This document shows, in pieces, positions 1 through 64,000 of a DNA stretch of 64,000 nt. Position 1 is the first letter of the stretch. The number at the start of each line of letters is the position of its first letter. The stretch is taken from positions 1 through 64,000 of the forward strand of contig JANXLV010000288.1 in NCBI GenBank assembly GCA_025355005.1, read 5' to 3'. The position numbers and the translations under genes were made by a program. The stretch comes from Myxococcales bacterium. GTDB lineage: Bacteria > Myxococcota_A > Polyangia > Polyangiales > Polyangiaceae. Below the pieces are notes generated by a model that was not told the origin of the DNA, did not search any database, and saw nothing but the letters and a program-made list of their open reading frames with translations.

Positions 1-17835: not shown

Positions 17836-19284
17836 ATGGGGACTGGGCGCCTTCTCGGTCGACTCACGAGACCGATGTTCGCTGCGATCGCGCTGACGTC
17901 GCTCGCCGTCGGCTGTGGTTCATCCACGAGCCATGCATCCGTGCCTGTCGACTCGCTCGGCATGGCGGTGCTCACGGACACGAACCCCGATCCGAACGTC
18001 GTCGAGGTGCAGCTCGTAGCGTCGCTCTCCGTGGCGCACTATCTCGCAAACAACTCAACGGACGTGTGGGCGTATCGCGACGGCGCCATCGACGGCAGCG
18101 TTGGCAGCGTGCCAGGTCCGCGGCTCGTCGCGAAGCGTGGCGACGACGTCATCGTCCACTTCAAGAACGAGCTGCCCGACGCGACCACCGTCCACTGGCA
18201 TGGCCTCCGTCTTCCCGTCGCATCGGATGGCTCGACGTCATCGCAGGCACCGGTCCCACCCGGCGGCACATTCGACTATCGCTTCAAGGTCATGGACTCG
18301 GGCACGTTCTGGTTCCATCCGCACGTGCGTGGCTACGAGCAGATCGAGCGAGGCCTCTACGCCGCGCTGGTCGTGAGCGGCGATGAAGATCTCGACGTGA
18401 CCGCCGACCGGACCTTCATCGTCGACGACGTGAAGGTCACCGCAGAAGGGCCGCTTGCGTTCGACGGCGACAAGCTCGACATGATGGTCGGCAAGCAGGG
18501 CAACGTGCTGCTCCTCAACGGACAGCATGGAGGAACGATCGTCATCGACAGCGGCGGTCGCCAGCGGTGGCGCTTCGTGAACTCCGCGAACGGCCGGTAT
18601 TTCAACCTCCGCGTGGCAGATCACCCGTTCGTGGTCGTGGGGAGTGACGGTGGGCTCCTGCCGCGCTCGTACACCGCTGACACGCTGCTCATCGCGCCCG
18701 GGGAACGCTACGAGGTCATCGTGTCGTTCGACGACGCGGAGGGCGCTCACGCGTCGCTCGAAACGATCTACTACAACCGCGGTCACGAGCTGCCGGATCA
18801 GGGCCCGCGGGTGCTCGCTGACATCGTCGTGGGTCCTCACGCCGGGCGCGCGCTTCGGCCACTGCCGACGGTGCTGCGGTCCATCGACCCACTGCCCATC
18901 ACCGCGTCTACCGTGGTGAAGCGCTTCACGCTCCAGGAGAACGAGAACGGCGCCGCCGACGGTCCCACGTTCTCCATCAACGACCAGATGTGGCCGAGCA
19001 ACCCGCCCGTGATGGTGAAGCAGGGAGACCTGGAGATCTGGGAGGTCGTCAGCACGAAGGAGATGGACCACCCATTCCACCTACATGGGATGTACTTCCA
19101 GGTTCTCGGCGCAGACGGAAAGCCCGACACGAGCCGCGGATGGAAGGATACGATCAACATCGTCCGGGGCACCTCCGCGCGGCTCGCCGTGCGCTACGAT
19201 CCGCTCGGGATGTGGATGTTCCACTGTCACATCCTGGAGCACGCCGAGCGCGGGATGATGGGCGACTTGATGGTGATGAAATAG
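17836..19284 (+). CDS. Multicopper oxidase lipoprotein
   Basis: A 482-residue protein with a lipoprotein signal (lipobox AVGC) and the four copper-binding clusters of three-domain multicopper oxidases: HWHGLRLP, WFHPHVRG, HPFHLHGM and HCHILEHAERGMM, which includes the type 1 Cys and axial Met. It would couple one-electron oxidation of a metal ion or organic substrate to oxygen reduction, anchored at the cell surface. No Met-rich segment typical of CueO is seen. The next gene starts 17 bases on with a strong ribosome site, so the two form an operon. Confidence 0.9.
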   Translation: MGTGRLLGRLTRPMFAAIALTSLAVGCGSSTSHASVPVDSLGMAVLTDTNPDPNVVEVQLVASLSVAHYLANNSTDVWAYRDGAIDGSVGSVPGPRLVAKRGDDVIVHFKNELPDATTVHWHGLRLPVASDGSTSSQAPVPPGGTFDYRFKVMDSGTFWFHPHVRGYEQIERGLYAALVVSGDEDLDVTADRTFIVDDVKVTAEGPLAFDGDKLDMMVGKQGNVLLLNGQHGGTIVIDSGGRQRWRFVNSANGRYFNLRVADHPFVVVGSDGGLLPRSYTADTLLIAPGERYEVIVSFDDAEGAHASLETIYYNRGHELPDQGPRVLADIVVGPHAGRALRPLPTVLRSIDPLPITASTVVKRFTLQENENGAADGPTFSINDQMWPSNPPVMVKQGDLEIWEVVSTKEMDHPFHLHGMYFQVLGADGKPDTSRGWKDTINIVRGTSARLAVRYDPLGMWMFHCHILEHAERGMMGDLMVMK

Positions 19285-19301
19285 TTCGTGGGAGGTTCCT
19301 C

Positions 19302-20192
19302 ATGAGGTCGATTCGCTGCTTGCTCCTGCTCGCCCTCGTCGCGTCACCGCTCGCGCTCACCGGGGCGTGCACGAGCTCGGATGGAACGAAGAGCGGCGGT
19401 GGAGGTGGCGGGGACCCCGGCGCACCGCTCGCGCCTACGCAGCTGACGGCCGCGCCGCTCGGCGCCGGTATTCACGTGACATGGAAGGACAACTCGAGCG
19501 ACGAGAGTCAGTTCGAGGTCGAGCGCAAGGACGGCAGCGGCTCGTACACGTTGCTCGCGGCGGTGGTCTTCGACACCGTGCTCCTCCACGACACGGCGGT
19601 CACTGCCGGCTCCAGCTACAGCTACCGCGTGCGCGCGGTCGCCGCGGGCGGCGCGAGGTCTGCGTACACGAACGAGGCTACGGCGACAGCGCCCACGGGG
19701 TCTGGCCCTGTCGACGCTGGAACGGACGCGCCGGTCGTCAGCTGGGATGGCGGAGCGGTCTCGTTCGCAGAGCACATGGTTCCGCTGTTCGAGAGATCGT
19801 GCGGCGCCACCACATCGAGCTGCCACGTGCGAGAACAATACTTCGCGACGAGCGCCAAGGCGTGTCGCGGCTGGCTCTCGCTCGAAAACGCGCCCCTGGG
19901 CTCGGTGGGCTACGGCGGCGCCGTCGCTGGAATGCCCACGAACTGCCCCGATCGCGCGCTATACGATCGTCTCACGCAGCTCGACGCATGGCAGGAGCCA
20001 GGCGCGAAGCAGATGAAGTACGTGACGCCCAACGACACCGCGAACAGCTATCTCTTCCAGAAGATCTCGAATGGAAAGGTCGGCGAGGCGAGCCCCGGCG
20101 TGGCCTCCGTGAACATGCCTCCGAACGCACCGCTCAGCGCGACCGACGTGGCGATGGTCAAGAAGTGGATCGAGACAGGCGCCCCCAAGTAG
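19302..20192 (+). CDS. FnIII lipoprotein with atypical cytochrome-c-like domain
   Basis: A 296-residue lipoprotein (lipobox TGAC; Gly-rich linker). An FnIII domain spans about residues 42-120 (GIHVTWKDNSSDESQFEVER). The C-terminal domain begins FAEHMVPLFERSCGATTSSCH, where a cytochrome c haem site is expected but the spacing is C-x6-CH, not CXXCH. It ends with the MPPNAPLSATDVAMVKKWIE pattern found at the end of many bacterial c-type domains. GGGAGG lies 7 bases before the ATG. It sits in an operon with the multicopper oxidase and may exchange electrons with it (inference). Haem binding is unproven. A truncated copy lies at 633-905. Confidence 0.75.
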   Translation: MRSIRCLLLLALVASPLALTGACTSSDGTKSGGGGGGDPGAPLAPTQLTAAPLGAGIHVTWKDNSSDESQFEVERKDGSGSYTLLAAVVFDTVLLHDTAVTAGSSYSYRVRAVAAGGARSAYTNEATATAPTGSGPVDAGTDAPVVSWDGGAVSFAEHMVPLFERSCGATTSSCHVREQYFATSAKACRGWLSLENAPLGSVGYGGAVAGMPTNCPDRALYDRLTQLDAWQEPGAKQMKYVTPNDTANSYLFQKISNGKVGEASPGVASVNMPPNAPLSATDVAMVKKWIETGAPK

Positions 20193-20207
20193 GCGCCAGG
20201 CCTACTT
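20187..20207 (+). terminator. Hairpin spanning the stop codon
   Basis: AAGTAGGC (20187-20194), loop GCCAG, GCCTACTT (20200-20207) form an 8-bp perfect stem that includes the TAG stop. No long T tract follows. It probably marks the 3' end of the oxidase operon. Confidence 0.4.
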
Positions 20208-20367
20208 GAGCACTGGGCAGTTGTCGCCGCAGCGGCCGAAGAGGCATCCTTGTAGTTTACATACACTCGCGGGCCGCTGCACGTGTGCCCTTGAGGGAGC
20301 CGCGGCTCCTGCTGGAAGTGTGCGCGTCGCCATCGGCACCGACGGCCCATCCACGGTCCCAAGGGCG

Positions 20368-20907
20368 TCACGATCGCTCGCGCCGCGCGACGTCGCGCGG
20401 AGAGACGCGTTCGTCCTCTTCGTCCTCATTGTCCGTGGCGTCGACGCGCACGTGCTGCTGGGCGCGGAGGATGTCGACCTCTCGTTCGAGCGTGGCCAGG
20501 TGCTCTCTGGCCTCTCTTTGCTCGCGGTCGCCGCGTCGCGCCACCTCGATCTCGGCGTCGAGCTTGGCGATCGCGGAGGTGAACGTCCGGCGCACCAGCC
20601 ACGGACCGAGGATGCCGAGCACGCCGACGGCGATCAACGTGATCAGCCCTGCGGCAGGCGCAAGGATCGCAAGGTGGCTTGGCTTGTCCAGCGTGAAGGC
20701 GATCGTCGGAAGCCAAGCGGTCAACGCGGCGACGAAGGCGCCGATGCGCATGATGATGATCCGCGTGGGCAGAGCGGCGGCGATCCTGGTTCGCCGGGTG
20801 ACGAGCGCGGCAACGACGGGATTGGTCGCGGCGCCGGACTGCTTCTGCTGCGCCTCGAGCTCGGCGATCCGCGCATGCGCGGCAGCGAGATCGTCCCGGA
20901 ATGGCAT
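20368..20907 (-). CDS. Membrane protein with two helices flanked by coiled coils
   Basis: A 179-residue protein starting MPFRDDLAAAHARIAELEAQ after a GGGGA site. The longer frame to 21051 lacks support. A short coiled coil precedes two transmembrane segments (IGAFVAALTAWLPTIAF and LITLIAVGVLGILGPWLV). A second, longer coiled coil follows (KLDAEIEVARRGDREQREAR) with an acidic, then basic, tail. Both ends appear cytoplasmic. No enzymatic motif. Function unknown. Confidence 0.65.
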   Translation of the reverse strand: MPFRDDLAAAHARIAELEAQQKQSGAATNPVVAALVTRRTRIAAALPTRIIIMRIGAFVAALTAWLPTIAFTLDKPSHLAILAPAAGLITLIAVGVLGILGPWLVRRTFTSAIAKLDAEIEVARRGDREQREAREHLATLEREVDILRAQQHVRVDATDNEDEEDERVSPRDVARRERS

Positions 20908-21138
20908 GTTCCCCACGCCGCCGAGCATAACCCAGGGATCGCCACGGGGGGGGAACGCATGCGCGAGGAGCGACGCGCACGACGGCTCCGTCACGCCCGT
21001 CGCGCGCGTCTGCCCTGCGATGGACGCTGCGGCGTGCTTCGACGTCGACACGCCGGGGGGGCGGCGAGCAGCCCGCTCATGCTGGTCCGCTCCGTGCTCA
21101 CGGACACCGCATCGCCCGCGAGCGGCGTCGGGATGTAG

Positions 21139-22329
21139 TCATCCACTCAGCGCGCGAGCGGCTAGCAGCTCTTTCACGATGTCCGGTGTGATGGGCCGAG
21201 TTACCGCGCCACCCGTGCGACCGTCTCGTGCGGACGCGGGCACGCGATGCGGAGAGACGATGAGCGCGCAGACCTTCTTCAGCTCGGGCCGAGAATTCCA
21301 CAGCAAACGATAGAGCGGCCTGTCGCCCGCGACTTTCATCGACGCATTGCACACGAGCAGGTCGATCTCCGAGAGTGCAAGCTTGTCGAGCGCGTCCCAC
21401 TCGTTCGAGACGCGGATCACATGCACGGATGTGGACATCAACGCGGGAAGTGATTCGGTGTCGGGTTCATCGTCGACGAGGAGGACGATGGCCTTTGGTC
21501 CTTTCGACGTGGCCGCTCGTGCCGCAGGCGTGGCTTCACGTTCCGTCGCCGGAGGCGCGGAATTCTGCTGCGGAGCCGCTGCGCCCTGCGCCACGTTCAC
21601 GACCTCGTGACCCATGGGTGCATCCGCAACGAGGCGCAACGATTCGACCGTGACTGGCTTCCAGAGGCACCGATTCCGCCGCTTCCACTCGTACAGATTG
21701 AAAGCGACGAGCTCCCGCTCGGACTCGTCTGCGACGATGATGACATCTTGTGAGAGCCTCGGACGGTGACGCGACAGACACTCCAGAAAGCCCCACATGC
21801 CGAACGCGCCGTCGGCGTGGCAGAGCACGACTTCATGAATCCCGTTCTTGGCGGCTTCGATCGCAGGCCAGAAACGGTCGACCACCTGCACGGTGCCGAC
21901 CGGATAGGCAGCCCGCGCTGCTTCGATGAGCCGCGAATCGTTCGAGTACAGCAGCACCCGGTACCACTTCGCCGCCGGAGCAGGGGCAGTCCGCGCCATG
22001 TCCGCCTCGAGCGCGGCCACCTGCGCACGTTCCTCGGCCAAGACTCTGGCGCGCGCCGAAACGCGCTGCATTGCAGCAAGTCGCTGAGACGAGGAGAGTG
22101 CAACCTCTTCCGCACCTCGTGGAGGCTTCGATGTCTCGGCCACGATGGATATGCGCGCGCAATCTTCGTGTCTGAGGATCTTGAGGAGCGCGTAGTGAAT
22201 CGCTGCGATCGAGCGAGTGTCGCCTGGCTCGACGTGCACGAGAAGCTCCAGAGCATCGCGCTCGCCCGCGCGAGGCGGCACCGCAAACACGGCCCTTACC
22301 CCCGGCACCGCCTCCAGCACGAAGGCCAT
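21139..22329 (-). CDS. Protein with two degenerate receiver domains
   Basis: A 396-residue protein from MAFVLEAVPGV. After an N-terminal domain and a coiled coil there are two receiver-like folds. The first begins YRVLLYSNDSRLIE and has VVLCHADG at the phosphorylation strand. The second begins IVLLVDDEPD, with the acidic pair intact, but has DLLVCNASM where the acceptor Asp should be. Phosphorylation is therefore unlikely in either, and it is probably a pseudo-receiver that binds partners. It lies 17 bases downstream of a frameshifted small gene on the same strand. Confidence 0.65.
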   Translation of the reverse strand: MAFVLEAVPGVRAVFAVPPRAGERDALELLVHVEPGDTRSIAAIHYALLKILRHEDCARISIVAETSKPPRGAEEVALSSSQRLAAMQRVSARARVLAEERAQVAALEADMARTAPAPAAKWYRVLLYSNDSRLIEAARAAYPVGTVQVVDRFWPAIEAAKNGIHEVVLCHADGAFGMWGFLECLSRHRPRLSQDVIIVADESERELVAFNLYEWKRRNRCLWKPVTVESLRLVADAPMGHEVVNVAQGAAAPQQNSAPPATEREATPAARAATSKGPKAIVLLVDDEPDTESLPALMSTSVHVIRVSNEWDALDKLALSEIDLLVCNASMKVAGDRPLYRLLWNSRPELKKVCALIVSPHRVPASARDGRTGGAVTRPITPDIVKELLAARALSG

Positions 22330-22346
22330 GTCCTCCTGGTTCCGCG

Positions 22347-22606
22347 TCACGGCTGGCGCCGCGCGAGGTGGGCCGCGAGCTTCGTGGTGAGTTCGCTTGC
22401 CTTGGCGCCGTTCCAAGGCCTCGTCATGAAGCGCACCGCATCGCCTGCGCGGTCGAGCTTGTTTGCAGCCGTGAAGCTGCGAGCTGCGTTGTAAGCGACC
22501 TCGTCGCAGCCTTCCAGAGCGCGCGCTTCTGGGAGCGCAGCCGGCCCACGTTGAAGAGGCTCACCCGCTGGACTCCGCCGAGGACCAGTCTCGCTTCCGC
22601 GCTCAT
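22347..22606 (-). pseudogene. Small TPR-like gene split by a one-base frameshift
   Basis: The frame from 22606 (MSAEARLVLGGVQRVSLFNV) ends its sensible composition near GR at about 22541. In the other frame the sequence continues LPEARALEGCDEVAYNAARS and then KLDRAGDAVRFM to the stop at 22347. Adding one G to the GGCCGG run near 22541 would join them into one protein of about 87 residues with a helical, TPR-like look. It immediately precedes the double pseudo-receiver gene. Either a real frameshift or a homopolymer sequencing error. Confidence 0.5.
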
Positions 22607-22793
22607 GATGGAACGTAGCATGGCCTCCGCTTCTCGGCTCGAAGCTACCCATGGATGAGACTGACGTGGCCCGGCGCGTGCCGCAGCGGACGCGCCTCTC
22701 TGTTTGGCAACGATTCACCGCCTCTCGTAGATCGCGTCGATCGTCGTGATTCGAGCTGGGGCGACACCGCGAAGGGTGCGCTATTCTTCGAAC

Positions 22794-23039
22794 ATGGCGC
22801 TGGGATTTCATGTGCCTGAATGGAGGGCGCTGCAATCGGAGCTGTTGAGGCTTGGGACGGAGTGCTCAGCGAGCGTCGCGTATGGCGTCGTCGTTACCGT
22901 TGCGGGTCTCACCCTTGGCCACGTCCCGCTGGTGGGTTCGTTCCTCGTGGGCGTGATTAGCAACTTGTTGCTGCTGGCGCAGGCGCTGCTCGTGGGTCGG
23001 TTCCTGCGACATCACGGCACCGAGTTCGGATATGGCTGA
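22794..23039 (+). CDS. Small membrane protein (81 aa)
   Basis: Starts MALGFHVPEWRALQSELLRL, followed by two hydrophobic segments (ASVAYGVVVTVAGLTLG and LVGSFLVGVISNLLLLAQAL), so it is probably a two-helix inner-membrane protein with a short polar tail. No family recognised. The next gene on the same strand starts about 50 bases later. Confidence 0.5.
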   Translation: MALGFHVPEWRALQSELLRLGTECSASVAYGVVVTVAGLTLGHVPLVGSFLVGVISNLLLLAQALLVGRFLRHHGTEFGYG

Positions 23040-23090
23040 GAGAGAGACTAACGACATCGGGATCGTGGACTCGGCGCTGGTGCGAACCAC

Positions 23091-24219
23091 ATGAAGTCCC
23101 GGGGCATGCGGTCTTCTGCTCGCGCGATCCTGGGAGCGCTCTTGCTGGCCTCTTGCGCTGCTTCGCCTCCTGCACCGACAACGGGTGCGCGGTCGGACTC
23201 GTCGCCCGCGATCGTCGATGGGTCCACGCCGGCGGTGATGGATGCGTCGTTCGCGTCGTCAGTGTTGCGTGATGCTGGCGCGGTCGTGGCGGACGTTCGT
23301 GATGACTGTGGGGCCAGCTTTCCACGTGTGGGGAGCGCGTGGGTGGAGCAGAGCGTCCGCTCGACGACTCTCTCGGCAAGCTCGCAGGACGCAGAGGAAG
23401 AGTCGGACCTCGAGATCGTACGGAAGAAGGTCGTGGCCTTCGGGGGATGCGGCGATCTCGATCGAGACGACGCGGATTGGCGGAGGGCACCTTGTCCTTG
23501 GTTTTGGGCGGCGCAAGACGACTCCGAGCGCGAGCGGCGCACCCTCGCTGGCGGACGGGGCGCCGGATGCGATCGCGCTTGCCCTCTCCAGGCACGCAGC
23601 CAGAGGTGCGCTCGATCCCGTGCTTGCAAAGGCGGTTCGCGCGTTCGCCGCTGCGCGTGGCATGACCGCGCTCGAGACCTCGCGGGTGCATGCGAGGTTC
23701 AATGGCACGACGCAGCTCGCGTGGGGCGATGCGCTCGACACATTCGAGATCGCGTTCGACGAGAGCGAGACCGCGCGAGCGATGGGCTCGGACCACACGT
23801 CCACGCTTTCCATGAAGGGCACGCTGGTCGCGCGCAAGACCTGGGTCGTCGCTCTGGAGCTGGAAGGCACCGCCACGAGCGATCGCAACGCACGACGCGA
23901 GACGCTCGCCTTCACGCGGCCGTGCCTGCGTACGCATGCGGGCAACGTGGCACGCGCAAAACCCTGCGCCGCTGTTGGAGGCTTCTGCGCCGACGGATGC
24001 TCCGCCGGATCACGCGCGAACGATCGCGGTGTCTGCTTCGAGGCGACGTGCTGCGCACCGGACGCGAAAGGCGCCATCCTGCGGCTTCCCGTCGACCCGC
24101 CGAGCCCCGAGGGCGGACTGTGCGCGGGGCTGAACGACTCGCCGAAGTGCAGCGCTTCACTGGAATGCGCGGTCGAACGTTCGGACGCGTTCGGCCGGTG
24201 CGTGGTCCCTCCAGGGTGA
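23091..24219 (+). pseudogene. Lipoprotein gene with a one-base insertion in a G run
   Basis: The N-terminus has a lipoprotein signal (lipobox LASC) and an acidic region ending DLEIVRKKVVAFG. The frame then loses sensible composition, while the +1 frame carries on with DAAISIETTRIGGGHLVLGF and, later, a Cys-rich end (GGFCADGCSAG, CFEATCCAPDA). Removing one G from the GGGGG at 23442-23446 joins the halves into one protein of about 375 residues. The product looks like a secreted carbohydrate- or protein-binding lipoprotein, but no family is clear. May be a sequencing error. Confidence 0.6.
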
Positions 24220-24239
24220 CTTGTAGCCTCACCGTGAGA

Positions 24240-25502
24240 TCAATGCGTCGTGCCTTGCGTCGTGCAGGGGGTCGTTGCCGCTGGCGAGATCGTTCCTGCG
24301 AGCGTTGCTACGCCCGTCTTGCTGTTGATGCGAATGCGCCCTGCGCCGCCGCCGCCTGCGCCTGCTGCATTGCCTGCGGTGAAGGAGCCGTCGGAGCCAT
24401 TCGCCGTTGCGCCGCCGCTTCCGTTGCCGCCTGCGGAAGGTCCAAGGCCCGTCTTGCCTCCGCCCGCGGGCGTTGCGTTGGGCGTCGCGTTGACACCGCC
24501 AGGGTCGAGCGGAGGCGCCGCGCCGACATCAGAGGAAGTCCCTGCCCCACCACCGCCGCCGTTGGCCGCAAGCGTTCCCTGGATGCTGACCGCGGTCGAC
24601 TCGAGCAGGATCGCGCCGCCGCTTCCGCCGCCGCCTGGCTCCTGTGTGGAGATGCCACCGAAGCCGCCGCCGCCACCGCCGACGAAGATGACGCCGCTCG
24701 ATTCGACCACGATCGATGAGCCTGCGACGAGCTGGATGGCGCCGCCGCCACCGCCCGTCGCGCCGCCCGATCCGCCCGACGACCCACCGACGAGCGGTGC
24801 GAGCGCAGGCGTTCCGTAGGTCTGGCCTCCTGCGGAGGGGCTGCCACTCTCCGGTGCGCCAGCGCCGCCCGTACCGCAGAACGAGCCGCCTCCAGGCGCC
24901 GAGATCATCGTGCCGGCGCCGCCACCGCCGGGGCCCGCGCCCTTGCTGCTACCCGTCGGCTGGGTCTGCCCGCCTGCCACCACTACCTCCGCGCGCGCGT
25001 TCGCGTTCAGCGTGCCGATGATGTCGATCGTATCGAGCGCAACGAACACGAACGGGAGCTTGCCCGTCACGGTGAGGTTCATCTTCGCCTGGATGACCAT
25101 GGAGCGCGCGACGTAGACGGCGACCTTGGTGCCATCGCTCTGCGTCGCGATCTTGAAGCCCAGCACGCCGGCGCCGTCACCGCAGGACGCCAGGTTGTCG
25201 TCGGTGTTGATGCTGCACTCGTTGTTGTCCACGATGAACGCGCCCACCTTGGTCAGGTCGATGCCCGTGAGGTCGATGTTCGAGGGCGTGAATGGAAGGG
25301 CGGTGGCGGACGAACCACCTTCGCCCCCACCGTCGCCGCTCGTGCCTCCGCCGTCGTCAGTACCGGTGCCGCCGCCATCCGCCGTGGGGCCACCGTCGGT
25401 ACCCGTCGCGGTGGTCGTCACCGTGCACGCGCTCGCGCCGACGAGCGCGCAGCCGACCATCATGCCCATGCCGAAGAACCCAAGACCAAGCCGCATACCC
25501 AT
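24240..25502 (-). CDS. Glycine-rich lipoprotein
   Basis: A 420-residue protein. The start at 25502 has GGGAGG 7 bases upstream. An N-terminal signal with lipobox ASAC is followed by an Asp/Gly/Thr linker. A conserved domain starting FTPSNIDLTGIDLTKVGAF comes next, then about 250 residues very rich in Gly with repeated GGGGGAIQLVAGSSIVVES-type units and an ending RIRINSKTGVATLAGTISPA. The same plan and ending occur in the gene at 35168-36382, so they are paralogues. The Gly-rich beta-strand pattern suggests an extracellular beta-helix or adhesin-like protein. Function unknown. Confidence 0.75.
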   Translation of the reverse strand: MGMRLGLGFFGMGMMVGCALVGASACTVTTTATGTDGGPTADGGGTGTDDGGGTSGDGGGEGGSSATALPFTPSNIDLTGIDLTKVGAFIVDNNECSINTDDNLASCGDGAGVLGFKIATQSDGTKVAVYVARSMVIQAKMNLTVTGKLPFVFVALDTIDIIGTLNANARAEVVVAGGQTQPTGSSKGAGPGGGGAGTMISAPGGGSFCGTGGAGAPESGSPSAGGQTYGTPALAPLVGGSSGGSGGATGGGGGAIQLVAGSSIVVESSGVIFVGGGGGGFGGISTQEPGGGGSGGAILLESTAVSIQGTLAANGGGGGAGTSSDVGAAPPLDPGGVNATPNATPAGGGKTGLGPSAGGNGSGGATANGSDGSFTAGNAAGAGGGGAGRIRINSKTGVATLAGTISPAATTPCTTQGTTH

Positions 25503-25647
25503 GTGAATGCCTCCCAAGTCGACGGCGGAGCGCCATCGTGTGCGGGGGAACCTTCAAGGTGTGGGCCAGCGCCCGCCCACGAAAAACAGGCTGTTCCGTG
25601 CCTTCTTTGCTTGTGCGCGCACGAGTCCGCCCGTGCGCCGCACAAGG

Positions 25648-28257
25648 TCAGGGCCCGCAGCGAAGCGCCTTCATCCGGGCCACCGCCGTCTCGGCGCTGG
25701 TGGAGCGCGGCTTCGCACCACGCCATCGCTTCTGCACGCGCCGATACACCTCGCAGGCCAGCGCGACGCTCCCGCGACGCTCGTGCGTCAGCCCTAGCTC
25801 GAGGAGGGCGCGCGTGTGCACGAAGGGATGGCGGAAGGCACCGCAGCTCGCGGCTGCGCGCGTGAGCCGTGCCAGCGCAAGGTCCAGCGACCCTGCCAGC
25901 AGATACGCGTGCCCGATCTCGGCGTCCGGAATACCTGCATAGTACACGAACGAAGAGAGCGACCCGAACGAGGGCAGGAGGGCGAGCGCGGCCTTTGCCT
26001 CATCCTCCGTCTCGGCCGTCGCGGCATACGCATACGTCCAGATGTGTCCGGCGTACGCAAGCGAGCGGCGCTGCGCTTCGACCCACGTCGCACGTCGCGC
26101 ATCCAGATCCGCCATCGCGAAGCTGGGCCGTCCAACCGAGCGCCGCACGAGCATGAGGGAGCCGTCGACGCCCGCGTCCATTCCTGCGGACTTGGTCCAG
26201 GTCTCGCTGCGGCTGGTGAAGGCCCATGCTCGTGCCTTCGCGAGCTCGTCGTCGCCGACCTCCTGTGCGATGCCGACGAGCATCGTGGCCGCGACGAGGT
26301 GATCGCGAAACGCCGTGTGCGGGTCCGCCTCTGTCGCGGCCAGGTACGCTTCGCCCGCCGTGCGCGCGTGTTCGAGGTCGCCCTGGGCGATCAGGATGCG
26401 CGTCTGGTCCAGGAGGTGCTGGATCGAGGGCCGGGGCGCCACGGCGAAGGTGGCAGCAGACTGCTCCAGGATCTCACGCACCGCCTCGACCGGCCGGCCA
26501 GCGCCATACATCACCGTCGCGAGAGTTCCCGCCAGGTGCGGATCGCGGTCCACGGCACGACGCGCATCACTGACTGCCGCTTCGCAACGGCCTTCGTTCG
26601 ACTCCAGCCACACCAGGCCAAGAAAGCACTCGGCAGAGCCAGCAGAGACGCTTCCGCATCGTTCGTACGACGCCCGCGCCTCATCCGCGCGACCCACTAG
26701 AGCAAGTACGTCGCCATGGGTTTGCCATGCCTGCCCGTTCGAAGGATCAAGCGCGATCGCGCTGTCGGAAGGCGGAAGTGTGCGTTCGATCATGGCAAGC
26801 CACACCTCGATCTCTGCGTCCTCTGGGAAGCGAACCGCGAGCGCGTGAAGCCGGATCGCGGCCTCTGCGCGGTCCTCGTTGTGACGCTGCAAGATGGGCT
26901 CGAGCGCGTCCATGAGGGCCGCGTCTCTGTCACTGAGCTGAGCGCGCAAGGTCACCGCTTGCGCGAAATGGTCGCGACGGAGTCCATCATCCAGCGTGCC
27001 CTCCGCCGCCATGGCCAGGCGAAGATGGCCAAGCGCCAGGAGCGGATCCTTCGCGACGATGCGCTGGAAGTGGAGCTGCGCCACACCCCAATCGTCGTCG
27101 CGGAGGGCCTGCATCCCCGCCATGTACTCCCCGCGCAGCTCTGGATCGGCGAACGGCCGCGGCGCCAGCATCTGGAATGACGCCGATGCCGACGCGAGCG
27201 GCGATGCGACGGGCGCGGTCTGTCGACGCGTGGCCAGGAACGTTCCGAACGCGCCCGCCAGCACGAGCGCAACGGCAGCACCGAGCGCGGCTCGCGACGT
27301 GCGGCGCGTCGGCACGGTCACACGTGGCGGTGAGGTGCTTGCGAGCAGCGACGGCGCGGTGTTCGCTCCGTCCGTCTGGAGCACGTGCGGGGCCGCGCTG
27401 GCTGTGGTGAGAGCATCCGCGGGCAGTGCGGACAGCGCGGAGAGCACCTCCTCGGCGCTGGCGAAGCGTGCGTCGGGAAGCTTCTCCATGCACCGGAGCA
27501 CGATGCGCTCCAGCGCCGGGTGTACGTCAGAAATGCGCGACGGTCGCTCCGGCTCGTCGCGCGCGGCAGCGATGATCACCTCCACCGCTGTCGACCCCGC
27601 GAACGGACGCCGCCCCGTCAGCATCTCGAAGAGGACGACGCCGAGCGCGAAGACGTCGGTGCGAAGATCAGTGGGGCGACCGGCGGCCTGCTCTGGTGAC
27701 ATGTAGCCGGGCGTACCAAGGACATGTCCATCCGCCGTCACGACGGACTGCGAAGGCTCTCCCACGACGTCGTCATCGATCGCCTTCGCAAGGCCGAAGT
27801 CGAGCACCTTCACGTGCAGGTCGTCGCTCACCATGACGTTGTCTGGCTTCAGATCGCGGTGGATTATCCCGCGCGCATGGGCGTGCGACAGCGCCGCGCA
27901 CAGCTCCTTCGCGATGCGCACCGTGGCCGCCGGGGTCTCCGCCGCGCGGAGCAACCGCTTGCGCAAGCTGTCGCCGGGCACCAGCTCCATGGCAATGAAG
28001 ACCTCTCCCGCGTCCGTCTCGCCGACGTCGTAGACGCTCGCGATGTTTGGATGTGTCATCGAAGCCGCAAGGCGCGCCTCACGCAGGAAGCGGCGACGGC
28101 GCGCGGGATCTTGCACGGACGCGTCCGAGAGCACCTTGAGCGCGATGGTCCGCATCAGCCGCTGGTCCGTGGCCCTGTAGACGATGCCCATGCCGCCTTC
28201 GCCGAGCTTCTCCAGGATGCTGTAGCGGTCGATCTCGAGCGGTGGCACTTCGCCCAT
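25648..28257 (-). CDS. Ser/Thr protein kinase with TPR-like C-terminal half
   Basis: An 869-residue protein. The kinase domain (residues about 12-275) has the Gly loop LGEGGMGIVYRA, the Lys in ALKVL, HRDLKPDN, DFGLAK and the APE-like YMSPEQA. One transmembrane helix near residue 330 (AALGAAVALVLAGAF) separates it from about 500 residues of helical, TPR-like repeats outside the membrane. This is an active-looking PknB-type receptor kinase. It starts 11 bases after the stop of an FHA/AAA+ regulator on the same strand. Kinase phosphorylation of the FHA protein, or FHA recognition of the kinase, is a reasonable inference. Confidence 0.9.
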   Translation of the reverse strand: MGEVPPLEIDRYSILEKLGEGGMGIVYRATDQRLMRTIALKVLSDASVQDPARRRRFLREARLAASMTHPNIASVYDVGETDAGEVFIAMELVPGDSLRKRLLRAAETPAATVRIAKELCAALSHAHARGIIHRDLKPDNVMVSDDLHVKVLDFGLAKAIDDDVVGEPSQSVVTADGHVLGTPGYMSPEQAAGRPTDLRTDVFALGVVLFEMLTGRRPFAGSTAVEVIIAAARDEPERPSRISDVHPALERIVLRCMEKLPDARFASAEEVLSALSALPADALTTASAAPHVLQTDGANTAPSLLASTSPPRVTVPTRRTSRAALGAAVALVLAGAFGTFLATRRQTAPVASPLASASASFQMLAPRPFADPELRGEYMAGMQALRDDDWGVAQLHFQRIVAKDPLLALGHLRLAMAAEGTLDDGLRRDHFAQAVTLRAQLSDRDAALMDALEPILQRHNEDRAEAAIRLHALAVRFPEDAEIEVWLAMIERTLPPSDSAIALDPSNGQAWQTHGDVLALVGRADEARASYERCGSVSAGSAECFLGLVWLESNEGRCEAAVSDARRAVDRDPHLAGTLATVMYGAGRPVEAVREILEQSAATFAVAPRPSIQHLLDQTRILIAQGDLEHARTAGEAYLAATEADPHTAFRDHLVAATMLVGIAQEVGDDELAKARAWAFTSRSETWTKSAGMDAGVDGSLMLVRRSVGRPSFAMADLDARRATWVEAQRRSLAYAGHIWTYAYAATAETEDEAKAALALLPSFGSLSSFVYYAGIPDAEIGHAYLLAGSLDLALARLTRAAASCGAFRHPFVHTRALLELGLTHERRGSVALACEVYRRVQKRWRGAKPRSTSAETAVARMKALRCGP

Positions 28258-28268
28258 CGGCCCCGATA

Positions 28269-29699
28269 TTACTCTTGTTCGTCGCGGTCCGTGCCGCCAT
28301 CGACGCCGTGCTTCTTCATCAGCCGGTAAAGCGCGAAGCGACTCTTCATCCCAAGGGCCTGCGATGCGCGCTGCACGCTACCGGACGCGGCGGCGAGCGC
28401 GGCGCGGATCTCCTTTGCGTCTGGCTCACCCGTCCGGGCGCGTCCGCCTGCGCGCAGCTCCTCCGAGAGAAGCACCGTGTCGCCGGGGCTGTCCGCGATC
28501 GCGCGCCACAGCAGCGCATCCAGCTCGCGAACGTGCGTCTCGTAGTGACGAAGAAGCAGGTTCTCCACGAGCTCGATCGACACACGAGGCTCCCGGCATT
28601 CGTTCGCCTGCGCGATGAAGCGCTCGCCGATGAGCGGACTGTCGCGAGCCGCAAGGAGCAGCAGGTGCCGGATGAGGAGCGGGATGTCTTCGCGGCGCTC
28701 CTCTAGCCCAGGCAACGCGAGCGTGAACGTGAGCCGCGCCGCCAGGTCGTGCTTCAGCGCGCTCTTCTCGCGATTCGTCGCGCCGACCAGCACGAACCGG
28801 GAGCGTCGCGTCGTGGCCTCTCCGAGCCTCTGGTACTCGCCGTCTGCGTCCAGCACCCGCAACAGGTGCGTCTGGTGCTCGGGCGTGAGCTCCGCGAGCT
28901 CGTCCAGGAAAAGCGTACCGCCGTCCGCTTGTCCGATGAGCCCAGGTCGTTCGGGCATGCCCGCGTTCGGGTAGTTCCGTGCGCTGCCGAAGAGCTCGGC
29001 GTCGATCAGGCCGGCGGGCAGCGTGGCCGCGTTGCGCGATACGAATGGTCCGGATGCGCGTGGTGACAGAGCATGCAGCGCGCGCGCAGCGAGCTCCTTG
29101 CCCGTGCCGCTCTCGCCGGTGAGCAGCACGTGCTTGGCGCTGTTCGCGGCAAAGGCGATGCGTTCGCGCAAGGGCCACACGCACGCGGATTCGCCCAGGA
29201 TGCCCATTCCGTCCGGCTCACCGAAGGCGCCGAAGACCGTCTCGCGGAAGTAGACCGTCTTCGCGAGCGACGTGGGCCTCCGCACACAGAGGAGCAGCAG
29301 TTGCCCGCGAAGGGACACCGTGTCGCCCGGAGTGACGGTCGCCTTCTCCACCTGCACGCCGTTCACCTTCAGCGCACAACGCCCGGTGCGCACGATGGAG
29401 AGGTCCTTGCCGTTCGGGGTGATCTCGAGCTGATTGCGGGAGAGCGCAAGCCCGAGCAGCGGCTCCGTGGGCAAGAGGCGGCCAGGGCGCTGGCGGTAGA
29501 AGCGCGCACGTGGCTCTCCGTCTCCGTCGCCGCGCCCGAGCGTGCGCACGCCTCGCGTCGGAAACAGCGCGATTTCACCTATACGAGACGGCTCTCCCTC
29601 GCACCACGCGATGACGAGGCCAGTCGCGTCGTCCGAGGGCTCGGCGCCATCCGTGGTCACGGCGTGCGCTGCCGAGATCGTCTTCGGATCGGGGCTCAA
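28269..29699 (-). CDS. FHA-AAA+ enhancer-binding-type regulator lacking the GAFTGA loop
   Basis: A 476-residue protein. An N-terminal FHA domain (about 45-140) has LGRGDG and LSRNQLEI, the phosphothreonine-binding signature. The AAA+ domain follows with Walker A GESGTGKE and Walker [10 protein letters not shown]. Between them, where sigma-54 activators carry GAFTGA, this protein has ELFGSARNYPNAG, so direct sigma-54 contact is doubtful. The C-terminus ends in a Fis-type helix-turn-helix (SVQRASQALGMKSRFALYRL). It is transcribed just ahead of the Ser/Thr kinase gene. It may act on other promoters or by a modified mechanism. Confidence 0.85.
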   Translation of the reverse strand: MSPDPKTISAAHAVTTDGAEPSDDATGLVIAWCEGEPSRIGEIALFPTRGVRTLGRGDGDGEPRARFYRQRPGRLLPTEPLLGLALSRNQLEITPNGKDLSIVRTGRCALKVNGVQVEKATVTPGDTVSLRGQLLLLCVRRPTSLAKTVYFRETVFGAFGEPDGMGILGESACVWPLRERIAFAANSAKHVLLTGESGTGKELAARALHALSPRASGPFVSRNAATLPAGLIDAELFGSARNYPNAGMPERPGLIGQADGGTLFLDELAELTPEHQTHLLRVLDADGEYQRLGEATTRRSRFVLVGATNREKSALKHDLAARLTFTLALPGLEERREDIPLLIRHLLLLAARDSPLIGERFIAQANECREPRVSIELVENLLLRHYETHVRELDALLWRAIADSPGDTVLLSEELRAGGRARTGEPDAKEIRAALAAASGSVQRASQALGMKSRFALYRLMKKHGVDGGTDRDEQE

Positions 29700-29714
29700 G
29701 CCGCGAGTATACCG

Positions 29715-29829
29715 TCAACGAGCGGGCAAGCCCACGACCTCCGTCGGAATGGCCTTCACATCCGTAGGCCCAATGCCGAGCTGTCCTACTTCGCCGTTGC
29801 CCAGCACATGACCTTGCCGCTTCGAAGGA
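29715..29829 (-). pseudogene. RCC1-repeat fragment with a one-base deletion
   Basis: The translation NGEVGQLGIGPTDVKAIPTE followed by VVGL and a stop is the end of an RCC1-type propeller blade. Upstream the match continues in another frame as GGKVMCWG. One G is missing from the G run at 29800-29802. Only one repeat of a protein that normally has several is left. No start codon or signal peptide remains. Confidence 0.6.
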
Positions 29830-29920
29830 TCATCGATTCCCGGATTCGCCCAGCTCCCCGACGAGGAAGGTGCGGAGCTTGTCTTGCACGGGCTGGAGGA
29901 GGTTCTGGAGCGCGCGCTCT
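29830..29920 (-). pseudogene. Unidentified C-terminal remnant
   Basis: Directly after the amidase stop, a frame reading ALQNLLQPVQDKLRTFLVGE and ending at TGA 29830-29832 has natural helix-like composition but no start. It is probably the last 25-30 residues of a lost gene, lying between the amidase and the RCC1 fragment. Confidence 0.3.
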
Positions 29921-31576
29921 CTAGTGCGGTGGGGTGAGGTCCGCCGTCGGAGCGAACGTCGGTGGCCGACGCATCTTCGACGCTTGCTCGTACGCGTACG
30001 CGAGCCGGATGAGCGTTCCTTCCGACCAGGCCCTGCCGATGAACGAGACGCCGACGGGAAGCCCGAACACGAAGCCTGCGGGAACGGTGATGTGCGGATA
30101 CCCGGCGACGGCCGGCAGGGTCGCAGGGTTTCCCAGGTAGTGATCGCCGTCGATCAGATCGATCGGCCAAGCGGGACTTTCGGTCGTGCCGACGAGCGCG
30201 TCGAGCTTGTCCTTGTCCATCGCCGCGTCGATTCCTTTGGCGCGCGCCGCCGCTTGCATCTTCTGCAGCGCCTTTCGATACGCCTCGTCGGTGAGCGGCC
30301 CCTTCTTCTGCGCCCGCAAGAAAACCTCTTGGCCGAAGTAGGTCATCTCGCGCGGCCCATTCGCTTCGTTGAACGCGATGACGTCCGCGAGCGAGTGGAC
30401 CGGGGAGTCCGCGCCGAGCCCGCCGAGGTAGAGGTTCAGGTCCGTCTTGCGTTCGTAGAGAAGGACATCAGCCTCGGCATCGAGATCAGGCGTCGTCACA
30501 AGGACGGGATCAACGACGAAAGCGCCCTGGGCCTGCATGACGGCGACAGCGGCGTCGACGAGGAGATCGGCTGCTGGAGAAAATCCCATCATCCCTTTGC
30601 GCAAGACACCGATGCGCGCACCTTTGAGCCCGTTCGGATCAAGGTACTTCGAATAGTCGGTCGCAGCTTTTCCGGCGCTGGCCTTCGTCGCGGGATCGCG
30701 GGCGTCCACTCCCGTAAGCACGCCGAGCAGCGTCGCCGCATCCGCGACCGTGCGCGCCATCGGACCGGCCGTGTCCTGCCTGTGGGAGATCGGAATGATT
30801 CCCGCGCGGCTGACCAGGCCGACGGTCGGCTTGATTCCCACCAGCGAGGAGACGCTCGATGGCGATACGACCGAACCGTCGGTCTCGGTACCGACGCCAA
30901 TCGTCGCAAGGCTCGTCGAGATCGCGACACCCGTTCCGGAGCTCGATCCCGACGGACTGCGGTCGAGTGCGTAGGCATTGCGGGTCTGGCCGCCGCGCCC
31001 GCTCCATCCGCTTGATGAATGCGTCGAGCGTGCGTCGGCCCACTCGGTCATGTTGGTCTTCCCCAGGATCACAGCGCCGGCATCGCGAAGGTGCTCCGCG
31101 ACCGCCGAATCGTTCGGATGCCGCACGCCCATCAGCGCGAGGGAGCCAGCTGTTGTCATCATGTGGTCCGCAGTGTCGATGTTGTCCTTGATCAGAACCG
31201 GGATGCCATGGAGCGAGCCACGCGCACCTTTCGTTCTGCGCTCGTCGTCGAGTGCCGTCGCGATCGCGATCGCGTCTGGATTGATCTCGAGCACCGCAAG
31301 AAGCGTCGGGCCGTTCTTGTCGAGATCGTGGATGCGCCGCAGATACGCCTCCACCAGGTCCTTCGAGGTAAAACGGCCCGCCGTCATTCCCGCCTGGAGA
31401 TCGGCGATCGTCGCCTCCTCGACTCCGATCGCCGTCGCGGGGGCGATCTTGGCGGTCGCTGCAGGTTGTTGGGTGGGTTGGGCGGGTTCAGCAGGTTCGG
31501 CGGCCATTCCTTGTGGCCGCGGCTGAGCGCATGCCACGAGCAGAAGAACTCCCGCGAGCCTCGAAGCAGTTTTCAT
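29921..31576 (-). CDS. Amidase-signature lipoprotein
   Basis: A 551-residue protein starting MKTASRLAGVLLLVACAQ with lipobox LVAC. A longer frame from 31666 has no signal at its start. The amidase signature catalytic triad is visible: Lys in IPVLIKDNID, and the cis-Ser/Ser pair in RSPSGSSSGTGVAI. These enzymes hydrolyse amides to acids and ammonia. The substrate could be a peptide, aryl or fatty amide and is unknown. It would act outside the cytoplasm, attached by its lipid. Genes on either side are remnants. Confidence 0.9.
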   Translation of the reverse strand: MKTASRLAGVLLLVACAQPRPQGMAAEPAEPAQPTQQPAATAKIAPATAIGVEEATIADLQAGMTAGRFTSKDLVEAYLRRIHDLDKNGPTLLAVLEINPDAIAIATALDDERRTKGARGSLHGIPVLIKDNIDTADHMMTTAGSLALMGVRHPNDSAVAEHLRDAGAVILGKTNMTEWADARSTHSSSGWSGRGGQTRNAYALDRSPSGSSSGTGVAISTSLATIGVGTETDGSVVSPSSVSSLVGIKPTVGLVSRAGIIPISHRQDTAGPMARTVADAATLLGVLTGVDARDPATKASAGKAATDYSKYLDPNGLKGARIGVLRKGMMGFSPAADLLVDAAVAVMQAQGAFVVDPVLVTTPDLDAEADVLLYERKTDLNLYLGGLGADSPVHSLADVIAFNEANGPREMTYFGQEVFLRAQKKGPLTDEAYRKALQKMQAAARAKGIDAAMDKDKLDALVGTTESPAWPIDLIDGDHYLGNPATLPAVAGYPHITVPAGFVFGLPVGVSFIGRAWSEGTLIRLAYAYEQASKMRRPPTFAPTADLTPPH

Positions 31577-31637
31577 AGATCGTTCCTTCGGATGACGTCG
31601 ATGTCGGCGCCGATTTCCCACGTGCCGGTTCCCGGTT

Positions 31638-31866
31638 TCAAGAGAGGTGAGTGCCTTCGCGCACAAGACGCACTCTTGCGATCTCGAGGCGGTCCTTCGC
31701 TCGGGGTCTTGCCTTGCCTAGCTTCGCTGGCAGAGCGAACGGAAGAGGCGAGGCGTCGCGTTGCATCGCTCGTAGTAGTAGCACTCCGAAGAGGGCGAAG
31801 GTCACTATCGCACTTGCTGGATTTCCTGGAAGGCCAAGGACGCGTCGACCATGCGTGTCGATGCTG
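31638..31866 (-). pseudogene. MoeA (molybdopterin molybdenumtransferase) fragment
   Basis: In the gap between two lipoprotein genes, a minus-strand frame reads RRVLGLPGNPASAIVTFALF, the highly conserved GLPGNPxSAxVTFELF motif of MoeA domain III, and continues with about 50 further residues to a TGA at 31638-31640. The rest of the about 400-residue enzyme is absent at both ends and no start codon is apparent. It is a clear relic of molybdenum cofactor synthesis. The remaining about 130 bases of the gap hold nothing I recognise. Confidence 0.65.
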
Positions 31867-31938
31867 GGCGTCGAGAGATCATGCGATGTCGCGCGGATGA
31901 TGATCGCGCAGGTAGGAAACGGCCAGTGACCGCGAACG

Positions 31939-32811
31939 TCACTCGATCGTGAGGCGCACGTTGTCGATGCTTACTTCGCCGTCGTGCGTGTTGGTTGAAA
32001 CCCCCGTCACGCCGAGCGTTACGCTCACATTGGCGTTGTCCACGGTGATGGCTTTGTTGGTGACGCCGTCGGCGAAGCCCTGAGCGTGGTCGAACGCGAC
32101 CGTCGCATTGGTCGGGGTCACGATGATCGCGCCCTCATGCCAGGAGCCCGCAGGGGACAGGTTGTAGCCACCGTTGATGAAGCTCGGGTGGTAGTAGCCT
32201 AGGTCGTTTGCCTTCCACTCGAGCGTGAAGGTCTCGATGCCGACATGGAGGGTCACGAACACCCAGTGGTCCGGCATCGGAAACAAGTCCACGTCGGTGC
32301 GAAGCGCGAATGCCAGCGTCACCTTCTTTGCGCCGGACTTACTGAATACCGGTGATGTGAAGATCGAGGCCGTGGCGCTGGCCATGGGCGCGAATGCCCG
32401 GCCCGCGCCGGGTGGCGACGCCGAAGCGTCCGTGGCGAGGGTGATGACGCCGCTGGTTGTCTTCCACTGCGCGCCTGCGTCGTCACTCTCGTCGAAGTCG
32501 ACGCAAAAGACGTCGTTGACGGTGCCCACTTCGCAGTACGAGGTGCTGCCATTCCCGTCGTACAGAGAGCTGTTCGCGTCGAACGAGGCATCCTCGCTCA
32601 CCTGGCCGGCATCGTTGCCGGATTGTCCGTCGGGCCCGACGCTGCCGTCCGTCTGGAGTGCGCCGTCGCTGATGGCGCCGTCCGTCTGCGCGCCGTCGTT
32701 CTTGTCGGTGGTGGCGCTTGATTCGTCGAGCGGCAGGAACATCTCGCATGCCGCGACCAGGCACGCGAACGTGACGAGCACCGCGAAGAGCCTCAGCGTG
32801 CGTGCCTTCAT
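31939..32811 (-). CDS. Hypothetical lipoprotein with jelly-roll-like domain
   Basis: A 290-residue lipoprotein (lipobox VAAC), an Asp/Gly/Ser linker of about 70 residues, then a beta-rich domain starting near CEVGTVNDVFCVDFDES, with the alternating pattern of a concanavalin/LamG-like sandwich (WVFVTLHVGIETFTLEWKAN, final DGEVSIDNVRLTIE). Its ATG overlaps the stop of the upstream PEGA-like gene (ATGA). Probably binds a polymer at the cell surface (inference). Confidence 0.7.
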   Translation of the reverse strand: MKARTLRLFAVLVTFACLVAACEMFLPLDESSATTDKNDGAQTDGAISDGALQTDGSVGPDGQSGNDAGQVSEDASFDANSSLYDGNGSTSYCEVGTVNDVFCVDFDESDDAGAQWKTTSGVITLATDASASPPGAGRAFAPMASATASIFTSPVFSKSGAKKVTLAFALRTDVDLFPMPDHWVFVTLHVGIETFTLEWKANDLGYYHPSFINGGYNLSPAGSWHEGAIIVTPTNATVAFDHAQGFADGVTNKAITVDNANVSVTLGVTGVSTNTHDGEVSIDNVRLTIE

Positions 32812-33460
32812 CGAAAGGCTCCAGACAATGCGACGCCCGCGGCGTCACGTGTCATCCACGGCGCGAGGGTCGCGCTGCGTTCGGCGTGCTGCGGCGCCAC
32901 GAACCACAGCGTGGCACCACCAGCAACGAGCACCGCACCCACGATGTCGAGCACCGTGGCGGGCGTCGCGACATCGGAGCGGAATTGACGGGTGTGTGCG
33001 GTGGCGGCGGAGCACGCAGCTGCGTCGGAAGAGGCACACGCTACGTCGCGCTGCTTCTTCAGATCGTCGAAGTGGCTCGAGCTAGTGAGGAAGAACACGC
33101 CACTCGCGGCCAGCGTTGCCACTCCCACGCCCGCGCTTCCGACTGCGACGTATCGCCACGTGGACCAGCCTTGTGAGGGCTCTTTTCCGTCGGTTGGACC
33201 CGCCGCGCCGGAGGTCGGTGCGGGCCCGAGCTCCACGACGACGTGCTCATGGTCGGGGATCGCGCTGCGCGTCCACTTCGTGTGCAACGCGGCCGTGACG
33301 GTCACCTCGTGCAGGCCGCTGGCGGAGAAGAATAGCTCGCGCGTGGTCCCGACAGGGACCTCCACGCCGTCCACGATGACCTTCGCACCTGGCGCCGATG
33401 TGACTGTCCCTGGCACCTCGACCTCGAGGAAGTGTACCCGCGGGAGCAGGCGTCGTTCCC
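32808..33460 (-). pseudogene. PEGA-like membrane protein, N-terminal half missing
   Basis: From about 33460 the frame encodes a PEGA-type domain (TSAPGAKVIVDGVEVPVGTT), a linker, a transmembrane helix (VAVGSAGVGVATLAASGVFF), a Cys-containing loop and a second hydrophobic segment (VLDIVGAVLVAGGATLWF). Such proteins usually start with a signal peptide and an N-terminal repeat domain, which are absent. The frame instead runs into the coding sequence of a truncated Ser/Thr kinase. An ATG at 33485 could allow a short product of 225 residues, overlapping the next gene by four bases. Confidence 0.6.
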
Positions 33461-33469
33461 CCGCGGCCC

Positions 33470-33822
33470 GTCTCGGTAACGACATCGTCCAGGTCGCGCC
33501 CGTCCAGGAACTCCATGACGATGAATGGAGCGCCGTCGCTCTGGCCGACCTCCAGAACGTGACCCACGTGGTCGCTCTTCAGCTGGACGGCTGCCTTGGC
33601 CTCGCGCGCGAACCTCTCGGCGTTGGCGGGATTCAGCGCCACCTCCCGCAACATGAACTTGATCGCGACTCGCCGATCGAAGTCCAGATGACGCGCCGCC
33701 ATCACGACGCCCATGCCGCCTGCGCCGATCATCTTCTCTAGCTTGTAGCGACCGACGATCTCGCCGACCGCAGGATGCGGAGCCGCACGCACGCCTGCAA
33801 TGGTAGCAACTCGCGTGCACAC
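33470..33822 (-). pseudogene. Ser/Thr kinase fragment (N-lobe only)
   Basis: The frame gives a typical kinase start: VGRYKLEKMIGAGGMGVVMA with the Gly loop, VAIKFML with the Lys, then HVGHVLEVGQSD and PFIVMEFLDGRDLDDVV at the hinge. It ends there. The HRD and DFG segments are missing and the sequence passes into the PEGA-like gene in another frame. The protein would be catalytically dead. A deletion near 33465 that joined a kinase gene to a PEGA gene explains it. Confidence 0.75.
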
Positions 33823-33883
33823 AGTAAAAGAAGGGCCGGCCGGGCAAGGATGAGGGATCGCGAGGGCGTGCTAAGATCTGCCT

Positions 33884-35083
33884 ATGCGCCTGCGATCCGT
33901 TGTCGAGCTCTTCTCATTCATCGCCGTGGTCGGCGTGGTCGTCGCTTGCACCGACCGCGCGACGTCGGGCATCCCGACCCCGGGCTATGGACAACAGGGC
34001 ACGGACGCAGGCGGAACGGCCCCGCTCGATGCCACCAGCGGTCCCGGGCAAGGTGAGGCGCTCTATCGCGCGCTCGAGCCTCAGATGATCCAGGCATGCG
34101 GCGGCGCTGGCGGCGGCTGTCACGTGAACGCGAAGCAGCTCGTCACTGCGCCTATTTTCCTGGCGGGTCCCGACTCCTACGTCTCCATCAAGAAGTACGG
34201 GGGCATCGTCGTCTCGGAGGTCTTCACGAGCTCCATCCTCACCAAGGGCCAGCACGAAGGTCCGAGCCTTGCGACGGACGCGGCGTTCGAGAAGAAGGTG
34301 GAGGCGTGGCTCTACGAGGAGTCACTGGAGCTCTCACAGATGCAGCTGCCATCCACCGACGCGTTCTCGATCAAGCTGAACGCCGACAACGATATCGATC
34401 TTTCGAAGCTCGAGATGGGTGTCAGTGGAGTCCATCTGAAATTCAAAGCCGCGCTGGTGGGTACCGCGCTGGGGCTCACCAACGTGCGGCTCGTTGCGCC
34501 TGCCGGGACCGCGGTGCACATCAAACACCCGCTATTTTACCGCGTCCGAACGGGTGCGCTGGATCAGCAGGACCCGAACGACAGCTTCTCGAACTCCGAT
34601 CAAACCGTCCCCGGTGGGGCCGAGACCGCGCTTGCGCCGGGCCTCGTCATCTTCACCGCGTGGGGCGACTGGAACAACGCCGACAAGGTTCGCCTCTCCA
34701 CGTACAAGCTGGAGAAGGGCACGCTCATCGAAGCGGCTGCGTCCGCTACGTGCAAGGACTCGGATGCCTTCGGCGCGCAGGTTGCACCGTTGCTGACCGG
34801 CAACGGAAGCTCCGCGTCGCTCACCTGCACGAATGGAAACTGCCATGGCTCCGGTGGTGATGGACAAGGCGCCATGGACCTCTCGGCGCTGACGCTGGAT
34901 ACGCCCGATTTTTCGCAGGCGTGTGCGATCGTCATCAAGGAGATCGACAAGAAGTCACCGGCGAACAGCAAGCTTATCCAGAAGCCTGCGGGCGCGCTGT
35001 CGCACGTGGGCGGCAAGGTCGACGATCCCCAGACCTTCACGAACGACATGAGCGGATTCATCACGGGCGGTGCGATCTTCTGA
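33884..35083 (+). CDS. Lipoprotein with two atypical cytochrome-c-like sites
   Basis: A 399-residue exported protein with an N-terminal lipoprotein signal (hydrophobic run FSFIAVVGVVVAC). The first domain has LEPQMIQACGGAGGGCH, a C-x6-CH arrangement where a haem site would sit, followed by helical segments. A beta-rich middle domain of about 150 residues follows. A second domain has TCTNGNCHGSGG (C-x4-CH) and ends with a MDLSALTL segment and a final helix. This domain order resembles exported cytochrome-like proteins of myxobacteria. Whether haem is bound is open because no canonical CXXCH is present. Confidence 0.7.
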   Translation: MRLRSVVELFSFIAVVGVVVACTDRATSGIPTPGYGQQGTDAGGTAPLDATSGPGQGEALYRALEPQMIQACGGAGGGCHVNAKQLVTAPIFLAGPDSYVSIKKYGGIVVSEVFTSSILTKGQHEGPSLATDAAFEKKVEAWLYEESLELSQMQLPSTDAFSIKLNADNDIDLSKLEMGVSGVHLKFKAALVGTALGLTNVRLVAPAGTAVHIKHPLFYRVRTGALDQQDPNDSFSNSDQTVPGGAETALAPGLVIFTAWGDWNNADKVRLSTYKLEKGTLIEAAASATCKDSDAFGAQVAPLLTGNGSSASLTCTNGNCHGSGGDGQGAMDLSALTLDTPDFSQACAIVIKEIDKKSPANSKLIQKPAGALSHVGGKVDDPQTFTNDMSGFITGGAIF

Positions 35084-35167
35084 TCACCTGAACGGCGAGG
35101 GTTTCCACAAAAGTGCCGCCAAAACAAATCTTGTCCTCAGTTCGGACCGGTTCACGTGGATCTGGAC

Positions 35168-36382
35168 ATGAAACATCGATTTGCTTCGATCTGTGCCTTT
35201 TCCGCGCTGTCCTCTCTGCTGGTGCTCACACCCGCCTGCTCGTCCACGAGCTCGGGCGGCGCTGCCACGGACGCGGGCGCGGGGGCAGACGGCGGTTCTT
35301 CCGTGCTGGGCTTTTCGCCATCCAACGTCGACCTCACCGGCATCGACCTGTCCGCCGCGGACGACGTCGTCCTTCACGGGACGAACTGCGTGATCGACGG
35401 CGACGTCGCGGAGGGGCCCACGTTCTTCCAGTGCGCGCAGGACGTGAACAACCGCGTCGTGCACAAGAACCTCATGCTCGGGGATGGCTCACACCTGTCC
35501 GTGTTCATCATGAAGTCCCTGCGGATCGACGCAGGCACGACGGCGCTGCTCAATCGTGGAACGAGCCCCGTCGTCCTCGTCGCGCTGGGAACCATGGTCC
35601 TCGACGGATCGATCGATGTGACACCAGGCATTGCAGGCGGCAGCGTGAACACGGCGGCGCGCACGAAGGGTTCAGGCACTGGCGGTGGCACCGCGGGCGA
35701 CGCGACCGGACTCGCAGGCGGTGGCGCTTCGTATTGCGGACTCGGTGGGAAAGGGGGCACGCAGACCGCGACGATGGGCTCCGCGCCAGTGCCCGCCACG
35801 TCCGCATGGGGAGGCGCGACGCTGATCCCGCTGGTCGGTGGCTCTGCGGGCGGTAGTGGCGCGGTCATCAACAACGGCCCCGGAGGAGGCGGCAGCGGCG
35901 GCGGCGCACTGCAGCTCGTGGCCGGCACTTCGTTCGAGCTCCACGCAATGGGCTTCATCAGCGCCGGCGGTGGTGGAGGCGCCTACGGTGGCCTCGGCAA
36001 GGACGGCGCAGGCGGCGGCGGAAGCGGCGGCTCGATCCTGATCGAGTCCCGGACGGTCACCATCGCCGGCGCGATCGCTGCGAACGGCGGCGGTGGAGGC
36101 CAGGGGAACGGTGACGTCGGTGAGAACGGCGCGGTGGACCACGCGGCGAAGGGCGGCGCGAAGGCGATGGAGTCCGGCGCCGGTGGTCTGGGCTCGTTCG
36201 GAACCACGCTCGACGGCGCTGATGGCCCATCGTCGTCGGACGCAACCTTGAGCGCCAGCAGTGGTGGTGGCGGCGCCGGACGGATCCGGATCAACACGCA
36301 GACCGGCACGGCAAGCATCACGGGCGCGCTGTCTCCCGCAGCGACCACCGCGTGCGCGACGCAGGGAACGCTCGCGAAGTAG
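35168..36382 (+). CDS. Glycine-rich lipoprotein, paralogue of the 24240 gene
   Basis: A 404-residue protein starting MKHRFASICAF with lipobox TPAC. An in-frame ATG four codons earlier is possible. The conserved domain starts FSPSNVDLTGIDLSAADDVV, matching FTPSNIDLTGIDLTKVGAF in the minus-strand gene at 24240. The Gly-rich repeat region and the RIRINTQTGTASITGALSPA ending also match. Probably an extracellular repeat protein. Function unknown. Confidence 0.75.
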   Translation: MKHRFASICAFSALSSLLVLTPACSSTSSGGAATDAGAGADGGSSVLGFSPSNVDLTGIDLSAADDVVLHGTNCVIDGDVAEGPTFFQCAQDVNNRVVHKNLMLGDGSHLSVFIMKSLRIDAGTTALLNRGTSPVVLVALGTMVLDGSIDVTPGIAGGSVNTAARTKGSGTGGGTAGDATGLAGGGASYCGLGGKGGTQTATMGSAPVPATSAWGGATLIPLVGGSAGGSGAVINNGPGGGGSGGGALQLVAGTSFELHAMGFISAGGGGGAYGGLGKDGAGGGGSGGSILIESRTVTIAGAIAANGGGGGQGNGDVGENGAVDHAAKGGAKAMESGAGGLGSFGTTLDGADGPSSSDATLSASSGGGGAGRIRINTQTGTASITGALSPAATTACATQGTLAK

Positions 36383-36392
36383 TCGGCTACTT
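36377..36392 (+). terminator. Hairpin spanning the stop codon
   Basis: AAGTAG-TCGG-CTACTT, with the TAG stop inside the 5' arm and a short T run in the 3' arm, followed by TGG. The stem can extend with a G-T and a C-G pair. It resembles the hairpin at 20187-20207. A weak intrinsic terminator is likely. Confidence 0.4.
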
Positions 36393-36607
36393 TGGCGCCC
36401 CAGCACGTGGACGTCGTGACGGTGGATGCAGACCGCGCCACCGCCTGCTCCAATCTCGCCGCCTGAGCGCTGGTGAATAGCCGCTGACGCTCTATTCGCA
36501 GTCTCGATGGACGAGTGACTCTCCATCGCCGGCGGGCCACAACACCATCGCGCATCATGCGTTTGCCGTCGCGGTCGGTGCGCTCCTCCGAGATACCGAC
36601 GTGACGC

Positions 36608-37972
36608 TCAGCCGAACGGGAACGGCGCTTCGGGCCTCATCTCGGCGATGAAGTGCCGCAGCCTCACGTCCGCGCCAGTGGTGATTCGCATCGCGGGCAG
36701 GCGAGCTTTGACCGCCGCAACCTCCTCGGCAACGGCGCCCACCCAGTCCACGTGGCTCTGGGTGTAGACGCGCCGGGGCAGAGCAAACCGCACCAGCTGA
36801 CGCTTCGGCCCGTCGGCGCCGAACATCAGCTCGCCGATCTCACAGGTCCGCACCCCGCCTGCCAGGTACATCGCGCAGGCAAGCGACTGGCCCGGTAGAT
36901 CGTGCGCTCCAAGATGCGGCAGCGCGGCGCCTGCGTCGACGTAGACGGCGTGCGCGGCGACCGGCGTGATCACCGGGAGACCCGCGTCCGCGAGCTTCTG
37001 TCCAAGGTAACGCGCCGCCGCGAAGCGATACTCCAGGTATGCCTCGTCCAGGACCTCGTGGAGCCCCTGCGCGATGGCCTCGAGATCGCGCCCCGCGAGC
37101 CCGCCATAGCTAGGAAACCCCTCGGTTCGGATGAGGTCGACGCGAATCTTCTCTGCCAGCGCCCTGTCCCGGACCGCCAGGATCCCGCCCATGTTGACGA
37201 TGGCGTCCTTCTTCGCGCTCATCGTGAACACGTCGCACATGTCGAACATCTCGCGTGCGATCTGGCTGAGCGGCTTCTTCGCCTGACCAGGCTCGTCCTG
37301 CTTGATGCGGTAAGCGTTCTCCGCGAAGCGGCAGGCATCCAGGACGAACGTGACGTTCGCCGCTCTGCAGCGCTGCGACACGAGGGTGAGGTTCTCGAGC
37401 GAGACCGCCTGTCCACCCACCGTGTTGTTGGTGACGGTCATCACCACCAGAGCGACGTTCCCTGCGTGCTCGCGCATGGCGCGATCGAATGCGTCGAGGT
37501 CCACGTCCCCGCCGAACGACGCGTGTGCGGTGAGGGCATCCGCGCGGCCAAGGTCGAGTCCACGCGCTCCCGCTGCCTCCACGTTCGCGCGCGTTGTGTC
37601 GAAGAGGCCGTTCGAGAGGACGACCTTCCCCGTGAGGTCCGAGACCGCGCAGAGGATCCGCTCCGCGGCCCGGCCCTGGTGGGTGGGAAAAACGTGCGGA
37701 ACACCGGTGAGCGTGTGCACCGCGTCTTCGAAGCGGAAGAAGCTCTTGGCGCCTGCGTAAGATTCGTCCCCGCGCATCATCGCGGCCCATTGCTCCGCGC
37801 TCATTGCGCCGGTGCCGGAGTCCGTGAGCAGGTCCACGATCACGTCCTCTGCCCGGACGGCGAACAGGTTGTAGTGTGCAACTTCCAGGATCTTCTGTCT
37901 CTCGACCCCTGTCGTGACGCGGATGGGCTCCGTGACCTTGATGCGAAAGGGCTCGATGATGGGTCGCTTCAT
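36608..37972 (-). CDS. tnaA: Tryptophanase (tryptophan indole-lyase)
   Basis: A 454-residue PLP enzyme of the beta-eliminating lyase family that splits L-tryptophan into indole, pyruvate and ammonia in the cytoplasm. The PLP lysine is in FTMSAKKDAIVNMGG (K255). Two residues that separate tryptophanase from tyrosine phenol-lyase favour tryptophanase: Asp in LFDTT (D125; Thr in the phenol-lyase) and His in LRHF near the C-terminus (H440; Phe in the phenol-lyase). Its ATG overlaps the stop of the upstream DHOD-like gene (ATGA). A longer frame to 38260 is antisense-like and rejected. No tnaC-type leader is seen because the gene is not first in its operon. Confidence 0.85.
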   Translation of the reverse strand: MKRPIIEPFRIKVTEPIRVTTGVERQKILEVAHYNLFAVRAEDVIVDLLTDSGTGAMSAEQWAAMMRGDESYAGAKSFFRFEDAVHTLTGVPHVFPTHQGRAAERILCAVSDLTGKVVLSNGLFDTTRANVEAAGARGLDLGRADALTAHASFGGDVDLDAFDRAMREHAGNVALVVMTVTNNTVGGQAVSLENLTLVSQRCRAANVTFVLDACRFAENAYRIKQDEPGQAKKPLSQIAREMFDMCDVFTMSAKKDAIVNMGGILAVRDRALAEKIRVDLIRTEGFPSYGGLAGRDLEAIAQGLHEVLDEAYLEYRFAAARYLGQKLADAGLPVITPVAAHAVYVDAGAALPHLGAHDLPGQSLACAMYLAGGVRTCEIGELMFGADGPKRQLVRFALPRRVYTQSHVDWVGAVAEEVAAVKARLPAMRITTGADVRLRHFIAEMRPEAPFPFG

Positions 37973-38991
37973 GGGGTTGCTCCAGGACCTCTCGGCGACG
38001 CGCGCCAGCCCTTGACCACGCGCGTGTAGTTGGTGCGCTCCCATGCATGCGGGTCGGGCGACGAGCTCAGGTCGAGCACGCCGCGCGCCTCCGCGCTTCC
38101 GCGATACCCCTTGCGGTCGAGCCACTCGCACAGCTCGCTCTTGATGACCAGCAGGTGCTCTGGCCCATGCTGGAGCAGGACCGACGCCAGCGCGACGACG
38201 TGCGCGCCGGAGAGAATGGCCTTCGCCGCGTCCCGACCGCCGTGAACGCCGCCCGTGCACGCGAGCGAGAGCCTGGTCACGGGCGACAGGATCGCAAGGG
38301 CGTGGAGGCGGAGCGGCAGCTCTGCGGGGGTGGAGTGGACGAGGCGCCGGTCGACGTCGAGCTCGTCGATGTCCACGTCGGGCTGGTAGAAGCGGTTGAA
38401 CACCGCCACGCCCTTCGCGCCCGCCCGCTCGAGCCTGCGAACGAATGCGGGCACGGAGGAGTAGAACGGCGAGAGCTTCACGTTGATCGGGATCGACACT
38501 GCAGCGACCACCGACGCCACCACCTCTACCTGCCGCTTCTCGAGTGCGGCGCCGTCCTCGTCTGGCTCGGTGGCGACCTCGTAAAGATTGAGCTCCAGCG
38601 CGCTGGCGCCGGCGGCCTCGAGTCGCCTTGCGTAGCGGGTCCAGCCACCAGGGGTCACACCGTTGAGAGAGGCGACGATAGGGACGTCCACCCGCGTGCG
38701 CAGCCGCTCCAGCTCCCTCATGTACGGTTCCGCGTCGAGCGAGAAGGCGTCGACGTCAGGCAGGAACGAGCACGACTCCGCATCGGAGTCAGCCAGGACG
38801 TCGAGCAAGCTGTGCGCCGCCATCTGGTCCGCGGTGAGCTGTTCTTCGAACAGCGAATGCATGACGATGGCGCCTGCGCCCGCCTCCACCGCGCGTTCTA
38901 CCAGAGCAGGGTCCGTCGAGATGGGACAGGCGCTGACGACAAACGGGCTCTTCAGGGTGAGGCCGAGCCAGTGCGTGGTGAGATCGGGCAT
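37969..38991 (-). CDS. Dihydroorotate-dehydrogenase-like flavoprotein
   Basis: A 340-residue protein starting MPDLTTHWLGLTLKSPFVVS, the family N-terminus. TIM-barrel landmarks include IVASLNGVTPGGW, ALELNLYEVATEP, INVKLSPFYSSV, VAVFNRFYQPD and LACTGGVHGGRDAAKAILSG, the FMN phosphate-binding turn. This subgroup is distinct from PyrD proper and is often found with amino-acid or 2-oxoacid metabolism genes, so the substrate is uncertain. It overlaps the tryptophanase gene by four bases. The upstream codons to 39243 are low-complexity and not used. Confidence 0.8.
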   Translation of the reverse strand: MPDLTTHWLGLTLKSPFVVSACPISTDPALVERAVEAGAGAIVMHSLFEEQLTADQMAAHSLLDVLADSDAESCSFLPDVDAFSLDAEPYMRELERLRTRVDVPIVASLNGVTPGGWTRYARRLEAAGASALELNLYEVATEPDEDGAALEKRQVEVVASVVAAVSIPINVKLSPFYSSVPAFVRRLERAGAKGVAVFNRFYQPDVDIDELDVDRRLVHSTPAELPLRLHALAILSPVTRLSLACTGGVHGGRDAAKAILSGAHVVALASVLLQHGPEHLLVIKSELCEWLDRKGYRGSAEARGVLDLSSSPDPHAWERTNYTRVVKGWRASPRGPGATP

Positions 38992-39268
38992 GATGCTTCT
39001 CCGGGGGGCAGACGCGCCTGAAGCACCCGACGTGCCGCGCAGCCCCGCGTGTTTTGCGCTGCCTTTCTCGCAGCCGTGTGTGCGCCGTTTGCGTCGATGC
39101 GAAGGTGGTGCGTGTCGCTTGTTGTCTGGCGAATCGCGCGTCGCGCACGTGGTGCTCAAGTCGACGCAGCCGTTCACCTCTCTCGCCGAGCTCGAATGTG
39201 GCCAATGCGCTTGTTTTCGCAGTTCTGCGCACACGTTCGCCATGCCGCACGCGGCGGCTCTTCGGTGA

Positions 39269-39455
39269 TCAGGCGGCCTCTACCGCGAGCCTGCGTAGCG
39301 CGCGGGATTGCCAGTACGGTGGCCCTCTCGCAGGCGTGCGCGGTGGGAGCTCGCTCGGATCGCCCAGCTTGCGCGCGAACCTCTGCGCCTCCTCTGGGTT
39401 GGTGACGAGCGCCAGCAGCGTGAGGCGCCGCATGATGGGTATCACGCGGCACAGT
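39269..39455 (-). mobile_element. C-terminal remnant of an IS91-type transposase
   Basis: A minus-strand frame reads MRRLTLLALVTNPEEAQRFA, then LPPRTPARGPPYWQSRALRR, and stops at 39269-39271. The ending with a PARGPPYW block resembles the C-terminus of IS91/IS801-family transposases after their zinc-binding CxxC segment. The catalytic tyrosine region is missing and no terminal repeats were seen. The fragment abuts the 5'-truncated OmpA gene. Identification is from memory of the motif and is moderate. Confidence 0.4.
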
Positions 39456-39459
39456 CTCA

Positions 39460-40175
39460 GTGGCGGTGATGTTCACACGGACGATCCGAAGACGAACGGC
39501 TGTCCGCCGCCTCCACCCGATCGCGATGGCGATGGCGTCCCCGACAACGTCGATGCGTGCCCCGACGTTGCCGGCGTCCGCACGGACGATCCGAAGACGA
39601 ACGGCTGCCCACCCGACCGCGACGGTGACGGCGTCCTGGACAAGGACGACGCGTGCCCCGATGTCCCCGGAATCAAGACCGACGATCCGAAGACGAACGG
39701 CTGTCCGGACACCGACCGCGACAAGGACGGGATCCCGAACGACGTCGACGCTTGTCCGGATCAGGCAGGCCCGAAGTCGGAGGACCCGAAGACGAACGGC
39801 TGTCCGCGCGTCTTCATCAAGAACGGGCTCATCCAGATCCTGGAGCAACCGAAGTTCGATTTCAACAAGGCAGCGCTCAAGGCGGAGAGCGACGGCCTCC
39901 TCACTGAAGTAGCCAAGGTGATGAACGAGCACGCGGAGATCAAGCGTGTTCGCGTCGAGGGCCACACCGACAACGTTGGTAGTGCCGACTACAACAAGAA
40001 GCTCTCGCAGCAGCGAGCCGAGGCCGTCACCAAGTGGCTGAGCGGCCACGGCATCGCCGCGGAGCGCCTCACGGCGAAGGGCATGGGCAAAGAGAGCCCG
40101 CTCGCGCCGAACGACACCGAGGTGAACCGCGCGCTCAACCGGCGCGTCGAGTTCCACATCGAAGATCAGGAGCAA
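39460..40175 (+). pseudogene. OmpA-family protein with thrombospondin type 3 repeats, N-terminus missing
   Basis: The frame shows three calcium-binding TSP3 units (DRDGDGVPDNVDACPD and variants, each led by DPKTNGCP), then a complete OmpA peptidoglycan-binding domain: FDFNKAAL, VEGHTDN, LSQQRAEAV and NRRVEFHI. The signal peptide and outer-membrane barrel expected in front are missing. The sequence there belongs to the transposase remnant. No stop follows the OmpA domain, and the frame stays open to 40517 through the next gene, so a small indel near 40165-40180 is also suspected. Confidence 0.7.
39478..39808 (+). repeat. Tandem TSP3 coding repeats, period about 100 bp
   Basis: The sequence GATCCGAAGACGAACGGCTG, or a one-to-two-base variant, recurs at about 39483, 39588, 39685 and 39784. 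Each is followed by GACCGCGACGG-like calcium-loop codons. These encode the DPKTNGCP/DRDGDG repeats of the OmpA-family protein. Confidence 0.8.
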
Positions 40176-40206
40176 GGACGCCGTCCAGCCAAAGAAGCTC
40201 GTGGTC

Positions 40207-40495
40207 ATGTCGAATCGTCTTGGGAGTGGCCTCTTCGCTGGTGGTGTTGTGTCCTGCGTGCTCGTGGCTTGCGGAGGCGAGCTGGGCATGGGTGGAGCAG
40301 GAGGCGGTGCGGCCGAAGTCCTCGGCGAGATCACCTGTCCGGAGCTTTCGGGTGGGGCCATGAACGCGAGCTTCGAGTCCGATGCGAAAGCCAACGGCAC
40401 CATTCGCGCGTTCGTGACCGCGTCGGGCGACCTTGCCTCGATTGCCGCACGCGTCCAGGCGGAGGTCGGCGCCGCCTGCGAGCGCATGGGCCCCT
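40207..40495 (+). pseudogene. Truncated lipoprotein
   Basis: Starts MSNRLGSGLFAGGVVSCVLV with lipobox LVAC and a Gly-rich linker, then about 55 residues (EITCPELSGGAMNASFESDA and on) before it meets the end of an opposite-strand flavin monooxygenase near 40495. The frame then reads through antisense codons to 40560. This N-terminus is common in myxobacterial lipoproteins of about 400 residues, so most of the gene is missing. Confidence 0.55.
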
Positions 40496-41098
40496 GGGTA
40501 GCTCCGCGCCTGGCTGAAGCGCGTAGTAACGGGAGTAGTAGGCCATGCCGGTCTCGCTGATCGCCGCATCCGTCGCGCCGATCCACCGGGAGAGCGCCGA
40601 GCGGCGACCACCTGCGTCGACGATGAGATCTGCCCGCAGCGGTCCAGCGTCAGTGTCGAGTCCGAAGGGAGGGGCCACACCGGTGACCGTCGTGCCCGTC
40701 CGGAGCTCGATCCGTGGTTCCGTGGCGACCTCACGCCAGAGCGCGTCCTCCAGCAGCGGCCGGCGGCAAAACGTGACCACCAGCTCATCGTCTTCGGGCT
40801 CACGCGGACCGGGCGGAGCGAGCACAGCGACCGCCACCTCGACGGCCCCCGCATCCAGCATGTGCTGCCATGCGAGGGGCGCATGCCGCTTCAAGAGCGT
40901 TCGCCCGCGCGCCATCAGCCCGTGCGGCAGAAACGCCTGCGGCGTGCCGGGGCGTCGCCAGCCCGCCACGGAGTCCGCCGCGATCGTCGTGGGTCGCGCG
41001 TCCTTCTCCAGGAGCACGACGTCGTGGCCGTCCCGCGCGAGCACCAGAGAGGCGAAGAGACCGGTCGTACCCGCTCCCACGACCGCGATGCGCAGCAT
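40496..41098 (-). pseudogene. FAD-dependent monooxygenase fragment
   Basis: The N-terminal 200 residues carry the Rossmann GxGxxG dinucleotide site (IAVVGAGTTGLFASLVLARD), a ribose-binding Glu (VLLEKD) and LIVDAGGRRSALSRW, the second FAD motif of the PHBH/geranylgeranyl-reductase-like flavoprotein group. After ALQPGAELPRG the similarity stops where the truncated lipoprotein on the other strand ends. The C-terminal half, including the GD motif, is lost. Not expected to be active. Confidence 0.7.
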
Positions 41099-41144
41099 GC
41101 CCGTACTCTACCCGACTCTCAGCTCAGTACCTGCGCGGCCGTCG

Positions 41145-43649
41145 CTACTTTGGCGGCCCGGCACATGCGACCGCGGCACGTGCGATCACGATGTCGGGGT
41201 GGGATGGGGCAGCCTTCTCGAGATACTGCAGCGCCGAAGCGAGCTCCCTGCGCGCCTCTTCGTCGTGATGCTCGTCACAGAGAGCTGTCCCGAGGGCGAT
41301 GCGAATGCGCGCCGTCTCGACGTCGATCACGCCTCCCTTGCTCCGGATCTGGAGCGCGCGCTGGAGCGCTTTCACCGCTTCGCCGCCGCGGCCTGCATGG
41401 CGGAGGACGTTGCCTCTGGCCTCCAGAACGAGCGAGAGCGTGCGTGACTCTGGTCCCTCGACAGCGACGGTGTCCGCCTCGCCGCGATCAAGCACGGCGA
41501 GCGCGTCGTCGTAGCGCCGAAGGCCGTCCAGCGCACGGCCTCGCTGTACCAGGATGAGGTCCACATCCCACGAGCGACGACCGAAGAGCGCGGACGCCCG
41601 TGCCTCCACGTCCGTGAGGACTCTTTCGGCCTCCTCGAAGCGACCCAGGTTCACGAGATCGCGCGCGAGGTTTCGACGGACACGGAGCGTGTTGGGGTTG
41701 TCGTCACCGCGTAGCTTCGCGTAGAGCGCGGCCATCTGCGACTCCGTGCCTGCGGCTTCCTGATACTTCCCCTCGTCGCTCAGCACACTGGCGAAGTTGC
41801 TCGCGGCCTCGAGGCTCTGCTCGGACTCGTCGCCGAAACGCGCGCGCAGGATCGACCGCACTTCACGAAAGAGGCGCTCGGATTCGGCGAGCTCGCCGAG
41901 CGCACGCTTCATCATCGCCATGCCGCCAAGCGCCCGTGCGAGCGTCGCGTCGCTATCGGGTCGATGCTCACGCGCGATCGCGGCTGCTTCCTCGTGGAAC
42001 GTGATGACCTCGGCCGGAGGCAGCGCCCCTTCGCCAGTCACTTCACCCAGCACCACGAGCGTCAGAGCGATCTCCGGATCGCGTGCCGGCAAGACGCTGC
42101 GCTGGATCGCGAGAGCGCGCCGCGTGAGGGCCTCCGCGCGGGTCGCGTCTCCGAGGCCGTACCAGGTCTCCGCGAACTCGCGAAGGAGGCGTGCCTGCAC
42201 CTCCGGTTGATCGCCGAGATCTCCGGTCACGCGCGCCTCGCCGCGCGCAAGGATGTCCTTCTGCGTGAGCTCCTTGGTCCCGTCCTGACTGGGATCGAAC
42301 GCGCGGAGCATGCCGATGAGGAACTCCTGCGCCTTCTCGGCCTTGCGCGTCTCCTCGCGTGCACGCCTTGCTTGCCAGAGCGTTCCGACGAGGCCAACAG
42401 AGAGGGCCGTGAACACCGCGAACATCACGCCGACCACGATGCGATGACGCCGCAGCGCCGTGCGCAGGAGGTAGCGCCGCGCACCGCCGCGAGCAACCAC
42501 AGCCGACCCATCGAGGTGGCGACGCACGTCGGCCGCGAGCGCGTCGACGGTTCCATATCGCTCATGCGGCTCGGGCCGCATCGCCTTCATCACGATGGCG
42601 TCGAGATCACCACGCAGCCGCTTCTTCAGCGCCACCGCCGAGAGCCCGACGGGTCCACTGGTGCTCTGCGCCGTTGCGTCGACGCCAGCGCTGGGACGCG
42701 GTGCTTCGCCTCCCGTGGTCGTACCATCGCGGCTCCTGTCGCGGAGCGTGCTCGCACGGGCCGCGCGCACGCCCGTCAGCAGCTCGTAGAGGATGGCTCC
42801 GAGCGCCCACACATCACTCGCGGTCGTGATCTCGCCGCCTCGGAGCTGTTCGGGGGAGGCGTAGTCGGGCGTCATCGGCCGCTCGTCGGCTGCCGTCAGC
42901 GCGGTCTCGTCGCCATCGACTTCGAGGAGCTTGGCGATCCCGAAATCCAGGAGCTTCGGTGCCCCTGCCTTGTCCATCAAGATGTTGCTCGGCTTCAGAT
43001 CGCGATGAACGACGAGGTTCTGATGGGCGAACTGCACCGCGTCGCAAACATCGATGAACAGGCGCAGGCGCGCGTCCACGCCAAGCTCCGCGGCAACGCA
43101 ATGCTTCACCAGTGGCAGCCCATCCACGAGCTCCATCGCGAGCCACGGCTGCCCATCCGCCGTGACGCCACCGTCGAGGAGCCGAGCGATGCGGGGATGC
43201 GACAGCCGCGCAAGGATCTGACGTTCACGACGAAAGCGAGCCACGGCAGCCTCGCCATCGCCGGCGCCGTGGAGGAGCTTCACGGCGACACGCTGCTCGA
43301 AGTCCGCGCCCGTGCGCTCGGCGACCCAGACCTCGCCCATCCCGCCACGACCGAGCTTCGATAGGAGTCGGAACGGACCGATCGCGCGGCCAGGCTCCGC
43401 CGCGCGTGCGGAGTCGACAGCGGCGCGCGTCAACGCGGACGGAAGGTCGGTCGCGAGCGGGCCCGAGAGGACGCGAGCGTCGGCTGCGTCCGCGTCGAGA
43501 AGCCGCTGGGCATCCGCGCGCACTTCTGGATCTATGTCCTCGCCATCCAGAAGGGCACGCCGTTCATCGGCATCGAGATCGAGCGCGCGGTCGACCAGCG
43601 CCATCGCGGCGTGAAAACGTGCTTGTGCGTCTTGTCCTCCACCAGACAT
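41145..43649 (-). CDS. Ser/Thr kinase with TPR repeats, partner of an ECF sigma factor
   Basis: An 834-residue protein. A short N-terminal helical domain (DADERRALLDGEDIDPEVRA) is common in kinases encoded beside ECF sigma factors. The kinase domain has LGRGGMGEVWVAER, VAVKLL, HRDLKPSN and DFGIAK. One transmembrane helix follows near residue 435 (VVGVMFAVFTALSVGLVG), then about 380 residues of TPR repeats. All catalytic residues look intact. It lies 57 bases downstream of the sigma gene on the same strand. Kinases of this arrangement are thought to control the cognate sigma factor by phosphorylation. Confidence 0.9.
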   Translation of the reverse strand: MSGGGQDAQARFHAAMALVDRALDLDADERRALLDGEDIDPEVRADAQRLLDADAADARVLSGPLATDLPSALTRAAVDSARAAEPGRAIGPFRLLSKLGRGGMGEVWVAERTGADFEQRVAVKLLHGAGDGEAAVARFRRERQILARLSHPRIARLLDGGVTADGQPWLAMELVDGLPLVKHCVAAELGVDARLRLFIDVCDAVQFAHQNLVVHRDLKPSNILMDKAGAPKLLDFGIAKLLEVDGDETALTAADERPMTPDYASPEQLRGGEITTASDVWALGAILYELLTGVRAARASTLRDRSRDGTTTGGEAPRPSAGVDATAQSTSGPVGLSAVALKKRLRGDLDAIVMKAMRPEPHERYGTVDALAADVRRHLDGSAVVARGGARRYLLRTALRRHRIVVGVMFAVFTALSVGLVGTLWQARRAREETRKAEKAQEFLIGMLRAFDPSQDGTKELTQKDILARGEARVTGDLGDQPEVQARLLREFAETWYGLGDATRAEALTRRALAIQRSVLPARDPEIALTLVVLGEVTGEGALPPAEVITFHEEAAAIAREHRPDSDATLARALGGMAMMKRALGELAESERLFREVRSILRARFGDESEQSLEAASNFASVLSDEGKYQEAAGTESQMAALYAKLRGDDNPNTLRVRRNLARDLVNLGRFEEAERVLTDVEARASALFGRRSWDVDLILVQRGRALDGLRRYDDALAVLDRGEADTVAVEGPESRTLSLVLEARGNVLRHAGRGGEAVKALQRALQIRSKGGVIDVETARIRIALGTALCDEHHDEEARRELASALQYLEKAAPSHPDIVIARAAVACAGPPK

Positions 43650-43706
43650 CGGAACGCGTCATCGTACACGCCGCGAACAGCGGACCGATACGGGCGCTTC
43701 GTGCGC

Positions 43707-44189
43707 TCAGCGCTTGGCGAGCTCGGTCACGATGAACGCGCGGGCCTTTCGCCAGTCCCGGCGCACCGTGCGCACGTCCACGTCGAGCGCGGATGCGATC
43801 TCTTCTTCGGCGAGACCCGCAAAGAATCGCCACTCCACCACCGTCGCGAGCCGCTCATCCAGGGCGGCGAGGCACGTGATGATCTCGTCGATGGCAAGCA
43901 GCTCCTCGACGTGCGTTTCCTGTCCTACGCTGTCGAGCGACGACGAGGACGAGAACCACTGACCACGCTTCTGCGCCTTACGCTTGCGAGCATGATCGAT
44001 GATGATCTGCCGCATGGCCGTGGCGGCCACCGCAAAGAAGTGTCCCCGATCGTTATACGCACCCGATCCGCGTGAGAGCTTCAGCCATGCCTCGTGCACC
44101 AGCGCGGTGGTGTTGAGCGTGTTCCCGCCGCTTCGCGAGAGGTGGCGATGGGCGAGCACACGCAAGGCGTCGTAGATCGTGTTGTCCAT
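43707..44189 (-). CDS. ECF sigma factor (kinase-linked type)
   Basis: A 160-residue sigma factor with both regions. Region 2 contains NTTALVHEAWLKLSRGSG, the LVHEAYLRL hallmark of the kinase-associated ECF group, and FFAVAATAMRQIIIDHARKR. Region 4 contains LATVVEWRFFAGLAEEEIAS and VDVRTVRRDWRKAR, the -35 binding helix-turn-helix. No anti-sigma gene is adjacent. The TPR kinase downstream is the probable regulator. Confidence 0.9.
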   Translation of the reverse strand: MDNTIYDALRVLAHRHLSRSGGNTLNTTALVHEAWLKLSRGSGAYNDRGHFFAVAATAMRQIIIDHARKRKAQKRGQWFSSSSSLDSVGQETHVEELLAIDEIITCLAALDERLATVVEWRFFAGLAEEEIASALDVDVRTVRRDWRKARAFIVTELAKR

Positions 44190-44449
44190 CGGAGTGTCGG
44201 CCCACGCCCGCGCGAACCGGCGCCGATGTTACCGCGAGCCACCCAGGAGCCGAAAAGAACCGAACCGTCCTCCAGTACCTTCGGATCGCGGATGGCTTCG
44301 CGTAGCGGAGGCCCGAACCGCGCGTCGCTCTTCAGACGCATACCCGTCGCGGAAGCACGGGCCATGCCTGCACCGGTGCGCAAAAAAGGGACCTCCGGCC
44401 AACGATGCTGGTAGCCTCCGGTCCAGCTTCTGACGGCGGGGGGTGATTG

Positions 44450-45367
44450 ATGAACGCGCGCAATTTTGGTCTGGCGGTGGGAATTGTCACGGTGGCGCTG
44501 GGCACCTTCGGGATGCTCGCTACGATGGCGGCGTGCAGCAACGGCACGACGCAGTCGCAGCCATCGCGCGCATCGCGAAAAGGCGAAGCCTGCCAGACCA
44601 CCAACGACTGCGCGGGCGGGCTCTCGTGCATCCCGGTCGCCACGGCAGGTGGTGGCGGCGTGTGTGTCACCGGCGAGTTCAACGTCGACAAGACCGCGAA
44701 GAGCTGCGACGTCATCCAGTGCGCGATCGCCGACGATTGCTGCACCACGCTCCTCTCGCAGCCGCAGTGCGATCAGCTCAAGCTCCAGTGCGGAGACGCC
44801 GGGCCGGCGAACTTCTCCTGCCAGCAGTACATGTCGAACTGCGTCTGCGACCCCGCCAAGCACGCCTGCGAGAACGGCAAGTGCCAGTTCCATTGCGCGA
44901 CCGATCCGGACTGCGGCGGCTCCCAGAAATGCTCGGGCGGGAAATGTGTACAGTGCACGACTGACACGCAGTGCTCGGCTATTCGGCCCGGCGACTACTG
45001 CGATAACGGGTCCTGCTTGCCACCTTGCGAGACGGATGGTGACTGCCCGTCCTTCAACCGCTGCGTCGCCACCAAGTGCGTCTCCGGGACGTGCCAGACC
45101 GATCGCGAGTGCGTCGCGGCCACGCGCAACGTCCAGGCGACGTGCCGCACGGATGGCACCTGCGTGGTCCCCTGCCAGACCGATCTCGAGTGTGGCTCTC
45201 CCATGAACTACACCTTCTACTCATGCGTCACCGGCTTCTGCCAGTACACGGGCTGCCAGGACGACAAGGAGTGCGCGCTGTATTACTCGGGCGGCTCCGA
45301 CGCGAGCCTCAACTTCGGCACGCACTCCCACATCGTCTGCCGCGACATCCCCACCAGCACGCAATAG
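44450..45367 (+). CDS. Cys-rich lipoprotein with Dickkopf-like repeats
   Basis: A 305-residue protein starting MNARNFGLAVGIVTVALG, lipobox MAAC, with a G-run ribosome site before the ATG. It contains about 38 cysteines in units such as CQTTNDCAGGLSC, CATDPDCGGSQKC and CQTDRECVAATRN, the spacing seen in Dickkopf-N/EGF-like repeats of myxobacterial surface proteins. The 260-base gap upstream holds no gene I can support. Function unknown. Confidence 0.75.
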   Translation: MNARNFGLAVGIVTVALGTFGMLATMAACSNGTTQSQPSRASRKGEACQTTNDCAGGLSCIPVATAGGGGVCVTGEFNVDKTAKSCDVIQCAIADDCCTTLLSQPQCDQLKLQCGDAGPANFSCQQYMSNCVCDPAKHACENGKCQFHCATDPDCGGSQKCSGGKCVQCTTDTQCSAIRPGDYCDNGSCLPPCETDGDCPSFNRCVATKCVSGTCQTDRECVAATRNVQATCRTDGTCVVPCQTDLECGSPMNYTFYSCVTGFCQYTGCQDDKECALYYSGGSDASLNFGTHSHIVCRDIPTSTQ

Positions 45368-45375
45368 TAGTCGGC

Positions 45376-46857
45376 TTAGGGGACCAGGGCCTTGGAGACG
45401 CGTCCGTTGATGTCTGTCCAGAAGACGTAGTTGCCGTCCGTGGCTACGCCGCCGACGCCTGTGAGGCCGGAGCGGAGCGTCGTGGTCGTTCCCGCCGGGA
45501 GCGATACGCGGATGATGGAGGACTGACCCACGCCCTGTGAAGGAACGATGGCCGCGACGATGAAGGCCTCGAACGGGTCGACCGCGAAGGACGTGAGACC
45601 GAAGTGCGTCGTGCCGATGCTCGACACGGGGCCGCCGCCGATGGTGGGCGCGCTCGCGAGCTGCGAGCTGTTGGCGATGAAGTATGCACTGGCACCCAGT
45701 ACGTGAACCTCGTGCGGAGAGAACTGCGAGGTGGCGATCTGGATGAGCCCTGCATCCGTCTGGGGCATCCCGCCGTCGAAGAGCGTGGTGCTGACGCGAG
45801 ACACGTTGCCACCGTTGTCCGAGAAGACGGCGAAGCTCTGGCCAGGATCGTTGTCCAGACCGCTCACGTTGAAGAAGCCATTGTCGATGGCAATGGTGGT
45901 GGACGGCGAGAACCGACTCCAGCGCGCGTAGGTGCCGTCGGTGCCGAAGCAGTAGGCGTATGTTCCGTCGGCGGTGAGCGCGGCGCAGTTGGGCGCGAAG
46001 CTGAAGAGCGTGGTGGTCGTGAACGGCGAAAAGACGCCGTACAACGTTCCGCTGGACTGGAACGCAAGGGCACTGGACCCGCCCCAGAATTTCTGTATGA
46101 GTGACGTGGTGGTGACGGTGCCGTGCGAGAACCCGCCTGCCGCGCCGTAGGAGACCGTGGACTGCGCGCCGTCGTCCGTCTGCCAGAGGACCTGGTTCGT
46201 GCTCCCCATGTAGAAGATGCGCCGCCCGATCGCGTTGAGCGTTGGCCGATCGTAGAGCATGTCCGGGCCACCGGCGTCGCCGCCGTCAACCATGCCGCCG
46301 CCGTCGGTCGGCGAGGTGGAGACGAACGTCGCCGTGACGTCGTAGGCGGCGGGGATCCTGGTGTACGAGCTGCAGAAGGCTCCGCCCTCGGCCTCGCTCG
46401 TGCCGGTCACCTCCGCGGGCGGAAGCGTCATCGAGAGCGAGCTCGTGTCGACGCCCGCCGGAGCAGGGCTGGACTGTCGCGAGATCGGCTGGCACGACCC
46501 AGGCCCTTCACCGCGACTGGCGACGCTGACCTGATTGAAGGTGAAGCCGGCGAACTTCCAGGCGAGGGTGCCCTCTGCCGTGAGCCTGACGCCACTAAGC
46601 GCGCCGTCCGTCCCCTGATCGAAGATGAAGGAGTGCGCACACGAGCCCGGGCAGTCAACGCCGGTGGGCTGCGAGTAGACACGTCCGCCGCCCACGACAT
46701 GGACCGTGACCAGCGCGCCGAAGGTGCCGCCCGGCGGCGCCGTCGTGGGCGCAATGGACGACGAGCTAGAACAACCTGCAGTCTGCAAATACATGCCGGA
46801 AGGGAGCGCGAGCACCGCCAGCACCGTCAGACGCCGCATTTTCTTGGTCTTGCTCAC
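45376..46857 (-). CDS. Propeller-type lipoprotein
   Basis: A 493-residue protein with a lipoprotein signal (lipobox TAGC, MSKTKKMRRLTVLAVLAL). The first domain contains VHVVGGGRVYSQPTGVDCPG, like the bacterial-repeat/InlB-B fold (the GxGxVxS pattern with a following Cys pair). The second half from about residue 200 is a run of WD/YVTN-like blades (GRRIFYMGSTNQVLWQTDD, GNYVFWTDINGRVSKAL). Surface or periplasmic binding role inferred. It converges with the Cys-rich lipoprotein with 8 bases between them. Confidence 0.7.
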   Translation of the reverse strand: MSKTKKMRRLTVLAVLALPSGMYLQTAGCSSSSSIAPTTAPPGGTFGALVTVHVVGGGRVYSQPTGVDCPGSCAHSFIFDQGTDGALSGVRLTAEGTLAWKFAGFTFNQVSVASRGEGPGSCQPISRQSSPAPAGVDTSSLSMTLPPAEVTGTSEAEGGAFCSSYTRIPAAYDVTATFVSTSPTDGGGMVDGGDAGGPDMLYDRPTLNAIGRRIFYMGSTNQVLWQTDDGAQSTVSYGAAGGFSHGTVTTTSLIQKFWGGSSALAFQSSGTLYGVFSPFTTTTLFSFAPNCAALTADGTYAYCFGTDGTYARWSRFSPSTTIAIDNGFFNVSGLDNDPGQSFAVFSDNGGNVSRVSTTLFDGGMPQTDAGLIQIATSQFSPHEVHVLGASAYFIANSSQLASAPTIGGGPVSSIGTTHFGLTSFAVDPFEAFIVAAIVPSQGVGQSSIIRVSLPAGTTTTLRSGLTGVGGVATDGNYVFWTDINGRVSKALVP

Positions 46858-46875
46858 TCGGCACCCCCTACAGAA

Positions 46876-46956
46876 TCACAGCTTCTTGATATCCACCCTG
46901 GCGCGCCCCGGCCACTTCTTTCGTGCGGACATCGCGAACCCCACACCCGCGGTCAT
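46876..46956 (-). CDS. 26-residue ORF overlapping the cheB-like stop
   Basis: MTAGVGFAMSARKKWPGRAR and six more residues, strongly basic. Its ATG overlaps the TGA of the cheB-like gene (ATGA), the same arrangement used by the upstream genes, and its first four residues repeat those of the cheB-like protein. It may be a coupled small protein or the stub of a deleted next gene. Confidence 0.3.
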   Translation of the reverse strand: MTAGVGFAMSARKKWPGRARVDIKKL

Positions 46957-48041
46957 TCAGGGCGCAACGGCGGGCGGGTGGAGCGCTCTTGCTCCGTGGA
47001 GACTCGCGCGACCAGGTAGTCCGCGATGAGCTCCGCTGCGAGCGCGCGATCCACGGCTCCGGCTGCGACCGCCGCGTTCGGCATCTCGTTCGGCATCGCG
47101 CTGCCGGAAGACTCCGCGATCGTGAGGCCACCGCGATCGTGCAGGCTCGAGAGTCCCTTCACGCCGTCGCTGCCGCAGCCAGACACCAGCACGCCGATCG
47201 CGCGCGAGCCATAGACCTCCGCGACGGACGCGAACAACCTGTCGGCCGAAGGCCTGCGCGCCTGGATCGGCGCCTCCTCCACGGCGGCGAACATGCGGTC
47301 GCCCGTGCACACCAGATGCGCATCGCGGCCCACGATGCAAATCTCGCCCGCGCTGCACTCGTGCGGCTCCGTGACGGCCACGATCTTCAGCGTCGTGAGC
47401 GAGCGTAGGTAGCGCGCGTAGGCCGGCGAAAACTGTGGCGGCAGATGCTGGGCGATCACGACGGGCACCCGGAAATTCGCAGGCAAACGCTGCAGGATCG
47501 CGGCCACCGCGCGAGGCCCGCCAGCGCCCGCGGCGATCGCGACCAGCTCGAGCGGCCGCGCGCGCAATGCTGCGGAGCCCGCAGCGGGCGGCGGCACGGA
47601 GGAGAGCGGCCAGAGGCCAGCGAGATGCGTGAACACGGGCACGGCCGAGAGCTGCCGCACGCTGGCCCGCAGCTCCGCCGCAGCGACCTCGTCGAACACG
47701 CTCGGCTTCGGCGTGAAATCGAGCGCGCCGCATGCGATGGCGCGGAACCCAAGGTCCGAGCCGGGACCAAGACGTTCGCCCGTGACGACCAGAATGGGCA
47801 CCGCGCACTTACCCATCACGTTCTGGATCGCCTCCAGGCCGCCCATTTGCGGCATGTCGATATCCATCGTCACGAGGTCGGGCTTGTGAAGAAGCACCGC
47901 TTGCACCGCCTCGTTCCCGTCGGCCGCCTCCCCCACGACCTGGATGTCGCCCTCCATCTCGAGCAGCTGCTTGAGGACTGCGCGCGCGAGGGCCGAGTCG
48001 TCCACGACAAGGACACGAACGAGGCCCTTCCCAGCGGTCAT
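46953..48041 (-). CDS. CheB-like response regulator without the catalytic serine
   Basis: A 362-residue protein: receiver domain (VLVVDDSALAR, acceptor D60 in LVTMDIDMPQMGG, PKPS), linker, then a CheB methylesterase fold. In CheB the nucleophile lies in IGASTGGP. Here the same strand reads IAAGAGGP, with Gly172 in place of Ser. The catalytic His (VIAQHLPPQF, H199) and Asp (GCGSDGVKG, D292) are kept. Glutamyl-methylesterase activity is therefore not expected. It overlaps the CheA-like gene by four bases, so phosphotransfer from that kinase to D60 is likely. No CheR or chemoreceptor is nearby. A role as a phosphorylation-dependent binding protein is inferred. Confidence 0.85.
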   Translation of the reverse strand: MTAGKGLVRVLVVDDSALARAVLKQLLEMEGDIQVVGEAADGNEAVQAVLLHKPDLVTMDIDMPQMGGLEAIQNVMGKCAVPILVVTGERLGPGSDLGFRAIACGALDFTPKPSVFDEVAAAELRASVRQLSAVPVFTHLAGLWPLSSVPPPAAGSAALRARPLELVAIAAGAGGPRAVAAILQRLPANFRVPVVIAQHLPPQFSPAYARYLRSLTTLKIVAVTEPHECSAGEICIVGRDAHLVCTGDRMFAAVEEAPIQARRPSADRLFASVAEVYGSRAIGVLVSGCGSDGVKGLSSLHDRGGLTIAESSGSAMPNEMPNAAVAAGAVDRALAAELIADYLVARVSTEQERSTRPPLRPE

Positions 48042-49582
48042 TGGGCCTTCTCCATGTTCCCGCTCGGGCGAAGGAGCTCTGGGCGAATCAGAACAGCCTC
48101 GGTGCCGTCGACGCGCACGACCTCTGCGCGCTCGTGGTCTGCAGTGCGGCAGAGTCTCTCGGCCGCGTGTAGCGTAACGGCGCTGCAGACCGTCAGCGCA
48201 AACGATTCCGCTCCACGCGTGAGGCTCAAGATCCGCGTCGCCGGGTCGGGGTCTCCGCCGCCGTTTGTTGCAGGTATGTCAAGCGCACCAAGGACATCCG
48301 TGTGAGCCACCGGAATCCGCGCGCCCGCTGGCTCGAGTGTCGCGCTCCATTCCGCGCTCGCGGCGAGAGTCACGCTGCTGCCCGGGACGCGAAACGTATG
48401 CACCATCACATGCTCTCCTGCGCTGGGCACGCGCACCACGAAGGTCGTACCGCTGCCCTTGGCCGTCGCGCCCACGCTCACCGCTCCGCCTCGCTCTTCC
48501 AGCACTGCTCGAACGGCGTCCAGGCCAATGCCTCGACCCGATCGCTGCGTGACCACGGTGGACGTGGAGAAGCTGGGCTCGAACAGGAGCTCCAGGAGCT
48601 CCTGCTCTGTCAGTGCCGCACATTCTTCTGGCGTGCGCGCGCCCTTTTCTTTTGCGACGCTTCGAAGCCGATCGAAGTCGATCCCGACTCCATCATCCGC
48701 CACCGTGAGCTCCAGGAACGCGCCGCGATCCGTGGCGACGACAGCGATGGTTCCCCCTGCGGCCTTCCCGGCCTCTGCCCTGCGCGCAGGAGTTTCGATC
48801 GCGTGGTCGGTCGCGTTCGTGAGCAGGTGCATCAAGGCCACATCCAGCGCATTCGCAGCTTCGGGTGTGGCCGTCAGGTCACCGCACGAGACGGTCACGT
48901 TGACCTCTTTCCCCAGGGCGCGAGCCAGCGCCGCGGACGCGTCGGCACGCCGATGAAGGCGCGGCTGAAGCCGCACTGCGGTGACGTTCGCCACGATCGA
49001 ACGCAACATCAACCACGTGACCTCGAGTCGGTCGCGCGCCGGCCCCTCCATCGCGCAGGCGCGCTCCAGGAACACGTTCGTCGCGGCCGCCGTGAGCATC
49101 TCGCGGCTCGAGTCACTCAGCTGGTCCAGGCGGTGTCCGCCCGAAGCGCTGCGAGGGCTACTTCGAAGCGCCGCTCCGCGCTCTGCGTCGATGCGCGCGT
49201 CCCGTTGAACCTCGCGGAGCTCACTCAAGAATCCTTTCAGATCGATTCCCGCCGTCGACACTCCCGGCGCGCTCATGAGCAGCATCGTGAGAAAATGCAG
49301 GCCCATCACCATCATCACGTCCACGGACTGCGGAAACGAGAACCCGCTGCCGATCGCGAACTCGAGCAGATCTTCGAGCTCGTGCGCCAGGAGGTCTACC
49401 TCCGCAAACCCGGTGACGTGGGCGTCGCCCTTGAGAGTGTGCAGGTCGCGGCGTACCTCCGCGATCGTGGTGCTCCGCTCGCGACGCTCCATCAGCGCCT
49501 GCCAGCCGGCCTCGATGCGCTCCACCCTCTCGGATGAGACGCAACGAAAACGGGCCACTAGCTCCTCGGGTAAGCTGGGCAT
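48038..49582 (-). CDS. CheA-like histidine kinase, copy 1 (514 aa)
   Basis: Domains in order: HPt with the phosphorylated His in LHTLKGDAHVTGF (H48), a helical region that may act as the dimer domain (about 160-220), an HATPase with N box LLTNATDHAIE, G1 VADDGVGIDF and G2 SGRGIGLDAV, then a diverged C-terminal domain where CheA has its CheW-like module. The CheY/CheB-docking P2 domain is not evident. It lies 1 base from the STAS gene upstream and overlaps cheB. The kinase at 55827 has the same length and plan. Together they suggest a two-kinase circuit, not classical chemotaxis. Confidence 0.85.
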   Translation of the reverse strand: MPSLPEELVARFRCVSSERVERIEAGWQALMERRERSTTIAEVRRDLHTLKGDAHVTGFAEVDLLAHELEDLLEFAIGSGFSFPQSVDVMMVMGLHFLTMLLMSAPGVSTAGIDLKGFLSELREVQRDARIDAERGAALRSSPRSASGGHRLDQLSDSSREMLTAAATNVFLERACAMEGPARDRLEVTWLMLRSIVANVTAVRLQPRLHRRADASAALARALGKEVNVTVSCGDLTATPEAANALDVALMHLLTNATDHAIETPARRAEAGKAAGGTIAVVATDRGAFLELTVADDGVGIDFDRLRSVAKEKGARTPEECAALTEQELLELLFEPSFSTSTVVTQRSGRGIGLDAVRAVLEERGGAVSVGATAKGSGTTFVVRVPSAGEHVMVHTFRVPGSSVTLAASAEWSATLEPAGARIPVAHTDVLGALDIPATNGGGDPDPATRILSLTRGAESFALTVCSAVTLHAAERLCRTADHERAEVVRVDGTEAVLIRPELLRPSGNMEKAQ

Positions 49583-49960
49583 CTATGTCTCGATGGTCAC
49601 GACGTCGACGGCGAAGCACTTCAGCGCATGCAAGCTACGACGCTGCCAGGTCTGCTTCTCGCTGGTCCGAATCCGGATCGTGTACGCCGACGCCTCCGGC
49701 AGGAGGCGCACGCGGTGCACCCAGGCGATCAGCTTCGCGAAGCACGAGGAGTTGATGAACCCGAGCTGCGTGAAGTCGAGCAGCACCGTCTTGTGATGCG
49801 CGGCGAGGACATGGTCGTGCAGCTGTGAAAGCAGCGACTCCAACGCGGCGAGCGCCAGCGCATCCGCCGTTCCGCTGAGGCTCATCGTGGTCATGACAGC
49901 GTCCGTCGTGCTCGAAGCGCTGAATGTTTCGAGATTGAGTTGGAGATCTGCCGTGCTCAC
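49583..49960 (-). CDS. STAS-domain anti-sigma-antagonist-like protein, copy 1
   Basis: A 125-residue STAS protein of the SpoIIAA/RsbV type. The loop that carries the regulated serine reads QLGFINSSCFAKLI (S71/S72), where Cys replaces the usual Gly. The C-terminus has a WQRRSLHALKCFA motif shared by the two other STAS proteins here. Its gene overlaps the SpoIIE phosphatase gene (ATGA) and abuts the CheA-like gene. The phosphatase would be expected to dephosphorylate it. Its partner may be one of the RsbW-like ATPases encoded on the other strand. Confidence 0.8.
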   Translation of the reverse strand: MSTADLQLNLETFSASSTTDAVMTTMSLSGTADALALAALESLLSQLHDHVLAAHHKTVLLDFTQLGFINSSCFAKLIAWVHRVRLLPEASAYTIRIRTSEKQTWQRRSLHALKCFAVDVVTIET

Positions 49961-51429
49961 GTGTCCTCTTGTTTTTCTGGTCTTTTGCGCGTGATGGCGA
50001 GCACGATGACGTCATCGTCCGGAGCGCGCGGTGAAAGGTACGCGAGCAGACGCTGGTGAAGGGCGGCGGCAGGCTTCTCGCAGCGAGCGCTGTCCGCAAG
50101 GGCGCGTCGCATGGGTTCGCCACCGAACGGCGTGGGCGTCCCCGCCTCCTCGACTCCGTCCGTGAGCAAGAAGAGCGTCTCGCCGGGCGAAAGCTGCGCC
50201 GTCGTATCTGTGAACGTCGGCACGACGCTGCTCCCCAAGAAAGAGCCCGTCGCTTCGATCTCGCGCACCGCGCCTTCGGTGACCAGGACGGGGGGTGGAT
50301 GAGCGCCGCACGCGAACGTCACCGCGCCCGTCTCCGCGGATACGTCCATGATGCACGCCGTGAAGACGATCGCGAGCTCGGGGTACGTGCTGGCGATGCG
50401 ATCGTTGAGCAGCTTCATCGCGTGCGCGGGCGTCGCAGCGGACAGCTTGATCGCCTCGTATTCGCACCGCACCAGGATGGTGACGAGCGCGGCACGGACG
50501 CCATGCCCGGTTGCGTCTCCCACAAGCACGCGCATCCCGCCGGGGATGCTCGCGGCGTCGTAGAAGTCACCGCCAATGCGGTCCACCGGGCGAAACACCA
50601 CGTCGAGCGCGAAGCCCTTGGGCGGATCGTACGATGGCAGCATCGCCTCCTGGAAAGCGCGAGAGTCCTCCATGTCACGCATCACGCGTGCGTCGCGCTC
50701 CGCCAGCAACACCTGCACCGTGACGTCTCGCAAGAATACGAGCGCGCCGATGCGGCCACGGAGCGGCGCCGAGAGCGGCGTCACGCGGACCTGCAGCGTG
50801 CGCCCATGGTGCGTGGCCTGCTCCGTGAGCTCGACGTCGTCATCGGTCCGAACGCTCAAGTAGCTCGCGAGGCGCCGAAATACCGCTGCCGGCAGGAGCT
50901 CGCGCAGCGGGAGCCCAGTCACCGCGTCCTCCGTCACAGCGATCCCGCGCGCATTCGTCACCCGCAAGAGCTCGAAGAATTGCGCGTTGTGGCGCAGGAG
51001 CTGATTGTCCGCGTCCAGCACCGCGACGCCATCCTCACTGTGCCTGAGGACGCTCGTGAAGTAGTGGTCACCCCGCGACATGCGGTCGAGCAGGTCCGCG
51101 TCCCCCTGCAGGCGTTCGACGAGCGCGAAGAAGCCTTCGCTGTCGCGTGACAAGCGGATGCGGGTGCGGTGGTCAATGGTCCCCACGCGAAGGCCTACCG
51201 ATTGATCGATGACCGCATGAGGCGCTTCGTCGGAGACCGCGCCGCCGCTGATCGCCTTGGAGAGCGCGAGCGCGCCGCGCCGATCGCGCGGGCTCAAGAG
51301 ATCATCGAGCGCACGACCGACGACGTCCGACTCCTGGCACGAGAGCAGGGAGCAGAACGTCTGGTCTGCCGACACCACGATGAGCTGCAACGAGAGCCGG
51401 AGCAGACCGATTCCGAAGCGGTTCATCAT
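49957..51429 (-). CDS. PAS-SpoIIE (RsbU-like) protein phosphatase
   Basis: A 490-residue protein from MMNRFGIGLL. An upstream open frame to 51687 overlaps the previous gene and is not used. It has an N-terminal regulatory region, a PAS-like domain (about 165-285, HSEDGVAVLDADNQLLRHNA), a helical linker with RVMRDMEDSRAFQEAMLP, then a PP2C-type SpoIIE domain with metal-binding motifs RIGGDFYDA, GDATGHGVRAAL and LFLLTDGVEEA. Family enzymes dephosphorylate STAS antagonists, and the STAS gene follows directly with a four-base overlap. The stop of the gene before it also overlaps its start. Confidence 0.9.
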   Translation of the reverse strand: MMNRFGIGLLRLSLQLIVVSADQTFCSLLSCQESDVVGRALDDLLSPRDRRGALALSKAISGGAVSDEAPHAVIDQSVGLRVGTIDHRTRIRLSRDSEGFFALVERLQGDADLLDRMSRGDHYFTSVLRHSEDGVAVLDADNQLLRHNAQFFELLRVTNARGIAVTEDAVTGLPLRELLPAAVFRRLASYLSVRTDDDVELTEQATHHGRTLQVRVTPLSAPLRGRIGALVFLRDVTVQVLLAERDARVMRDMEDSRAFQEAMLPSYDPPKGFALDVVFRPVDRIGGDFYDAASIPGGMRVLVGDATGHGVRAALVTILVRCEYEAIKLSAATPAHAMKLLNDRIASTYPELAIVFTACIMDVSAETGAVTFACGAHPPPVLVTEGAVREIEATGSFLGSSVVPTFTDTTAQLSPGETLFLLTDGVEEAGTPTPFGGEPMRRALADSARCEKPAAALHQRLLAYLSPRAPDDDVIVLAITRKRPEKQEDT

Positions 51430-51716
51430 GGGCTTCGCTCCTCCTCCGAAAATCCCACCAGCACGTGGAACGCAGCGACGTCCGCGGCCTTGCACGCGCG
51501 CTTGCGAAACACGGTGATGGGATTGCCGAGCAGCGTGGAGCGGACGATGAGCGCGGGCGTCTCGATCTCGATTGTCTTCATCGTGTCGCTCCGCTTGATC
51601 TTGCCCATCGCGGCGGCGAGCCGCTCCCACACGAGTAACACCTCGTTGCGGTCGAAGAAGTACTTGAACGTCTCCTTGCGAGCGCACATGGGAACGAGCT
51701 CACGGTAAGGCCGCAA
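51426..51716 (-). CDS. Small unknown protein between V4R sensor and phosphatase
   Basis: A 96-residue protein (MRPYRELVPMCARKETFKYF) with a central KTIEIETPALIVRSTLLGNP segment. No signal peptide, membrane helix or known domain. It starts 3 bases after the V4R gene stop and overlaps the phosphatase start by four bases, so it is an integral part of the operon. It could be a connector between sensor and phosphatase (inference only). Confidence 0.6.
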   Translation of the reverse strand: MRPYRELVPMCARKETFKYFFDRNEVLLVWERLAAAMGKIKRSDTMKTIEIETPALIVRSTLLGNPITVFRKRACKAADVAAFHVLVGFSEEERSP

Positions 51717-51719
51717 AGC

Positions 51720-52910
51720 TCACAGCTTCTCGACCGTGAAGACGCAGGAGGCCTTTTCGCTGCACACACACTCGCTCTCCGCCGATCCGTAGGAGCCGAT
51801 ACGCTCCTCCACGGTCCCCTTGCCGAAGACAAGCGCCATGATGCCCGCCGCGACGCCGCAGAGCATGAGGCACTGTGGCGACTGGCTGGTCCCGCGCATC
51901 TCGCGGAAGCCGTACGCCTCGTAGCCGTTCAGCGACTCGATGCGGAGCACGCGGCCGGGCGCGAACGTGTCCACGTGCCAGTTGCCCCAGCCAAGCGCGT
52001 TGCTGACGGCGACGATGCCGAACAGGTTGTCGGACTCCTTTTCGATCATCGGCTGCACGAGCCCGGCCCATTCAGCAGAGCTCATGATGCCGCGGAACGT
52101 GTTCATCGCGCAGGTCTCTGCGTCCGACACGAGCAAGCGGCGCGCGGTCTTGCCGAGTCCGTGCTTCTCCATCTCTTCGATGAAGCGGATGCTCGCCAGG
52201 TTGTAGAAGTCCGCGGGTGTGTTTGCGAGGTATACGCCGAACGCCGGAATGAGCCCTTCGTCGTTGCCGTGAATGGGCATGCCGACGAGCGCGCTGACGA
52301 TCTTCGCTGCGTCGACGTTGGCCGGACTGTCGAAGGTCTTCTTCTTCTGCGTGTGCGCGAACGGCTGTTTGTGAATGCCGCGCACCGCGTCCTGGCGACC
52401 GTTGACGCGTTCGAAGCGACACGCCTTCGCGCCGGTGATCATGCACTCGCGCTCGACGAAATGGGCCGATTCACCCGTGACGGCGTGCAGCGCGCCTTGC
52501 AAGAATCCTTCGGTGAACGTGCACACGGGCGCCTTGCGTTGACCGAAGCCGGCGCTCCAACCCTCCACGAAGTGCGAGGCCGTCGCGGTCACGCCGCCGC
52601 CGTCGACAGAAGAGAGGTCGAGTCGGCCATAGCCGAGGTGCGCGTAGAGCGCGCCCGCGACCTGCCACTTCGTCGCCGTGTCGTCGGCCGGATCGAGCGC
52701 TGCCGTCACGTGCTCGGCGAAGGTCGATTCTGCGGCCTGCGAGAAGATCTTCTTTCCGTCGACCTGCGGCGTGCCTTCGATCGTGGATTGAATGCGCGAG
52801 TTGTAATGATGGCAGTGGAGAATGATCTCCTTGCCCGCGATGATCCGGCGGTACTGCTCCGGGTTGTATTTGAGCGCGAACCGCGATGCGATGGATGATG
52901 ACGATGACAT
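51720..52910 (-). CDS. V4R-domain putative sensor, two copies of the domain
   Basis: A 396-residue protein starting [21 protein letters not shown] first V4R (4-vinyl-reductase) domain ends with the typical CTFTEGFLQGALHAVTGESA and VERECMITGAKACRFE, containing the two conserved Cys. The C-terminal half repeats the pattern (CLMLCGVAAGIMALVFGKGT, then SECVCSEKASCVF). V4R domains bind small hydrophobic molecules or use Cys residues for metal or redox sensing. It is first in the operon that goes on to the phosphatase, STAS, CheA-like and CheB-like proteins, so it is the probable input. A longer frame from 52955 lacks a better start. Confidence 0.75.
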   Translation of the reverse strand: MSSSSSIASRFALKYNPEQYRRIIAGKEIILHCHHYNSRIQSTIEGTPQVDGKKIFSQAAESTFAEHVTAALDPADDTATKWQVAGALYAHLGYGRLDLSSVDGGGVTATASHFVEGWSAGFGQRKAPVCTFTEGFLQGALHAVTGESAHFVERECMITGAKACRFERVNGRQDAVRGIHKQPFAHTQKKKTFDSPANVDAAKIVSALVGMPIHGNDEGLIPAFGVYLANTPADFYNLASIRFIEEMEKHGLGKTARRLLVSDAETCAMNTFRGIMSSAEWAGLVQPMIEKESDNLFGIVAVSNALGWGNWHVDTFAPGRVLRIESLNGYEAYGFREMRGTSQSPQCLMLCGVAAGIMALVFGKGTVEERIGSYGSAESECVCSEKASCVFTVEKL

Positions 52911-53159
52911 GTGGCCTCCCCGGGAACGAGTCGTGGATGCTGGCGCAGCGGCCAATCGTCTCTCGTGATCGCGAGCCGCGCAAGGCGGAACCCGCGCATC
53001 ACGCCGCGCTCATGCGCAGACACGCAGGTGCAGGTCGAGCGGCGGGCGGCGAGCGGCGAGCGGCGACCAGACTTACGCACCAGCCCCCACTGGCTTCCAG
53101 AGTTACCACCGCTGCACGCCGTTCCGAAAGAATGCAACGTGCGGTATCGTGCCGGGAGG
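52911..53159. promoter_or_regulatory. Divergent promoter region of the two signalling operons
   Basis: About 250 bases separate the divergent V4R and kinase-receiver genes, so promoters in both directions are expected. At 53037-53066 there are four imperfect copies of a 7-base unit (AGCGGCG/GGCGGCG). I see no clear -35/-10 or sigma-54 element. Confidence 0.4.
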
Positions 53160-54665
53160 ATGGTTTCTGCAGAGGCACCTGAGCGCCCAATCGCGGGCGA
53201 CATCATCGCCGAGAAATACCGTATCGAAGGCGTCGCCGGCGAGGGCGGGATGGGCGTGGTGTACGAGGCGACCCACGTCATCCTGGGCCAGCGCGTGGCG
53301 ATCAAGGTGCTTCTGCCCGGCACGGTGACGTCCACCGAGATGGTGGACCGCTTCTCGCTGGAGGCGCGGGCGCTGGCGTCGATCAACAGCCAGCATGTCG
53401 TTCGGGTGCTGGATGCGGGCGCGCTGCCCAACGGCGCGCCGTATCTGGTGATGGAGTATCTGGAAGGAAGCGACCTGGGCGCGCTCCTGTTGCGACGCGG
53501 GCCGATGGAGCCGGCGAAGGTAGCGGACTACGCGCTTCAGGCCCTGGAGGCGCTCGCGAATGCCCATGCCGCGAGCATCATTCATCGTGACCTCAAGCCC
53601 ACCAATCTGTTCCTGATCGACCGCGCGGAGGAGCGCCCGCTCGTCAAGCTGCTCGACTTCGGCGTCTCCAAGTCCACCGAGTCTTATGAGGACCGGAAGC
53701 TGTCGGGCGCGCGCATCCTGGGCTCCCTTCCGTACATGTCCCCGGAGCAGCTCCGAAAGGGCGTGCTCGATCGACGCACGGATCTGTGGTCCCTCGGCGT
53801 CGTGATGTACGAGCTGCTCAGCGGTGAGCTGCCCTTCGGCGGCGAGTTCGGAGATCTCATCACCTCCGTTCTGCAGGCCGAAGCGCCGTCACTCTCGAGC
53901 GTGAGCCGCGCCGTTTCACAGGATCTCGCGAAGGTCGTCGCCAGGTGCATGAAGCGCGACGTCAACGCCCGATGGAACGACGCGGCGGAGCTCGCGCGGG
54001 CGCTTGCACCTCACGGGACCGGCGCATGGGCGGAGCTCCCCGACCAGATCGAAAAGATCGTGCGACGTCCGCCGCGCTCGCGGCCAGCGCGCCAGTTTCA
54101 GTCGTACGACAATGCGCTCCAGGCGCTGGAGGCAGAGCGCAAGCGCGACCCGACTGTGCCCGACGCGGCGGAGCAGGCGGACACGGAGCCGCCCGCGGGG
54201 CTGGAGCATCCGCAGGCCCGCGTCACGCGGCTGCCGGAGAGACTGCCACTCGAGGTCACCACCATCCGCATCCTCCTCATCGACGACAGCGAGATCACTC
54301 TCGCGGTTCACGATCACTTGCTGAAGAGCGCGGGCTTCGAGGTGCGAACCACCATGACCGCGGGCGAGTTCGAGGCAGTGCTGGAGGGCTGGGCGCCACA
54401 TCTGGTGTTGATGGATGTGCAGATGCCCGACGTCACCGGCGATGTGCTGTGCAAGCGCGTGAAGGCGCGCGTCGGAAAATCGGTTCCCGTCGTGCTCGTC
54501 TCGGACCTTCCGAACAACGTCCTGGAGTCGCGCGCGCGCTCCGCCGGCGCAGACGCGTTCCTGCGCAAGATGAGCGACGGAGTAGCCTTCGTGGAGTTCG
54601 TTCGGAACATCTGCGCGATCGCATACTCACCCGACGCGCTGCCCGCGCGCTCCGACCCCCGCTAG
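53160..54665 (+). CDS. Ser/Thr kinase fused to a receiver domain
   Basis: A 501-residue protein. The kinase domain (residues about 15-285) has GEGGMGVVYEAT, VAIKVLLPG, HRDLKPTN, DFGVSK and YMSPEQ, so it looks active. A linker of about 85 residues leads to a receiver with RILLIDDSEI, acceptor Asp in VLMDVQMPD, a switch position in VLVSDLP and Lys in FLRKMSDG. No transmembrane helix. The receiver could take phosphate from one of the CheA-like kinases encoded nearby and gate the Ser/Thr kinase (inference). The start is uncertain: the ATG lies directly after GGGAGG, and the frame is open further upstream (GTG at 53139). Confidence 0.85.
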   Translation: MVSAEAPERPIAGDIIAEKYRIEGVAGEGGMGVVYEATHVILGQRVAIKVLLPGTVTSTEMVDRFSLEARALASINSQHVVRVLDAGALPNGAPYLVMEYLEGSDLGALLLRRGPMEPAKVADYALQALEALANAHAASIIHRDLKPTNLFLIDRAEERPLVKLLDFGVSKSTESYEDRKLSGARILGSLPYMSPEQLRKGVLDRRTDLWSLGVVMYELLSGELPFGGEFGDLITSVLQAEAPSLSSVSRAVSQDLAKVVARCMKRDVNARWNDAAELARALAPHGTGAWAELPDQIEKIVRRPPRSRPARQFQSYDNALQALEAERKRDPTVPDAAEQADTEPPAGLEHPQARVTRLPERLPLEVTTIRILLIDDSEITLAVHDHLLKSAGFEVRTTMTAGEFEAVLEGWAPHLVLMDVQMPDVTGDVLCKRVKARVGKSVPVVLVSDLPNNVLESRARSAGADAFLRKMSDGVAFVEFVRNICAIAYSPDALPARSDPR

Positions 54666-54695
54666 GCGCACGCTCACGACCGGAAGGTCGTTCGG

Positions 54696-54712
54696 TTGGC
54701 TTCTCGTGTGCC
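54696..54712 (+). promoter_or_regulatory. Possible sigma-54 promoter
   Basis: TTGGCTTCTCGTGTGCC has GG and GC at the right spacing (GG-N10-GC), with TTGGC matching the -24 box and TGC the -12 box. It lies in the 275-base gap before the RsbW-like gene, about 230 bases upstream of its ATG. The match is partial and could be chance. The rest of the gap shows nothing else. Confidence 0.25.
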
Positions 54713-54940
54713 TGCCGGCGCAATCCGTTCGTGGCCGATTCTGGCTAGTCATCTACTTCCAATAGCTTGCGGGTGTCCTGGCTGGAGGATCCGTTTCTGA
54801 GCGAACGGTGACCGCCCATGGCAACACAAGTGACCAGTTTTCTGCGGAAAACAAAGCCCGCTCTCGCGTCAAGCAGGGCTTGCGTCGCAAGGCGATCCGG
54901 TCGAAGAATGAATGCCCCGCGGGGGGTTTGCGAGGCATAG

Positions 54941-55438
54941 ATGAAACAGGACAAGCTAGCAGCGTATTTCGAGCTGCGCTTCAGACCAAACGTGGAGTTG
55001 GTCTCCGTCGTGCGACGGTTCGTGTCTGCTTTCTACGAACGCATCGTTCATGATCTGGATGTCACCGAGCGGCTTGCGATGGTGACTCACGAGCTACTCG
55101 AGAACGCGGTGAAGTACTCCTCGGACGGTGAGACGTTGCTCTCGATCGAGGTCGAGCAGGTGGGCGGTCCGCGCAACGTCCTCGTGCGCACCAAGAACCG
55201 CACGACCGCCGAGAACCGGAAGATCGTCACGGAGGCATTCAACGAAGCGAACGCGGCCAAAGACACGTTCTCTCATTACCAGGAGCTGATGAAGAGAGCT
55301 TCCACCCGAACCGAAGGCTCGGGGCTCGGCCTTGGACGCATCCGTGCGGAGGCAGACATGTCCGTCGCGTACGCGATCGATGGTGAAGAGCTGACCGTCG
55401 ACGCGCGCACGACCATCCCCGCGGCGGTGGCATCATGA
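54941..55438 (+). CDS. RsbW-like ATPase, copy 1
   Basis: A 165-residue GHKL ATPase of the anti-sigma/HATPase_c_2 type: N box VTHELLENAVKYS and G2-type loop GSGLGLGRIRAEADM. RsbW/SpoIIAB proteins phosphorylate STAS partners on Ser and bind either the STAS protein or a target. The STAS gene follows with a four-base overlap. The classical G1 DxGxG motif is weak, so kinase activity is less certain than binding. No sigma factor gene is adjacent, so its target is unknown. Confidence 0.8.
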   Translation: MKQDKLAAYFELRFRPNVELVSVVRRFVSAFYERIVHDLDVTERLAMVTHELLENAVKYSSDGETLLSIEVEQVGGPRNVLVRTKNRTTAENRKIVTEAFNEANAAKDTFSHYQELMKRASTRTEGSGLGLGRIRAEADMSVAYAIDGEELTVDARTTIPAAVAS

Positions 55439-55830
55439 GCAACACTGGCGCGAGCGCGAACCAAGCGCTCGACGTGGACGTCGGCACGTTCTCCGCGACT
55501 CAGAAGCTCAACGGCACCACCATGCAGCTGGTGTTCACGGGCGAAGCAGACGCGGCCGCGCTGACTCTCATGGAGACCTTCCTCCTCGGCATTCATTCGC
55601 TCGCGCAGGACAATGGAGTCAAAGAGGTCGCGCTTGACCTTCGCAAGGTGAGCTTCATGAGCTCGTCGTGCTTCACCAAGATGATCGGGTGGGTCACCCG
55701 GGTCCGCGAGGTGCCCGAACCGGGGCGGTACCGGATTCGCATTCAATCGAGCCAGTCGTCACTCTGGCAGCGAAGGAGCTTGCACGCGCTGCAGTGCTTC
55801 GCCACGGAGCTGATCACGATCGAGTCGTGA
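55435..55830 (+). CDS. STAS-domain protein, copy 2
   Basis: A 131-residue STAS protein. The regulated-serine loop reads KVSFMSSSCFTKMIGW, with the same Cys in place of Gly as in the minus-strand copy, and it shares the WQRRSLHALQCFA ending. It is sandwiched between the RsbW-like and CheA-like genes with overlapping codons on both sides. Expected to be phosphorylated by RsbW and reset by the SpoIIE phosphatase encoded at 49957-51429. Confidence 0.8.
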   Translation: MSNTGASANQALDVDVGTFSATQKLNGTTMQLVFTGEADAAALTLMETFLLGIHSLAQDNGVKEVALDLRKVSFMSSSCFTKMIGWVTRVREVPEPGRYRIRIQSSQSSLWQRRSLHALQCFATELITIES

Positions 55831-57371
55831 GCGTGACCGTCCCTCTGCCCGCAACGATCATCACGCGGTTTCGCACGTCGTCGGCAGAGAAGGTCGAACG
55901 CGTCGAGACCGCGTGGCTCGGCCTGCTCGAAGGTCGGGCCGAGACCTCGGAGGCAGCGCTCGTCCGCAGGCATTTGCACACGCTCAAGGGCGACGCTCGC
56001 ATGGTGGGCTTTCCGGAGGTGAGCCTGCTCTGCCACCGACTGGAGGATCTGTTCGACGTCGCCGAGACGCGGCTCTTCCAGGTTCCGGAGACGGTCGACC
56101 TGATGATGACGATGGGCATGCGCTTCATCGCGATGCTGATCATGAACAAGCCGGGCGCGGCACCGGCCGGCGTCGACCTCGACGGGTTCATCCGCGAGCT
56201 GGACTCCGTCCTCATCGAAGCCCGCCAGTCAATGCACCCAGGCGTGGACTCGGAGGCCCGCATCTCCCTCGTCGGAGAATGCGAGCGCCCGAATCGGCTG
56301 AACGGGCGCGCACGCGACCGCCTGGGCACCGCCGCCACGAAGGTGTTCCTGGAGGCCGAGAGCGCGACAGGGGCCACGCGCGAGCGCCTGCGCGAGGCAT
56401 GGACCGCGCTCTCCGAGACCGTGATGGATGCGACCGCGGTGCCCGTTGATGACATCGTCGAGCGGCACGTGCGCGCTGCGAAGGAGCTGTCCTACTCTCT
56501 CTGCAAGGAGGTACATGTCGAGCTTGTCTCGCGCAGCGGACTCCGGGTGACGCCAGAGGTGGCGGAGGCCGTGGACACGGCGCTGCTCCACCTGGTTCGC
56601 AACGCGATCGATCACGGCATCGAACCCGCCGGCGATCGCCAGCGCAAGCAAAAGGCCGCCACGGCGCGTCTGATCATCAAAGTCTCGGAGATGAATGACG
56701 GCGATGACGACGCGGAGCTCTCTGTCTCCGACGACGGCCGCGGCATCGACTGGCCTCGCGTCCGACTGCTCGCGGTGGAGCGCGGCATCCTGAGCGCCGC
56801 CGCCGCGAAGGACGCGAGCACCGCGGAGCTGGGTGAGCTTCTCTTCCAGCAAGGCTTCTCCACGGCCGACGTGGTGACGGACGTCTCGGGTCGCGGCGTG
56901 GGCCTCGATGCAGTCAAGGTGGTGGTCGAACAGGCCGGCGGAGGCATCACCCTCGAATCGACTCCGGACCGCGGCACGGTGGCACGCGTTACGTTTCCGC
57001 ATGCGCACTCGCGCAAGGCGGTGCGTCGCCTTTCGATCGCGGGATCGCCGTTGCCGATCGTGGTGGAGGCCTCCTGGCGGATCGGCCGGGACGTCGCAGA
57101 GCCACGCGTCGACGACCCGCTCGTGCAGGATGTTCTCGATGCCCTCGGGCTGCGTGGCAACACAGAGATGAGCGATGCGAGCACCATCCTGCTCGAGCGA
57201 GGCCGTGAGCGCGTGTGGATCCGTCAGTGCCGTCACGTGGGCGACGCCGTCGCAGAGCGAGTCTGTGCGACACCCGCGTCCGAGCTAGCGGAGATCGTCC
57301 AGGTGGACTCCACGGAATGCGTGCTCGTGAGGCCAGAACATCTCGGCGTGCGCCGTCTCCCGTCGCCATGA
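55827..57371 (+). CDS. CheA-like histidine kinase, copy 2 (514 aa)
   Basis: Same length and domain order as the minus-strand copy at 48038-49582: HPt with LHTLKGDARMVGF (H51), a helical region, an HATPase with HLVRNAIDHGIE, SVSDDGRGIDWPRV and SGRGVGLDAVK, then a diverged C-terminal domain ending in a VQVDSTECVLVRPEHL segment that parallels VRVDGTEAVLIRPELL in copy 1. The GTG start overlaps the STAS stop (GTGA). A GTG two codons later is an alternative. No receiver gene follows directly. The receiver of the Ser/Thr kinase at 53160 and the CheB-like protein are possible phosphate acceptors. Confidence 0.85.
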   Translation: MSVTVPLPATIITRFRTSSAEKVERVETAWLGLLEGRAETSEAALVRRHLHTLKGDARMVGFPEVSLLCHRLEDLFDVAETRLFQVPETVDLMMTMGMRFIAMLIMNKPGAAPAGVDLDGFIRELDSVLIEARQSMHPGVDSEARISLVGECERPNRLNGRARDRLGTAATKVFLEAESATGATRERLREAWTALSETVMDATAVPVDDIVERHVRAAKELSYSLCKEVHVELVSRSGLRVTPEVAEAVDTALLHLVRNAIDHGIEPAGDRQRKQKAATARLIIKVSEMNDGDDDAELSVSDDGRGIDWPRVRLLAVERGILSAAAAKDASTAELGELLFQQGFSTADVVTDVSGRGVGLDAVKVVVEQAGGGITLESTPDRGTVARVTFPHAHSRKAVRRLSIAGSPLPIVVEASWRIGRDVAEPRVDDPLVQDVLDALGLRGNTEMSDASTILLERGRERVWIRQCRHVGDAVAERVCATPASELAEIVQVDSTECVLVRPEHLGVRRLPSP

Positions 57372-57422
57372 CCGAGATAAGCCTCAATGCTTCGATTGCT
57401 GCTGTAACGCCGCGTTCTCATG

Positions 57423-57479
57423 GCTCAACTTCGCCTAGTCCAAAATGGGCTGGGTGGCCGTTGACAGTTGAGCTAGGCG
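57423..57479 (+). promoter_or_regulatory. Crossing inverted repeats, two mutually exclusive hairpins
   Basis: In the 196-base gap between the CheA-like and second RsbW-like genes: GCTCAACT (57423-57430) can pair with AGTTGAGC (57466-57473), and CGCCTAG (57432-57438) can pair with CTAGGCG (57473-57479). The order is a-b-a'-b', and base 57473 is needed by both stems, so only one can form fully. A perfect TTGACA hexamer lies at 57461-57466 inside the element. It may be a promoter/operator or an RNA switch. Confidence 0.4.
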
Positions 57480-57567
57480 GAGGTCTCATCATCATACGAC
57501 GACGGTTCGTCTCGCCCTCCTGTGATGTTTCGGGGGCCACGATGCGATCATCAGAAGGTAGGGAAGC

Positions 57568-58032
57568 TTGCAGTTCGAGCTGACATTTCAACCGACGATA
57601 CCGCTCGTAACGGTTATTCGTCGCACCGTCACGTCCATCTTCGATCGCGTCCTTGGTGATCGCGAACGCAGCGCCCGACTCGCGCTCGCCACGCACGAGC
57701 TCCTCGAGAACGTTGTGCGGCATTCGACGGACGGTCAGACAACGCTCCAGATCCACTCCAGCGAAGACACACGCGGACGCGTGACGATCGAAACGCGCAA
57801 CAAGGCGCGGCGCGAAGACATCACCGACCTCACGGCGCAAGCGCTGGCGATGGCGACCGCGGATCCGGAGGTCTTCTATCTGGAGCTGATGGTCGAGCGC
57901 GCCGACAGCGCCGACGACGGCGGCCTTGGTATCGCGCGCATCCGCGCAGAAGCCGACATGCTGGTCGACGTATATGACGAGGGCGAGTACGTCCGCATCG
58001 TCGCGAGCATGCCGCTCTCGGATGCCGCATGA
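57568..58032 (+). CDS. RsbW-like ATPase, copy 2
   Basis: A 154-residue GHKL protein starting at a TTG behind AGGTAGGGA. No in-frame ATG precedes the conserved part. N box ATHELLENVVRHS is intact. The later GLGIARIRAEADM matches the end of copy 1, but the glycine-rich ATP lid is reduced, so nucleotide hydrolysis is doubtful. It overlaps the following STAS gene by four bases, forming a second switch pair. Confidence 0.8.
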   Translation: MQFELTFQPTIPLVTVIRRTVTSIFDRVLGDRERSARLALATHELLENVVRHSTDGQTTLQIHSSEDTRGRVTIETRNKARREDITDLTAQALAMATADPEVFYLELMVERADSADDGGLGIARIRAEADMLVDVYDEGEYVRIVASMPLSDAA

Positions 58033-58424
58033 GCATCGCGACGCTCACGCAGAACGAGGGCGCGTTCACCACGAAGTCCCAGAAGGACGCGGACGTCATC
58101 ACCGTGCGCTTCTCCGGAGAGGTCGACCTCGAATCGATCGACGCGCTCCAGCGCATCCTCATCGGCGCCCACGAGATCGCGCTCGCCGAGCACGCGAAGC
58201 AGGTGATCATTGATCTCACGCAACTGGAGTTCATGAACTCCTCCGGCGTGAAGCATTTCGTCACCTGGCTTCGCAGCGCCAGCCAGCTGCCCGATGCCAC
58301 TTCCTACAAGATCCGGCTCGTCGCCAGCAAGACCATCCCCTGGCAGAAGCGCAGTCTCGCGGCGCTGAGGACGTTCGCCGTGTCGATCGTCAGCATCGTT
58401 CACGAAGATGGCGCGGAGGCCTGA
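58029..58424 (+). CDS. STAS-domain protein, copy 3
   Basis: A 131-residue STAS protein with the more canonical loop QLEFMNSSGVKHF (S71/S72, Gly kept) and the shared ending WQKRSLAALRTFA. It is cotranslated with the second RsbW-like ATPase. The next gene, a secreted peroxidase, starts 22 bases later on the same strand, so this pair could control or report on that gene set. Confidence 0.8.
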   Translation: MSIATLTQNEGAFTTKSQKDADVITVRFSGEVDLESIDALQRILIGAHEIALAEHAKQVIIDLTQLEFMNSSGVKHFVTWLRSASQLPDATSYKIRLVASKTIPWQKRSLAALRTFAVSIVSIVHEDGAEA

Positions 58425-58446
58425 GACCTCCGTGGAGCCGCGGCGG

Positions 58447-59781
58447 ATGACGTTCGGGTATGCGGGAATGCTCGGGACCGGGCTCGTCATCCTTGCGGCA
58501 GCATGTAGCGACAGCGCGGGCGGCGACGTCACGTTCACCGGAAGTGAGCGCGCCACGATCGGTGCGCTGTCGCCTCTGGCCGCGGTCGAATCCGACCCCA
58601 CGAACAAGTACGCCGCGAACGCCGCGGCTGCCGCGTTCGGGCAAAAGCTCTTCTTCGACACCAGGTTCTCCGGAACGATCCTGGCGGCGGGAGCTCTGTC
58701 CAGCGGCAACGGCGGCCTTGGACAGATCGGCGACACGGGCAAGATCTCGTGCGCGAGCTGCCACCAGCCGGACGCGACTTTTCAAGACGTTCGCTCCGTG
58801 CCCAACTCGTGCACGGTGGCCGCGGGCTGGACTCTGCGCAACACGCCGCCGCTCGTGAATGCTGCATTCTACAAGTGGTTCTTCTGGGACGGTCGCGCAG
58901 ATGCGCTCTGGGTCCAGGCGCTTCTGCCGGTCGAGGCGAACGGAGAGATGAACTCGAGCCGCCTGCACGTCGCCCACGCGCTCTACGCGAACTACAAGGC
59001 CGAGTACAACGCGCTCTTCGATCCAGACCTCGATCCGGGCCTGGATCCTGCGTCAGCGACGGCGAAACAATTCCCCGACTCGCTGAAGCCCCCGAGCGAT
59101 CCGCAGAGCCCATGGAACACCATGAAGCCGGCGGACCAGGACGTGGTGAACCGCATCTTCGCGAATTTCGGCAAGGCACTTGCCGCGTACGAGACGCTGC
59201 TGGTTGCCCGAAATTCTCCCTTCGATCGCTACGTGGCCGGGGATGAGGCGGCCATGAACACCCAGGCCAAGCTTGGTCTACGGCTCTTCATCGGGAAGGC
59301 CGCCTGCGTCGTATGCCACGCGGGCCCGCTCCTCAGCGACAACAAGTTTCACAACACTGGCGTCGTGCAGCATCAGGGTGATCTCACGCACGTCCCGACG
59401 TCCGACCAGGGGCGCTTCGCGGGGATCCCGCAGCTCACGGCGAACGCCTTGAATGGCTCCGGCGCTTATAGCGATAGCCCCAAGGACGGCAAGGCGAGCG
59501 GCCTCGTCGCAACGGACGCGGACCGCGGCGCGTTCCGCACGAAGGGACTCCGCGAAGTAGCGATGACGGGTCCGTACATGCACGGCGGCCAGATCGCCAC
59601 TCTCGAAGACGTCATTGACCACTACGATCGCGGCGGTGGTGCCGCCGGAGCCTTCGAGGGAACGAAGGATCCGCTGATGGTGCCGCTCAACCTGACCGCC
59701 TCGGAAAAGACGCAGCTAGTGGAGTTCCTGCATGCGCTGACCGGAGAAGCAGTGCCGGCAGCCCTCACCAGAGGTCCATGA
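58447..59781 (+). CDS. MauG/CcpA-type dihaem cytochrome c peroxidase lipoprotein
   Basis: A 444-residue protein with a lipoprotein signal (lipobox AAAC) and two haem c sites: CASCH at about residue 102 and CVVCH at about 287. Family segments include FGQKLFFDTRFSG, the second-domain LRLFIGKAAC, and FRTKGLREVAMTGPYMHGG with the distal Met. It would reduce H2O2 or oxidise a protein substrate outside the cytoplasm. An in-frame ATG at 58408, inside the STAS gene, is an alternative start, but GTGGAG precedes the one used. The stop overlaps the porin start (ATGA). Confidence 0.9.
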   Translation: MTFGYAGMLGTGLVILAAACSDSAGGDVTFTGSERATIGALSPLAAVESDPTNKYAANAAAAAFGQKLFFDTRFSGTILAAGALSSGNGGLGQIGDTGKISCASCHQPDATFQDVRSVPNSCTVAAGWTLRNTPPLVNAAFYKWFFWDGRADALWVQALLPVEANGEMNSSRLHVAHALYANYKAEYNALFDPDLDPGLDPASATAKQFPDSLKPPSDPQSPWNTMKPADQDVVNRIFANFGKALAAYETLLVARNSPFDRYVAGDEAAMNTQAKLGLRLFIGKAACVVCHAGPLLSDNKFHNTGVVQHQGDLTHVPTSDQGRFAGIPQLTANALNGSGAYSDSPKDGKASGLVATDADRGAFRTKGLREVAMTGPYMHGGQIATLEDVIDHYDRGGGAAGAFEGTKDPLMVPLNLTASEKTQLVEFLHALTGEAVPAALTRGP

Positions 59782-61319
59782 GTGAGCCCGCGGCCAAGCG
59801 AGGCCCCGTCGCGCGACTCGCCACGATGATCATGAACCGCCATGTGGCGTTCGTCGTCGCGTTTGCCCTGACGTCGCTGGCGTCCACGCGCGCATGGGCG
59901 CAGGTCGCACAGGACCCCGGCGACGCCGGAGCACCCACCGCCGGTGGCGCCGGCCCGAGCCCCACTCAGCCGCCGCCATCCGCGGGAGCAGAGCCAGCCG
60001 CCCCGACCCAGGAGACGCGGCTGCGTGAGCTCGAGGCCGAGTCGCGTCGCCTTCGCCAGGAGCTCGATGAGCTGAAGGAGGACCACAAGTCCACGTCCGA
60101 TCGCGTCGACAAGCTTCTTCCGATCGCGAACAAGTTCACCGGCTATATCGACTTCGGGTTCTTCGGTACCACGGGGAACGGCGCCGGGATCCGCAACGAC
60201 ACCGACTATGCCTACTTCCCCGAATATCGAACCAGCGGAATTGCCGGCCAGTGGGTCTTCTATGGCGATCCGCTTGCGACAATGGTGAATGCCCGGGGTG
60301 AGCCCGCCGATACAGGCCCGTCGCGCGCGCTCACGTTCGATCCGATCCACAACGGCGGCAAGCCATCGTTCATCGTCAACAGCATCGATCTAGCGCTGTT
60401 CCATGCGGTGAACGAATCACTCACCTTCAACGCGGCCGTCGACTTCATCCCCCGCACCCGCAACGTGTCCATCCGTGGCCAGAACTCGAAGGACCTGCCT
60501 GGCCTCGGCGATTTCCTGGACGTGAAGCTTGGATATGCAGAGTACATCGTTCCTACGCAGGGCTGGTCGCTCAGCCTCTTCGCGGGCAAGTTCGATTCGG
60601 TGCTCGGCGTGGAGTACCGCACGCAAGACGCGCCAGACAGGCTCGCCGTCACGCCCTCGCTCATCTGCCGCTACACGTGCGGCCGCCCGCTGGGGCTGAA
60701 GGCACGCGCTCGCTTCCTGGACGACCGGCTCGCGCTCAACGTGTCCGTCGCGAACGGCAGCAACTTCGTGGAGCTGTTTCCGTTCTACAACGAGATCGAT
60801 TCCAACAACGTCAAGACCGTGTCCGGCCGCGTCTCCTACGATCTTCACATCGGCAAGCGGTTCGAAGCGGGGTTCTCTGGCGCGTATGGCGCACAGGACC
60901 TGCAGAGCGATGACGGCGTGCCTCAATGGCAAACCGGCGCGGATCTCTCGATCGACTGGAAGGACATCGTCCTGACAGCGGAGTGGGTGCACGGTATCGC
61001 GCAGGGCGCCGCCAACATCGGCGACCCTCCGTGCGCGACGGCACCGTGTCTGCACTTCACCGGGGCCTACGCACAGCTCGGGTACCGTGTGCTGAACTGG
61101 CTCACGCCGTATACGCGCGTCGACACACGAGACGCGTTCCATCGAGACGGCACCAGCTTCGTCTATATTTCACAGCTGATGCGGGTGACAGGCGGTGCGC
61201 ATTTCGAGGTCGGAACGAACGTCGTGGTGAAGGCGGAATACACACACGTGCAGCAGCTTGGACGCGCGCCGCAGTTTCCAAACGACGTGGCAACCAGCTC
61301 ACTCGTGCTGAAGTTTTGA
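59778..61319 (+). CDS. Outer-membrane beta-barrel protein with N-terminal coiled coil
   Basis: A 513-residue protein: signal peptide (hydrophobic VVAFALTSLASTRAWA), Pro/Ala linker, coiled coil (LRELEAESRRLRQELDELKE), then about 400 residues of alternating strands from NKFTGYIDFGFFG to the terminal TSSLVLKF with an aromatic C-terminus. This is a porin plan similar to Gram-negative phosphate-porin or OprO-type and electron-conduit barrels. Translation is coupled to the peroxidase gene. It may give peroxide or metal substrates access to, or dock, the cytochromes (inference). Confidence 0.8.
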   Translation: MSEPAAKRGPVARLATMIMNRHVAFVVAFALTSLASTRAWAQVAQDPGDAGAPTAGGAGPSPTQPPPSAGAEPAAPTQETRLRELEAESRRLRQELDELKEDHKSTSDRVDKLLPIANKFTGYIDFGFFGTTGNGAGIRNDTDYAYFPEYRTSGIAGQWVFYGDPLATMVNARGEPADTGPSRALTFDPIHNGGKPSFIVNSIDLALFHAVNESLTFNAAVDFIPRTRNVSIRGQNSKDLPGLGDFLDVKLGYAEYIVPTQGWSLSLFAGKFDSVLGVEYRTQDAPDRLAVTPSLICRYTCGRPLGLKARARFLDDRLALNVSVANGSNFVELFPFYNEIDSNNVKTVSGRVSYDLHIGKRFEAGFSGAYGAQDLQSDDGVPQWQTGADLSIDWKDIVLTAEWVHGIAQGAANIGDPPCATAPCLHFTGAYAQLGYRVLNWLTPYTRVDTRDAFHRDGTSFVYISQLMRVTGGAHFEVGTNVVVKAEYTHVQQLGRAPQFPNDVATSSLVLKF

Positions 61320-61329
61320 GGGCATTTCA

Positions 61330-61998
61330 ATGAAGCGAAAGCACGCATTTCTGGGCTTCACGACGCTGGCGCTGATCACGTTGGGACCGGATGACGCATG
61401 GTCGGAGCCATCTGGGACCGTGACGGGCACGGTGACCCTCACAAAGGGGGGCGCTGCACGACCAAGCTCCGGCGGCGTCGTGATCTACATCGAGAGCGCG
61501 CCCGTGACTGGTGCGGCGCGCAGGCATGCGATTCACCAGAAGGAGCTACAGTTCGATCCTCCCGTCAACGTGGTGATGAAGGGAACGACGGTCGACTTCC
61601 CGAACGACGACCGCGTATTCCACAACGTGTTCTCCGTCTCCCAGCCAGCGCGCTTCGACCTGGGGCTCTACAAGGCGGGCGAGAGCAAGTCCGTGGTGTT
61701 CAATCGCACTGGCGTCGTCGACATCTATTGCAACATCCACCCGGACATGGCGTCCAAGGTGAAGGTCGTCGACACTCCCTACTTCGCCATGACGCGCGCG
61801 GATGGCACCTTCGAGATCGGAGGGGTTCCTCCGGGCACCTATCCGATCGTCGCCTGGCAGGCATTTGGAGAGGAGTGGCGCGGACAGGTGATCGTCACTG
61901 CCGGCGGCCGAGCCACGGTCACGACCAAGCTGGAGGAGGGCCAGAGGCAGCAACGTCACGTCCGCAAGGACGGTACGCCGTACGGCCGTTACCAGTGA
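61330..61998 (+). CDS. Periplasmic cupredoxin-like protein with a carboxypeptidase-regulatory-like domain
   Basis: A 222-residue exported protein (signal peptide cleaved near AWS). It starts with a beta-sandwich segment (GTVTGTVTLTKGGAARPSSG). The blue-copper ligands are visible as RVFHNVFS (His), and C-x2-H-x2-M in DIYCNIHPDMAS. The remainder (DGTFEIGGVPPGTYPIVAWQ) is a CarboxypepD_reg-like turn. It would carry one electron between the peroxidase and the multihaem cytochrome. It starts 10 bases after the barrel gene and overlaps the next gene by four bases. Confidence 0.85.
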   Translation: MKRKHAFLGFTTLALITLGPDDAWSEPSGTVTGTVTLTKGGAARPSSGGVVIYIESAPVTGAARRHAIHQKELQFDPPVNVVMKGTTVDFPNDDRVFHNVFSVSQPARFDLGLYKAGESKSVVFNRTGVVDIYCNIHPDMASKVKVVDTPYFAMTRADGTFEIGGVPPGTYPIVAWQAFGEEWRGQVIVTAGGRATVTTKLEEGQRQQRHVRKDGTPYGRYQ

Positions 61999-63197
61999 TC
62001 CGTGCGTCTCCGACCCTGCTCATCTTGCTGCTCGCAACTGGATGTACGAAGCCCGCAAAGAAGGAGGTCGCAGCGGTGTCCGTGGATGCCGCGGGGGCGT
62101 CCGCGGAGCATTTCGCGTTTCCGTCCCATCGCTGCGGAGAGTGCCACGGCGACATCGAGTCGAGCTGGCGACCGTCTGCGCATGCGCGTGCAGTCACCAC
62201 TCCGTTGTTCACGAAGATGCGTGACGCTGCGGGTCATGGCGCCGACTGCGACGGATGTCATGCCCCTCTGCGCGCGAAGATCCCCGCGGACGATCCCGCG
62301 GCGGCCGACGGCGTCGGCTGCGACTCCTGCCACCTGATGACAGACATGACGCCGCGACGAGAGGGAAAAGGGTTCACGCTGCGTGTGGACGACACGACCC
62401 GCTATGGCCCGCTCTGCGACGCGCAGAACCACTACTTCCACAAGATGGGTTGCTCGCCCGGGCATGCGCAATCCAAGCAATGCGCTTCGTGTCACCTTCT
62501 CTACGGTGCCGGCGCCATTCCTCTCTTCACGGAGTACGAAGAGTGGGAGCGCAGCCGATACGCGAGTAGCCACGAGTGCCAGGACTGCCACATGGCCTCT
62601 CGCCAGGCGGCGCTGGCCGTTGGCGCGAAGGGCACACGGCGCCTCGCGCGGCATGACTTCGCCCTGGACGAGATGAGCGGTGACGCAATCAAGGTAACGC
62701 TGGGAGTCGAAACCCAAGGGGACGAGCTCGCGGCCGTGGTGACGATGCTGAACGAAGGCGCTGGTCACTCGGTGCCCACTGGGCTGCCGGAGCACCGCCT
62801 GGTCCTCGCGGTTTCACGGAGCGATGCGAGCGGCGCGAACGTCCAGCGGTGGGAGCGCGTCTACGGTCGCGTCCTGGTGGATGGCGACGGAAAGCCGGCG
62901 CCCTTCTACCGCGCCGCGCGCGTGGAGAGCGACACGCGCATCGGCGTCGACGAATCACGCGTGGAGCGCTTCACGTTTCCGAAGGGAAAATCAGGGCGGA
63001 TCGACGTCAGCCTGACGTGGCTCCGCGTGCCGCAAGCCATGGCGCGTGAGCTCGGCGTGCCGGAAGATTCGCGCTCGCTCGCGAGCGGAGGGCAGAGCTT
63101 CGACTCCGCGCGCCTGCCCAAGCCCTTGCGCCTTCGGACCGAACCAGAGAAGGCGATCCGCGTGAACGCAACTGCCGACGGAGGGGCTCCTCATTGA
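61995..63197 (+). CDS. Pentahaem c-type cytochrome lipoprotein
   Basis: A 400-residue protein starting at a GTG overlapping the previous stop (GTGA), with lipobox ATGC. Five CXXCH motifs occur in the N-terminal half: CGECH, CDGCH, CDSCH, CASCH and CQDCH. An extra CSPGH lacks the second Cys and is not counted. This spacing resembles cytochrome c554/NrfB-type proteins. The C-terminal about 180 residues form a beta-rich domain with GHSVPTGLPEHRL, a segment that follows the haem region in many such cytochromes. It probably accepts electrons on the outside of the membrane, near the barrel. Confidence 0.85.
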   Translation: MIRASPTLLILLLATGCTKPAKKEVAAVSVDAAGASAEHFAFPSHRCGECHGDIESSWRPSAHARAVTTPLFTKMRDAAGHGADCDGCHAPLRAKIPADDPAAADGVGCDSCHLMTDMTPRREGKGFTLRVDDTTRYGPLCDAQNHYFHKMGCSPGHAQSKQCASCHLLYGAGAIPLFTEYEEWERSRYASSHECQDCHMASRQAALAVGAKGTRRLARHDFALDEMSGDAIKVTLGVETQGDELAAVVTMLNEGAGHSVPTGLPEHRLVLAVSRSDASGANVQRWERVYGRVLVDGDGKPAPFYRAARVESDTRIGVDESRVERFTFPKGKSGRIDVSLTWLRVPQAMARELGVPEDSRSLASGGQSFDSARLPKPLRLRTEPEKAIRVNATADGGAPH

Positions 63198-64000
63198 AAT
63201 TTCGCACCACGCTCCTCATCGCCGTTCTGTCGCTCGTGGTCGGACCGCTTCTTGCGACCGTGCTCGCGGTCTCCATCGTGATCGATCGCGCCGCGCGACG
63301 GGACGTGAGCGATGGACTTTCGCGCAGCCAGGACGTGTTCGTCGAGCAGCTGAAGCAACGCGAGGCGCTGCTCAGAACGGAGAGCCGCGTCGTCGCCGAA
63401 GAGCCACGCTTGAAGGCCGTGGCCGCGACAGAGGACGTCACGCACGAGACCGTGCTCGGCGTTGCGCAGGAATTGAAGCGAGCGCTGCAGAGCGACACGT
63501 TCCTGATGACGGACGAGAACGGGGTGCTCCTCGCCGACACCAGCGATGCGGCCGCCAGCGGCTTCGACATGTCGAAGCTCCCCATGATCGCGACGGCGCT
63601 CAGCAACGGCGAGGCCTCCCTGATCGTCACCGACCAGCTCGCCGGCAAGGAGAGCCTGATACAGATGCAGACGCGTCGGCTCGCGTTCGGCACCACGGTG
63701 GTGGGCGTTGTCGGAATCGGATACCGCTTCAACGACAAGGCAGCCGAGGCGGCGTCGCGGCAGTGCTCGAGCGGCGTGGCGATGCAGGTGGATGGGAAGA
63801 CCGTGGCCTTGTCCGGAGCGCCAGGTTCCCCGGCGGACGTGGACGCCGCGCTGGCGAGCGTGACACCAGGCGCGCCGACGGAGGTAACCCTCGGCGGACA
63901 GCGGTTTCTTGCGGTCGTCGCGCCCATGCCTGGTTATGTCGGTGCGCATCGTGTGCAGTATGCATTGATGCGGTCGCTGGAAGATGCCCTCGCGCCGAAG
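63194..64000 (+). CDS. Cache-type membrane sensor, 5' part
   Basis: The gene starts at a TTG overlapping the previous stop (TTGA) and runs off the window after 269 residues. A first transmembrane helix (TLLIAVLSLVVGPLLATVLA) is followed by a double-Cache-like extracytoplasmic domain (TFLMTDENGVLLADTSDAA, VVGVVGIGYRFND). The cytoplasmic output (kinase, cyclase or methyl-accepting) is beyond the edge. It would sense a ligand in the same compartment as the cytochromes encoded upstream. Confidence 0.7.
   Translation, partial: MKFRTTLLIAVLSLVVGPLLATVLAVSIVIDRAARRDVSDGLSRSQDVFVEQLKQREALLRTESRVVAEEPRLKAVAATEDVTHETVLGVAQELKRALQSDTFLMTDENGVLLADTSDAAASGFDMSKLPMIATALSNGEASLIVTDQLAGKESLIQMQTRRLAFGTTVVGVVGIGYRFNDKAAEAASRQCSSGVAMQVDGKTVALSGAPGSPADVDAALASVTPGAPTEVTLGGQRFLAVVAPMPGYVGAHRVQYALMRSLEDALAPK

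Follow-up and report, generated by a model that had tools for sequence, protein, structure and literature searches.

The closest described relatives of the locus analyzed here are the partner switches RsbU-RsbV-RsbW and SpoIIE-SpoIIAA-SpoIIAB, with which it shares a SpoIIE-family phosphatase, a STAS protein with a conserved serine, and a GHKL kinase-like protein, all encoded in a single operon. It differs from them in that the phosphatase is a membrane dCache-HAMP receptor, secreted redox proteins are encoded in the same operon, the G-box of the RsbW-like protein is degenerate, and no sigma factor partner was recognized in the operon or adjoining it. SiaABCD of Pseudomonas aeruginosa (PMC7647112) also combines a membrane HAMP-PP2C phosphatase, a small kinase, and an antagonist-like target protein, but here the target is a STAS protein, and the Sia system as described has no secreted redox genes. 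The SiaA model gave 71.7 bits against a cut-off of 700, and no GGDEF protein (SiaD) was found among the cluster genes scanned, which places the locus outside SiaABCD. The best NCBIfam models for the RsbW-like protein (33.2 bits) and the STAS protein (55.5 bits) are those of the slr1658/slr1659 regulator superfamilies, for which we found no described function; both scores fall under the curated cut-off of 100 bits, and we do not assign the proteins to these superfamilies. Among systems that respond to redox conditions, the Vibrio stressosome (PMC9237108) is an oxygen-sensing partner-switch system, and sCache_heme domains (PMC12889525) are a Cache system that reads a redox-active cofactor; the cofactor there lies within the sensor itself, whereas here it would reside in separate secreted proteins. 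The redox genes have relatives of their own. Geobacter-type clusters for ExtKL/MccSep multihaem (seleno)cytochromes (PMC5877670) contain a related cytochrome and co-encode a porin-like protein, but our operon lacks Rieske, cytochrome b, and rhodanese genes, is linked to signalling genes, and has leucine in place of selenocysteine. The MauG/BthA dihaem enzymes share two haems and a tyrosine at an axial-ligand position with the dihaem enzyme of the locus, although no methylamine dehydrogenase or MbnP partner was recognized in the operon.

A complete switch flanking redox genes

ORF and Pfam analysis of the window (the whole 64,000-nucleotide stretch) placed seven same-strand genes at 57568-64000, and a second RsbW-STAS pair with an Hpt-HATPase gene (54941-57371) immediately 5′ of them:

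54941..55438, + strand: upstream RsbW-like GHKL protein, second pair (Pfam; also found by search with A2)
55435..55830, + strand: upstream STAS protein, second pair (aligned in A3, with MSSS at the NSS motif; no Pfam match at E 0.1)
55830..57371, + strand: Hpt-HATPase (CheA-like) protein (Pfam)
57568..58032, + strand: RsbW-like kinase of the operon (TTG start; HATPase_c_2 32.4 bits)
58029..58424, + strand: STAS antagonist (STAS PF01740 31.9 bits; 4-base overlap with the RsbW-like gene)
58447..59781, + strand: dihaem enzyme, CCP/MauG family (CCP_MauG 116.8 bits; 22-base gap after STAS)
59778..61319, + strand: outer-membrane beta-barrel (BBP2 34.5 bits; 4-base overlap with the dihaem gene)
61330..61998, + strand: secreted cupredoxin (Copper-bind 24.1 bits; 10-base gap after the barrel gene)
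61995..63197, + strand: pentahaem c-type cytochrome (Cytochrome_C554 31.3 bits; GTG start; 4-base overlap with the cupredoxin gene)
63194..64000 in the window, + strand: receptor phosphatase dCache_3-HAMP-SpoIIE (dCache_3 39.6 bits; TTG start; 4-base overlap with the cytochrome gene)

All seven operon Pfam matches exceed their curated cut-offs, and an ORF check, Pfam, and CXXCH counts confirmed the coordinates, overlaps, and protein types given in an earlier note on this DNA. The last gene had been described there as a Cache sensor, which is right for the dCache domain but incomplete, because the window cuts the gene. Beyond base 64000, where the earlier note had advised looking, lies the rest of the receptor gene; the complete ORF (63194-64993 on the same contig, 599 aa) encodes a dCache-HAMP-SpoIIE protein, an RsbU-type phosphatase (SpoIIE PF07228 119.1 bits). 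Thus, once the truncated sensor is read to its end, the operon contains a complete switch, with the RsbW-like and STAS genes at its start and the receptor phosphatase at its end, on either side of the redox genes. Scans for sigma-70 promoters and terminators gave no more matches than shuffles do, and the STAS-dihaem interval (58424-58447) has no promoter-like or terminator-like site. A short hairpin at this junction (58414-58432) has no T-run, an alternative ATG for the dihaem gene at 58408 would create a 17-base overlap with the STAS gene, and an Rfam scan of the window returned zero matches.

The switch proteins retain residues expected of their families. The metal-binding Asp motifs of the SpoIIE domain are kept (GGDYYDV, GDVAGHG, SDGLIEG, DDD), Ser71 of the STAS protein is invariant within NSS and aligns with the phosphorylatable serine of anti-sigma antagonists (that of TM1442), and N-box residues Glu44 and Asn48 of the RsbW-like kinase are invariant, alongside its degenerate G-box. 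The upstream RsbW-like protein is nearer than the operon copy to the RsbW of Polyangium clusters, and a relative of the Hpt-HATPase protein adjoins the cluster divergently in Polyangium and in genome G240. We regard the neighboring Hpt-HATPase protein as the leading candidate for the target of the switch.

Properties of the redox proteins

The dihaem enzyme has a lipoprotein-like N-terminus (LAAAC) and two CXXCH motifs, and its Tyr393, invariant in 12 of 12 cluster members, lies at the axial position of MauG Tyr294. The corresponding axial ligand of the electron-transfer haem in CcpA is methionine, and we therefore rejected assignment as a canonical peroxidase. The score against the MauG model TIGR03791 was 164.6 bits (cut-off 443.85), and the protein is also under the MbnH family cut-off. 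Several clusters lack it or have it out of place, and of all cluster genes it tracks the others least (r 0.31-0.59, from distance correlations with species background not removed). The emphasis that the earlier note had placed on peroxide is weakened by these properties, and the peroxidase, MauG-like in type, is optional to the system. The cytochrome is likewise lipoprotein-like (LLATGC), with five CXXCH motifs. It scores 68.8 bits against a cut-off of 250 for ExtKL, and the leucine of its PTGLPEHR motif aligns with the selenocysteine of MccSep; on present evidence we do not count it as an ExtKL protein. The cluster was not found around its relatives outside Myxococcota.

The barrel carries an N-terminal coiled coil and four invariant cysteines. 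Its structural model, of low confidence (mean pLDDT 62) and too uncertain for pore size, has about 16-17 strands, matches 16-stranded porins, and resembles the ordinary solute porins OprP and PorB. The MtrB barrel has 26 strands. Electron flow across the outer membrane, as put forward earlier, is thus unsupported by this low-confidence model, which would suit a different arrangement: the barrel could import a small molecule that the copper and haem proteins oxidize or reduce, and the dCache domain would sense the substrate or product, uncontacted by the redox proteins that process it. The general view of Cache domains is that they bind small ligands (PMC12889525), and the distances of barrel and dCache domain give the strongest correlation among redox-receptor pairs (r 0.92, species background not removed). 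Against solved structures, the dCache subfamily gave no better than a marginal match (LuxQ, E 0.011). Against ligand supply, the enzymes (dihaem protein and cytochrome) vary between loci, and the receptor's constant partner is the cupredoxin, which carries electrons rather than acting as an oxidase. In addition, the receptor-linked cupredoxins bear an extra C-terminal tail that suggests docking. We consider ligand supply unlikely.

The cupredoxin itself is modeled with pLDDT 90, with amicyanin and pseudoazurin as its best structural matches, and its domain is fused to a CarboxypepD_reg-like beta-sandwich and a C-terminal tail (HVRKDGTPYGRYQ). No relative was found in viral contigs. Its type-1 copper ligands (His98, Cys134, His137, Met140) are invariant, and together with conserved barrel cysteine pairs that could bind metal they would accommodate a role in reporting periplasmic copper loading to the receptor, with electron flow secondary. 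Such copper sensing seems to us improbable: a pentahaem cytochrome would not be expected, and no copper-export or copper-resistance gene was recognized among the neighbors examined, a minority of which could be identified.

Recurrence of the cluster and of the cupredoxin-receptor pair

Across Polyangia, the RsbW/STAS pair was also present at 20 of the 23 loci with a cupredoxin and a SpoIIE receptor. The order RsbW-STAS-CCP-barrel-cupredoxin-cytochrome-receptor is identical in Paraliomyxa miuraensis (G102), and among the Polyangia SpoIIE-type loci the position of the pair varies by lineage, either ahead of the redox genes or behind them. In whole genomes, the RsbW/STAS subfamily is nearly confined to the cluster; one genome of 13.3 Mb (G188) has a single RsbW match, directly beside it. 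Recurrence, survival through reordering, and this near-restriction led us to reject the idea that switch and redox genes are neighbors by chance.

The cupredoxin is also paired with the same dCache subfamily in Gammaproteobacteria, Acidobacteriota, and other Myxococcota. Of 16 gammaproteobacterial loci fetched in searches that began from the cupredoxin, 14 have the receptor beside it. Searches that began from the receptor used a profile (A6) that was built from cupredoxin-linked receptors and favors finding more such. Among the 22 gammaproteobacterial cases that could be decided, 20 had an adjacent cupredoxin (5 of these 20 being rows of the query alignment), as had all 4 of the Myxococcota from outside the class. 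No neighboring cupredoxin was present for two members of the subfamily in Gammaproteobacteria, L214 and L215. The literature searched, with most subscription journals outside its reach, held no description of the pairing. Receptor outputs are exchanged between loci: in addition to SpoIIE we found Hpt-HATPase (L063), Ser/Thr kinase (L185-L187, and as the next gene in L068/L069), cyclase (L188, L192, L195, L205, L206), GGDEF-EAL (L190, L197, L199, L207, L216, L221), and histidine kinase (L198, L174) outputs.

The earlier note had suggested two possible relations of the switch to peroxide or electron flow across the outer membrane: that it "regulates" this flow or "is informed by" it. A functional link is supported by the near-restriction of RsbW/STAS and by linkage maintained through changes of gene order, and "is informed by" is the better supported half because the pairing of cupredoxin and receptor persists from phylum to phylum, whereas the cytoplasmic output varies. 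If instead the switch regulated the redox chain (respiration, or peroxide or metal reduction), clustering would serve co-expression and the receptor would sense something unrelated. The single shared operon with its overlapping genes, and a STAS-dihaem junction with no internal promoter or terminator detected, would fit such control. However, a phosphatase switch, a Ser/Thr kinase, cyclic nucleotides, c-di-GMP, and a histidine kinase would then all have to control one effector with the receptor subfamily staying adjacent, and the operon has no recognized DNA-binding regulator; we judge this reading quite unlikely.

Proposed signalling route and its significance

We lean toward the view that the receptor is modular and takes its input from the secreted redox module, with a partner switch as its output in this operon. 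The extracytoplasmic module would consist of the secreted cupredoxin and the outer-membrane barrel, joined here by the pentahaem cytochrome and the MauG-like dihaem enzyme, with electrons presumably passing between parts. Within the inner-membrane receptor, the periplasmic dCache domain would read the state of the module, either as oxidized or reduced cupredoxin or as a product that the module makes. It would probably do so by touching the cupredoxin, with the cupredoxin tail as a candidate site of docking. From there the signal would pass through HAMP to the SpoIIE domain, whose phosphatase activity would dephosphorylate STAS at Ser71. STAS would then bind or release its partners, namely the RsbW-like kinase and a target for which the Hpt-HATPase protein is the foremost candidate. 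Gene linkage marks a functional unit; the direction of information flow and physical contact lie beyond what linkage shows. It also counts against this view that we noted no conserved metal or haem ligand in the dCache domain in alignments A6 and A9. Since neither the cytochrome nor the dihaem enzyme was found in the gammaproteobacterial loci, it is the cupredoxin that carries the case for electron flow as the signal. More tentatively, the dCache subfamily may form a receptor class that spans phyla and has a secreted blue-copper protein as dedicated co-receptor, in most cases together with an outer-membrane barrel; the redox state of this carrier would be the signal, and the output would be freely swapped (partner switching, c-di-GMP, cyclic nucleotides, Ser/Thr kinases, histidine kinases).

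Together, the cupredoxin-receptor operons suggest a little-known bacterial route for sensing redox conditions outside the cell. If the cupredoxin is the receptor input, a model testable in cultured strains, redox conditions in the periplasm or at the cell surface could be reported in modular fashion to almost any cytoplasmic signalling system. The model would also give a function to a widespread cupredoxin group and to barrel-cupredoxin-sensor operons that otherwise lack an explanation, and would supply the signal for a Gram-negative partner switch, a setting in which activating signals are often unknown.

Completion of the partner switch

We recovered all seven genes of the operon (57568-64000, plus strand) by open reading frame (ORF) analysis, with the overlaps reported in the earlier note, and each of the protein types assigned there is backed by a Pfam match above the curated cut-off. 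The Cache assignment of the last gene held, and the "Cache sensor" proved to be the front of a larger protein: the window comprises bases 1-64000 of contig C210 (71,209 bases; genome 8.68 Mb in 380 contigs), and reading further gave a dCache_3-HAMP-SpoIIE receptor of 599 residues whose phosphatase Asp motifs are intact. Thus, the operon has all three partner-switch parts (kinase-like protein, STAS protein, and phosphatase), and the secreted redox genes sit between them.

The dihaem gene has two possible starts, 58447 (22 bases past STAS) or 58408 (overlapping STAS). A scan of the STAS-dihaem junction for promoter-like or terminator-like sites found none, which taken alone is weak evidence. A related locus, L066, has a similarly tight junction (STAS end 6966, dihaem ORF start 6970).

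Further signalling genes lie upstream:
54941-57371, upstream of the operon: a further RsbW-STAS pair, followed by Hpt-HATPase
46953-52955, minus strand: divergent arm encoding V4R, PAS-SpoIIE phosphatase, STAS, Hpt-HATPase, and CheB-like proteins

Back to back with the upstream cassette, the minus-strand arm forms another partner-switch/CheA-like set. In a tree, the upstream RsbW falls with its counterparts from the Polyangium and G240 clusters; the operon RsbW branches elsewhere. By eye, a minus-strand ORF at 43707-44189, about 14 kb from the operon, resembles an ECF-type sigma factor, a conceivable if distant target of the switch. Past the window, HipA is encoded as two overlapping ORFs with HipA_C and Couple_hipA domains (C210:69625-70907; L010:5625-6907), resembling the tripartite HipBST toxin-antitoxin arrangement.

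Conservation within the class

We searched 290 genomes of the window's class for the cupredoxin and annotated the fetched neighbourhoods with profiles built in this analysis. A SpoIIE-type receptor was found at 23 loci, and at nearly all of these the genes for barrel, cupredoxin, cytochrome, and receptor stand side by side in this order. Polyangium fumosum DSM 14668, Polyangium spp., and Paraliomyxa miuraensis are among the named relatives. Twenty of the 23 loci carry both RsbW and STAS, and one of the three exceptions (G156a) stops at a contig edge. The pair precedes the redox genes in the window, G102, and G033, follows them in other lineages, and points the other way in G168b and G285, indicating that the linkage is not frozen gene order. 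The complete 13.3-Mb genome G188 has a single RsbW-profile match, adjoining the cluster; the top match is likewise at the cluster in G240, G198, and G033, and the window itself contains every member of the subfamily in its genome, two RsbW and three STAS proteins. Because these profiles were built from cluster members, they demonstrate a dedicated subfamily, not the absence of other GHKL or STAS proteins.

Exchange of receptor outputs

At other loci the cytoplasmic output differs. A dCache-HAMP-Hpt-HATPase protein occupies the receptor position in L063; L049 and L059 carry a kinase-FGE gene between receptor and STAS; and L068 and L069 have an output-less dCache protein followed by a Ser/Thr kinase gene, their relation to the receptor coming from the profiles built in this analysis and not from Pfam matches. 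An acidobacterial receptor (Bryobacterales, L174) has a histidine kinase. In Gammaproteobacteria, 28 of 229 genomes gave a strong cupredoxin match, and at 14 of 16 fetched loci a same-subfamily dCache receptor adjoins the cupredoxin or lies within ~2 kb, with a Ser/Thr kinase, class III cyclase, GGDEF-EAL, or histidine kinase output.

The reciprocal search, with the dCache alignment A6 alone, gave 13 strong matches in 12 cupredoxin-bearing gammaproteobacterial genomes, all 13 beside a cupredoxin, and one weak match elsewhere. Across all 229 genomes (E <= 1e-12), 20 of 23 matches were beside a cupredoxin, five of these 20 being rows of A6; L214 and L215 were not, and L217, at a contig edge, is undecidable. 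All four matches in Myxococcota outside the window's class (G542, G697, G693, G673) adjoin a cupredoxin; of the three scanned, L205 and L206 have a cyclase output and L207 has GGDEF-EAL.

DUF3034 proteins directly follow the cupredoxin-receptor pair in two gammaproteobacteria (L221:5351-6253, L222:5283-6176; output checked in L221 only, GGDEF-EAL). At L188:6970-8274 and L195:12154-13455, the cupredoxin-cyclase receptor pair is followed by a HAMP protein that has a single CXXCH motif and is possibly a Cache protein that binds haem.

The secreted redox parts as a probable receptor input

The cupredoxin's type-1 copper ligands (His98, Cys134, His137, Met140) are invariant throughout its alignment, A5, and its predicted structure (pLDDT 90) resembles those of amicyanin and pseudoazurin. 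Cupredoxins beside a dCache receptor usually have a tail C-terminal to the beta-sandwich (L041-L080, L173-L200), HxRKDGTPYGRY in Polyangia and different in other groups; it is a candidate docking peptide. Most receptor-unlinked paralogues stop at the beta-sandwich, and exceptions such as L072-L074 make this pattern a lead rather than a rule. All five cytochrome CXXCH motifs are invariant; the protein is related to ExtKL and MccSep but has Leu where Sec stands. The dihaem enzyme, whose axial residue is a MauG-like Tyr (Tyr393, invariant across the 12 members aligned), co-varies least of the operon parts.

The barrel (BBP2; ~16-17 predicted strands) best matches porin-like structures in a low-confidence model. 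In a possible alternative, a ligand-supply model, it would import a small molecule for the copper and haem proteins to oxidise or reduce, and the dCache domain would sense the substrate or product. Four Cys, in CRYTC and CATAPC motifs, are invariant in 16 aligned relatives of the barrel (59778-61319), which is unusual for a porin; they possibly form disulfides or a metal site.

The closest systems described so far, namely RsbUVW, SiaABC (PMC7647112), haem-bearing Cache domains (PMC12889525), and the oxygen-sensing stressosome (PMC9237108), each have one side only in common with this operon, and our limited literature search found no description of a cupredoxin-dCache receptor pairing. The receptor keeps its extracytoplasmic partners even as its output changes, which argues for joint action of cupredoxin, barrel, and dCache domain on the periplasmic side. 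In an effector model, which is also possible, the redox chain would be what the switch regulates; we infer physical contact, phosphotransfer, and target, and also which way information flows. Most likely, the redox module serves as input to the receptor, and Polyangia use the partner switch as its output.
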